Assembly (NCBI RefSeq): GCF_000003815.2
Contig: NC_049987.1
Span: 11,926,778 to 11,990,777, forward strand
DNA: 64,000 nt
Direction of reading: 5' to 3'
From: Branchiostoma floridae
Lineage: Eukaryota; Chordata; Leptocardii; Amphioxiformes; Branchiostomatidae
This document shows, one piece after another, positions 1-64,000 of the stretch. The position numbers and the translations under genes are program-made. The notes beneath the pieces were generated by a model that saw nothing but the letters and a program-made list of their open reading frames with translations, was not told the DNA's origin and did no database searches. Every line of letters starts with the position of its first letter. Within the stretch, counting starts at the first letter, position 1.

Positions 1-75
1 ACAAAGAATGGCCAAGTGGGTAGAGTGTTCGCTTTGCCGTCGACGTGATTTCCATCCCCGGTCGAATTATCCCTT
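1..75 (+). repeat. tRNA-derived SINE-like head (fragment)
   Basis: The window opens with a sequence that looks like the internal promoter of a tRNA: an A-box-like TGGCCAAGTGGG near 9-20 and a degraded B-box-like GGTCGAATTATCC near 60-72, about 40 nt apart. No tRNA cloverleaf can be closed and the B box lacks the usual GTTCGA core. It is more likely the head of an old tRNA-derived SINE than a working tRNA gene. Confidence 0.35.
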
Positions 76-969
76 TGAAAAAGGTACATGCTGCTTTCTC
101 TGCGTTGCTTTCAGCATTTGAGAAAGCTGTGTCGCCTAGGGGTCTACAGGAACGGAGATGGACGCCGCCCGATGCACTATTTGGTGCGGGAAGAGCTTCC
201 TTCCAAAGTCTATCCTTCTCTGTGTTGGATGGAATATGGAGATAATGACAAACGTTTGATACTCGCACACAAATTGCGGTTGTTTATTGTGAAGACCAAA
301 ACAGCGAAAAGTTGAAGCTGATCATGTTGTCAACCACTGAGCACATCACAAAATAAACGATATCAACATGTGGAAGGACCTTGACTTTTAGAAGAAGAAA
401 TCATAATTTCCGCATTGAGTCATGGCAATGTCAGGTATGGCTACAACATACAGACAATAAGAATATGGAGGGAAAAGACTTGATTTAACCATCTTATTGA
501 TCCCGACCAACTCCTAATGCTATTTGATATTCTCTAAGTTGTCGGGTGATTCCATTACAATGAAGTTGGTAACCTTCATATGAGCATAAATTCAAAGAAT
601 TTGAATATGACAGTGATGAGATGAAAAATGAATCAAACATCATTTAGTAATGGACGCATTTAAGTCTTCACAAACAAGTCATTGATATTCAGATCACACA
701 CACATTACTGAGTTTCTCAAGAAATGCAGTTACTTATTAGGCAACGTACATATGCACCACAAAGCAAAATCACAGAACATTTCATATTAACGCTGCCTTC
801 TATCAATATCACAGACTTCGTTACGCTAACTTTCAAAGGCTTAAAACAAACGCCAAACACCCCAGCCACATCAAAACACATGATATGATATTACAATATC
901 TTACAAGAGAAGAGCAGGGTGGTTCAGTGTCAGAAAATGATAGAAATGACAAAATGTTCCGTTAATGGT
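76..969. other. 3' flank of collagen copy 1, no gene seen
   Basis: I see no gene in this AT-rich stretch. It lies downstream of the stop codon of the minus-strand collagen gene copy 1 and should contain its 3' UTR. A candidate polyadenylation signal (AATAAA on the minus strand) is at 283-288. The nearest one is far from the stop, so the true 3' end is uncertain. Confidence 0.4.
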
Positions 970-3182
970 CTACTTGGTGCAGACGACACAGGTGAGCTCT
1001 CTCCCGTTCACGTAGTTAGGACACGGCAGGGACCCACAGCGGGCTTCCACGGGGTAGAATAGAGCACCGTTATGGTCGGCCTGTCCGCCTGGCAATGCCT
1101 CGGGCTGTTCATCCACACAGACGTACTCTTTAGCACCTGCATGGTTGTGGTAACTAGCCATGAGGTACCCATGGTACTCCTGGGTCCAGCCGGTGGGGCA
1201 GGTCTTACGGGCGGGGATCATCAACTTACTGCCGCGGGTTGGGACGTAGCAGACCGCACACGGGACGTCGTTATCGTGAAGGGAGGTGGAGCCGAACGGG
1301 ACGTTTGTGTTCAACTCGTACTCAGCGCCGTACATGTAAGCCGCACCTTGGACTCCATCTTCGTACCTCCCCCATTGTGGGTCGGTGGGCAGACACTGGT
1401 AGTTGGTCCCACCGCCTGACCGGTTATGTGCTGTGCCTCCTGCTACACCTAAGATCAAACAAGATTTCACAGTCGTTTGAGCATCTACACATATATAGTC
1501 AGTTCTTTGGTAAATATTGTTCATTGAATGCCACCCTCAAGAGTGGACCTGGCACTGTGTTGCAGCTAATAGAATGTGACACCAAAGCTAAAACGGCGCA
1601 GTTTGTATTTAACTAAACATACATGTGAAAAAAACTTACCCGAGTACACCAGCTCTGCTCCGCTGTTATCAGCACAAGTTTTCCTCCCCCAACGGGTGTA
1701 CACACTTCCTCCTGGAGAAATTGTTGACAAAAAGAAGCGTTATTGGAAGTAACGTAAGTTACATCTAACGTCAAATCGTGATGTTCCTAAGTGACTCGTA
1801 GCAAGGCAGTCTATAAGACATGAAGGGAGTAACGTTAGGCAAAGTATGTATTTGATTAACAAAAATGTCAATGAATGAAGTTCTCACCTGCGCCAGGCGC
1901 TCTGTCCCTTCCAGGTGGCCCTGTGTCTCCCTTGTCCCCAGGTGGACCCTGCCATTGTGATGATAGAGCTATTAGCACAAGAAAACCCATGTCAGGGCGA
2001 GATGTTTCTGTTCACTACGATATCTATATAATTATATCATGGTAGCGAGCACTCAGCGAGTAACCACACTTATCTATCTTCTAACCTGCACACCGACAGG
2101 CCCTATTGGTCCAGCCACGCCTTGAACTCCGTCCCGTCCGTCCCGCCCGGGCTGTCCTACCGTCCCGGGCTGTCCGTCCGTCCCGGGCTGCCCGTCCCGC
2201 CCGGGCTGTCCCGCGGGTCCATCTCGTCCGTCTCGCCCAGGGGGGCCTTGGGGGCAGCCTGACCTCGAGACAAAGAGCAGGATCAGTTTTTAATCATAGG
2301 AAAGAGGTTAACGTTATAAACTATAAATTCCTTCCGGAAGGACAGACCATTGACACTACAAGCGCAATCACCATATTCTGCAAGAGTAGTCTGACTCAGG
2401 AGGAATGTAAACATAGTACGTTGGAAACAATAGTTGTGTTACCTTTTCTTCTGTATTCGCATATTGTGTCTAACACGAGTGGATATTCTTGGTAAATCAA
2501 TCGTAACAAAAATTGGGTTTAAACTGGCCATACAAGACTCACGATCGAACAGTCCAGAAGAACCGATCGCCTGTCTCTTGACTCGCACCACGTCATCCAG
2601 ACTCGTACTGGCGACTTCCGCACCCTGGCCGACACCTTCCTGTGGTAAACATTCTGTTTTAACGGGAGTGAAGGCCGGAGCCTTGTACATGTATATAGAC
2701 ATGTATGTAGGGCCTAATAACTGTAACGATGACTTACAGATTTCTTCTTAAATGCACGACGTCGACGGTTTCATCATTTATTTTGAGGTTCAGGCTTGCC
2801 AAGCAATAAAGTCGGGTCACAGTGCAGCTAGGAAGAAAACAAAAAGGAAAACGTAGATCAACTCCTGAACTTAAAAATGATATAAGTGCACCTCTGATTC
2901 GTCAACAGTCCAGTCCTGTCCAGCAAGTTTACCATCCAGCAGGTTCTCCACCGCCACCAGCCGCTCCCTCAGTCCGGTATTCTCGGTCTGCAGCACTGAT
3001 AACTCCCGCCTCACACCTGTCAGCTCCTGCTGCATGTTGTGCACCACCACCACCCCCGTCAGCACGCTGATCCCGCACACCAGGGCGGCCAGGACGCCGA
3101 CCAACGGCCCGACCAACACGGGGAGACGGTCCCGACGGGTCGGTCCACTGGACAGGAACGGACTCTGCTTCTCCGTTGCCAT
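970..3182 (-). CDS. Membrane-anchored short-chain collagen C4-like protein, copy 1 (intact)
   Basis: Six coding exons in transcript order: 2892-3182, 2543-2639, 2086-2258, 1888-1948, 1640-1711, 970-1448. All junctions are GT-AG with matching phases, and the exons sum to 390 codons plus stop. The protein has a short cytoplasmic N-terminus (about 1-22), one hydrophobic segment (about 23-47), a coiled coil (about 50-80), an acidic stalk with a furin-type RVKR at 116-119, about 25 Gly-X-Y triplets interrupted at an exon join (about 134-207), and a C-terminal domain (about 208-390) with ten cysteines. The C-terminal part resembles invertebrate short-chain collagen C4/spongin-related proteins, which are held to be relatives of basement-membrane collagen. 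There is no signal peptide, so type II topology is inferred. The likely role is a trimeric cell-surface or shed matrix protein; the exact function is unknown. Start chosen at MATEKQ because copy 2 starts at the matching place. Confidence 0.85.
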
Positions 3183-4187
3183 GCTTTCGTGGCTGCTTAT
3201 ACTATATCCAAGACAAACTATCAAGACTGCAATACGTTTAACCGCTCTTATAGTTGCAACAGTACCCTGTCTCACAAGGAACTAAACTGTCGAGAAAAAC
3301 AGCGAGGACCAAGTTTTATTTTTAGGACTTAGGGAAAATCTTACCCGTTGACGTAACTATCACGTGCACGGCTTTTCGTTGGTCAGAAATCTTCCTCGTG
3401 CCGCATGATTGACAACTTACATTCAACTCCCTCAACAAAGGAACGTGACGCAAACAAAAGAACTATTGATTTTGCAAATAACACCTGTATACTATTATTC
3501 AGTGAACACCAACGCTCTATCTAGCGTATTCATTGGTGTCACTGACCGCGGAGTAAATGGTACAAGCAACATTAAAACCCAATGGAAAGGCTTAAAAATG
3601 AACGGTAAATGGGGTGCTGTAATTTTGTGTATTTTGTAAAACGTGATTTTTTCAACGGAAAGTTCGGAACGACAGCAGAAGCAGAAGTAAACTAAGATCA
3701 CCACAATTCCTCCTGAACTTTCATGAGATCGCAGAAGACAACAGATGCATAACAAGACAGACGGATTTCAAGACACACTTTATTTTACATGAGTTGGCTT
3801 CTACCAGTAGAGTACGAATTATCCATCTAACAGTATCCATGCTTAAGGCAAAAGTATGCCGGACATGACAGGTCAACACGACATTTCATATTCCTCATAA
3901 AGTCTATACATATCACCTTCACACTAATGTATGCTTATTTGCCGGAGTGGATTTTATCGACGTCAGCTCCATCCGAAAGTTGGCCACCTTCAAAATGTCT
4001 TCACCCATCACACTGAAAATCATACAGCAGTTCTGATATAAGAATCATCTCTTGGCGAAAAGCATTTAATGTGATAACCTCAGTAAAATTACGTTAGTTT
4101 TGGTAAGGAAGGACAAAACAATATCAAACCCTACATATATCCGCGTTAGTAACGACACAGATCTAGAGTAGATGTTTCGTTAATGAC
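3183..4187. other. Interval between tandem collagen copies: promoter of copy 1 and 3' UTR of copy 2
   Basis: About 1 kb without a coding region. The block 3372-3391 matches 18336-18355 upstream of copy 2 at 17 of 20 positions. This shows that the duplication included promoter sequence; copy 2 carries a CCAAT box in this block where copy 1 reads CCAAC. A CACGTG E-box lies at 3361-3366. Towards the other end, sequence just below 4188 is the 3' UTR of copy 2, with a candidate AATAAA (minus strand) near 3780. Confidence 0.5.
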
Positions 4188-4247
4188 CTACTTTGTACAC
4201 ACGACACAGGTGAGCTCCCTCCCTTCCACATAGTAATGAATAAAGGG

Positions 4248-4422
4248 TTAATGCCCCGCCCCGAGGTTTGGGTGTATATGGTGAGATAATCCCGGGTCAG
4301 GTGCGATAACCGCCGCATAAACCACCGAGTGAGCGTAGCGAACGAGGTGGTTTATGAGGTGGTTATCGCACCTGACCAGGGATTATCTCACCATATACAC
4401 CGAGGATAAGGCGGGGTATTAA
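4248..4422. mobile_element. Hairpin MITE flanked by TTAA (piggyBac-like)
   Basis: The core 4252-4418 is bounded by TTAA at 4248-4251 and 4419-4422. Its ends read TGCCCCGCC and, inverted, TACCCCGCC. Most of the element is one large hairpin, with arms 4272-4326 and 4346-4400 and about 19 nt of loop. TTAA duplication is the signature of piggyBac-type transposition; there is no coding capacity. It sits in the 3' part of LINE A. Superfamily assignment is inference from TTAA and the CCC-containing ends. Confidence 0.55.
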
Positions 4423-4426
4423 CGTT

Positions 4427-4925
4427 ATTATCATATAGCCTACACAAACTGACCCATCTAAGCCTATCCAACTGACACAGGGCATTTTCTGCGTGTTTAC
4501 TGTAGCAACCTGCGGATGACCGCGGGTGACCCCCGGTAGAACGCCCGTTCTGTTCGATCACGTCAGATCGAACAAGATTCGTGTTCTAATACCCCGAATA
4601 TATAGAAGTCAAATTTGACCATCGGGTTTGTTTAGTGGGGGTGTTGAAAGTCATGTTCAATCTTTTTCTATTTAAAAATCATTTATATCTTTTTAATTGT
4701 GTTGTAGTTTAACATAAATTGTTCGAAATAAAGTACAGTACGCTGTTTAATAGATATAATCGACAAATACTTAACACTAGTATTAGCGTCCTGTCCCCTC
4801 TATAATGGTGCGGTCCAAAAAGTGGTCGGTTATTCTAATAACCGACCACTTTTCAGGTTACTGCCTGATAACCCATAGGAAATGGGGGCCTCTGATTGGT
4901 CAACTCCATCTGGCTATATGATAAT
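4427..4925. repeat. Non-coding element with 14 bp terminal inverted repeats and an internal perfect palindrome
   Basis: ATTATCATATAGCC at 4427-4440 recurs inverted at 4912-4925. Inside, 4818-4834 and 4837-4853 form a perfect 17 bp inverted repeat with a 2 nt spacer (CT). No open frame of note. It is most likely a non-autonomous DNA transposon nested in the 3' region of LINE A. No target-site duplication is evident. Confidence 0.5.
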
Positions 4926-4954
4926 GAACTTTATTGCACGACATTTGTACATGG

Positions 4955-5006
4955 TACAATTGTAAGGCAACAGTGATAAATACAATTGTAAGGCAACAGT
5001 GATAAG
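4955..5006 (-). repeat. 26 bp tandem repeat in the 3' UTR of LINE A
   Basis: Two adjacent 26 bp units (4955-4980 and 4981-5006) are identical except for the last base. They lie downstream of ORF2. CR1/L2-group elements often end in short tandem repeats used in target-primed reverse transcription. This may therefore be the original 3' end of LINE A, with the sequence below 4955 added from other elements. Confidence 0.6.
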
Positions 5007-5124
5007 TCAATTAATACAATGATATTCGTCTAAGGTCTATAACTACATACATGTATAGTACAGGAATATGAACATAAATGGCGTATTGACATAGTGTAAT
5101 ATACAGGTTAAACAAGTCGGTCTG

Positions 5125-8100
5125 TTACTGTACAATAGATTCTCTCTTTTTTAGAGCATTACATATGTATTGGCCTAAATACGAAGATATGTTGTCTGGA
5201 CATGACATAAGTAGATTGAAAGTACATTTGTTTGTCTTTGGTAAAGGTGTGCTAGATTTACATGTGATTGTATCCATTAATTTTTGTCTCTCTGCGCTAT
5301 ATGTAGGGCATGCCATTAGAAAATGGTACTCATCTTCAATACCATCTTTACATGAAGGACATTGCCTCTGGTTGGCTGGTATATTACGGTACCGACCTTT
5401 TTCTATTTCCAAGCAGTGTGAACTGATTCTTAACTTGGTTATGTTGACAGCAAAAGCTTTATTACGAACTGACGAGAGGTAATTTTCAAGTATAAAGTGA
5501 CTTTTGATTTGGGAATAGGTTTTTAGTTTGTTGCAACTGTTTATTTCTAGTCGCCAGCCAGAGAGAAATGTGTCTTTTAAACGTTCTTTGAATATGTTAC
5601 CAAAGTGTTTGGCATCAACCGCAGGGCTTAGCCAAACACTTTGGAAACCATGCCTGCACAAAATATCTTGAACATGGACAGTCCATTCTAGTTCATGTTC
5701 AACTGCTGTGTCATATGCCTTCTTTACAATTCTATCATTGGGTAGGGTACGTAATCTAAGCCAGTATTTAATAAGTTGTGTTTGCATGTCAACGTATAAT
5801 GGAAACATTCCTAATTCGCCTCTGATGGCAGCGTTTACAGAGCCTCTTGGGACACAGAGAAGCATTTTGCAATAGTTAAGAAGAACATATTCCAAGTCAG
5901 GTATCTCATAGGACGTTGTAGGCTGTTCTAATAAAACATTTTGATTAGCTAGGGTTTTTGAATTATATAAGACATTCAACTTATCTTTGTACTTCTTAAA
6001 ACGCACTAGAACAGGGCGACATGCTACTGTATCAGATTTCTTCCCAGTACGGGCAACCTTAAGAACTAGATCATGTACATTAGATCCCAAAATCGGAGAC
6101 AACATGTTGCAGACTTTCTCCCTAATGTTTTCATTTGGAAACTCTACTATACCATTTAGAATAAAGTCTCTGCATCGAATATTGGTCCCTATTACCTCAC
6201 TACAATAAAGTAAAATAGGCTTGACTAGGCTGTTAAACAAATCTAGGGAGAGGGAGATAGACGGATTGTAGTTAGATGCCAATAGAGATTTAAGTTTAAA
6301 CGATGCGCGAAGGGCTTTTAATCTGATTTGTTTCGTAGCACGATTGAAAGATCCCGATGGGGTTATGTCTATTCCAAGATATGTATAAGAGTCTGTGATG
6401 TTTATGGTCTGTCCCTGTATTTGGAAAGGGGAGCGCTGATTTTTGTATGCTCGTCCATTTTTAGAGAAAACCATGACTTTGGTTTTATCCCTGTTGATGG
6501 ATAGTTTCCATAGGGAGCAGTACTTATCTAGTCCTTTGAGACACTCCTTTAGTCCTGCTTCTGATCTGGACAGGAGCACGAGATCGTCTGCCCAGAGCAG
6601 GCTGCTTATGGGGGTATCTTTTAGAAATACGGGATCGGATGATGGTGATGTTAATAAAGTTGGGAGATCATTTACAAAGAGATTAAAAAGAAGCGGACTT
6701 AGGTTACAACCTTGACGTACTCCACGTGCTGATTTAAAGTAATTTGACAAACCTTTTGATGTTTTTACACAGAATTCTACATTGGAATACATGGATTTTA
6801 TCATACTAAAGAACTTTCCACCAATGCCAGAAGATAAAAGTTTGTAAAATAACCCATTTCTCCAGACCGAATCAAAAGCCTTCCTGAAATCCACAAAACA
6901 GGCATATAATTTTCCTCCAGGTACAGATATCTGTTGATCTATTAGAGTTTTTAGAACAAATATGTTATCACTTGTCCTGAAGTCTTTTCGGAAGCCGGAC
7001 TGAAAAGGAGATAATATGTTTTCGTTTTCAAGAAAGTGCTGCAATCGTCTGTTAAGTATAAATGTAAATAGTTTTCCAACGCAGCTGGAAATAGCTATCC
7101 CTCTGTAATTTGACGGGTTTGAAGTGACGCCGCTTTTAAATATTGGGACTAAAATGCTTTTACTCCATACTTGTGGGAAATTGCCGGACTGAAGGATGAC
7201 ATTGAATAGTTTTTTTAGCGGTGGGATAAGTTTTGTGTCTCCATATTTCAGCATCTCATTGAGAATCGAATCAATACCACATGCTTTGTTGTTTTTCAGA
7301 TTTCGTAAGCCATTCTTTACTTCCTCTTCTGTGATTTCGAAATCTAAAGGATTTCCCGTTTGGTTTTCAAGATTATTGATGATGTTGTCTGTTTGTTTCT
7401 TATTGTTTCGGTCTATTGTGGTCCTATTGTTCATTCTATTGAGAAGTTGAGGCCTTTCTTGTATTACATGTTGATGAAAGTCTTTGTCAGATGTGTCGTT
7501 TTCCGCTAAATTGTTTAGATTTTTAAAGTGAGTTCTCCAGGCTTCGTGAGTTATGCTGTCATCTTCCTGTTGTTTATCATTGTCATTTAGTTGTTGCTGT
7601 TTCATTTCTCTCCAAAATTGTTGTGGGTTTACTTTGCTAAGTTTGCTAAGATTAGTCCATTGCCTCTCTTTAAAGAGTCTTTTTTCTGTTTTTAGTTTTT
7701 TCTTATATAATTTAAGGTTACAGAAATATGCATGGCGGATGTCGAGTCTCCATGGACATCTAGAGAACTGAGCAGCCAGTTGGTTTACTTTACGTTTGAG
7801 GGAAAAACAAGATGATGTGAACCATGGTTTGCTTTTCTTTTTCTTTTTCTTATTTTTCCTGTAAACAATCTTCCGGAGAGATTTATCGGCCACATCAGTA
7901 ATAATATTTGTAATTTCTTTTACAGCATTGTCCACATTTGGGAAAGGGTTATTCATAAATTTTTGTAAGTTTGATAATGTCGAGGGCGCTAGTAGTGCTT
8001 CAGTGAATTTTGCATGAGAATCCTCGTCCCATATGTATTTTGTTGGTAATGGGTTCGCCGGGGTATTTTCTTGTTTCACATAAGGAGAGTAGTTTGTGGA

Positions 8101-8976
8101 TATGGAACATGACAATGAACAATGGTCAGAAAACACGGAGAGGTCATTTACTTTTAAATATTGAATTTTGGAGAGGAATTCTGAATTTACGATATAATAG
8201 TCTACCAGGCTTGAGCCATTGTATTTGTGACATGTAAGTTTTCCCGATAGATCACCCGGTACCCGTCCATTTAAAATCACGAGGTTGGCTGCAGAGCAAA
8301 GGTCTAGGAGTTGGTTGCCATATCTGTTTACTCCTTTGTCACAGCTGGACCTAGCCTGTATATCTTCTCTTACATCTAAAAATTCATGGTTCAAACAATC
8401 GTCGTGGATAAAAGATTCCTGAAGGGATGCTGTCCTGGCATTTAGATCACCTAAGAGTAATACGTCTCCTTGATTTGAAAATCTTGATATATCTTCTTGT
8501 AAAGTTTCAAAGACTAGGTTGTTTTCCATTTTGATAGATGAAGAATTTTCAGGGGAGAAATAGGCACATCCGACATACAAATCTCGCTCCAGACCAAAGA
8601 AATTTCTATCTAACTTGCACCAAAGAATATCTGGGTGCCCTATTGAAAGTTTTGTCACGCCTTTTGAGAACTTGTTTCTAAACATAATAACTACGCCGCC
8701 AGAATTCCTTCTGGATGATTTCTTAGCACTTCTATCACTTCTATAAAAACTAAATGAATCTATTCTAAAGTTATCCCCTGGCTTAAGCCAGGTTTCTTGC
8801 AAGCAAATAAAATCAAAATCAGCTAAGTGGGAAACAAAATCTTCGTCTTGGCATTTTCGCCTAAGGCCGCCTTGGATATTCCAAGAACCGAATTTCAAAG
8901 CAACCTTCTGAATTGTCATAATAGTGTTACAAAGGGCGAGCTTGGCTACATTGTCAGCAGAGTGATTTTCATACAT
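5125..8976 (-). CDS. LINE A ORF2: endonuclease / reverse transcriptase polyprotein
   Basis: An uninterrupted 1283-codon frame. The N-terminal apurinic-type endonuclease shows GSWNIQGG (about 30-37), LQETWL, LLGDLNAR and SDHCSL (about 280). The reverse transcriptase shows NYRGIAISS, FVDFRKAFD (about 694), GVRQGCNLSPLLF and the catalytic box WADD (about 795), a variant of YADD/FADD. A C-terminal CPSC...HFLMAC motif (about 1206-1222) resembles the zinc-knuckle-like tail of CR1/L2 elements. It nicks DNA and copies element RNA at the cut. It follows ORF1 by about 120 nt. All catalytic motifs seem present and no stop or frameshift is seen, so the enzyme could still be active. Confidence 0.93.
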   Translation of the reverse strand: MYENHSADNVAKLALCNTIMTIQKVALKFGSWNIQGGLRRKCQDEDFVSHLADFDFICLQETWLKPGDNFRIDSFSFYRSDRSAKKSSRRNSGGVVIMFRNKFSKGVTKLSIGHPDILWCKLDRNFFGLERDLYVGCAYFSPENSSSIKMENNLVFETLQEDISRFSNQGDVLLLGDLNARTASLQESFIHDDCLNHEFLDVREDIQARSSCDKGVNRYGNQLLDLCSAANLVILNGRVPGDLSGKLTCHKYNGSSLVDYYIVNSEFLSKIQYLKVNDLSVFSDHCSLSCSISTNYSPYVKQENTPANPLPTKYIWDEDSHAKFTEALLAPSTLSNLQKFMNNPFPNVDNAVKEITNIITDVADKSLRKIVYRKNKKKKKKSKPWFTSSCFSLKRKVNQLAAQFSRCPWRLDIRHAYFCNLKLYKKKLKTEKRLFKERQWTNLSKLSKVNPQQFWREMKQQQLNDNDKQQEDDSITHEAWRTHFKNLNNLAENDTSDKDFHQHVIQERPQLLNRMNNRTTIDRNNKKQTDNIINNLENQTGNPLDFEITEEEVKNGLRNLKNNKACGIDSILNEMLKYGDTKLIPPLKKLFNVILQSGNFPQVWSKSILVPIFKSGVTSNPSNYRGIAISSCVGKLFTFILNRRLQHFLENENILSPFQSGFRKDFRTSDNIFVLKTLIDQQISVPGGKLYACFVDFRKAFDSVWRNGLFYKLLSSGIGGKFFSMIKSMYSNVEFCVKTSKGLSNYFKSARGVRQGCNLSPLLFNLFVNDLPTLLTSPSSDPVFLKDTPISSLLWADDLVLLSRSEAGLKECLKGLDKYCSLWKLSINRDKTKVMVFSKNGRAYKNQRSPFQIQGQTINITDSYTYLGIDITPSGSFNRATKQIRLKALRASFKLKSLLASNYNPSISLSLDLFNSLVKPILLYCSEVIGTNIRCRDFILNGIVEFPNENIREKVCNMLSPILGSNVHDLVLKVARTGKKSDTVACRPVLVRFKKYKDKLNVLYNSKTLANQNVLLEQPTTSYEIPDLEYVLLNYCKMLLCVPRGSVNAAIRGELGMFPLYVDMQTQLIKYWLRLRTLPNDRIVKKAYDTAVEHELEWTVHVQDILCRHGFQSVWLSPAVDAKHFGNIFKERLKDTFLSGWRLEINSCNKLKTYSQIKSHFILENYLSSVRNKAFAVNITKLRISSHCLEIEKGRYRNIPANQRQCPSCKDGIEDEYHFLMACPTYSAERQKLMDTITCKSSTPLPKTNKCTFNLLMSCPDNISSYLGQYICNALKKRESIVQ

Positions 8977-9095
8977 AATAGTGTTGACTAGCTATAGGCA
9001 ATATGAAATTGTGTACCTGTATAGTTCCATGGATGTATAACTACTCACAGATTGTCCAAAGTCTTCCAATCTATGCATACCATACTGTCTGATTT

Positions 9096-9719
9096 TCACT
9101 GCTTCAGGAAGTCCGTCAGCATATGTAACAGCTTCTCCACAGTCTGCTGTTTGTCCCGTGTGTGGTTCCAGTCGGTCCCCTGGTGGCTTGGTGCACGTGC
9201 TGGGTTCCTCGGGTACATCTGCGACGGGTTCCGTGGAGTGTTCCAGAGGGGTGGGGGGTGTTGTCCGGGCCGCATGTAGGGCTGAGTGTTTGGCATCCAC
9301 TGTGGTCTTCTTGCTGGTTTGGTGCGCTGTCTGGAGTCCATGGCTTCCTGGTGGTGCCTCAAGGTGCGCTTAACATCAGCCACCATCAACTTGACGCCGC
9401 CTGCGTCATGTTTGAGGTGGATACCGTCACGTGTGTATAGTGAACGGTCCTGAGAGAGAAGTCTGTGTCTGATGTAGATGAGTTTGTTGTCTTCAAGGCA
9501 GGACTGTTCGACGGAGTTGTTGTAGGTGGCTATGTTTTTGTTGAGGGTGGACTGCATGTTTGTTCCTCTCGGTAGGACTTGTGATATGGCGATCTTTGCG
9601 TTGGGGTATGACTTCTTTATACAGTCAATCAATTTGTGCGTTTGTTCAATACAGATGTCGACGCTGTCGGTTCGGTGTTTGGTGTTATCCATGTCGTTCG
9701 ATGCCACGTGAATGATGAC
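9096..9719 (-). CDS. LINE A ORF1: SGNH/GDSL esterase-like domain, 5' truncated
   Basis: The frame starts directly at the insertion junction and has lost its N-terminal part, including the expected GDS block. Still visible are VIIHVASNDMDN (block III-like, with ASND for GxND) and YTRDGIHL (block V-like with Asp and His). A Pro/Arg/Gln-rich tail follows, then a short helical end. Esterase-like ORF1 domains are known in CR1-group elements, where the role is thought to be lipid or RNP association. Truncation of the 5' end is the usual result of incomplete reverse transcription. There is no obvious start of its own, so probably not translated. Confidence 0.75.
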   Translation of the reverse strand, partial: VIIHVASNDMDNTKHRTDSVDICIEQTHKLIDCIKKSYPNAKIAISQVLPRGTNMQSTLNKNIATYNNSVEQSCLEDNKLIYIRHRLLSQDRSLYTRDGIHLKHDAGGVKLMVADVKRTLRHHQEAMDSRQRTKPARRPQWMPNTQPYMRPGQHPPPLWNTPRNPSQMYPRNPARAPSHQGTDWNHTRDKQQTVEKLLHMLTDFLKQ

Positions 9720-12360
9720 TAGTAATGACACGACGGAGACCCACAGCGGGCTTCCACGGGGTAGAACAGCGCCCCGTTATGGTTGGCGTGTCCGCCTGTT
9801 ACGGCCTCGGGCTGTTCATCCACACAGACGTACTCTTTAGCACCGGGGTGGTTGTGGTACTCAGCCATGAGGTACCCATCGTACTCCTGGGTCCAGCCGG
9901 TGGGGCAGGTCTTACGGGCGGGGATCATCAACTTACTGCCGCGGGTTGGGACGTAGCAGACCGCACACGGGACGTCGTTATCGTGAAGGGAGGTGGAGCC
10001 GAACGGGACGTTTCTGTCCAACTGGTACTCAGCACCGTACATGTAAGCCCTCCACTGTTGAACTCCATCTTGGTACGTTCCCCACTCTGGGTTGGTGGGC
10101 AGACACTGGTAGTTGGTCCCGCCGCCTGGCTGGGTGTGGAGTGTGCCTCCGGCCACACCTGAGAAAAGGTGCATGCAAACAGATACTCGTATAGTCAGAT
10201 CTTTGGCAAATGTTGCTCATTCATACCACCTCAAGGGATAACTTGTGGGCCTGACACTGTGGTACAGCTAATAGAATATGACACCAAAGCTAAAACGGCG
10301 CCGTTTGTGTTCAACAAAACATTTTTTTAAACCTACCCGAGTACACCAGCTCTGCTCCACTGTTATCAGCACAAGTCTTCCTCCCCCAACGGGTGTACAC
10401 ACTTCCTCCTGGAGAAATTGCTGATAAGACAGAAGTATTATTGGCAGCAACGTAACTTATATCTTGTGTATATAGGCTTATAAGACGAAAGAAGAAAGAA
10501 GGCTTTATAAGACTCAATTAAACAAAATCTAATGCCAAATCGTGATGTTCCTGAGTGGTTCGTAGCAAGGCAGGCTGGATAGGAAGGGCGTAACGTTACG
10601 TGAAGTATTAATTTGATTTACAACTAGAGTTCGGCGACCTCATACCTCCATGAAAATTTGGAGCTTTTGTAAATTTCATGCAAATGACTTACCATTTACA
10701 TAATTTATGCAAGGCGATGTTCATTATTGACTAACGTACACATGTCACAAGTATAAAATTTCCATCATTAGTCATTATGCGGATTTGCTATTTTTGAATA
10801 TATTATGCAAATCAGTTCCTCATTTGTATATTTGGTATCTGCTTATTTTTCACCTATCATACTTACATGTGCTACATTTACTGAAGTTCAGCTATTGCAA
10901 ACAATGGAATTGCACAATTTCCTCATTAATTATGCAAATCAAGTCCTCATTTGCATAAAATGTATATCATTATGAGCATCTTTGCCTAACCCACCTGCAT
11001 GCCAAAAATGATGGCAATGCATCATTCCTTTCTATAGTTATCCTCTTTGGAGTGTCTTGATAAAAACGCCCCTGCAGTTCCAAAATTAAATGTTAGTGGG
11101 CTGAAACTTGCCTCACTTTGTTATGACGTTTAAAGCTATCTACCACCCAAATATCAAAACCATATCATGTCCGGTACAAGAGATATGCAGAAAAGCTGCT
11201 ATGATAGAATAAGCTCATAGATTATGCAAATGTAATCTAGTTTTGCATAATTAGTATTTTATCTTGTATAACTTAGTCTAAGGTACCTACATACCAAAAA
11301 TCATGAAAATCCATTGTTTCCTTCTTGAGTTATCCACTTCAGAAGTTTTTGACAAAAATGCCCCTGCTATCCCCAAACTAAACGCTAGGGGGCCCAAACT
11401 TATGTCACTTATTCCTGAGCACAAGAGCTATCTAACACTTTAAAAATTGGGACCGTATCTTGTTCAGAACACGAGATAGCAAAACCGGAAGTTGCGCTGC
11501 AGTACCAAGGATAGCTGCTAGGGGGCCCAAAATCTAATCACTTCCAGCTTTCATCGCACCCCACCAACACACCGAGTATGAAACTAATCCATCCAGCCAT
11601 TCTTGAGTTATCTTGTTGACAGACAGACAGACAGACACTGGCACAAACGCAGGGTAAACAAGAGTTCGTAGACCTCATATCTCCATGAAATAGTCTGATT
11701 ATGTAAATGACTTCCACATTTGCATAATCTATGCTAAGTTATGTACACCTGTAAGTAACCTACGCTGGTTACTATGTTGATTGTCCAAGCATTTACCACA
11801 TCGATGAATTATGGCACTTTTGCATTAATTATGCAAATTAAGGACTTATTTGCATATTAGGTATCTGATAATGTTCCACCTGCCCCAAGCTACATATATT
11901 GCACGTATCTGAGTTCTGTAAAGGAAACACTGCAAATACAGATTTTCCTCATTAAATATGCAAATTAAGTGCCAGTTTGCATAATTTGCATTTCATGATG
12001 TACATCTTTGTCTAAGCTACCTACATACCAAATATCATGTAAATTTGTCATTCCCTTCTTCAGTTATCGTCCTTAGAAGATTTTGACAAAAATGCCCCTG
12101 CAGTTCCAGAGCAACCTGCTAGGGGAACCAAATATACACCAGATATCCCTTATGTCACAAGCTATCTGGTATCCCAAAATCACGACCATAGCACATTCAG
12201 TTCAAAAGATAAAAAAAAATGAATTTCTGCTGCAGTACCAAGGTCACATACCAGGGGGCCCAAAATTGACCTTGACCTTTGTCTTCCCAACACCTACCAA
12301 CAAACCAAATATCATTTTAATCCATCCAGAGGTTCTTGAGTTATGCTCACTACAAAATCC

Positions 12361-12407
12361 GGACACACAGACACACACACAAACACACACACACACAGAC
12401 ACACTCA
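12361..12407. repeat. CA-rich microsatellite
   Basis: An imperfect (CA)n run with ACACAGACAC variants at the tail of the second interspersed unit. Open frames across it are low-complexity artefacts. Confidence 0.8.
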
Positions 12408-12411
12408 AAAC

Positions 12412-12467
12412 TATATCTCCATTTTTCATGGAGATAAATATAACCTCCATGACATTTCATGGAGGTA
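12412..12467. repeat. Pair of short hairpins built on CTCCATG/CATGGAG
   Basis: Two adjacent inverted repeats: TATCTCCAT...ATGGAGATA, then ACCTCCATG...CATGGAGGT. The same CTCCATGAA motif opens both interspersed units, so these are probably terminal sequences of that family. They sit only some 20 nt from the exon 4 splice donor of collagen copy 2 (12486). Confidence 0.5.
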
Positions 12468-13654
12468 ATAATGAAGAAGTTATCACCTGCGCCTGGCGTT
12501 CCGTCCCTTCCCGGTGGCCCCGTGTCTCCCTTGCCCCCGGGTGGACCCTATCATGGGGATAATAGCGGTAAGAACACAATACGAAAACCATGTCAGGATG
12601 ACGACGATGATGGATGATGCTCATTTTTCTACAGATCTTTCTGCTCACTACGTCACCTGCGTAGTTATATCATGGTAGCGAACAGTCAACAAGTAACCAC
12701 ACTTATCTATCTTCTAACCTGCACGCCGACAGGCCCTATTGGTCCAGCCACACCGTCCCGTCCGTCCCGCCCGGACTGTCCTACTGTCCCGGGCTGTCCG
12801 TCCGTCCCGGGCTGCCCGTCCCGCCCGGACTGTCCCGCGAGTCCATCTCGTCCGTCTCGCCCAGGGGGACCTTGAGCGCACCCTGACCTCGAGACAAAGA
12901 GCATTATCATTTTTTTTTAATCATAGGAAAGAGTTTATAAGCTATAAGTTTAACCTCCTTGATGATAGGAAGGACAGGTGACCATTGACACTACAAGCGC
13001 AGTCTGTATATTCTGCACGTGTAGTCTGACTCAGGAGGAATGTGAAACATATTACGTTGGAAACAATAGTTGTGTTACCTTTTCTTCTGCATTCGCTTAT
13101 TGTGTCTAACACGAGTGGATATTCTTGGTAAATCAATCGTAACAAAATTGGGGTTTAAACTGGCCATACAAGACTCACGATCGAACAGTCCAGAAGAACC
13201 GATCGCCTGTCTCTTGACTCGCAACGCGTCATCCAGACTCGTACTGGCGACTTCCGCACCCTGGCCTCCACCTTCCTGTGATAAAACATTCTATTTATTT
13301 ATTTATTTATTTATTCAAATTGCAACAAGGGCAATACAATGTGGACACATAGGCAGCATATGCTGATGTCGTGACCACATACATACATATACAATACAAA
13401 TCATGACGCTGCACAACAATGGCATAATCAAAAACTAACAACATATCTAACATGTTAATCTAAAATCAGTCTACAATCTTATTTGCAATATACAATTCGA
13501 GTCATAAATGCTTCATATCACAAAAATAGTTTGTTCACAAGTTCGGAGATCAGAGGTCATCTGGAGGAAAGGCTATGTACAAACAATGTTGGAACTTCCA
13601 CGGGCGACATCGCATATCTAAATAGCAAAGTACAGGGGGAACGACTGGAAGTAG

Positions 13655-15845
13655 CTAAAACCGTCTTGTTGACAAGATGTAAGTATGAAAAGCGGTCGAA
13701 AGACTTCTGTTTGTATTGTCGTCGTGACCCGGAGACCCGTTGAGTAGGAGGGTAGTGGAGAGGGGACGTTCCACGAGACGATGCACAGCTGTTGTGAGTG
13801 ACTGTCGTGCCGCTGTGTACAGTGAGCAATGAAGGAGGAAGTGTGCAACCGTCTCCGATGTTGCACCACAGGCGCATCTCCGAGTGGTGATGGTGAACTT
13901 GGCCAGCGTGGAATTCAGCTGACACCAGCCAAGACGGAGTCTGGTAGCAAGGATGTTGCTGCGGCGTTCACCAAACCTACGGTACTTCTGGTGATGACGG
14001 GCTGACAGCATGTGGTTTCTGCACTTCCGTTTGAACAGGTTAAAGGAGGTGGCTTCCTTCACTTCCTTCGGTAGACTGTTCCACAAACGAGTGGTGTACG
14101 GGACAAAGCTGTTCTTGTATGTGTTTGTTCTGGAGTGGGGAACATGCAAGTGTGTGTCGTTCCGAAGGCGTACATTTAGTTGTCTTTGACTGTTCCTAGT
14201 GGTGGGGATTAACGGCTGGAGATGAGGTGGAACAGAACCTGATGTCAGTTTGTACATAATCAGTAGTCTGTTGTGATCTCTCCTGGCTGCGAGGGTATCC
14301 CACTCTAGTTCGTCCAGTAATTTGGCATATGGTGTGCGCACCATCGCACCTGAGACAAGACGTCCCGCATGATACTGAACTTGTTCAAGAGACTTGCTGG
14401 CAGTGGTACCGATGTTGCTTAAAAGGATGGAAGCATATTCTAGCTTCGTGCGCACGAGGGTGTTGTAGGCAGTCTCCATGGCTTCACGAGGAAGCTTACT
14501 TTGGAGTTTGCTAAGCAGTCCTAGGACTTTCTTTGACTTGCTGGAGACCACTTCTGCGTGTTCCTTCCAGCGTAGTGAGAAGTGTAACGTAAGCCCTAGG
14601 TGGGTGTAACAGGTCACCTCTTCAACGAGCTCACCTGCTAAGTAAATGGGGGGTAGTTTGACTTTGCTTTGGAGTGCCTTAATGCACATGACCTTACACT
14701 TGTCGGGGTGTAACTGGAGCCCCCAGTCGTGGAACCAGTTGGAGACGAGGCGCAAGTCGGCATTGGTTGTGTTGGCGACCTCGAAGGCCGTGCGTCCAGA
14801 GTTATACAGTGAGGTGTCATCAGCGAAACAGTTTATGCTGGATTTGCAGGGAAGCTCTTGAATGTCGTTCAGGTAGATCAAGAACAGCAACGGTCCAAGA
14901 ATGCTTCCCTGTGGGACGCCAGCTGTTGTAGACCCCCATGAAGATCCCACGCCGTTGATAATCACACGTTGTTTCCGACCCGATAAGTAGTCGGAGAACC
15001 AGTTGGAGAGCGGGCCTTGGACTCCGTATCGCGACAGTTTGTAGATAAGGCCGTCGTGCCATACACTGTCGAAAGCGCGTCGCACGTCCAGGAATACCGC
15101 GGCGGTACAAGCAACATTTGGGTCATCTATGGACTTTGCCCAGTCATCAAGTAAACGTAGTAATTGTAGTACAGTCCCGTCACCCTTCTTGAAGCCAGAT
15201 TGTTTAGGGTTGAGTAAGCCGTTGTCCATGAGGTACGTGTAAAGTCTGTTGTGCACCAGTCTCTCCAGGACTTTGACGACCGTAGGCAGCAGGGCAATGG
15301 GCCTGTAGTTGTACGGGTCTGTCTTGTCCCCCTTCTTATGGACTGGTGAGATGTTAGACTGTTTCCACTCTGCAGGAAGGCGTCCGGTCGCGAGTGAGAA
15401 GTTGAATAACTCGCAGAGGGATGAACTGATTACTGGCGCTGCTTCCTTGAGAAGGCGGTTGGGTATACAGTCTGGACCGGGAGCTTTGTTGATGCGGAGA
15501 TCAGATAGGACGTTGTAGACCTCCTCTACCGACAGCTGTATGGAGCTGAGTTCATTGTTTGTGAACATCGGAAGTCTCTTAGTGTAGTCCGGGTGGTTAC
15601 TCTCCTTTGTGATTTGTACAAATATGTTGTTGAGAAGTTCAGCCTTGTCAATGTCCTTGTCGAGTGTCTCTCCCTGGCTTAGGAGTGCAGGGATACCCGT
15701 CCTTCCCTTCCCAGTTACTTTGTTTAGCACTGTCCACAGTAGTTTAGAGTCCTCTGGGGTCTTGATCCTGTCCCCGACACGAATAAGTAGGTCAAGGACA
15801 CTATTACTAGTAGGTGTGACTCTTGTATACTGTTGCTGAGCCTGA
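13655..15845 (-). CDS. LINE B ORF: reverse transcriptase part
   Basis: A CR1-like reverse transcriptase with NYRPIALLP, FLDVRRAFDSVWHDG, GVPQGSILGPLLFLIYLND and the catalytic FADD box (CFADDTSLY). It has a thumb region and a C-terminal CACGA...HFLLHC zinc-binding-like motif. The first Met is at 15730, but the frame is open upstream to about 15845, where it reads the end of the endonuclease. In that upstream part the endonuclease LDLLI motif is followed directly by the linker KTPEDSKLLWTVLNK. The usual SDH segment of the endonuclease is absent, an internal deletion. A 1-base shift near the contig end is probably a sequence error. Confidence 0.9.
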
Positions 15846-16370
15846 TACAGTCCAAACCTTCAACAATTTGAGNNNNNNNNNNNNNNNNNNNNNNNNNNNN
15901 NNNNNNNNNNNNNNNNNNNNNNNNNNNNNNNNNNNNNNNNNNNNNNNNNNNNNNNNNNNNNNNNNNNNNNNNGTGGTAATCCTTTGTTGAGGCGGAGATC
16001 AGATAGGACGTTGTAGACCTCCTCTACCGACAGCTGTATGGAGCTGAGTTCATTGTTTGTGAACATCGGAAGTCTCTTAGTGTAGTCCGGGTGGTTACTC
16101 TCCTTTGTGATTTGTACAAATATGTTGTTGAGAAGTTCAGCCTTGTCAATGTCCTTGTCGAGTGTCTCTCCCTGGCTTAGGAGTGCAGGGATACCCGTCC
16201 TTCCCTTCCCAGTTACTTTGTTTAGCACTGTCCACAGTAGTTTAGAGTCCTCTGGGGTCTTGATCCTGTCCCCGACAGAATAAGTAGGTCAAGGACACTA
16301 TTACTAGTAGGTGTGACTCTTGTATACTGTTGCTGAGCCTGATACAGTCCAAACCTTTCAACAATATCAG
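15484..16370. repeat. Direct duplication flanking the assembly gap (unmerged contig overlap)
   Basis: Bases 15484-15872 recur almost unchanged at 15982-16370 (offset 498, or 497 after a one-base deletion near 16278). The gap of 100 N lies between them. The few bases next to the gap on each side differ, as low-quality contig ends do. Joining the overlap would restore one continuous LINE B. This is very likely an assembly artefact, not biology. Confidence 0.85.
15873..15972. other. Assembly gap, 100 N
   Basis: Exactly 100 N, the conventional size for a gap of unknown length. Because its flanks overlap, the true gap size is probably negative. Confidence 0.99.
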
Positions 16371-16962
16371 CCAAAGAGAGTCCGTTGTTGTCGGTAAAAG
16401 CCCCGCCCCAGTCCGTGTTGTGACAATTAAAGTCACCAGTTATGATGATCTGTTTCTTTTCAGTAGCTGCCCTGGAGACACTCCATTCGAACTGTTCAAA
16501 GAAAATGTCAGTGGTGGAAGGAGGTCTGTAGATACAGGCAATAAGAAGTTTCTGTCCGGCAATCGATGTTTCAATCCAGAGGTCTTGCCATTGGCTGCTA
16601 CCTGCCTCTAGGTCTGGTCTGTGCTTACATGCCAGGGTATCACTGACGAGTAAGGCAACGCCACCCCCGATCTGTCCACTGCGGTCTTTCCTGAACATAG
16701 TTGAGAATCCTGAGATGTCAATGTCACTGTCCTGGATCGACTCATTAAGCCAAGTTTCGGTAAGTCCAAGGACAGAAATGTTTTCTTTATGCAGATGATG
16801 TTCCAGTTCATTTAGTTTTGCAGCGCCTTGGTCTGAATTTGGGTTGAGGCTTCGTACGTTTGTTGTCGCCACGGTCAGCTGATGCTGAGGGCCGGGATTC
16901 GGGCAGATGTCTCCGGCGAGAAGTAACAGACAAAAGTGCACAACCAGTACCAAAAACTTCAT
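16222..16962 (-). CDS. LINE B ORF: N-terminal leader with 2A-like motif, and endonuclease
   Basis: The frame opens with a hydrophobic leader (MKFLVLVVHFCLLLLAG) followed at once by DICPNPGP, close to the 2A consensus D-V/I-E-x-N-P-G-P. An apurinic-type endonuclease follows: VATTNVRSLNP, LTETWLN, ITGDFNCHNTDW and SNSVLDLLI. In this contig the frame shifts near 16278 by loss of one base and ends at 16222; the other contig end lacks this shift. The SDH part is missing in both. 2A-like sequences at ORF starts of APE-type non-LTR elements are known from lancelets and sea urchins. Here Glu is replaced by Cys, so ribosome skipping is uncertain. Confidence 0.85.
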   Translation of the reverse strand: MKFLVLVVHFCLLLLAGDICPNPGPQHQLTVATTNVRSLNPNSDQGAAKLNELEHHLHKENISVLGLTETWLNESIQDSDIDISGFSTMFRKDRSGQIGGGVALLVSDTLACKHRPDLEAGSSQWQDLWIETSIAGQKLLIACIYRPPSTTDIFFEQFEWSVSRAATEKKQIIITGDFNCHNTDWGGAFTDNNGLSLADIVERFGLYQAQQQYTRVTPTSNSVLDLLILSGTGSRPQRTLNYCGQC

Positions 16963-17549
16963 ATTGCAACTTCCTTGGCTAAGTCCAGGCTAGCGTGGCT
17001 AAAATCCAGGTGTTGGTATGGACTCTGGGGTACAGTAACTTGTTACACACATGTAAATCTAGATCTATTGCCCACTGACTTAATTTGCATATCAATACTA
17101 TGGAAGCAAGCTTCCAGCAGTTCATTGAAAAAAAACAGCGTATCTAAGGTGCGTATCTAAGTCAACAATTAAGCAAAAATACACGATCAAATATACACAC
17201 TATGTACAAGACAGGAAATTTCAAAAGCTCGCAACTAGGACGAGCAAAGAATAGTAAACTGACTAGTCGTACTCACGGCACTAGCGCTATGGCGGGCCGC
17301 CCTCCCCTTCAAGCTTCTCCCGGCAAACCAGACATTCAATTTCAGCTTTTACCAACAGGTCTACACATGTGAAGGCAAAGACTAGACTCAAACATGCCTC
17401 AGTAAGTTTTGAGACAGAGATGAGTCCACAGTTTATGAGTTTGAGATGAAAAAAAGGCTGGTTACCGCTGAGACCTTGGAAGGGTGGCTTCCCGAAGAGC
17501 TGACCTCTGACCTCATATCTGTTTTAACTGTTTTATCTGTTTTTATCCT
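16963..17549 (-). other. 5' untranslated region of LINE B
   Basis: About 590 nt between the LINE B start codon and the upstream target-site duplication. No ORF1 is recognisable, so this appears to be a one-ORF CR1-type element with a long leader, or one whose ORF1 has been lost. An internal Pol II promoter would be expected here but I cannot point to it. Confidence 0.5.
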
Positions 17550-18079
17550 CATTCTGTTTTAACGGGAGTGAAGGCCGGAGCCTTGTACATGTATATAGAC
17601 AGTATGTAGGGACTAATAACTGTAACGATGGCTTACAGAGTTCTTCTTAGATGTACGACGGTTTCTTCATTTATGAATGAGGTTCAGGCTTGCCAAGCAA
17701 TAAAGTCGGGTCACAGTGCAGCTAGGAAGAAAACGAAAAGGAAAACGTAGAGCAATTCCTGAACTTGAAAATGACATATGTGCACCTCTGATTCGTCAAC
17801 AGTCCACCTGTCCTGACCAGCAAGTTTGCCATCCAGCAGATTCTCCACCGCCACCAGCCGCTCCCTCAGTCCGGTATTCTCGGTCTGCAGGACTGATAAC
17901 TCCCGCCTCACACCTGTCAGCTCCTGCTGCATGTTGTGCACCACCACCACCCCCGTCAGCACGCTGATCCCGCACACCAGGGCGGCCAGGACGCCGACCA
18001 GCGGCCCGACCAACACGGGGAGACGGTCCCGACGGGCCGGTCCACCAGACAGGAACGGACTCTGCCTTTCCGCAGTCAT

Positions 18080-18868
18080 CTTTGCTTCCTCAGATGTTTT
18101 ACTGTTTTCCTTTATTCTTGATTAGCAAAATGTAGATCGCTCTTATTTCTTTATGGGCTAACTTTCCCCTACAGTGGAAAAAAACTGTGCGTAAACGTAT
18201 TCGATGGTTCGATTTTTTTATTTCCTACTTACAAAGACAAGCGGCAGCCGTTGTTTTATCCACACCTCAGTAAACCCTTCCCAGAATGCAATGTCGCTAA
18301 AAGGGACTTGCCCATTGATGACCTCGCCAGCAGAGCTTCTCATTGGCCAGAAATCATTCATGGACAATGATACATGTATTTTCATCTTACAGTTTTATAT
18401 TTGTGTGCCTTAGTGAACTACGTTCTGATAATATTCTTTGCAAAAAAGTTTGTTTGGGAGATTTACAAACGGTAACAGATAATTTACCAGTCACTTAATT
18501 CTTCCTTAGAATAAAACTTGGAAGAAAACTTGCCTGTTGGCCTCAAATGCAGCAAACTGCCTACTACATATTAAACTGATAAACTGACAAACCAACAAAC
18601 TGTTTTCCTCTCTATGGGTGTGATAAACATGAACGTCACTAGGTGGCGCTAGTAACGTTGCAAAAGTTTAGTGGCGAAAATAACTTTCTCTCATTCTTGA
18701 AACGGCTCTTGACTGCAGATTGTACAATGCGATGTCAAAAGAATGAATTGAATCATTTTGGATAAAATAGAGGGAAAGTCTTTCACAGAATGATGGATAA
18801 ATCAAAGATATCTTAAGTTTCGTATTTAGGGTCTCCGAATGAGCCGCTATGTTCAACACAAGTCCAAG
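18080..18868. promoter_or_regulatory. Head-to-head promoter interval between collagen copy 2 and CMSS1
   Basis: The minus-strand collagen start (18079) and the plus-strand CMSS1 start (18869) are 789 bp apart. The interval has a CCAAT box on the minus strand (ATTGG at 18342-18346) in the block shared with copy 1. It also has a ZNF143-like site. I see no TATA box. A shared or divergent promoter is inferred from spacing only. Confidence 0.45.
18278..18290 (+). promoter_or_regulatory. ZNF143/Staf-like motif
   Basis: TTCCCAGAATGCA matches the core of the ZNF143/Staf binding site, which is common at promoters of housekeeping and head-to-head genes in animals. It is placed about 590 bp from the CMSS1 start codon and 200 bp from the collagen start. 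Confidence 0.4.
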
Positions 18869-21800
18869 ATGGCAGACGATTTGCAAGATGAATGGTGGTT
18901 GCAAGACGACGACGATGATTCTGCAAGCAAGAAAGGTTTGCTGCCGGCTAGTTCTATGTTTTTAATACCTTATGTATTGTTGTGTTCATATGGACTTGAT
19001 AATAATGTACACAAAGCTCCGTGTTCCAAAATATGCCACCCTTATTCCTGCCCCCCTCGGGCCCCTCCCCATTTTCGGCAAAAATATAAGCACGTGGGAG
19101 AGGACCTGTTCGGACACGAGGCCATATCGAAGTTTCTGTATCTTTTCCAGACTTGTTGGAAGCTGAAGCATTATCTATTGATCATAAGTAACAGGAGGTT
19201 TAACCTCATTGATAACAGTTACGGATATCTGAATAAATGCTAGAGTATCCACGTTCTTTCAACAAGGATTTTTTTACGTAGGCTAGCGTTTATTTATTTA
19301 TTTATTGGTTTGGCTGCACCGAACACACAGCCAGGGCTGCCCAACTAGCCTATGGCTATTACAAAGGGCTAGCCCTGGTGACAAACACATAAACAATACA
19401 AATTTAAAAAAAAAAGAACATTTGTATGTACATGGTGTAGGATAACTTACATATCATCTAAAATGGAGTATATAACATCATATCATCGACAACAATATTT
19501 GCAATGAGAGGTCATGGTCAGTATATACACGTGTATGACTAATTTACCATGCGTAAGGGTTGCCTAGACATTCCCACAGTTTTCTTTTGAAAGAAGCAGT
19601 GGAGGTGGCTGTGCGAGTAGCAGTAGGGAGAGTGTTCCAGAGTGCTGTTGCTCTGTAGATGAATGTTTTCTGGCCTCTGGTGGACTTAGTGAGTTCAGAT
19701 GTCAGGTGGTCGCTGTTCCTGAGGGAGTAACGTGACTCGGTAGCAGACGCACGGGTTCTGGGTATCAGGGTTTGAAGGTGTGGAGGGCAGTGACCGTTGA
19801 GGAGCTTGTATAGGGTGACAGCGGTGTGGAATTGTCGTCGGAACTGCAGTGGGCTAGCGTTAACTTTAAGTTTATATGACTTAACGTTATATTTTAAGTG
19901 GATAACGTTATGTTTGTTACCATTTACCAGCAATATTACTCCATCACCATCATCATCGTGTTCCACACAGTCATCCTATATATGATGAATTCTATTTGTC
20001 CAGTTGAACCTCCACAAACAAATGAGAACAACCGTAAACCAGCAAAAGCAAAGTTGAAGAAGACCACTCCCAAGACTGCCACAAAACCCAGACCAGCCCA
20101 AGACACAGTCAAGAGGAGACATGAGGATGTGCCTGACCCAAGTGTCTCAAATAAGAAAAAAAGAAGGAGGAATAAGGTAGGCATATTTCCGTCTCAGCTC
20201 ATTCATGGTTTGAAGGGGGTAATACGTCAGGTTGAAGGGCCCTGACCATTCCTATTGTATTGCCAGGGGTTTAACTTTGACATATTACCCACAGTTCATT
20301 ACACTGTGAATGTGCACTTCGAAACATAACTAGCTGATACCCAAATACAGTGATGTTTCAACTGCCAACTGTTACCAGCCTGTCTTCTGCAATTTTGTGC
20401 CAAGCAATGAATACAGGTCACAAAATGTGTAAAATGTGGTCTGTAAATACAGTTGAAGGTTTTACAAGACTAACCTATGTTTTACAGAAGAAGATCAGTG
20501 AGCAGCTTACCTCTGAGCCTACCACCCCAAGCCCAGCTGATGTGATGTCAATTCTCCTAAGGGGTCAGAAGATGGAGCTGACAGCAGTGGAAATGGAGGA
20601 ACTCACACTTGAAGGTAGGGAGACTTAAAGGTTTCATCCGTTTACCTTCCTTTATATTTTTAGTCACATTCATACTAGCTTTGTTAAAGTATAACATTAA
20701 ATCTGTTTGGAAATTTGTGAACCGCAAAAGACAAAACAAGTTCTCCATGTGTGTATTGTGCAGCATAATGACCAAGATGTAGAGTTATATACCATTTGTT
20801 CTCATAATTGCTCTCTGTAACTGTAAGATAGGATTTTATGTATTATATGTACCTGGAAGAAGATCCACAGTACTAATTGTATGAATACTCCATTATGTGG
20901 CTGCAACAGTAAGTACAAAACCATGAATAAGATATTGTGTTTTATGATTGTCTTGTATTTTCTTCTTTCCAGACAATCACTTCTTGTCCCCAAATGACCT
21001 CTCCCACACAAGTATCTCATCATATCTGAAGGAAGGTAAGAAATTGTACTCTTATTTAACATACTTGTTCATTTATTTCTACCTTGAACAGAAATCCATC
21101 ACTTTCACAGAATGTTGATAGTTTTAATTTTTTTTCCAATGACATAGTTGTTCCAGACTGGCTGTCCCTTGTAGACCCCCATGAAGCAAAGGGGGCCCCT
21201 TTGGTGTTGGTTTTGGCAGGTGCAGCCAAGAGAGCTGTTGATCTGAATAGGTCTGTTGTCTGTGTGTTGGTCTGTTGTAACTGTCAGAGTTTTAGTATGT
21301 CATAGCTTTAGCATGAAAGACAGCTTAGCATGTACCAAGAAGATTGTTGTTACATTCATTTGCTTGAGTTATAACCAAGCCAATGAAACACAAACACTTT
21401 TTGTCTTCTGTACTTTTCTAAGATTGTAATTGTGACTGTACTATAGGGAGACTTTATAAATACAGCATGTCCATTTGTTTATTTCTATGTCCAATGATGA
21501 TGTGGAAGAAAAGGGTAAACTGTACTTAATGGTATGAATTTTTCATCTACGACTAAGCAAACCATTTCCTTCATGTTTTTCTTTTCAACAGAGATTCTGC
21601 AACGTTCAGAGGGAAGGCCAGATCTATAAAACTGTTTGCCAAACACATAAAGGTAAAAAACTATAATGCAATGTAAAATGTTTGCAGTGGCTTGATTTTC
21701 ACAGTTTTTATGATTGATCTTACCTGTATTTCATGTTTTCATAGTAAAATGATTTAGGGAACTAAGGAAAAAGAGACATTACTGAGGGTGTGAATTTCAG

Positions 21801-22904
21801 ACATGAACCTGTTGTTTTTTCAGGTGCAAGATCAGGTGGAACAGCTGTCTAAACAGGTGGCGCACCTGGCTGTGGGGACACCTGCGAGGGTAGCCACTCT
21901 TGTGGAGGAAGGTAGGAAACATAGATTATAGTATACACTACAGTTTGACATGAGATCACTCACTGACAGTGATGGTAGTATTCAGATTGTCGTTACTGCA
22001 TTACACAGATGGTGTTGAAGTTTGGAATTCTAAACTTTCAATGGCTGAATTAAAAAAAAAATTCTCCAATGTACTTATTTTGGGGTTGAGCTCTGAGGAT
22101 GAACTGAACTGAACTGAACCAAACTGAACTGTATATAAGGGGATACAACCGTTAACGGCCAACTATACAAAGGCCTGACTCTGGTAACAAAGACCATACA
22201 GGTAGATGACATGTACATGAAATCAAAGTTTTAACATTCTCTCTACTTCCTAACCCTAGTGCAAGTTACTAAATGGCTACTTTAGCAGGCTGAATGTTAA
22301 CATCAATGAAACTCAGGTATATATATATATATATATATAAGTTTAAGAGTATCAAATTAATGCTGTTGTAATTGTAACACCTTAAATTGTGTCCCACTGT
22401 TTTGTGATCAGATGCTCTCAGGTTAGACCACGTGAGGTGTGTAGTTCTAGACTGGACTTACAGAGATGTAAAACTCAGGAGGCTCTGCGACATTCCAGAG
22501 GTATGGTTACAGTCTCTTTATATATCTCCTTATATTCCTTTGTTTTACCTGTCTCTTTTACATGACATCTTTTGCTTTAGGTTTTAGATTCACAAAATCA
22601 GCTTTCTGGTAACAAATTTTATAGGTATTCAACACTGTAATTCTATTTTGTTGATGATAAGTGTAGAAATTTGATATCTTGACATATCATGTCTTGAGTT
22701 AATGCAAGATGTTTTTAATGTCCTCATGCTTATTTCTGCTGTAAACAATTGTCTGTAGCAGGTACAAGATAAAGCAGTATAAACTATTTCTTAACCTGTT
22801 TATTTCTGGTTACTTCCCAGGTACGAGATGATCTGTTCCAGCTTCTTAGAAAACATCTCATCCCACTAGCGAAGGACGGCATACTGAAATTTGGACTTTT
22901 CTAG
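18869..22904 (+). CDS. CMSS1: CMSS1 orthologue, ribosomal small-subunit biogenesis protein
   Basis: Nine coding exons: 18869-18935, 20004-20176, 20488-20614, 20973-21035, 21148-21250, 21592-21652, 21824-21911, 22412-22500, 22821-22904. All are GT-AG with matching phases and give 284 codons plus stop; the vertebrate protein is about 280 residues. The N-terminus MADDLQDEWW matches vertebrate CMSS1. Exon 2 is a Lys/Arg-rich nucleolar-type linker. Exons 3-9 form the Cms1 domain, a relative of the DEAD-helicase fold, with SRYL-type SSYLKE, IKLFAKHIK, GTPARVATLVEE, VVLDWTYRDVKLR and the conserved C-terminal LKFGLF. Yeast Cms1 belongs to the SSU processome. An in-frame ATG at 18839 exists, but MADDL fits homologues and has the context CAAGATGGC, similar to a TISU/YY1 element. 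A polyA signal is at 23053. Confidence 0.93.
19291..19852 (-). mobile_element. 5'-truncated CR1-type LINE fragment in CMSS1 intron 1
   Basis: Bounded by the 10 bp direct repeat GGCTAGCGTT (19281-19290 and 19853-19862), a target-site duplication. On the minus strand it encodes only the extreme C-terminal part of a CR1-like reverse transcriptase (CPPHLQTLIPRT, ALWNTLP, SFKRKL, similar to the LINE B end). It has a short 3' UTR and a (TAAA)n tail next to 19291. It is antisense to CMSS1. Dead on arrival by 5' truncation. Confidence 0.85.
22095..22210 (-). repeat. CR1-like 3' UTR remnant with GAACT-type tail
   Basis: A GAACT repeat near 22095-22130 is followed by GGCCAACTATACAAAGGCC...GTAACAAAGACC. 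That resembles the 3' UTR of the CR1 fragment at 19310-19395 (CCAACTAGCC...GGTGACAAACAC). It is an old 3' end left in a CMSS1 intron. A similar GAACT run stands alone near 37565-37585. Confidence 0.45.
22319..22339. repeat. (AT)n microsatellite
   Basis: A pure AT dinucleotide run in the CMSS1 intron before exon 8. Confidence 0.9.
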
Positions 22905-23052
22905 ACCTACAGATAAATAGTGTCTCTGCCAATGTGCCCAAAATAATACCTGCTTGATCTAAAGCAAAAACAACTATATTGTGTCAAATACAGGTATCAA
23001 ACTGAAGCAAAACTGATATGTGAGTCACTTGGTTGGTTAAAAAAGCTACTTT

Positions 23053-23058
23053 AATAAA
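23053..23058 (+). promoter_or_regulatory. CMSS1 polyadenylation signal
   Basis: AATAAA about 150 nt after the CMSS1 stop codon, the first such signal downstream. A second AATAAA lies near 23302. Confidence 0.6.
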
Positions 23059-24114
23059 CATTTGTTCTAAAAGTATGTGTCTGGGAGTACAATACTTTCA
23101 AATTACCATGTTTTTATGTATTATTCTGCAGTACTGAACAAAATTACTGGGTGGCGTCACTAAGTGAAGATCAGCTTGTGGATGCTAAAGCACAGGTGAA
23201 AAAAACTGTAGTATCAAGTGATCTGATATCTGTTGGTGTGTTTCCCTGTTTGTGTTACCAAAGTGCAGTCAAAAGTGGCATAAAGGCTTGGCTGTTTCCT
23301 GAATAAAGGTGACATTTGTGTGATTCAATGTCTTTTGCAGTATTGGCCCAAGAAGGAAAAAATTTGATTGTGTATTAATTCAGTATGTCATAAAGTCAGT
23401 CCCTCCATATGGGGTCTTAGTTGGTGTGAAGGTAACAACATTGCTGCATCTTGGACTTAAGATAGAAAATTGCACATGTAAACACTGAGGCCTCTGGTCC
23501 ATGGTATAACCTGTCATCATGCATTGTGTTGCATGGATGCATAGCCTGGCCTAATCAATAGATGAGGAAAATAGTTGTTTTTTTTAAACATCTCTATCCA
23601 CACACTCAGACTGTTCATAGTACTTGTTGAAAAAGCTAGGGGGATTTCCCTGGTACAATGAACATACTGTGCGTATGTAGCATCTTTCTTCTCAGTGTAA
23701 GAAAACCTCTTCAATTGAGGTTTCTTTCACATTATAGACGAGATGTTTTGGGTCCTTGCAAAGACAGGTACAAGGTATGGCTGTACCGAACAAGGCACTG
23801 TTGGCTTATAAATACAAATGTACATTGTCCCCTATCAAGGAGTGCAGCCTTACCAGGAGCATGCACATTGAGATTTCCATCTCCCATGGTTTGGCCCCGG
23901 ATTTTCTAACCCACTGACTGTGTGATCCAGCCATGGGGTTACTAACAACTAGACCATTGCACAAAACTGGATAGTATTGTGCCAAACCATGGCTTTGTCA
24001 AATATCATTCTCAGCTCCTTTAAAATTAAAGCCTTGTTTTCTAAGGCATACATAAAAACCCAACACACCTATCGAGAACAGTAGGGGTGACCCGGTGTGT
24101 TGGCTGAAAACACG

Positions 24115-24380
24115 AGCTGTAGCTAGCTTGCTTCGCAGACTTTCGGAGTGGTGGTGTTATTTTTTTGCGGAGCACTGATTCGGGTTTTTCAACATGGGCT
24201 AAGGTTTTCTATGTTGGGGAAGGAAGTTGGCCGGGAGAGGGAGTTTTACCGCCCCCGAGGGGCCAACTCCCTTCCCCAGCATTCGTAGAGTAGCTCATTT
24301 TGAAAAAAATAAAAACGAATCGGCGCTTCCAAAAAAATAAAAAATAGCACCTCCGAAAGTCTGCGAAGGAGGCTAAGCTG
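24115..24380. mobile_element. Inverted-repeat element, 'CTTCGCAGAC' family, copy 1
   Basis: Long imperfect arms (about 24115-24190 and 24305-24380) share CTTCGCAGACTTTCGGAG, T-rich runs and a GATTCG motif. A second hairpin lies inside (near 24214-24280, GGGGAAGG...CCTTCCCC). It is non-coding, so a MITE or foldback element. The same terminal TTCGCAGAC and inverted GTCTGCGAAGGAGGCTAA recur at 45404-45588. Confidence 0.6.
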
Positions 24381-26442
24381 TGGCGAACCTACGTTACACA
24401 GCTGGCAATCGAAAATGCGCCAGGCTTCGTACTCATCAGTTTGAGGTCAACCGCTTTACCTTTTCACTCTAGCTTCACATATCCCATGACAAACATCGCA
24501 TAACCTCCTATACGACAAAATAAGCGATGTGGATACCAAAGTAAACCTCCGTTTCAGTCAGCTAAGACAGTTTGTTGGACAGCTCCAAGCCCTGGGTGCT
24601 CCAGTAGACGTGGAAACGTCAGGAACATTTGCAGATGCATCAGTACAAAATGTCACAGCTGGCGCACGATTAGGGGAGAGAGGGAAGATGTTGACTTTTT
24701 GTACACACTTAGAATCCACGGGTCTTGTGAGGATCGCTCTAAAAGGTTTGCAGGGCTTTAACTTAATCACCTGGACATTTTTAAGGATGGACGTTGTCAA
24801 AACAACTTACGTATTACCATAAATCATTTCGACCTTGCCTAAGAGCTAAATGGGGATGAATTTTATCTTTCACTTGTGCTATGTGTACTATTACTAGGAA
24901 ACGTTTCTACTGTGTTTATTTTTGGAGCGAAGAAATGATTACAAAGCAACGCGTGTTGACCTTGATAACGTGACGAAAGATAGCCGGTTATAAGAAGGAA
25001 ACGTATTTCACAAAGCTGGCATGCGTCCACTTCCCCCCTTTTAATTGCTTCGACTTTATACAGTCCGACGGCATGTTAACTCGCCGTATAATGCGATAGA
25101 AAATGTCCGAAGTTTGGAAATCTATCAAATGTAATTGGCGCTTTCATTCAGTACTATTCATTGACGGAATGACTGGGTGATTAAAAACCATACATAGCGG
25201 ACGAGAAGAGATGTTTTCTAATTTATTTCATATCACAGCCAATTTCAAGCCGATTCCCATGTACCTCATGCCGTCTGGAGTTGAGTTGATGGTACATTAG
25301 CGCAACAGGTATTCCCCTGGGGTTTGTCAGGGGTAATTAGGCGCCTCCTCCATCAGCGTTACTTTGGACCTTCCGACCCTCTCTTGTTACCTTAATTTCA
25401 TTAAGGATGGGCCAGGGAAAGAGCATGACTGGACATGGATGTCTGTACAACTTGTTAATAGTGTCTTTTGTGTTCCCGTTCTCCTTTTGCTATTTCAAGT
25501 TTCTTACACACGTTTTTTGTCAAGGCGTTTTGGTCGTGTTTGTTTATCGCCTGAAGGTCGCCGAAATGTAAAATAGCAAGAGCAGCGTATTTCTCCAAAA
25601 CAGTTTTTACCCGTCACATTATACAGGGCTCGGGCAGTCGGGGTCCTGTGCACATCAGCTGATCTTGATATTATAAACTCGCCCACTACTGCCGAAAAAT
25701 TTCCAGCTCTCAGAACAGTCTGCCGATCGATTTTTCTACTAGTCATAAACTCCACCCGTATTGTGTAATGTTCAATATGATATGTCACATGTAGGGCGAA
25801 CTATAGTTAACTGGGCTAAAGGAAAGACGTAAACGTCAGTGTGATCCATAAGTGATGGGGTCGGTGCGTCTGTCTTGACCTTCAGCACATTCCAGGTCAC
25901 TAAATGGTAATTAACATGAATGGGCCTGGGAGACAGTGAAAATGGAAGGAAGATGAACTCACTCTGTGTGCATATTAACATGTCTCCTCGGACAGACGGC
26001 TCTTCTACCATGTATACAAGTGGATGAGCCAACAGGTATTCCTTTTCGATGACCCAATATATTGTAACACAGACAACTAAGGCTTTTCTATACTTTCTCC
26101 ATATCAAGTTTTTTGTAAATCTAGAATGTAGCTGTTGTTTTGTTTGCAGTTCGTAGTGTGAACCTGTAAGATGTTTAAAAATATACAAAAAGGAAAAAAA
26201 ATGACAATACTAAATGTGAAATGAATTCGTATCATATATTTGGCACACGTACTTGTAATTTATGGCTTGTCGTTTATCAAAGTAAATAGGTGACATAAAT
26301 TAATATTTTCTTGTGGCATTTCATCTTGGCATTTAATATTTGCACAATTCACTTCATCAAATATCACAAAATGAAAATAATAATCATAAATAATAGCTCT
26401 TTGCCAGGTTCTTTCTTTATGACGTCACATCCGGGATGAACG

Positions 26443-29400
26443 TCACTTCCGTCCCAGGACGGCGTCCACGGTGTCCCTGTACACAGCGTCCCCTGGCGGC
26501 TTCCTCTGTCCTCCAGCTAGGAACTTGGCCATGTTGGGCTGGGCGGCCACGCGGTCTCGGAACTCCTGTAGGGCGGGAGGGGGTATATCATACATGTAAT
26601 TTATGCACATGTTACGTCTATGTGAAAAAGAAGAGTGTAGAACACACGGATAAGCCAATTCAACGAACATAAAACACTCACTTCAGTACAGTTAGTATGT
26701 TAGCCTGATATCTAGCCGTTATAGCTCCCGAGTCTCTTCTGTCCTCTCTGCAACAGAAGAGATTCGGGAGCTATAATACGGCTGGGTACCAGGCTATTAG
26801 CTAGTATGTGCGCTAGTAAGTATAGAAATTTGAAATGGTTTAAAGTCGTTCCACCATGTATAACCTATGATTTATTTACATTAAGAGAGTAGCACTAAGA
26901 ACCAGTACAAAAAGCAGCAAACGTGTATTATGAGGACAAAAAAAACACGAAAAAAGAGCCTGCTATTGAGGCTAGCAAAATCTCGAGGTCAAACATTGGA
27001 TCTACGGCAGAGGGTGGAATTCGATGATATCATAAAGTCGAAGTAAAGTGTTTATTGGCTTATTCGGAACCGAGTGTATCCGTAAAATTTCTGAAACATA
27101 TCGCCCCGATGAAAATAAACTTAACAGTTCGTCAGCACATCGCAAGACGATAAGAAACGGTTTGTCCCTAATCCTTACCGATGAAACGACGTGACAACAG
27201 TTATCAATAGAGTAGGGAGCATCACACAGGGATGAGCTATCAATAGAGACAAATTACAGCTTATTACAAAACAATAGCGTGGAGACGATTTTATGGTGGG
27301 GCAACAATCCCAACCTAAAGCCCTACACCGGGGAGAAATCACTATCAGCCCATCCGTTCTAAAGAAGCACCAGTATTTTACACATAACACCCTATACTTC
27401 TTCTTTATGTAGGATTTTTTTTCTGTCTACAAGCATCTCTAGTTATCAGAGCATGACAGAATATACCGTTCAGCAGCAAAATAGAAACGATTGTAAGCAT
27501 TGATTGTGTGGGTTTTACTGCAGGAATCTTCGCTCGGTATCGATTCCCATTTGGTCGGACATCAAAAGTACATGAAAACCTTTTCTATGTCCGAAGTACG
27601 TGCGTCTAGTGCCTTCGATTTCCTATGTTGTAAATGGGTCTGATGACAGTGGATATCTTCGACAATTGTACGTGTTTGGTAGTGGCATAGGCTAGGAAAT
27701 AGATGGTACAAAAGGTATAATAAAAGAATGAAAATGAAATATATAAACGTTCCATTTAGGCAAGTGTCTCTGCCAGTTAGAACAAAATGTTCGCGGTCGA
27801 TTTATGTTCACGGTTTTCGCGGTGGCCACTTCACCGCGAACTTAAAACCACCGCGAACACTCCATTTTCCCGCTACCGCGAAAGTAGATCCCCGCGAACT
27901 TAAATGCATTTACAGTAACTCACTGTTTTGAAGTCAAACAATATAACAGAGAGATGGGCATGAGCCCATGTGTTGTAGTTTTTCTATCCTTTATCATTCA
28001 CTATTTGAGTACAGAAACTGTCACCAAATTGTGAATAAGTACATCGTAACCTGTACTTACACATTCTTCCACGAGTACGCATTTTCCACAATATTTCATA
28101 ATTTCTAATTGAGTATTCAATGTCAAACAGACCCATATGTTGTTACCTGAGAAGCTAAGCAAGGTCTCACTAGACGTGACGTTACGTATGTGACACGCGC
28201 CGTAATCTCCACCAGTGCCCTGACCCCACTGTTGTGAGTACGTTTCAGCACCAAGGACAGGACACAACAAGTATTTCGCAGTATCGCAAACTTCTGAATC
28301 ACGTTGTGGCTGTGAACATGCTTCGTTCTGTATTGGTATGGCATCAATTAATGTTGAGGACTTTCTTTGAAAAAACAACACATTTCCCATCAATTTCTAC
28401 TACATAATTTGGCCACATTGTGACACATATTCATTTTTTAACCAAACGTTGGTACCAACTTTCGGTTCAGTCCCTGACTAGGAACGGTTCTGGCCCTGAA
28501 TTGTGCATTTTTTAAAGAAATGCCAGTTCTAATGTATCAATCTATATGCGAGCCCAGTGGTAAACCAGGCGGAAACGCCAGGCCCTTTACGTGACATATT
28601 GTGGAACATCTGCATTCGATTAAAATTCGGGATGTTACTCGCCATTAATAGGGAAGACCACTGGAGGATCGGTTCCAAGGTGCAAAATAAATACATAACA
28701 AAATTAATTTCTTTTTTAAATAACCCTTATCCCAAACGCAAGTCTTTCAAGGCCTCTGTACATTCACTAATCATACACTAAAAAGCATACCGAGATTTGT
28801 TTTCAAATTTGGTTTTCTGCAAAAGTTGTGGAAAGAACTTCATTTCATGACGATCTCGAGAAACATTTCTACCTTGAGACTGTCCCCGTTTGTGTTTGTG
28901 AACACATTGAACAGCGTCGGGGCGAGACTTGTGCTTTCAGTAATGGTGAAATTGACAGACGATTGTGCTGAGGACCGCCTGGGCCATTAGGGTTAGATCT
29001 ACTTACAACTCTAAAAGCCACTCAAGTCAGCTTTTCGTCAATCGTTAAAGTTGTTTTCCCTCCTTAAAACATCATCAAGTCAGCTTTCAGTGGAAAACGC
29101 CTCAGCAGTCCATAGTTGTTTTCCCCTCTTTAAAAGATCATCATTTTGCTTCATTATTATGGGATGGACTGGAGTGGATGGATGTTTGCATTCGCGGACA
29201 GCGTTCATTGATGAGGTTGAAGTTGAGGACTAGCCTGGGTACCATCCTTCATATATATAGTAACCACTGGCTTATTCTTTTCATCCGTGGTGTTCATACC
29301 AATAGTTAGGAACTTAACATTACAGGTTCATTTAGAATATAGAGATTCAAGGCTGTTATTCTATTTCTTTAGCTAGTAGAATTTCAAGATTTATTTTATA

Positions 29401-32400
29401 TCTCTATTTTTTTAGTTTATAGTCGCCATATAAAAGTCACTGTATATTTGTCGCGTCAGTAAAACTTCTATGAAGTCGTTCTCACCATATAATTCTACTG
29501 GCTATGATCCAGCGCGCAAACAAAGACAAGCCCCCGGACGAGACGCAGACTCCCCGGGGACCACACAATCCCATCATCGCGATGGAATTAGTAGGGAGTG
29601 AGCAAATATGATTACCGATCCCGCCTCGCTTCGTGATCGGGTTAGCGACCCCTGATTGACCTCATTTGACCTATGATGACAGATTGCTTATTATCAAGTC
29701 AACAGCGTCACATCTATTTCCACGCTTGGATGGCTGCGTTTGGTTTCAATTTAAATTGAAAGTTTTGTATCTATTATGCGTTTACGTACACTATTCTGTA
29801 GTAGCCTTCATCAGGCCTTTTTACTGGGGCGTGGATCGTAGAAAAGGGGAATAATTGGCCGAAAGTCAAACCGTGGAAAGGTTAAAGTTTCCTGCTATGG
29901 GGACTAAACTGTCCAACGAACCCTATACTGGCTATAGCCAGTGTAGGTAAGGTCCTTAGATGTTGGAACGAGAGTACGGAATCTCGTTCACAGGCTGGGA
30001 ATATCCCAGGGTTCAATTGTGCCGGTACCCGGATGTTGGTCTGTCACGATAGTCAGGGTGTCAAAAAACATAAGGCTTCCATTTATTGACTTGGTGACAG
30101 ATTATGCGAATTTTATCAAAGGCCTTGTATTGAAAGGAATATTATAAGTCATATCGCATTTAGCTAAGATACCACCTCACCCACACCCAAAAATCGAGTG
30201 GTCAAAGCGTCAAGTGGTCAAAGCGTCCTGAACAAAAAGTTCATTTATCAGCAATTCTATCTACAATATGACAAAAAGGCCGTATTCTAATTCTAATGGC
30301 ACAACCATTCGTTGTTTTTTTTTTTAAATTTGGTACGACAAAAAAATCAGGTATGGTGTAGAAATGAACAATGAAATATGGCCAGACACAGAGGGCCCAT
30401 TTTATTTTGGCTCACTATCGGGAATCGAACCAGGGTCGTTACGATCCGAGTCAATCGCGCGTCCCCTGATTGCCGAACCCCGAAATTAAACCGCTTTCCC
30501 GTTAATGTCGTCCGTGGAAATTGGGCCATTGACTCCGTTCCGAGGTCATCAGTCATCAGTGTATTACGACAGGCGGTTAACTGCTGGGTAGTGTCCATAA
30601 TTAGGACGTGAGTACGGTTAGATTGGTTTATATAAAATATGATGCATTACTCTAGAAATGACACACTCAGAAAACAGACTCTAGAAGTTAACAGCATAAC
30701 TGTCAACTTCGCCAGTAGGGAGCACGGCATTGTTTACATCATGGTTCAAAAATCGACTTTTCCGACCAGCGGAAGCTCATACCCATGTACACACTATGCA
30801 GCTGAAGTACGCACGATTATTTGTACATCTTCATCTACCTTTCTTTTAAATTTACTCTCAACATTGACAAAACAATTAATAGCTAGGTGTTCTGTGCTCA
30901 AGTAAGATTGATACCGTGCGCCCTTAATGGTCGCTAATTTCCTGTCGTCTCTTCACGATGATTATACATTTGTAGCTACAAATAAGAGAGAACGTATGGT
31001 GATAGACATGCTATTGGTATGACTTACCTGAATTCAATTCTGCTCTATATAACACAGTATTAGTGGTAGAGGAAGACGGCACTTACCCATCAAGTATACT
31101 TATTTCTGTCAGTTATCTAAAGGTTAGCGGAAGTACATTCATCTTCTGTTAGTGACAGCGCACAATCAATGGTGTGCTGTTCTCGTCCGGAGCAATTTGC
31201 TATTTTTAAAGATATAATCTCCTCATTTCACGCACTGTTGTCGTCTAAAGCCGGACTATGTGTTGATCTGACACGAGCCAAAAGGTTATTAACACTTTTA
31301 ATGATATATATGCAAAAGCTTAACCTCCAAGCAGATGTATGATGGTTTGTTGGTTAGTATCGTGCGTTTTTATACCGTAAATCTTGAAATGTTCGCCGTC
31401 GTTTTGGATTTGGGATGACCTGTCCACCATTAATTAACTCACGACACCGCAAATATGCGTTTTCCATGTATTGATACCGTAGAACGTATGAAAAATACCG
31501 AACACTTCGTGTACCTGAAGTTTAGGATAATCTTTAAGAAGCTCCGGGAACACTTCATCCACACTAAGAAGCGCCTCGAACAGCAAGACGTCTGCCATGG
31601 ACAGAGACCCGCCCACCAGGAAACCTGTGCCGTTGTCTTGGAGGACCTGGAAGACGTGAAGACATGTAGTTATCCTATATTCTTAAGAAATGTTTAGAAT
31701 GATCCGAATTCGCGCGTTTGACGTCATCTGCAGACGTTGAAATTGAGACAGATTAAATATAATTTAGCCCTCATCAACAGTACAATAAAATCATCACGCG
31801 CAAGTTAAGGAATATTCATATTCATTCTTATCGGTTACTAGAGATGGGACTGAGTGAGTATCGGTTGATCTGCAATAAATGGGTGAAACTATCTTCAAAT
31901 GCTTAATTTACAAATCATTTTAACTGATTGATTGCGAGGGCCAGCTTCTTGTAGTTCTACAGCTACAGTGACCTACACCATAGGAAATGCGCTAAACATA
32001 CTCTAAATCTCACGTACCTGAACATAGTTTGAACCTAAACATACTTAAAACGGAAATTTAACATATGCATGTAGTACTTTACCTATGACTATGAGGAATA
32101 TGCCTTCAAATATTCTCAGTCTCGCTACAGTTGTGTGTGATTATCTATGTCGGGACAATACTAGAAATACAGACACCGTTCGCCCTACATATTGGTATCT
32201 GATATTGGACTGGCCTGTTGGCTTCTGTCTGAGCATGATGACCACGGCATATTTTGCATCCGTTTCATCCCAGACGTAGATCAGGCCTGACAGGGCGGTA
32301 AGTGCCTGTGGCGGCACCGGGGCGGGCTGCTGCAGAATTTTCTATGAAGTTTCATTTGCACAACGTGACCAACATGACGAAAAGGCCAGAAACTCTTTCT

Positions 32401-35400
32401 CAGACATTACATAAAGTCCAGGGGGCTGCAATATCTGTGTGGGGGATTTGTGTCCCGACATATCGTGGTTGGTTCTGAAAACATTGTCACATGTATAAGA
32501 AGAAAAGATAAAATTCTTCCCAACAACCTGCTTGAAAATTCTACGACATCTATTTTATACTGTACGACGAAAATTTACACAGATTACCGTCTTGCAATAA
32601 GGTACTTTCTGGAAAAGAATCAAGGTCAATACTGCAAGGGAAATTTTCGGACTGTCACACCCTCAGACACCCTTCCTTACTACCTCGTACATATGGCCTA
32701 AGTCACATTTCCAAACCGGGGCCCGGCCGGGCAGCTTTCGGGAACGAAAAGTACGATATAAAAGAAACCAAGCTTCACAAAACGCGAAGAGAATAGTCGT
32801 GGGCATCATTTGTATGAATTTTACGTATACATTTCAATTTATATTTCCACAAATGGTCACAAATAGCCCGTCCGGGCCCATGTTTGGAAATGTGACGTTA
32901 GTCTAACTGGAGATGGATAATGGTGGCAAATATATATTGATCTGGGGTAATTTTAACTTTTCCTGATCCATCCCCATGTACGTAGATTACATTCTGTCCC
33001 GAGGGGGAGAGGGTGTGTGCACAAGTACAAAGGCGAGGCGATGAAATGAGGACGTTTTCTTATCTCGTTCTACCTGCTGTTCAAACGTTAACATTCATCC
33101 CTTGGATCAGCAGCAATCCAGTCCCCTTCCCCTATTGTGTCCCGTGTAATAACCTGGGCGGTGAATAACGCCTCAAGTCATGACTACAAAGACGTGTATT
33201 TTGTATTTCACCTTTCAGGTCAGTGAGTAATGCTGTACAGACATTCAGATTACTTCCTCCATTCAAACCGACCACCACACCTTAATGTGTGAGCTCTCTA
33301 GATAGATTTGTGTGTTATTGTGAACTTCAGTGTGTTTTATCCAAGCTTAGGACCTCCATGAAAAAATGCTGCATTTTCTATTCTTTCTGCCGTTTATTTT
33401 TGTTGTAACAACAGAATACGTGGAATTTTTTCACGAATTTCCTAAGCTTGGATAAAAACACATTGAGGTTCACAATAGATCTGGGGTGCTTACACCTCTC
33501 AGTGTGGATTTTATTTACACCCCCTCCTCATAGTTAGTAGATAGAATATAAATAGTTTTATGAATAATTCTCTTCTTTGAATATTAAGGCTGAGGCTAGA
33601 ATAGAGCGTCTCTGATGTTGTTGTTGGCCTTTTAAATACGTGTATGTACTAGTAATATGTCAAATGCATACGAAACCGCGGCGTATAACCTCCCTCTTAA
33701 TCAGCACTCTCGGGTATCAATTAGTTTCCTACATAATAAATCAGGTTTGTAGACGATGCTAATTGAAAGTAAGGGAAAATGTCAAAGGCAAAAGGCTTTC
33801 CGTCTCAAAAAAAAGTACATGTATGACAATCATACCCAGTGACAGCAGGCTTCCTTTTTGAATTATAAAAAAAACGTACTTACTACCAAACGTAATACGA
33901 TATTTATGCTGAATTGATATTTGAGTATATTCTAACAGCCAGGCTCATAATAAGCCGGATTCTGGACATCATCACGTATTAAGGAAGACTTGAGAGGTAT
34001 GAAGCGGACACATTCGAAATGGGTCGTCGTACTATTTTGACTCTGTAGGGTTTTCAAGCAGGGTGTGACACAACCAACCGCCGACAAGGAAGGATCCAAC
34101 ACAATCCTATCTGTAAACAGGACACATGAATTTCGTACAACATGTGTGCGACTATCCAACGAGTAACTTTAGTCTGCGTATATATAGATCGTACGAAGAT
34201 CGTACGAAAAATGTGAACTGGCATTTACTGGATGAAAAAAATGTAACTTGGTTTCGCGTGTCTGGTGTTCTCAGAAGGATGAAAAATACTATTCCTAACC
34301 AAATATTTCCTAAACACAAGTCAAGGGCTGTTACAGGGATAACCGATTGTAGCAGGGGCTGATTCGTGCTATGGGAATTACTGAGTTGAATGTACAAGTT
34401 TATGACTATGTATCAATGTGGTCACCTCACCTGTCTTGTGGTAAAAGTCGGTTAGGAATGTCAGTAATGTTGGGATAGTTCGCTTTTATAACGTTTGTAC
34501 ATTACACAATGGTAGCGGATGTAAACTAACCAGGATAATACCAATATTTAGTGTCACCAACGCACAGACTAATGTTGGGATAGTTCGCGTTCTATAATGA
34601 TTAGAGCGGATGTAACTAAAACTAAATAGAGTGGTGTCCAAACTAACCCACATCCAGCCCCTAGCCTGACTAACCCCTACCCCCTAGTCAAACCCCACCC
34701 CCAGAGGCGTGGGACCCACTTCCATCTTTATGTGTCGAGATAAATATACTACAGGGCTCGAAATATGCTTTTCTGCATACCTGCACTGGTGCAGGTAACA
34801 CACATTGGAAATTACCTGCACCAGGCAAATTCTACCTGCACCACTCTGAGTGTAGGAGGTATGGATTATGCTGAAATAGTTCAGGAACCGTGGCTATTTT
34901 TTTTCTTCTTTTACATGTATACTTTATAGGGGGTAATATTCAATGCAGCTAATAGCAACCCACATACACGTACATCATATGATATTTATGTATAAAACCC
35001 AGTACATGGACCAGTGCAGGTTAGGTGCAGGTAGACATCAGAAATACCTGCACAGCTCCAATTTTACCTGCACTAACCTGCATATGTAGGTGATATTTCG
35101 AGCCCCGTATACACAACAGGTTGGTTTGTCTGCCATGTTACTTTCGATTTCCGTGACTACGTAACCATAGCATGGTTACCAAGTGGGACCGGAGGTGTGA
35201 GGTAGGAAGAGTCACCCACTAACTTCTTCCGAAGAGTTATGGCTGACATGACTCGATCACAAGACATTCCGAAGGAGTTGAGCGACATGAGTCATAATTA
35301 AGAACTAGAACCAGCAGGAAAAACAGGTCCAGGTCTCAGCTTAAAGCCAAGTATGTAATCGCTATGAGTGTACAACAAAAGCACTACGTCATGTCCGGCT

Positions 35401-38400
35401 CTTTGAAAACTTCGTTCCCAAGTTTGAGAGTTTGAGACCAGCTTGAGATTTTGCTCGCTGCTTAAGAACTAAATATGGCACACACACCATACACATGCTT
35501 CCCAATTCAGCCTCCAGAGTTTGTGAACACAAAGCATGTTGTTTGTTCCGAGGAATTTGCCGGTGAACTGTTCTAAAAGGAGTGCCCTGCACACCTGCTC
35601 AGCTCTGAACACGACACACCTCTTCCGTTATCAACCACGCGAAAACACAAATACAGTTTGGGTCAACCCTTGGGTCACGACTTCAGCAAACAAGGTGCTA
35701 CAGTACTGCTCCAAAAACAACTTGTGGAAATTTGTGTTCACAAAAATAAATCTTCTTCGTACAGGAAGCACAAACCCCGCTGAGGGCAGTGAGCGTGTAA
35801 ACAGTTTTGTTCCAAACTCTTGCTAGGCGCGGAATAAATGGGACTTTGCGTTGTACTTTCTTAGTTAGGAACGATGGCACAATGCATGGAGCAATCTACG
35901 AACAAGGGCTAGTCATCTGAAAACGACAACCAGTTTTGGTCTTGGCGTCTCGCTAAGTTTCAATGAAAAATAGCGTGTGTGGTTTATTTGCATGGATAAA
36001 GATCCTCCTCAAAAGAAAGGCTATCGTCATCGAAACAATAAAATACGGTATTGGACCTTCAATAGAAAGAATTCACAAAGCATATTAAGGCACAAGTTTC
36101 AAGAAGCAATTGAAAGACATTACTAATAGCTAATATCAATCTAGAAATGGGACTTTTAGCGAAATGTGTGGTTATGTTCATGAATATGTTATTTGATGTA
36201 AATCATAAAATCAATACAAACGTTCTCGTTATCATTTTATAAGCATATTATCGGACTCTGTTTTGAAGACATATTTTTCATGAATTTCCTTGCGTGGTGC
36301 ATGCAGTACGGAAATACCTGTTTGGAAAATGATACTGTAAAAGTGTTGAAAGCGGGTGATAGACACACACAAAGAAGGTGGCATTGAGGAAACATCAATT
36401 AAGAGTTGTAGGTGTGTCATGGTAACATTTACATTGTGTTTACACTTGGCCTACACATTGTTTACACATGGCTACCGCCTAACCCAACAACGTGACGTCA
36501 CTAAAACAATCATGCTGTACAGGATGTCTTTACCCATTTTTACACCTTAAAAGGACGCAAAAGGAGCCCCAAAATCCCCCTAAGTGGGGTTTACACCGTA
36601 GCCACGCCTACCTTATAATATATAAATATGGCCAAAACTCTCGTAAGATTTGTACCAGCGGGCCCCACGTGCACTTAAGACTGTGCTCCTGAACTACCCA
36701 CTTCTTGTTCTTTATTGTCGGCACTGTCTCAGACCCATTATGGCTACTCACAGGGTAATGTATTTCAGTCTTACGTTAAGTGTTCTAGTTCTACTTAGCC
36801 TCGCGGCTTGTAGTCCACGAGAACAAGTTGGCCGGGCGGTTGCTCGCTCGAGAAAACGTCACGTTAACACTCTGTCGAGACTGGTCGGTGGTGCGACGAA
36901 ACTGGCGGGGAAAGCGCTGGATGCAATGGTGAGGTTTGTTATTTTTAGAAGCAGCTTCGGTCGGTAAGCTAGTAGTGGCCGCGATTTTCTCTGTGTGTCT
37001 CCCTCCATGAAGACTAAACGAGTGGCGGCCACTACCTGCCCCCGACCAAAACCTATGCTTGGTGAATAGAGGTGTCACCATGTATGTTTTGAACTCATTA
37101 TTTGATTCATAGTCTGAAAATTCGCCCGTCCTTCAAACGTTTTGAGACACGATAGACAAATACCGTTGTGAAATGAAGTTCTGTACTTCTGCGTTGTTGT
37201 TTCCAGCAATCCCGCCACTATATAGAAGAGGCTACTCTGTGTGACTTCACCTTGAAATCGCTCCCGCGCGAGTCCAAAGTGTTCGCACAGGTAAGTAGCA
37301 TGCAGTTGCCATGTTAGGCAAAGTAAGGAGTGTTCTCACGTCAATATAAGCTATATGTTAGGAAATGCCGACCTTTGTTAGCGCTGAACTTTTAACTCAA
37401 TAGCTAGACACTTGGTACACAGTCTTTAACACGGCATTATGTGCTCTTACAACATAAGGAGAGTGGTAATTGGTGCCCAGTCTACAGCTAGATCATGTCT
37501 TTATCGTTATTTCTTGGCACGTCCTGATGGGCATGTATTACTATTTTTTGCACAAACGACATACTGAACTGAACTGAACTGAACATACTATGACCCTGAG
37601 CAACGCTATGATTCAAAGTGACCCCCATTAAGAAAATCCCTGTCTTTTATTTTAAGGGTGCAGACGTTCAGAGTCAGCTTACAGCCATTGTGGACACATT
37701 ACTGGCGTACGACAGCTTACTAAAGGCGGTGCGGTACGACGAGCTGACCCTGCAACACCTCAACACTGCCGGGGAGGTGGCCCGGGCTCGGGCAGCAGGC
37801 CAGGCCGTGCTGAGGCGGCTCCGACAAACGGTAGGTACCCATTCCTGGCGTAGTACAGTGGTTAGTGACTTTAACCGTCAAGATCAAGAGGGTTGGAAGT
37901 TCGAGTTCCTGCTCATTGAACATGTACGTATATACGTTAAGCCGTTCATTGAACATGTCGAAAAGAACTAATCGGTGGCAAAAAGACACTCCTTGGCCGG
38001 AAACACTCTTGGCCAGCTTATGATACTACCTTATGCCACCTGCTTGGAGATTATAGAAAAAAGCTGGGGGAATTTCCCCGATACGCTGCGCCTCCTCCAT
38101 CCGCGTGATATTCCTACCAGGAACTAGATACAATGAACCTGTAATTGCTCAACATTGTATCTGTCTCCTCTGTCGCGACCAACGGGCAATGCAAGAGTAG
38201 ATGTTCAGTGAGCTAAATTGGTTTGAGATCAGTTTCTGGTCTATTTTTCTTAACAATGGAGATTTTAACCTTCATTTGAAAGCCTGTTTTCCTGTACATC
38301 TTGGGGCGGTGTCCTACCTCCTGGCTTGATAATTTTTATGAGAGATGTTTGTAAAAAATTAAAAGATATCAAATAGCAAACTAGAGGCTCGATTAAAGCC

Positions 38401-41400
38401 ACCCTAGTCATAAAGGCAAACGCTTGCTTTCCTCTGAAATGCATGTTTGGGCAGTTCTACTAAGTCTTTGGTGAAATAAAATGATACCCTAAAATTGATC
38501 ATTATGCTCTCAGGCGAAGCAGGATATGCACTGTGACATCAGTTTCCATGACGACCAGATGACTACACCCTCGGCCGTACCCAGACCGCAGGACCGCCAA
38601 CTCCGGGCTGCCATGGTGATGTACAAGTACCGAGGGTTCTTAGGGAAACTGGGGGATTACGTCACAGGGCTGTGTATGACGTCATGTGGCAGGTGTGGGG
38701 AATAAGAGCCACTAAGAATCTCCAAGGAGATGTTGGGTGGGAAGGTCACGCTTTCTGGCTGTCATGTTTGACTGACACGTAGGGGGGAACTGTCCTTTCT
38801 TCCAACATCTGCTTGATGATTCTACCACCTACCTCTGTACGGGGAACCCAGGGGGTCATTCCCAGGCCTCCATTGGCATAGAAATGATTGGTGAAATATG
38901 ACATCTGCATTCACTGTGCATTGCCAGTATCTTATATTAAGACATGTAAATTGCCAGTGTTTTACTGAAAACCTATCTATATGTAGTTTTGTAAAGGAAA
39001 GTTTTTTACTCTCGGGTTCATTATAATGTAGCAGAGGTACATGTACTACATACGTGAAAATTACAACTGCTCTACATTATCTAATTTTTCTTCTTACTTG
39101 TCTGGTATATTTCGATCCTGGATGTATATCCAAACTTGAAAGCACACGCCTGGCAAGAAACGTACGTCTTTACAAGACAACTTTATCTTTTTTTATTTTA
39201 TTTATTCATCTATTTACCGGTTCGGCTGAAATATACGTCTGGTCTGTCCGCCTAGCCATTATCAAGACAGAGCGGTTATAGTGTGGTGGTCAGTTTTACG
39301 TTTTAATTCTTTACCTCATTATATGCAAAACGTATATTCAGACTTGTCGATGAACCAAAGGCAAGACATGTATTTCTTTATAAGATACTTAAGGTGTGTT
39401 GGTAGTGGAAATTAGCTACTGAGTTTTATATCATTGTATCCAGGAATCAAACTTGTCGATTGCAAGAAGATCTTTATTGTACATTTTCCTAACCATGCTT
39501 AGTACAGGTGACAACAAAGACATGTTTACATGTACACACATATCGGTATGTCACTCTTCGTAATGGTGAAAGTGTAGGATTGTATGTGTCTAGCAATATG
39601 TGATCTATCAAGATGAGATACTTGTATTATTTAACAGAGTTATGGTAGGGAAAAATTGATCATTCTTATCTTAATATTAATGTATCGGGGAATTATTATA
39701 TCTAAATATGTCAATGTAGTAATGACATGGAATGTACGTCTTCATAAGACACCCTCAACACCAGTGTCGTGTATTTAAGAAACATTGTCACATTATCAAG
39801 CATAGACTTAGATATATATGTATTAAGGTTTTTGTACGATATTTAGAATAAAGTTTTGGTACTCCTGGAAATAAACATATGTCGTTCCTGCATGGCATGC
39901 CTCGGTGACGTTATTCATATCATAGTCATTACTTATCTTCCTTAATCTAACTTAGACACAGTACGAACATCTGACAGGCTCTGTTGTTAACGTGTTCTCA
40001 AAAGCGCCACCTACAACGGGAATCGATAACTACAACCTATACGCACAACTCAATGGGACACAGTCCTGTATACAGTTCTTTCCAAGCAGAGGTTGGTAGG
40101 AAAATCGTGACCTTTTTCTTTCATCAATTGGTGGGAAGGCCAGTCGAAAAAAAAATGATGAAAGGAAAAGTTCACGATTTTTCCCACCAACCTTTGCTTG
40201 AAGAGTAGTACTAGTATACAGCACTTTGCTATGCCACTGTCAGTTGGGAATACATACACCTGAATATTTTCCCATATCCTTCAAGCATGAAATTTTACAA
40301 AATAGTTGTTAACCCTATTATTACATGTCCTTATCAGCCACAGCAAGCCTGTACTTAGTAAACATAATCTGATATCATCATCTCCCGGGAGATATGATTG
40401 GTTATAATCACAGCCAATCAAAATCCTTGTGTTAACTGAACCGCCCAGATCCGGTCTCATGAGAAATGTTTTCTTCTGATTACAACAACTTCAAATTTGT
40501 CAGTCGCTTTCCTATCAACAACATATCTGGAGTCTATTTTAATTTTTGATTGCAGCATATTCTAGTGGGAAATAGCCTACAGACTGGTTTTATAACGATT
40601 TGATTTGCGGGGTGGAGTGAGTCTGACGACATGAAGTTGCGGGTGAAGGGGGGCGCATCTTGCACTTTTTGTTCATAATTCTATTTTTGTGTGATTACTT
40701 ATATTGTGAAATATTTAGAAAACCATTGAAAGTCTATCTACAGCGTACTGACTGTAAAAAAAAACTTTGCCTCACATTCTGACATGAAAGCCATATGTGG
40801 AGCACAAATTACATCTATATTCATCTAGACGTGCAGTCATAGACTACTCTAAAGATTTAGAATGCATTAAAAATTTTACTGAAATAGAGAAGCATATCAC
40901 TAATACAAAGCAGACATAATGCTAGATTTAAGCAAAAATATCCTTTTAAATCATGGATTTGAATTACTTCCGCCACCCAAACTGTTAATCGTGGGCTACA
41001 AATCTAAACTGTCGGACCTCTGAGATCTCATTACTGTTAATGAACGGCTATTTTTCCGTCTCATTATTCTGCCAGCCGCCCTTATCGCGCAGAACCAACT
41101 GTTATGTTCCCATTGTCCCACTCTCTTTGCACAGGGGCACTCGAACTGTTTGGTAACAAGTAAAATATTGGGCGTACTTGTTAAGGGAGAGAATGGCCTC
41201 CGCAGCCTAATCGCTTTGTGTGCTCTTTCAGACGTACGCTAGTCGTAAGAAAGGGGGCTAGGAATACGGGGGCCGTCGCTATGGTGACGGGATGCGCGGA
41301 GTAAGTGAATTGGACACGCTGGTCTTTCATCAGTGAAGAAAACGGCTCCTCAGCACAACAAAGGGGACTCCTCGTCACAATCGGCTCGGCATTTGCCTGA

Positions 41401-44400
41401 GAAAGGGAGTTTCCCGCTGTTCGTTCCCCGTGAGCCAGGCGGCCATTGTAGACAGGCATCAATACCGTTTGCTACGCATACCCGATCCCTGAGGTACTAG
41501 GGACTGGTGGGATATTCACTGAGTTCACACGCCGTCAATAGTACCTTAATCAACAACAGTGCGACTTTAAGGAGAATTTTATTACGTCTTGGATTTTACT
41601 GACCTTGTCGTAGATCGGGAGGTAGCGGGGCAGGTCCTTGTCTCGGATCGTCGCCAGGAGCTCCGTCGGGTCCGACTGGAAAGGTATCCCGAGGAACTTC
41701 AGCTGGAAGTCACGGACACCATCCGCCAGCATATCAATCCTGGTGAGTACAGACAGGGATATAATAACTTGTCGTTATTTTGTGGAAGATTTAAGGTCTT
41801 CCACCACAACCGTTGTTTATGGTTCGCCGTGTTCGATAAGTTTGACATAATAGTAATACAGAAAATGTGTCACGTTAGATTTTATGGCAATGATAACAGT
41901 AAGGAAGGTTATTAAATCAGACTAACGTTAAAAAAATACTTAGTAGTACAAAGCATTCCTGTTTTGTTTCATAAAGGTGTGCACTTTTATCATCTTCTTT
42001 TTCTTCTGGGTGGAGTCAGTATCTATATGATATCTCTGATGTTGCAGGAATTTTAGTCTCTTGTTGTAGATAACAATCCTGCATATCCATCTCAAATTGA
42101 CAAGCTCAATCATTAATAAATACAAAAGGCATTTTCTTTGCATAAGAAGCTGCTTAATTCTTAATTGACTGACTCTTTGATGATTGATTGATCGATTCAT
42201 TATCTTAGTGGTTGGTTGATTAGCTGATAAATTGCTCTGGTAAATATTGCATTGATATCGCATATAACCAATGCTTGTGTTAAGCTTAACACTATTATTT
42301 GTCATATCAGTGATGTCAATACATTGCACTAGTGAGTTTAGCTTAAAGTTTATGTATGGAAGGGCGACAATGGTACATCGTTAGGCCTAGGAAAAGCAAC
42401 GTTGTGTTTCCATATACAGTCCTGAAGAAAAAGTCAGTAGGTAGGGATCCTCTTCTATTTTTTTTAGAGTTCGGCCGAAGTGAGTTCATTTTAGTTTAGA
42501 TATGGAAAACTGAATTGCTTCAGGACACTGTTATTTTTCAACAGTATATTTAAATCATACAGATAGACTAGATTCTATTATGTAGGGTGCCAACATAAAG
42601 GGACCAAGGTTTGGTGAGATGTTTGAATAATACCATCACAACCCCCTCCCCAACCCCAAAAAAGGCAGGGTTGGCAAGTTTTGGTAGGGTAGGTTGGGTA
42701 TACCCCATTGGTATATTCTATCTCTCTATATTATTATATTTACCCCCCACCCTTTCCTCATCCTCTCCAAAACACCCGTTTCATACTCCAATAGGTTAAG
42801 CGCATTACAAAAGCTGGGAGAACAATCGGCCAGGCGCACAATGAGCCCAGAGATTGAAAAGTCTCCCGGTTTTGTCCCGTCATCTGTGTGGCTTTCAGCA
42901 GCTTGTACCAGCCCAGCCGCAATATTGTGGAGAAGAGATTTAGTCAACAGATTGGCTTTAAATCATAGATGATGTAGTAATTCTGGGAGTACAGCGACCA
43001 CTATACAGACTGTACAAAATACGAGTAAGGCTAACGTCACATTTTCAAACCTGGACCCGACAGGGCTGTTTGTGAAAACGAAAATAGAAATGTAGACGTA
43101 AAAGTACACACAAATTATACCCACGACTTTCCTCTTTGCGTCTTTGCATATCATACTTTTCGTTCCGGAAAGATGCCCGGCCGGGACCCGGTTTGGAGAC
43201 GTGACGTAAGGCCTAAGATACTATTCTTAACTGCAGGACAGGCTACGGAGTGTGATAAACAAGAAATCTTTTTAAAAAAGCTGTGCCTTGCCGCGTGGTA
43301 GGAATATCGTCAGGAAAAGGTAGGTCGGCACTTCAAGCCCGGCAAGGCAAAATGCTGTGCCTTGGCGTGCAGTAAGGATAATTTGCTTGTCTGCTAAATA
43401 CGTATTATTAAAATTTTGACACTAGAAACCACGAAAATGAGAAAATCTTACGATTATATTTGAAAGGCAACACTCTGAAAATACAAATGGCATTCTGTGC
43501 CCATCATCAACCCAAAATACGATCTTTTTCACGTGCACGTGTTTACGGTATAGGCCGCATGTAGCCAGTCACAAGTATGCAAATGAGCTAACTATATTTA
43601 GTACCATGCAAACACCGCATGTGACCATGTTGGAACACGTTTTCAGCTGTGTTTGCCGACGAATTCCTGCCGTTAGGGAGAATTTGCGGCCTCAAAACTG
43701 ATATCACAAGTGAAGCGAAGTTATAGTTGTTGTTTTACTTTCATTATTTTGAAAGAACTTTGTAGCGTCATAGCGAGATCAACCGATATGTTTGGATGAC
43801 ATAGCGGCGCGGAAATATATGCTTCGACGGCGTGAATTTTGAGCAAAAATACCGCAGAATTATGGTTAGAAAACCCAAGGAGCTTTTATCCTTGGAAAAC
43901 CCCACATTTTATTATTTCAGGGGTCCCTGGTCCAATTTAAAAGAAATAATAAGTGTACCGTCCAAAATAAGAACGTAGCGGGTGGATTCTGCGGCTGAAA
44001 AAAATAAACGTAACTGTTACCTAAACATGCACTCTTGAAAATGCAGACCAAAAAGTCCCAAAGGTGGGTTTTCATGGTTCTGGTCGCATGACGAAAATAT
44101 TCTTATATCAAATGGATGTTATAAAAAGGTAAAAGGACAATTGAAAAAAAAAAACTTTCACTAGGCGGGTTCGAACCGGGGTCGGCAGTGTGGCGACTAT
44201 TCACGCTAACCACTACGCCATGCTAACATTCCCAGTACCACCTCGTATTAACAGGTATCCAAATCTAAGGCATAACTTGAATACGTCCGTTCATTCCAAG
44301 ATTCAAAGATTCTAATGTCTAATCCTCCGAAAAATGTCTAAACAACTGTTACTTATGTGAAAAGTTTGTAATGAGACGAGAGCCTGGCAAAATAATGTCG

Positions 44401-47400
44401 GGAAAGGCATGTTACAAGCTCTGATTGGCTGGCTGGAATCTCGGTGTGTCAATAGCCTGTTTAGGCTATAGGCACACTCAGTGTGTCAATAGCCACAGCG
44501 ATATAACAAAATGATCCTAAATATTATCTATTGCGACTTCTCGTGTGACGTTTTGAGCTGGCGCTCTCCTAAACTCACGTTAGCGTTTTGCTGCGGTCTC
44601 GGAAGGCCTCTCCAACGTTTTGATGACGTCATGGCTACTTATATATTCACATACAATTTATTAGCCTGATTTGGAAATTGTTTCATCTTTATGAATAGCT
44701 AATGCAATTCTTGTTGCGAGATAATGCACTTGATTTTATGTCACTCCAAATGAATTTGGAATTTTACCATACAAACGCTTCATTTATTCAATGTAACCAA
44801 ATATTAAATGCTTTTAGAACCGACCGCAAACAGAAACAAATACGTAAAATGGACGGTTTAAAATTCAACAGGGATGTACCATTGTCTGCCTGAGCCGTCA
44901 AACTTGTCCATGAGAAAGGCGATTTGGAAGGGCCTTTGGAAGGGGCTTTGGAAAGGCTGGGTTAAAAGGTCCGTCCATTGATCCATGGAAAAAAGCTGGC
45001 GTAAAGCCTTGCCTCGCGGCAAGGCAAAAAACGAAGAAATAAAATGAAGGAAGGGATGAATGAATGAATGAAAATAAAACAAAGCAGAAAGAAAAGGTAA
45101 CAGAGAGAAAGAAGTAGAGAAAGATGGAAAGAATGAGGGACAGAAAGAAAAGACGTAACACGATGTATCAGCTGACAAATAAGACTCTACAAGTCAAAAC
45201 ATGAACCCATCATGTTGATAGTTTGACACTGTTTTATAAAGCAGACGCCGTTCCGATCGGCGGTTATGGAGAATTGATTGGGCCGGCAGATTTACCATGA
45301 CGTGTGTGACAGGACAAAGACAAGGATGGAACAATGTACGCTTCATGTGAGCGAGACAGACGGGCGTCGGGTGACAGATTGGGATGGAGGAGATGATAAA
45401 GTTCTAGTTTCCTTCGCAGACACTCTAGGTAGGATCGGTGTTTATTTTTTTAGGAGCGATGATTTGCGATTTTCAACAGGTAATTCCAGAGAGATCGTAG
45501 GTATTGGAGAACCTGTTCTGTGTTGAAAATCAGCGCTTCCCAAATGAAAAACGCTGACCACACAAAAAAGGTCTGCGAAGGAGGCTAATTCGTCGCGCAC
45601 AGATTGGGCGAATTGTCTACCACACATATATACATACATAACTGTCTGATAAAAATCGTACAATGAATTATTTTTTTCCGTTCTGCGACAGGAAAACAAA
45701 TATTTCTGGCATTCGAAACCTTGCCTAGGCTTCTTCTAGTGCACACACGCACTTCAGTCATTTCTTGCTATACTGTATTGTGACGGTGGACCTGACAGAA
45801 TCAGCCAATCTGGTACGTCTATGACTCCATGTCCAGTGTACGGGACAGCTGACCGTGACTAACACGACCACCTGTAAACATGCCGGGTCTCTAGGCCGGG
45901 GAGGACGCTAACACAGATTGCCAGTAACACCAAACAGAAGTCTAGCTGTCGCTAGTCGGCGTTTCGATATATTACTTCGTGTGTATCTGATTGTATAACA
46001 CACGATCTTTGTATGGATATGTTATCATGATAGGTGTACCCACTTGAACTTTTGGTCACAATTGGTAAGGCTTATACTTAAAACGTATGAAGCTGATGAT
46101 AACATACGTAATACGCTGTATTGCCTACTAACACTTAGCAAATAGCATGAAAGGGACAAATCTAGCTAAGCTAGTTGTGTTGTTCTTGAATTATGACTAT
46201 GCTTCGAATGCAAAATTACTCAGCAACAGAGTTGTAGGTAGGTAGGCAGCCTGGGTACCATCCGGGTAGTAGTTCGCTCCTATGTTCGCGTCTGCTACCC
46301 AGAAGAGAAGCGACTGTAACGTTATATAGTGTACAATTAACGCCGGAGCGAACTACTTTCCGGATGGTACCCAGGCTAGTTGTGAGGTGCTTTTTGAAGA
46401 GAAAAATGTACTAAAGTTTCGAGTTCCTTTTGTCTTAGTTGTATTGATCAAAATGTTCCAGAAGTAGTGTTGATAGGTATTTACAACTTCAAGTGACCAG
46501 TAATGCGGCAGTATCTCTCGTTTTCCGTCGACCCTATGTGTTCCAGGTCGCCAGTTTGTTACCACGTTCGGTCACGTGACACATTTAAATTCCTGTCGCA
46601 CTTCACGTTGTCGCCCGGCGAGTGGGGAAGCCCACAAACCGCCCTCATCCCGCGGTAATTTGATTTCTGGCGGAGATTTCTCTGGTGTATCAGTCAGTGG
46701 ATATTGGACGTGACGGCTTTACAAATCACCCCCGGTTACTTACTTACAACCCCCGGTTGGTATATCTATTTCTAGCCAGAGATCTTCGAAAATGATTTCG
46801 AAAATCATGACTTGCTAATAGGTAGAGCACAATCTAGCAAAACAATAATATACTAATAGGCAGTATGCGCAGCAGATACACTTGGTGAAAGCTAATCTCG
46901 AACCAGATCCACGGTGCGTTATGTATAACGTTAGTATCAAACTCCCCATATGACTCCCTTAGCCGGCTATAGTCCCTGGCCAGCTTTGATACTATCTTAT
47001 GGCACCGTAGGATCTGCTTGGAGATTAGGTGAAAGCTAGTGCGAAGTCTTAGTCCAGCAGTTTTTATACTGTGTTTAGCTCGAAACATGAATGAGCTTTG
47101 AAGCAATTTGTGAGCGGATTTTTACAACCGTTATCAAGGACGGATACCAATTAATGTTCCAATCTTCGCGTGAGATTGAATATGATATACACAACATCAG
47201 CCATTATCACCACTGATGTGTGCACAATTGTCCCACACGGCCACCAAACTGGGCCGTATAACCACAGGCGCCCCCCTCCCCACAGCGAGAGGAAATGTGC
47301 ACCACCATCCCCTGTATACCGTCCCAGTGCCGTGTCCGCTAGCCACGGTCCGTGCACAGGTGCGACCGTCATTACGGCCTTATTTTAAACAGCTCAGATC

Positions 47401-50400
47401 GCCATTAACGTCCCCGGTTAGCCGCGTGGAAGCAGCTAATGAAACTGCGGGGTCGGGGGCCTTGTTAAGCCCTGGTACCCGGCAGGTGTTCTGACCTGGT
47501 GAGCTCCCCTGTGACAGAGGCTCACGCGGACACACAAACAAATTTTCCCGCCGTGCACGTGTAGTACCTGCCCATTAACCAGTAATGGGTACTTATACAC
47601 CTTTAGAACATCACAAATCGCTACTTTGTCCTGTATAATTTCCCTCCGTAATGGTGTGAAAAGTGCTGTTTACAATAAGGAATCATAAGGTGCAGCTAAT
47701 TGTACCGTCCATTATTTTGAATACTCCATCAAATCCATTAAGATCATTTTTGTATGGAAAAGTAGACATTCGCGAACTTATCGTCCATTAAAACATGCCA
47801 TCTATTGACCTTCATTACATACAATAAGCAATCAAGACCGGCTTTCCCGATAAACACAACATACATGTACCAACTGTCACAAGGGTCTGCATGGATCTTT
47901 GATTCACGTACAGAGCGTGAGACGAACGTGTAGACGGCTTGCTCTGTAAGACTTACAAATATGAAGACTTGGTAAACAGAGCTTTGTACCTAACCATCTC
48001 TTACACTGGAGTAAACTCTCCAAACCGGGGCCCGCCCCACCGGAACGTAAACTAAAAGTGTAAACCAAAAAATACACCGATATAAATGCCTTTTATGACT
48101 ACTCTTATTTTACGTTTAGTGCGTTTTGTTGTCTTTTCCATCACACTTCCGATCCCGTCAACAGCCCGGCCGGGCGCCGGTTGGAAATGTAACCTTTAGC
48201 TTGCATAATACCCAAACTACCACAGCCATAGGGTTTTGACTTTAGCATCGTCCCCACTGTTCCTACCCATCGATCGATGCGTGTGCTTCCTTACAAAGAC
48301 CAGACAGATAGTCGTGTCTAACACAGTATCACTTCCCGCGCCTGCTCGTCTCATCAGTCAGCACAAGCACTGTGATAAAACCATTACTCTGCAGCGTTAA
48401 CGGTCTCCTCGGGACGGCACCGAATGTAATTTGCACCAAATAAAAGGGCGGGTCGCTATCTCTTCTGTCGCCGATGATTTTGAAGATAGAGTACCACTAG
48501 AGCTTCTGTTACTAGTCGGAGGATTGAGGCGTATTCAGTCAATGGTGAACGGGGGAAAGAGAAATTCAGGTAACAACCCGATCCAGAGTGCTAGTGGTAT
48601 GATACCTTATATTCTTATTCAACTATTACTCATAGTCTTGTAGTGGTGGTTTGACCATGAGCGACAGATCGATATATTTATCTATAATTTTCTTTCACGA
48701 CATGTTACAGAGTGTGGCTCCGATGTTGTACTTTCCAGTCGTTTCTAGACCAGCTACAAATGACTGTCTTTCCAAACTCGATGTCTGGAAGGCCAAATGT
48801 CTGATTCCCAGTCTATCCACCACTTGCGACATAAGAACATTCATCATGTTGATGGACGTGTCCTTGTACGCAGCACACTGGAAATTTTTAATCTTCCTAA
48901 AGCGCAACTCCCATCGATCTTTTCTGACGGTTAAAACTCGCACTGTGCTCACGAGAACATTTCAGCACCAAGGACAGGTTTACCTACTGTGATGTGGCTT
49001 GTCTGATATTGTGGTGATGTTATACTCTTATCACGAATCGACAATGGTCTACATGTGTAATTCTAAACCCAAGTGGTTTGGTTTCTTTGACTTTTTCTAA
49101 AATTCTATTCAATGTTTAGTATTCTTGCTGGACGAATGTAGCAAGCTCCAAGCTGTATCCAACTGGCGCCTTTGATACTGTCTTATGTATGAAGTCTCCA
49201 GTGGGACCGACCTGTATAAGGAAAAAACATTTCCTGTGATCAGGCGTTATTCTGAGAACCCCACTCGGGGCTGATTACCTGGGCCGCCCGGGGTCCCACC
49301 TGTGGTTCTCCGCCAAAACACCGCACAACCCCGTTAGCTCTGCGCGCTCTGATCTGACGGAAGAAACCAGCTCGTTGTGCGGTAATTATCGGCTTTACAA
49401 CAATGTGTGCGGCAGGCTGGAAGTACAGACCTGAACCTCTTGTGGTTTTGAGACGGGGAGTTTAAAGGGATCTTCCTTAGTTAGATCTTTAGCTGAAGTC
49501 TTCTTTGTGCGGTAGACAACAGACGGAAAGAGGCGCTTTGTTCACAAATTGGCAATTAGGACTGTGCAAAGGGATACATTTAATGTATAGCAGTATGGCA
49601 ATACTTCAATAATATCAAAAGTTCTCACTCAAGTCTTTCATATTGGGATTGTAGATAGCCCCCTCTCATTATTTTAACGAAAGTTGCGGGATGGTCCAGG
49701 GTATAAGGTAGCTACTCTTACGGTGCGTCTATTGTATGAGACAAAGGCAGGAGTTCGTGTGTACTTTATGTACTACTGGTAATTTATTTTGGGGCTCTCA
49801 GTGTAAATTGTTTTCAGGCTATAAATAACACGGGGCATCCCATTCTCTGCCTATATGGTCATCAGTGACTACTGAAATCAATATTACCTGACCTGTGAGG
49901 TTTGGGGTCAGGGGGCAGAACAATATTGCAGGGCGACCAGGTGGGAGGGGGGGGGGCAACAAATCCGTAACGACAATATGTTACATGTACATATAGCGTC
50001 AATCCATCAAATTTAACGTATGACACAAACGTAGCTTGTAATACTTAAAATTTACATAGAGAAAGTTCTGAAGTATGTGAAACGACCAGTAATCACTAGT
50101 ATACCATAAGGGTTTATGTGAAGGGGTTATAAACATGATATCACATCGTAGATACTGTCTGGACCATAAAATTTCACATTTCGCATGTATGAAAAGCAAA
50201 TCAATAATATCATGCCCCGGAGGCCGTGTGTAGGTCAGGGGTCACGGGCAATCATGGCTCCCGGGAGGGGGGAGGGAAGGGGACAATGTCGGCTGACCCC
50301 AGGGGTCGGGCGTGAGGACATAGCTGGAAAATTTCACCCCGGGAGTTCGCGGTGTAACTGTGGGTTTTTTTGTACCGCAGGTGAGATCAGCTTTAACGAG

Positions 50401-53400
50401 GTAGATCCCGTTATCTGTGACATAGTTGGTGGAAGTAATACCGGTGGGAACATGTAACATAGACCTCACTGATATCATGAGGCTCACAATACTGAATGGG
50501 TCACAACATGGTGAGGGACACGACTCGCAACTGATGCTAGAAGTAGCTTTACTGACGTTTTATATACATCATTCACACTCTAGGTAAGGGGTTCTGCGAC
50601 AGACATGGTTCCGAAGTCTAACTTTGATAGATTGGGAAGCTTGTAAAATCTAGCAGGCGGTTATGTTGTTCCAGGAAGTACTAAAAGTTATGGTTGATTC
50701 TTTGTGATATCATTGCTGCAAGGACGAGGGCTACGTACAGTATCATTTCGTCCGTTTTTTTTTTAAAGGAACCATATCATAGACATTGCAACTCATCAAT
50801 AAAAAATATGCCTGAACTCAGATAGTGTGCGTCATTGAAATGACGAACACTTGTGGGATAAAGACGTTTATATGATATATATGACTGGTTTATTCAAAAT
50901 ACAAACAAACTGACATTGGCATGGCAGCCTCGCGGCTGAATTGCGTCAAGTCATTACAAACCATTACATCATTAAATCAACAACGATGGTTTGACGATGG
51001 AAAAGCAAAAGTAACCTATGTAAATAAATTCCAGTTTGGCCCATTCGACCCCATTGTATGGACTCTTTTACCACCGGGGGCACATCGCTAGCCCGGTGGG
51101 CGAACTCCTCAGCTCCTAACGGCCTGCAGTAGGCAGGTGGCCGGTATTACCGCGGGCTGGTACACAATCTAACCCGCCAGGTCCCGCCCGATCCCCCGCC
51201 CTTCTGTCCTCCCTAATGTCACAGCCGGGACGCTAGCACCACGGGGGACGGGCTACGTTGTATACTCTCAAAACTACCCTCCATTCTCCGGCGTTCCATC
51301 GTTAATAGACAGCCGAGTTAAGGGCGAGGGTGTAGCGAATCAATCCCATGTCTTTCATCGCGCCCTTGTTCCAGAGAAAATTTACAGGGTAGAGCCTGGA
51401 TTGGTTAGGACGTCCCGCGGCGTGCAAACCCTTCATCATCTTTTCTGTCTCCTTCTGTTGTTCGCTTTGAAGTGGAGGAAGGAAAGAAAGGACGCTTCAG
51501 GGTGTTTGTGGTCCTGTTTGCTTACGAATAATGAATGGTGTAAATTTTGTAAGATGCATCTGGCTTGTTTAAGTTCGGCGTTGTTCGGTGCTATTGTAGT
51601 CGGTATCCGCGAGACTATATCAAAGACACATTACGGACAAAACCAATTCTGTAGGCACAATATTTTCCCTGCAGACTGCAGTCACTATAGAATACCATAC
51701 GAGAAAAAGATGAATTATAAAGGAAACTGGAATCAACTTCAAGTCAGGCAAGACCTGCGACTCTCATATCTACTCGTGTTACTAAACATGAAAAATATAT
51801 CAAGTTACAGTTATGCAGACATATTAGGTAAGAAGAACTGTTGTCTGTAATTGTAACTGTCGACTCAGTAATTGCAACGAAGTGAAATTGGAAGACTAAA
51901 TTGCATTCAGTAACTGAAACGTGTCTTCTATTGAAATTTATTTTTCAATTAGAAGAGACAAACGATGAGAACATGGAACTGACAATCGCGAAGACGCCAT
52001 GCTTTTGAATGTTCATTTCTATTTGGACATTTTTTCCACTGCACCTTTGTCCTTGAAACCTTTTATCATCTGAAGGTCGTGCGAAAAATGGCGGCCCAAT
52101 TTTCGCCTGTTCCACTCGTCCATCATGCCTTTGTACATGAACGCCAATTAATGAACTCTGTAGACCTGAACATGAAAGACTCATAGTAACACAATCTACA
52201 TCCAATTCCGGGCTATTCTTTCATGTACAATAACGATTTCAATCCCCCAAATTAGGCCCAAAGAAACCGTAAATAGCGGTTTGAGCACTTTGTAACTACT
52301 CGGTTTGAGCGCGCATATGGCGCTTTTTGTGGACAGTAGGCAATGCAGATTTGTGCGAGTGTTTCTGGTCCTAACAACTTGTTTTGTTTTAAAGCACAAG
52401 CTTTTCAACATTTTTAACGGATACCCAGAGACCTTCTAGTTCTCCTGTCGACAGCTCGATTCCATAGTAAAGCACACCCGTGCCCTTCTTTATAAATGTA
52501 CTGGGTTATTTTTTCTACTTTTGTGCTATGTTAGATCTAACTTGTTATTCCCCAATAATACAATTAATCAATTTCTTCATATCTATGCCGTTTTGCAGTG
52601 CCCCTCTCTCATTTCGTTATGCCACAAAGTGTCTTTTGGTTATAATTCCTCTTTTATAGAGAAGAAAGTTCTAGATCTGTTCACAAGAAAAGCGTTATCA
52701 CAGGACTCGCAAGTGTATTTATGTTACAATCTCACAGGTTGACCTACGCGGCCCTGTATTACATTCATTTTCTCTAGCTGTGAAAACATTCTACAATATT
52801 CCCATCGTCGTGTTTCCATATTTTGATGGCCAGACTGTCCATATCTGGTGCAGAGAACCATGGGAGTTGGAAAAGAAACAGATTTCCACGAGGATTGACC
52901 TTGACCGGACGTGCCCTCCCCTCAGCAGGCCCAGCAGGCGGCTCCTTCACGTTCACGCCTTGCCGCCGGATCCACTTTGAACTTGAACTCTTTAAAAGGC
53001 TCAATTTCTGATCCGATTACACGCCTCATAAACCTGGCGACCCTAACCTCCCCGCAGGAAGAGTGGACTGACCCTTGGGCGATTTTCTCGAAATGGGGAC
53101 CAAATGTTCAAATCTTCAAAAGGCAGCACTGAGAAAATGTTGTTTTCACAATGGCAATGGCGAGTTTAAAGATATAGAAATATGTTTAGTCTTTGTTTCA
53201 TTGTTATCTTGTTGTTTTCTTTCAACAACTTCATTGTGGTATGAACTTTTCAACTTGCGTTACATGATATGATATACAAAAGGATGAAAAAATAACTCCA
53301 AATAGATTACGGTATAAACAATGAAAACAAGGCTAGCCTTTGATATAATCTTCCCACTCACTATCTGTCACTCAAATAACTTCGGGCGCACGCAAACGCA

Positions 53401-56400
53401 ACTTGGCAAACTTACACCAAAAATATAAACTCCATACCGTGCGCAACAAATGAATTCAATAATCAAGTTTATGCATATCCAAAACAGTTCTTACTAATGT
53501 CAAATGTCACATTAAGAACTGTTTTGGATAAAGATATATGTGAATCCAAAACAATTCTTGTAAGAAAATTTAGCCTCTGCTCAAGCCGTTTGAAATTTTT
53601 GTTGTAACCGATGTCTGGAACAACGTTTACCCTACCTACTACCGGGGGCATGCCGGGTAACGGTCCCCACATATCCGGCTCGCACGTGCTGTTTACACAG
53701 GGGGACTGTTCCCGCCAGATGGACCTAATAGTGCCGCATACTCCACATAACCTGGGCACGGGATTTATCGTGCTCGGGACTTAGCACGTCGTGGGGTTAG
53801 GTGGTAACACATTCTTCACTCCACTGTAGTAACCATGCTTTTAATCAATGCATTAAGATGGTATCTACATTAATTTAGTACAGTATATACAATTGTACAT
53901 TGACTAAAGTCTGTGTAACTCAAACTTCTGTTGTCTGGGGCTAGCTGTAATTCCCCGGTCGGATGTTGTGAGGGCTGCTATAAGTGGGATTTAATCAGAC
54001 TAGCTATGACATAGCAGGCAATGTTTATTCTCGGTGACAGTAGTTAGCCTGGAGTCCAGTCTTCATAGCTTTTGCCCGTTTCCACAGGTCGCTATCCTGG
54101 CCGAGGACTGGATAGGGATGGCTAACAAGTACCGGTGTGACAGCGTTTTTGCCCCCCCCCCCCCCGTGATCTCGCCCCCCCCCCCGGGGGCGAAATCACT
54201 AGCGATCTCGCCCCCCCGGGGCGAAATCACTAGCGATCTCGCCCTCCCCGGCTAGTGATCTCGCCCCCCTACCTCGCCCCCCTTTAGCGATTTCGCCCCC
54301 CCATGACATTTACATGACATTTTAGAAGTTGATTGGTATAAATCACAAAATGTAGTTTCAGAATGATATAAGTACACGAGTTTGATACATAACTCCATTC
54401 ATAGTATCAATATTAACGTAATTACATGGTAATAAGATAGTTGAACTTGTTTCAGACAAGGAGGGTTTGGTCCCATTATTGCATATACCTGAGTCTCGAC
54501 AAAAGATGTATTTCATTGTATTCACCTGTCCTCAAGCAACCTATATATCTCCAATATGAAGTCTCTACAATGAAGTGACCACAAAAGAACTATGTAATGT
54601 CTTTATTAATTATGCAAATATTAGGTATTAATTAGAATAACGCACATTTTGGTATATGCACCTGGCCAAGGGATATCTTCACCTCCAACATGACTGTCTT
54701 TTCTAGTATTTAGGAACTGGTGCATTTACCAGTACTTTACCAGTGTTTGTGTAGCATTTAACGTTAGCAACAGCTATATCAACTTGCGCGTAGATAGTGT
54801 TTATAATGAGAAACTATTATTCACGTGTGTTTTTGTTAGTGCTTTGGAAATGTTTCCAGCACAAGAAAGAAAACACTGTGACAAATTGAAAACATATAGC
54901 TGACGTATTCCGTACCATAGACGGTGTTGATTTATACGTTCGCAGTAGCACTGTTTTATGCCACCTCAGCTGCAAAAATTGTCTTTTTTCATTTCAATGT
55001 CATGTTTGCACCGAACAATATAATATCGACTTTCGAGGTATGACATCTTACGGTACGGTAATAAGGTGCCATATAGGTACCAGGTAACACACCATATACG
55101 TTACTCCCCAGGTGCAGTATAGTACCAGGTAGCGCACCTGTAATATGTAGTAGCCAGCTGCTCTGGGGGGGGGGGGCGAAAACGCTAAAGGGGGGCGAAA
55201 ACGCTAGTGATCTCGCCCGTCACACCGGATTCCAGGCTATGTCTTGATAGTTCTTTATAGAAATTTACATATACTATGTTATCGACTTGAGGTTATTTTC
55301 CCTAGGCTTACTGCAGTAGGACATAAGATGCAACACTATGGAAAATCAAGTTTAGTATGTTGTTGTAATATTTCACCAACAATTATAGCAGAATCATCAA
55401 AAGTCTTAGCATTGTTTCTTGACATGGAAAGTTTAGCAGTGCATGGCAAACAGCGTATTGATATTCCAGCCCCCTGAGTCAACTAATACCCTAAAATACA
55501 ACTTTAGATAGCCATCATAGTTGTAGTCAGGAGCATACACTGGACCGATTCTATCTAAAACCCGGAGCTACGCTTTAGGAATTGCGGAGTCCACAAAGCG
55601 AGCTTTCCTTATCTTTCTCGAAGGCACAAAATCCCGTTAAACCGCCCTCTCCGGACGGACTGGGGGGTTTCCTTATCCGCGATAAGACTCAAGGTTTCTG
55701 GGGAGCTCGCGAAAAATTGTGGCAGCTCAGGGGGGATTACATCGGTACGCTGTGTAAGTCCCTACCGAGTTATTAACGAAAGTAAGGGTACCGATTTGCG
55801 GTCAACAAGTCTTGAGGGACCGTGCGTTCGGTTTTCAAGATTATAGAATTAGTGCTAAATCTTCAGTACTTCACATTCACAATCTCCGAGGGATTACAGT
55901 GGTGCGCTGTGTAAGACCCTATCGAGTTATTAACGAAAGTAAGGGTACCGATTTGCGGTCAACAAGCCTTAACTTTAAGGGACCGTGCGTTCGGTTTTCA
56001 AGAATACTGTAGAATTTTTGAGTGCTAAATCTTCAGTACTTCACAATCTTAATTTATCTAAATTCATGCCCGATTCGAAGGCAGGATGCAAGGGAATGCA
56101 TATAGATGCTATAATGTAAACACGTACACTACGGGGGGAAGGAGTGGCTTCTTGGGGGGGGGGGGGGGGGGTCAGTGGTTAATTAATCAAAAAGCTCGAT
56201 GAGGTGTTTTGAAAGCCCCTTTTTCTAAGCCTCACGATAAGGACATATGTTTCGTTTTCAATTAGAGAATATGCCATTAGAAATACCTGGACCTCCCCTT
56301 CTAATTCTGTAAACACCGTGCTACTAACAGGTGGGTTGATTCTATTGGTGCAAATCCGCTGCTGCGCCCGTTGCTAGGTGACGCCACGAATATGGCAGCA

Positions 56401-58333
56401 ATAGGGTCTGCCCGGTCTTTCAGAAAATTACATTCCGCGTATTCACGTGTTGAATATACATGGAGTTCCGCTGGAAAACGCACGGTAATGCAGTCTTATT
56501 AAGAAAGGTGCTGACACGTTACGAAGCTGCCATATTTGATTTGTTGTAGTCGCTTAGATTTAGTGAACTCAGACATTCATAAACGTTGAGACTAAAAACC
56601 ACCCTGGTGAAATGAATGAGAAAATCACAGTTTTTACTTAATCTATCTTAAATCAGTCAGATGAGATATTTTTCTAATATCGGGGCCAGTTAATTGAGAA
56701 GGAATTTTCGCCGCCAGCGCTGTCTGGAAATTCGAGGACACAAATCAAACGACGGAATGGTGCGGTTGCTAGGTAACGACGCCATATGTATTTCGGATGA
56801 CTGACGCACTGACGTTCCTCAAGATGCACTCACGCCGCGATGACGTACGATGGGTTTACGTCGAGCGACACCTTCTAACCCTTCTCTTCTCCCCGGAGAA
56901 CCCGCCTGGCCGTGACTGATTCCGTTATCATGCGGCATGTCCCGAGGTAGATCTCCGCAGTTCGGCCTGTAATCGTTCCGCGCCGTATTTATTGACGGTA
57001 TTTTATTTCAGTCAGTCATGTGGGTCCCAGCAGAGGTCAAGGATCACGTTCGATACCGCGATAAGCTGTAACAATTTAGTAACGTTACCACCCCTGTAGA
57101 GGGGGAGTGCTGCGTTCCAAATAAGACAAATGGGTGATTTCAAGTCTGGTCAGAGGGGAAGACAAGTCTGAGTACATATCGTCCCAGGAATTATTTCGTT
57201 TCATCACCCCTTATTTCATGTACTTACTCCCCAGTTGGTAAGGAAAACCCAACCGTCACCTTGACGGACGGCCCCACTTCCTAAACGGGGGGTGTAGGTG
57301 TGTAAACATGAACCTGAGGTAAGATTTATTTTGCAGACGATATTTTTGATTCGTCTCGCTCACCTGGCAGACTCCTTGTCGTCCCTGCCGAACAGGGATG
57401 CTTTGCGCGCGATGTAACGTAACATGGCGCCGGTCTGAACCATCTTCATCCCGTCTATCTCCAGCAGTGGTACCTGGAGGAAGAGGAGGTCTCCACCTGG
57501 AGGAGAGGAGAGGACATCAGTGAGCGCCGGGGGAGCAAACATTACGGTGAGCGTTTGGAATTTTCCCTCTAGCGTTTCTGGTAGGTAATGAACCCATGAG
57601 AAGCTCAGGGACCGTGGCGGAGCGCACCCTGCCCGGTGGGGTAGCATGAGTGGCGTGGTTTAATACATTCCAAATGTGCTACCGCTCGGGGCTCGTCGCC
57701 AAATAGAGGGGAGATTTTATCCCGGCCAGAATATCACAGCAGAACGGTACAACCAGACAGGACGTTTACGATTTCTGTGGGGAAACAACTAGTTTCTTAT
57801 ACTGGAGACTACAGTGTACTGGTTGTGGGATACTTAGCAAAGGCGCCCCCCGAATGCTGTGTCGTCGTGACCAGTAAGAGGACCGTGGTATCGGCGGTGG
57901 TGAGTTGGTTAATTGTATTGTAGCATACGGTCTATTGTAACGTTATATACAGTCTATGATAAGGCTTGGAGAATTTGATTAGACGCAATCTTTACGCAGA
58001 GAGATTAGCTTATGTCTGTGGTGGTGTGTTTAGGGAAAAAAAGTCTGTTGACAGTTGTTTTAGGGCCTCACGAGTAGCTCTCTCTCTCACACTCTTTCCC
58101 CGAGCCAGTAGCGTTGTTTTCAACCGTACCGTGACAGCCGGGGTCTGGGGTCAGCCTCCAGCCGCTGAAAAGCACAGCGGTGGCGCGGCTAATTTTGAAC
58201 CAAACGTCACCGTGTGGGCCACCTTAAACAATCGCTCTCGCCATGTTGAATCACTGAGAAGCCAACATTAATGCTACCTACGTGCTCTCAGCTCCTCCAT
58301 CTGCTCCTTAGTCTCCAGAAACACCTCATCGAA
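26443..58333 (-). CDS. Alpha-class glutathione S-transferase (N-terminal exon outside window)
   Basis: Five coding exons in transcript order: 58282-58333, 57364-57496, 41604-41739, 31515-31646, 26443-26565. All are GT-AG with matching phases (0, 1, 2, 0, 0) and give 191 residues. About 28 N-terminal residues, including the catalytic Tyr, must lie on an exon beyond 64000. Visible are [15 protein letters not shown] (cis-Pro loop and the Gln-Thr pair that binds the glutathione gamma-glutamyl group), AMLRYIARK, an all-helical C-terminal domain with [14 protein letters not shown], and the alpha-class-like end [10 protein letters not shown]. It conjugates glutathione to electrophiles as a cytosolic dimer. 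Introns are very long (0.8, 15.6, 10.0 and 4.9 kb). The 10 kb intron contains a complete gene on the other strand. Convergent with CMSS1. Confidence 0.9.
26701..26796. mobile_element. Short MITE with AGCCTG...CAGGCT ends
   Basis: Arms 26701-26742 and 26753-26796 pair over almost their whole length. The paired parts include GAGCTATAA/TTATAGCTC and CTCTTCTGT/ACAGAAGAG, with ends TAGCCTG and CAGGCTA. It is 96 bp long with no coding capacity. The terminal motif is shared with 46248-46377 and 54046-55238, so these probably use the same type of transposase. No clear target-site duplication. Confidence 0.65.
27780..27915. repeat. CCGCGAAC-rich repeat patch
   Basis: Several copies of CGCGAAC and its inverse GTTCGCGG within 130 bp, ending in AACTTAAATGCATTTACAGTA. 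A related end (ACCGTAAATCTTGAAATGTTCGCC) stands near 31373. It looks like a fragment of an inverted-repeat DNA element. Confidence 0.45.
30403..30480 (-). repeat. tRNA-like fragment (SINE or tRNA pseudogene)
   Basis: On the minus strand a perfect B box, GGTTCGATTCC, lies about 50 nt after a poor A-box-like GGCAATCAGGGG. Acceptor arms do not pair well, so not a functional tRNA; more likely a SINE head. Confidence 0.4.
32700..32899. mobile_element. MITE, 'CACATTTCCAAACC' family, copy 1
   Basis: About 200 bp. The left end reads TCACATTTCCAAACCGGGGC and the right end is its near inverse, with GTTTGGAAATGTGACG. Internal GGGAACGAAAAG is also shared with the other copies. No coding capacity. Three more copies lie at 43032, 48011 and 59713, all in GST introns or upstream of its first visible exon. 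Confidence 0.75.
33316..33477. mobile_element. MITE with ~37 bp terminal inverted repeats
   Basis: The left arm begins TATTGTGAACTTCAG and contains TATCCAAGCTTAGGA. The right arm contains TCCTAAGCTTGGATA and ends GGTTCACAATA. Arms pair over about 37 of 39 bases with a loop of about 85 bp. It is 162 bp and non-coding. TA at both outer ends would suit a Tc1/mariner-type origin, but this is not proven. Confidence 0.7.
34752..35107. mobile_element. hAT-like MITE with CAGGGCTCGAAATA ends
   Basis: CAGGGCTCGAAATA at 34752-34765 faces TATTTCGAGCCCCG at 35094-35107. CAGGG-type ends are typical of hAT elements. Both flanks contain TATAC, which may be a worn target-site duplication. Near both ends the motif ACCTGCAC or its inverse GTGCAGGT recurs about nine times, like subterminal transposase-binding repeats. 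It is 356 bp and non-coding. Confidence 0.65.
36493..36628 (+). promoter_or_regulatory. Promoter of the nested secreted-protein gene: CRE and TATA box
   Basis: A perfect CRE palindrome TGACGTCA lies at 36493-36500 and a TATA box TATAAATA at 36621-36628. The TATA box places transcription start near 36650, about 90 nt before the chosen ATG at 36740. A CACGTG E-box follows near 36666. This is a focused, inducible-type promoter, unlike the TATA-less CMSS1 start. Confidence 0.55.
36740..38705 (+). CDS. Secreted four-helix protein, candidate long-chain class I cytokine
   Basis: Four coding exons: 36740-36928, 37207-37290, 37657-37830, 38514-38705. All introns are GT-AG and phase 0, and the total is 212 codons plus stop. 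Residues 1-25 form a clear signal peptide. Basic RSRKR (36-40) may be a propeptide site. Predicted amphipathic segments: A about 42-74 (exons 1-2), B about 94-115 and C about 121-149 (exon 3), D about 176-202 (exon 4), with long A-B and C-D loops. Cysteines are at 75, 156, 203, 207 and 210. This matches the up-up-down-down layout and exon pattern of IL-6/G-CSF/CNTF-type cytokines, which have almost no sequence signature. I recognise no family by sequence. It could instead be another helical secreted hormone. It is nested in the 10 kb GST intron on the opposite strand. Start is at MATHRV because it begins the signal peptide. Confidence 0.7.
37987..38054. repeat. Dispersed repeat 'TGGCCAGCTTTGATACTA', copy 1
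   Basis: A segment of about 70 bp with CCTTGGCCGG, TGGCCAGCTT, GATACTACCTTATG and CTGCTTGGAGATTA. It matches 46949-47027 closely in the same order. It lies between exons 3 and 4 of the nested gene. Probably an old SINE-like repeat. Confidence 0.5.
38706..41603. other. 3' flank of the nested gene and remaining GST intron
   Basis: No further coding exon is seen. Several ATTTA/ATTTATT motifs (near 39190-39215, 39630, 39770) lie between the stop codon and the AATAAA signals at 39847-39852 and 39870-39875. If those are the true 3' end, the 3' UTR would be about 1.15 kb and AU-rich, as in many cytokine mRNAs. AT richness of the intron makes this weak. An inverted-repeat element lies at 40066-40221. 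Confidence 0.4.
40066..40221. mobile_element. MITE with ~60 bp imperfect inverted arms
   Basis: Outer ends are CTGTATAC and GTATACAG. The arms include AGGTTGGTAGGAAAATCGTGA and its near inverse, and CTTTCATCA facing TGATGAAAG. It is 156 bp with a small loop and no coding capacity. Confidence 0.65.
43032..43209. mobile_element. MITE, 'CACATTTCCAAACC' family, copy 2
   Basis: The left end is TAACGTCACATTTTCAAACC and the right end reads GGTTTGGAGACGTGACGTAA. ACTTTTCGTTCCGGAA inside matches the internal module of copy 1 on the other strand. About 178 bp, more diverged than copies 1 and 4. Confidence 0.65.
44163..44224 (-). repeat. tRNA-like fragment with good A and B boxes
   Basis: On the minus strand TGGCGTAGTGGTTAGCG (A box) and GGTTCGAACCC (B box) are spaced about as in a tRNA, and a T-run follows soon after. 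The T arm does not pair beyond three bases and the acceptor arm is poor. It is thus a tRNA pseudogene or a SINE head rather than a working tRNA. Confidence 0.45.
45404..45588. mobile_element. Inverted-repeat element, 'CTTCGCAGAC' family, copy 2
   Basis: The left arm has CCTTCGCAGAC and GATTTGCGATTTTCAACAGG. The right arm has their near inverses, CCTGTTCTGTGTTGAAAATC and GTCTGCGAAGG, ending AGGCTAA. It is about 185 bp, non-coding, and shares termini with 24115-24380. Confidence 0.6.
46248..46377. mobile_element. MITE with 33 bp arms, AGCCTGGGTACCATCCGG ends
   Basis: AGCCTGGGTACCATCCGG at 46248 continues as a 33-base arm, almost perfectly inverted at 46345-46377 (a few mismatches in the GGTAGTAG part). 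The element is 130 bp. The left terminus alone recurs near 29231 (TAGCCTGGGTACCATCC), a broken copy. Confidence 0.75.
46949..47027. repeat. Dispersed repeat 'TGGCCAGCTTTGATACTA', copy 2
   Basis: Collinear with 37987-38054: TTAGCCGG, TGGCCAGCTTTGATACTATC, TTATGGCACC and CTGCTTGGAGATTA, with a short insertion. A weaker third relative may lie near 49160-49200 (TTTGATACTGTCTTATG). Confidence 0.5.
48011..48198. mobile_element. MITE, 'CACATTTCCAAACC' family, copy 3 (degraded)
   Basis: The left end is CTCTCCAAACCGGGGCCCG. The right end has GCCCGGCCGGG and GGTTGGAAATGTAACC. It matches the family at both ends but with more changes than the other copies. Confidence 0.55.
53476..53530. repeat. Perfect 18 bp inverted repeat
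   Basis: TATCCAAAACAGTTCTTA (53476-53493) is exactly inverted at 53513-53530 with a 19 nt loop. A third, imperfect copy (ATCCAAAACAATTCTTG) follows near 53553. Remnant of a small inverted-repeat element. Confidence 0.65.
54046..55238. mobile_element. 1.2 kb foldback-type element with C-rich and G-rich ends
   Basis: Outer ends are AGCCTGGAGTCC (54046-54057) and inverted GGATTCCAGGCT (55227-55238). An inner pair is CCGGTGTGAC (54132-54141) and GTCACACCGG (55219-55228). The left part carries tandem GATCTCGCCCCCC / GGGGCGAAATCACTAGC modules, themselves palindromic, and a C14 run (54152-54165). The right part carries G12 (55165-55176) and GGGGGGCGAAAACGCTA modules. The middle is AT-rich, without a long open frame. 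It is a non-autonomous element sharing termini with the shorter AGCCTGG elements of this window. Confidence 0.65.
55733..56050. repeat. Tandem duplication, period about 157 bp, two copies
   Basis: Both units start GGGATTAC and share, among others, GAGTTATTAACGAAAGTAAG, GGTACCGATTTGCGG, GGGACCGTGCGTTCGG and CTAAATCTTCAGTACTTCAC. Unit 2 has small insertions in the middle. No open frame spans it. Confidence 0.8.
56154..56171 (+). repeat. Homopolymer G18
   Basis: An uninterrupted run of 18 G, preceded by a shorter G6 tract near 56133. It can form G-quadruplex and is prone to sequencing error. Confidence 0.9.
57497..58281. other. 0.8 kb GST intron, nothing seen
   Basis: Intron between the second and first visible GST exons. 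No repeat or exon recognised. Confidence 0.5.
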
Positions 58334-59712
58334 CTGTAAGAACGAGAGAAATACGTGTATCCGTCAGGCATTGTGTAGAAAGAGAGGATGATGTTTGCCT
58401 AGACTTCACTACAAGCAGTGTAATGTAGTGTCGTGTGTGTACTATGTCAGGGGTGGATGTAGCACGGTAAATGTCAGCTAACAAATCGCATTGTGCGTGT
58501 TGAAAAGCTGGGAGCCTCCGCCTGACTGCAGGCACTGATGGGATGTTGTTAATGGTTGACCTGAGCACGATGGCGGCTACTGGGCTGCACTTGATCTACT
58601 GCCAGCAACCGCCTACACAAACTTGGAGCCTGTATCTAGAGGGATGGAAATATTTGGCATGGAGATTTGAAATTACACCCCCTACACCGTATTTCTGCCT
58701 GCTCTGGATAGTCAACATCCCATTCTACAGACAATATGTTTAGTACGGTTTGTCCCAGTATTTCACTGCCTGTGTGAGATTTCATGCTCGAAAACAGTTA
58801 CAGATTTCTTTGAGAATGAGGGACTAGAAGCTGGAAAGGTTTCAAAGATCAGATCTAGTATCCCTCTTGCCCACCTCCCCAATATTCAGCATCCACAGCT
58901 ATCTATGATCTATGGCTCTACAGTAGACAGTAGAGTAGAGTTTTTCGGCTCAGGTACGAACGTATGAGAATGGTTTATCTTCGCCTGGTGTCTACAGTGT
59001 TGGTAGAGTGTAGTTGTTACATTTTCCGACGTTTGGAAATTTGAAGGGCCGTTAAGTTGATAGTATGTGTTGATAATAGCTTTTCCAACAGAAGAAGTCG
59101 TGAATAGGAAACAGTGGTTCCGTTGCAGTAGTACAACGTTGTCCCGTTATCTGAACCGTTCTGACCATCAACTCTCGGGTTTCCTCACTCAATTATAGAA
59201 CATGGAGGAGCGAACCTTATCGTCGTCTGCAAATTAACGTTCGCCCTGCTTCTCACCAGAAACTGCGAGAATCATTAACATAGCGCAGGTATCAAATGGC
59301 TTAGGGAAGGGATGGATCTTTATTTGTCACCAGGGAGAGGGGATGGGAAAATCCTCGTCCTACGTCACTGACTGACCATTATAGCCGTTATATTCATTAT
59401 GGAGCTCTGGTATATTGACAGACGTGCATGCTCCATGGTTGGTCAGACGTAAAAATATGTCTGGTATCTCTGGTATCACAATCCCAAGGGATCATTACTG
59501 GTTTGTCCCCTACGTTACGGTCGGGTCTGTGGGGTATGCGATCCCTGGGTTTTGTTACTGGATTGTCCCTACCGGTACCGTTATGGCAGTGTCTGTGGAG
59601 TATGTCACGGTGCACGTGAAAACGAGGTACTGGCGGAGGTTACGGGGGTAGGCTGTTGTATTTATGTAATTTTTCGTGACCACGGGGTTCTAGAAGTGTT
59701 GAGTTTGGCGAC

Positions 59713-59912
59713 GGCCACATTTCCAAACCGGGACCCGACCGGGCAGCTTTCGGGAACGAAAGGTATAATTTAAAAGACAACAAAACACACAGAACAGAGG
59801 GAAAAAATCAGTCATCAGTATAATTTGTGTGACGTTATATTCCTTAATGAACAAATCATATTTTTCGTTTCTGCGACCATCCCGGTCGGGCCCGGTTTGG
59901 AAATGTGACCTT
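59713..59912. mobile_element. MITE, 'CACATTTCCAAACC' family, copy 4
   Basis: The left end is GGCCACATTTCCAAACCGGG and the right end is CCCGGTTTGGAAATGTGACC. Internal CTTTCGGGAACGAAAG is as in copy 1. It is about 200 bp and the best match to copy 1 at 32700-32899. Confidence 0.75.
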
Positions 59913-62900
59913 AGCAAAAGTCGGTTAGAAGTGTATATTTGTACTCATGTACATGTACACAATACAGTGCGACTGGTGTTTGACTGTATCAGAACACCGA
60001 CTGACATGTCCTTTGCTACAGGATGCTAGATGGATGCTATGCTTAGAAGTTAAGTGCTAGCTTTTTGAGTCTACCTTCATCGTCTGTAATTGGTGTATCG
60101 TCTGGCATTAACACGACATAATTGCCCAGGCGCGGCCAACTTGAAAGACACCATGTTTACTACCATCATGTATGGACAGTAATTGCGCCTGTAAAAATTC
60201 TAATTGTTTGGAATACTACCAGTATCTGGTAGACGTATATGTGTATGGTCCATAATTTGTTCTCCGAACATCAACCTCAAGGTACCCTCATGTTATCCTC
60301 AAGGTATATCCCTACAATGATCATGTTTAGACAGAATATCTAGAATATCTACTACCCACAACAGATGGTGATTGGATACTGTGCTCAAAGTTCGAGCGCT
60401 GAACTAGGTCACTGGTGTCAACTTTATTACAGCAGAGGAATTTACGACTAACATGCTTTGTATTAAAACTTTGACAATATGGAGAAAGTCGTGAAAATAT
60501 CATAATGAACGTTCTGTTTGAGACGCCGACTGTTGTTTTCTGTTTTCTCGAGCCGATTTCGTCCTTAATTTGTTTTCGTAGGTCGTGTTTAATTTGATAA
60601 GTTTCGCCTTACACGGGGACAGAGCATGTATGTAAACACTCCAACAGGCGACTAGATCCGTTGTTTGGACGTAACAAGACTGGGGCGGAAGCAAACTTTC
60701 CTTTCCCGGCGCAAAATCTAGCAATCGGCTAATTGGATAAATGGTACAATTGTAGAACGGTTATATTTCCTGCAATTGTACCGTCTCTGTTGAAACAGTA
60801 AAAGAATTAGACAACTGCATGGCTACCTTGTACTGTTTCCATCGGTCCAATAGGTTTATCTCTCACTGCGATTCGAGCCACATGTAAGCATGTTCTGCCT
60901 ATGATAAGAAACATTTAGCACATTTCTGTTCAACTATTTTACTCAGGAGAGGCAAAATAGTGGTCTTTGGTCTAAGAAAATGACATTTTGTTGCCTTTTC
61001 AAAGGCTGAGTTTGGGTCGTTTTTACAATACATTTCCAAACGTATCTTTGCCGAAATGCTAGACATTCTGATTTGTTGCTACCATAAACATTACCGACTG
61101 CCGAGGAATATTGCTTACTATAATTATTAGCTGTCAGTGTAACGTTGGTGACGAGTAGACTGGGCACCACGCCACGGTAGGCTAGGCTACATGCCAAAAA
61201 CCAGGGTAACCGTTCTAACTGACGCTCAATTGTTTTCATGAAATCGGCATAATGGTTTATTATTGTACAACTCGACAGAAGCATGCCGAAGCCTTTTGGC
61301 TGAAATTGGAGTCAAGCCCGTTTGCCAGGTGCCAGTGGTATTCTCACTTTGATGTTGGAGTTGGATCTTGCCATTCAGTTCAACATCATACTAGATTTTT
61401 GCACAATAATTTTCAAACTGCCAGCACCAATCGCTGAGATCTATCATGAGTAGTAGATCAGACAATGACATCTTCGGTTTGGTTGGAGATATGTTGTATT
61501 GAGTACATTAGAACATGGCGGGGCCCTTTATCTCCTATGAATAGCGCTATACTTTTGTCAGGATGTTCTGTTCTGTATATAAAGAGTTCAAGTGACTCAT
61601 CCGTTACCCGTGGTAGGTCTCTGACACTCCAAGACGCACGGCGAGCCTTGCCTGTTTCCCATAGTTCCGTGATTAATGGGTGTTATCGCAAGTGTCAATC
61701 ACCTGTCATGAGGTCATCGCTAACCCAGTCACAGATGGCCCCGGTACTCAGGAGTATCCCCTGGCAGAAATGCCAACAAAAACTGTGCTTTCGGTTATGA
61801 CCTGTGGTACTCAAGAACTGATTTATTACAGTAGGCATCCCTTTGAGAAGTTAGAGTGCCTTTTTCTTCATGACTTTGTTTAATCTGAATCTAAAAGGGC
61901 GTACGCATGTCGTCGTACTTTGCAACTTTAGAACCTGGAAGTCAAAATAAATATCCCAAATCTCTTGTAGTGGTTGACACGTAAATAAATGCCTGTTTGA
62001 GATCCATGAACAAATCCAGTCGCTTCAAACAATCTTTTGCAAAAGGGCAGACATGTACCAGGGCCCACCTCCCATTGAACTTGAAGAAGACGACATTTCT
62101 TCTAATTTGAAGGAATCTGCCGACGATACTCAGTACGGTAACCGGAAGACTGTTGAGCCTCTGACTGTTTATTATCATGCTGCTACACCGCAGTCACTGT
62201 AAATCTTCTCTCTGTTGATGGTTGTTTGTTTTGGTGAAGAAACATCTTAACAAACGCCTCAGACTGACAGAGTTAACCAGTATTCCTACCTGGTCGGAAA
62301 CTCTAGTATTAAAGAAAGATGCAGGGACTACAGGCTGTATAATTCGCAATCTGTTGGGGATGTGGGGCACTGTGCGATGGGGGAGGGGCAGTGTGCTCAA
62401 CATCTGTGTGAAAATCATACATCACAGTCTTCCTCACTTTGAGGCTCCCAAAGTTAAACTTTAAGAACAGTCGCTGCAAATCCTCGCTGTCGTCAAATTG
62501 TCCTCCAGGAATACTTGTTGCACATTTGCGAAATTGTTATAAAAGTAAAGCTAGCCTAATCCCCTGTCGAACACTCCTTGATGTGGTCTCCAATTTGGCA
62601 GGACAAACACCAGCCTGTCTGGTTTCTATTTGAAACTCCCCTGTGTTTACTTCCCAGTCTCGCACCACTTCTCACAGGTGTTCTGCACCGTCTCATACAG
62701 GCGTTTATGTGATGGGTCGCTGTTGGTTTCTTTTTGGAGTACAATTAGGAAACTCCCGTGTGAGGTCTACCTGTGACAATGTGTCATAAAGTCGCCATGT
62801 TCTTTGTCACACTTGACGTTGTAATGTCGGAGGACTACCGACTAATTGGGCAATGGAATAGTTGAAATAGTTTAATGACTTCTGTTTTTTGTTACTACTG

Positions 62901-63728
62901 ATCGGTATATATTTGAGTACGTGTTCTGTAAATATACCAAAATTCAATTACACGGCTTACAATAGAGAGGGAGAGTTATTGACTTAACTGTCCCTTTGCA
63001 GCAAATAATGGAACTAGATATTGCATTATCCAGATCGCAATGATCGATATTAACACAAAGATTTAATTTGATATGATATGACAATTAAACACAAAAGCAG
63101 GTACATATTTTGTGTTTTATTAACGTTAAAATGTGAATTTGAGGTTTCCCGATTATGTAGTAATAAAAATGACTGGATCAAAGTTTGCATTAAGCTTACG
63201 CTCTATGCCAATTATCTAGTGTCAAAATGATATGTTACATGCATACCTCGCTCATATTTTTGAGTGCTTGATAAAAACCAGAGCTAGCGTTCCTAATGGT
63301 TTTATTGGCTGGTAATATAGCAGTAATATCTGTTCCCGTCCGCATGAAGCCATGTGAGACAAATGGGTGTGGCCTGTCTTTTATCGTACCAGTTTCACTC
63401 GCAGTTTGTTCCACCTGGACACCTATGGGGCAGATTACATACACTTTACGATCACAACTCGGGGTGGATTCATATGGCTAAAAAATGTCAGCTTTTAATC
63501 TGGTAGCCTCGTTATTTTATTGCATCACAGGCGATGCCCTATCTCGTTCCAAGTGTCAGGTCATTTCAGATTGATTTATCGAAGTCCGTTAAATACTATG
63601 GGTGGAACAACATCACGTGATGACTCAGATAGATGTCGTCCTATCCTATGGATTCTGAATACTAAAGTGGTATTCTAGATTTATGAAATAATATCATTTT
63701 TCTCAAGCAGTACAATAATGTAGCAGTA

Positions 63729-63813
63729 TGATAATTATTGATAATTATTGGGTATTAAGTATTGATAATTATTGATATATATATTGATTAAGTATTGATA
63801 ATTATTGGGTACC
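63729..63813. repeat. AT-rich direct repeats (TTGATAATTATTG)
   Basis: The unit ATTGATAATTATTG occurs four to five times within about 85 bp with GGGTATTAAG-type spacers, twice followed by GGGTA. Confidence 0.7.
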
Positions 63814-64000
63814 TGCCTATGGCACTGGCTGCAAATACACCCGATATTATAATTCACATCAAAGTTTGCCACCAACAATCACAGATATCAGAATGAGGAC
63901 AAATATACACTGTGTACATTTATTTTAGGGTACCAGTGGTCGATTTCCTGGGTGGTCAATCAATATTTTATTTATGTTTCGGGCTAAAGGGCTTTTATTC

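What the first reader, a model, noticed from the sequence alone, without database searches (positions are those of the whole stretch)
36740..38705. Candidate invertebrate long-chain helical cytokine nested antisense in a GST intron
Seen: four GT-AG exons, all introns phase 0, 212 residues, signal peptide, four long amphipathic segments distributed A | A-end | B+C | D over the exons, long A-B and C-D loops, five cysteines outside the helices or at their ends. Established: IL-6/G-CSF/CNTF-type genes keep exon layout and phase-0 introns while sequence similarity vanishes, and such ligands are hard to find in invertebrates by search. Inference: this may be an unrecognised class I cytokine ligand. 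TATA box, CRE and ATTTA-rich downstream sequence fit an inducible gene.
Basis: partly seen in the sequence, partly recalled or inferred. Interest (0 to 1): 0.88.

Follow-up and report, generated by a model that had tools for sequence, protein, structure and literature searches.

The report
Likely lancelet helical cytokine gene
A small secreted-protein gene lies inside an intron of a detoxification-enzyme gene in a lancelet-like genome; it is very probably a real gene and looks like a member of the helical cytokine and hormone group (growth hormone, erythropoietin, interleukin-6), but its exact family is not settled.

Summary
In detail: four GT-AG exons, phase 0 throughout, 212 codons, hydrophobic N-terminus, opposite in strand to an alpha-class GST gene. 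Coding evidence is strong: the called frame scores best of six in 4 of 4 exons, and exons 3 and 4 exceed every stop-free null segment of their length. It is the only copy found in its 513-Mb assembly, whose size fits the Florida lancelet (recalled).

A class I cytokine is plausible, not proven. There is no Pfam or PDB sequence match. Exon 3 alone is predicted as two long helices. None of 24 helical controls and none of 60 exon-wise shuffles reached its mean similarity to 17 long-chain cytokines, but that depends on scoring parameters. The IL-6/G-CSF/CNTF assignment is not supported: the layout is that of short-chain class I genes (recalled). ATTTA is not enriched.

[quoted passage not shown] Whether this gene is that hormone's counterpart could not be decided. 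The spliced product's fold was not predicted.

The parts
36740..36928 (+). exon 1: start codon, signal peptide, basic N-terminal stretch with dibasic KR, putative helix A
   Evidence: called frame best of six, but score not unusual against null segments
37207..37290 (+). exon 2: end of helix A and A-B loop, Cys75
   Evidence: coding score reached by 178 of 9702 null segments
37657..37830 (+). exon 3: helices B and C
   Evidence: coding score beyond all 2129 null segments; AlphaFold2 on this exon alone gives helices 2-28 and 34-57, mean pLDDT 75
38514..38705 (+). exon 4: C-D loop, helix D, Cys-rich C-terminus (Cys203, 207, 210), stop codon
   Evidence: coding score beyond all 1629 null segments; AlphaFold2 on this exon alone: loop then helices 25-38 and 40-58, mean pLDDT 61
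36929..37206 (+). intron 1, GT-AG, phase 0
37291..37656 (+). intron 2, GT-AG, phase 0
37831..38513 (+). intron 3, GT-AG, phase 0
36621..36627 (+). TATA box (TATAAAT), about 115 bases before the start codon
   Evidence: pattern only
36493..36500 (+). CRE palindrome TGACGTCA
   Evidence: pattern only
57366..57494 (-). host gene: GST alpha-class N-terminal-domain exon
   Evidence: Pfam GST_N E 2.4e-4, just over the curated cut-off; 63% identical to human GSTA1
41601..41738 (-). host gene: probable GST middle exon ([11 protein letters not shown]...)
   Evidence: read by eye; no Pfam match for the frame 41550-41771; GSTP1 tblastn E 0.43
31512..31649 (-). host gene: GST C-terminal-domain exon
   Evidence: Pfam GST_C_3 E 2.2e-9; 39% identical to human GSTA1

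Best explanation
This is a real spliced gene, found once in its assembly, for a secreted protein of about 21 kDa (pI about 9.5) that most likely folds as a four-helix bundle of the class I helical cytokine/hormone superfamily, with long-chain-sized helices. It would be released from the cell and act by bringing together class I cytokine receptor chains and so starting JAK-STAT signalling. Shown here: gene structure, coding character, hydrophobic N-terminus (by eye), host GST gene, helices predicted in exons 3 and 4 taken singly. Inferred: cleavage and secretion, the up-up-down-down bundle, receptor binding and JAK-STAT. The subfamily (GH/PRL-like, EPO-like, IL-6-like or an ancestral branch) cannot be assigned.
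For: Gene model and coding evidence. Exon layout signal+A | AB loop | B+C | D with phase-0 introns; PMC2654155 (Discussion part 1 of 2 read) describes five-exon helical cytokine genes whose introns divide the helices in analogous positions and split no codon. Exon 3 alone is predicted as two helices of 27 and 24 residues with a short turn. Mean alignment z against 17 long-chain cytokines is 1.5 (BLOSUM45, 11/1): none of 25 reversed sequences and none of 7 short-chain or class II cytokines reached it, nor did any of 24 helical controls (12 non-cytokine proteins, forward and reversed) or any of 60 exon-wise shuffles; true long-chain members with their own family left out range from 0.08 to 2.15, and the candidate ranks fourth of 18. 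hhalign: none of 40 shuffles reaches its score against the IL-6/G-CSF/IL-23 profile, 2 of 40 for IL-6/G-CSF. In the best alignment with GH, Cys75, Cys203 and Cys210 fall on GH cysteines of the A-B loop and of the C-terminal loop.
Against: No Pfam match up to E 10 and no PDB sequence match. hhalign probability is about 1% or less for all nine profiles; for 5 of 9, 19 to 27 of 40 shuffles score as well, for IL-11 the reversed candidate scores higher, and for LIF/OSM 5 of 40 shuffles do as well. Pair by pair, z lies between 0.1 and 3.1 and the reversed candidate does as well or better for 5 of 17 references (control table). The group-similarity result weakens with other parameters: 2 of 17 and 3 of 17 reversed controls reach the candidate with BLOSUM45 14/2 and BLOSUM62 11/1, and with PAM250 its own reverse scores 1.23 against 1.82. 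No exon taken alone carries the signal. Helix D is glycine-rich and its prediction weak. The exon-anchored z for GH (1.2) is matched by its reversed control (1.1). No N-glycosylation site. No transcript, no second lancelet sequence and no full-length structure were available.
Confidence: 0.6

Rival explanations
1. A narrower form of the best explanation: it is the counterpart of the published amphioxus GH-like hormone (GHl, KJ735508, 208 residues), which is made in Hatschek's pit and acts through a GH-receptor-like protein.
For: Length 212 against 208. One of two open frames of the published ghl primer P19 (PMC5376476, passages) reads AVLRRGFA, and AVLRR stands at residues 141-145 here; a match of 5 or more residues arose in 26 of 5000 shuffles. 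Three cysteines line up with GH.
Against: The two-primer placement test is not significant (96 of 1000 shuffles as good; OSM, CLCF1 and IL-23A, which are not GHl, scored better and IL-12A equal). Neither primer has a match in the genome with up to 3 mismatches. The exact-match test was made after seeing the match. The GHl sequence itself could not be read.
Confidence: 0.2
2. It is a lancelet class II helical cytokine (IL-10/interferon type), which also has all-phase-0 introns.
For: No-split-codon exon structure is shared with the IL-10 family, IL-3, IL-21 and IFNL1 (PMC2654155). z against IL-22 is 2.3.
Against: Those genes have five exons, not four; z against IL-10 is 0.5; four rather than six helices are apparent (by eye).
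Confidence: 0.1
3. It is a secreted helical protein unrelated to cytokines (lineage-specific peptide precursor or immune effector); the cytokine resemblance is convergent.
For: No database match; parameter-dependent similarity; hhalign near chance for most profiles; basic N-terminus with a dibasic KR, as in peptide precursors.
Against: Exon-to-helix layout; none of 24 helical controls reached its group similarity.
Confidence: 0.28
4. The gene model is an artefact of chance open frames and splice-like sites, or a pseudogene.
For: Exon 1 shows no unusual codon bias.
Against: The called frame is best of six in 4 of 4 exons, exons 3 and 4 lie beyond all null segments, and 0 of 5000 simulations reach its synonymous codon score.
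Confidence: 0.04

Closest known systems
Amphioxus GH-like hormone (GHl, KJ735508)
   Same: lancelet; about 210 residues; type-I helical cytokine with low identity to vertebrate members (PMC9010856, sections 4 and 9)
   Different: sequence not available here; primer matches inconclusive; its gene structure was not found in the passages read
GH/PRL family (PF00103)
   Same: size; B+C and D exon lengths (55 and 65 residues in GH against 58 and 63; GH lengths recalled); Cys75/203/210 align with GH cysteines
   Different: the helix D cysteine of GH has no counterpart; GH genes have five coding exons with a phase-1 first intron (recalled); no Pfam match
EPO/TPO (PF00758)
   Same: exon lengths of AB loop and B+C (29 and 60 residues against 28 and 58; EPO lengths recalled); last-exon z 3.1
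   Different: five coding exons in EPO (recalled); total z 1.5 only; no Pfam match
IL-6/G-CSF/IL-23 group (PF00489, PF16647, PF16649)
   Same: B+C exon best matches IL-6 (z 3.6); hhalign score reached by none of 40 shuffles
   Different: five coding exons with phase-1 first intron (recalled); G-CSF total z -0.8; hhalign probability about 1%; no Pfam match
Short-chain class I genes IL-2, IL-4, IL-5, GM-CSF
   Same: four exons, three phase-0 introns, signal+A | AB | B+C | D (recalled)
   Different: helices of about 15 residues (recalled) against 24 and 27 in exon 3 here; sequence z from -1.2 to 1.0

Membership tests
class I helical cytokine, long-chain | about 160-210 residues with a hydrophobic signal peptide | tested here: met
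   212 residues, hydrophobic stretch about 7-23 (by eye); cleavage itself not tested
class I helical cytokine, long-chain | four-helix bundle, up-up-down-down | not tested
   the spliced product was not handed to structure prediction, whose stated rule takes proteins given letter for letter by the DNA; exons 3 and 4 were folded singly
class I helical cytokine, long-chain | long helices (about 25 residues) | tested here: inconclusive
   exon 3: 27 and 24 residues, pLDDT 75; helix D weak, pLDDT 61; helix A not folded
class I helical cytokine, long-chain | sequence or profile match to a known family | tested here: not met
   none in Pfam or PDB at E up to 10; hhalign probability about 1% or less
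class I helical cytokine, long-chain | binds class I receptor and activates JAK-STAT | not testable with these tools
   needs a binding or reporter assay
IL-6/G-CSF/CNTF subfamily | five coding exons with first intron in the signal peptide (IL-6, G-CSF), or two exons (CNTF); recalled | tested here: not met
   four exons, no intron in the signal peptide
GH/PRL family | Hormone_1 profile match | tested here: not met
   a genome search with PF00103 gave one sub-threshold hit elsewhere, with two stops inside
GH/PRL family | two disulfides, AB loop to helix D and C-terminal loop | tested here: inconclusive
   three of four cysteines have a counterpart in one alignment; the helix D one is absent
class II helical cytokine (IL-10 type) | five exons, no split codons | tested here: not met
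   four exons, though no split codons; criterion from PMC2654155

The most novel reading that the evidence does not exclude
The gene is an unreported lancelet class I cytokine, distinct from GHl, that keeps an ancestral gene form: the four-exon, all-phase-0 layout now seen in short-chain interleukins together with long-chain-sized helices. It would then descend from before the short-chain and long-chain class I cytokines separated.
Probability: 0.2. Interest if true: 0.8.

Novelty: new member of a known kind. Interest (0 to 1): 0.5.

Why it matters
Class I cytokine receptors, JAK and STAT reach far back in animals, while their helical ligands are little known outside vertebrates; a BLAST-based survey of 18 metazoan phyla or subphyla found IL-6 only in vertebrates (PMC13203501, abstract and passages). 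Helical cytokines lose detectable sequence similarity, so gene layout and fold are used to recognise them (PMC2654155). A confirmed lancelet ligand would give a point of comparison for how growth hormone, erythropoietin and the interleukins arose, and a concrete partner to test against the lancelet receptors.

Tried and rejected
Tried: Pfam and PDB sequence search of the product (nothing). Viral-contig search for relatives (one pattern match, no relative). Genome searches with Hormone_1 (one hit, C12, E 0.08, two stops inside), IL6 (one hit, C5, E 3.5) and EPO_TPO (none); the two hits were read and judged chance by their E-values and, for the first, its stops. The control genomes of all three searches rang nowhere, so absence is not shown. 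Own-genome protein search: four hits, the four exons themselves. Rfam on the window: no match at gathering scores. A bacterial promoter pattern scan says nothing about an animal gene and is not used.

Rejected: ATTTA-rich 3' region as sign of an inducible transcript. The IL-6/CNTF exon-layout argument (see verdict). A synteny idea (human CLCF1 lies near GSTP1; recalled) was dropped because the host GST is closest to alpha class; the two marker searches for it did not complete.

Inconclusive: link to GHl through published primers.

My early impression that the exon 2/3 border lies at exactly the same residue as in GH was wrong by two residues (note, checked).

The first coding test used only 16 of 30 kinase loci, because minus-strand loci were read on the wrong strand; it was redone with 28 of 30 and a G+C-matched null, with the same outcome.
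Full report
What is there. The window is part of a 513,431,437-base, 431-contig assembly (contig C9, 11,926,778-11,990,777). The size fits the published Branchiostoma floridae assembly (recalled); no call names the organism. A TATAAAT box lies about 115 bases upstream of the start and a CRE palindrome at 36493. The start codon has A at -3 and G at +4 (sequence).

Is it a gene. Codon log-odds were taken from 28 of 30 protein-kinase exons fetched from the same genome (L022 and L028 dropped for stops; 7165 codons). A first run used only 16 of 30 because minus-strand loci were read on the wrong strand; the outcome was the same. In 4 of 4 exons the called frame scores best of six. Of stop-free segments of equal length from surrounding DNA taken as non-coding (overlapping, hence not independent), none of 2129 reach exon 3, none of 1629 exon 4, 178 of 9702 exon 2 and 266 of 1629 exon 1; among segments matched for G+C the counts are 0 of 95, 0 of 257, 51 of 2119 and 121 of 313. 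On synonymous choice alone 0 of 5000 simulations reach the coding sequence. Exons have 56% G+C together, introns 40-45%. Chance or decay is therefore unlikely. A protein search of the whole assembly returned only these four exons at E up to 10, so no close paralogue and no second copy was found.

Surroundings. On the - strand a GST gene spans the locus: a GST_N exon at 57.4 kb and a GST_C exon at 31.5 kb, closest of four human GSTs to alpha-class GSTA1 (63% and 39%). A third frame at about 41.7 kb reads like the GST middle exon but has no Pfam match. The new gene lies between 41.6 and 31.65 kb, antisense to it.

What the protein is. Pfam and the PDB sequences give nothing up to E 10, as expected for a fast-evolving helical cytokine but also for any orphan protein. 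Exon 3 alone, folded without an alignment, gives two helices of 27 and 24 residues with a short turn (pLDDT 75, pTM 0.43); exon 4 gives 24 loop residues followed by helices 25-38 and 40-58 (pLDDT 61, pTM 0.28). These would be the B+C and CD-loop+D parts of a helical cytokine.

Sequence tests. Exon-anchored alignment with recalled exon borders gives total z of 2.2 for IL-6, 1.5 for EPO, 1.2 for GH and -0.8 for G-CSF; reversed controls give -0.1, -0.1, 1.1 and -0.5, so the GH value means nothing; true cross-family pairs range from -2.2 (GH/IL-6) to 5.8 (IL-6/G-CSF). hhalign: none of 40 shuffles reaches the candidate for the IL-6/G-CSF/IL-23 profile, 2 of 40 for IL-6/G-CSF, 3 of 40 for IL-11 (where the reversed candidate does better), 5 of 40 for LIF/OSM, and 19 to 27 of 40 for the other five; probability is about 1% or less throughout. 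Mean z against 17 long-chain cytokines is 1.5; none of 25 reversed sequences and none of 7 short-chain or class II cytokines reached it, nor any of 24 helical controls or 60 exon-wise shuffles. It ranks fourth of 18 among long-chain sequences scored with their own family left out. With other scoring parameters 2 of 17 and 3 of 17 reversed controls reach the candidate, with two settings 0 of 17, and no exon taken alone carries the signal. I take this as moderate support for the superfamily and none for a subfamily.

Gene layout. Those genes, as I recall them, have five coding exons with a phase-1 intron in the signal peptide, or two exons. Four exons with three phase-0 introns, signal and helix A together, is the layout of IL-2, IL-4, IL-5 and GM-CSF (recalled). 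The IL-10 family has five exons without split codons (PMC2654155, Discussion part 1 of 2 read). So this gene combines a short-chain-type layout with long-chain-sized helices. Either an intron in the signal peptide was lost or it was never gained; the second would make the layout ancestral. This is inference.

What is already in print. PMC9010856 (sections 4 and 9 read; [quoted passage not shown] the parts read do not list them. The 2014 paper on GHl is not held. PMC13203501 (abstract and passages) found IL-6 only in vertebrates. Of PMC5376476, PMC9049855, PMC12409108, PMC7308720 and PMC4929537 I saw passages. Eight literature searches listed no paper whose title or abstract start points to this locus; the longer lists were capped, and most subscription papers are not held. 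Whether the present gene is GHl could not be decided: a primer-derived peptide gives a five-residue match (26 of 5000 shuffles as good, tested after the match was seen), the paired test is not significant (96 of 1000), and the primers have no genomic match within three mismatches.

Mechanism. Most likely the protein is secreted, cleaved near residues 22-24 (possibly again at the KR at 39-40), held by disulfides among Cys75, 156, 203, 207 and 210, and brings class I receptors together to start JAK-STAT signalling. Only gene structure, coding character and the helices predicted in single exons are shown; the rest is inferred from the superfamily.

Verdict.

Noticed in passing
window 973-1536, 9722-10216 (-); 2874-3281, 17714-18121 (-): Two copies each of a Cys-rich frame (GGTNYQCLPT...) and of a frame with a membrane-anchor-like stretch followed by a coiled-coil-like one (by eye): may be tandem transmembrane collagen-type genes; no Pfam match for the four frames at E up to 0.01.
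   Followed up: partly
window 5128-8991 (-) and 13658-16989 (-): Long frames that read like non-LTR retrotransposon proteins (by eye); the second is interrupted by a run of N near 15.9 kb and repeats part of itself on the other side of the gap, which suggests an assembly problem there.
   Followed up: no
window 38677: A second perfect CRE palindrome TGACGTCA lies inside exon 4 of the gene.
   Followed up: no
window 40101-40181: An inverted repeat with 29-base arms, 90% complementary, 23 bases apart, like a small foldback element, between the gene and the GST middle exon.
   Followed up: partly
window 36845-36859 (residues 36-40, exon 1): RSRKR with a dibasic KR just before putative helix A: possible prohormone-convertase site, so the mature N-terminus may start at residue 41 (for the letters).
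   Followed up: no
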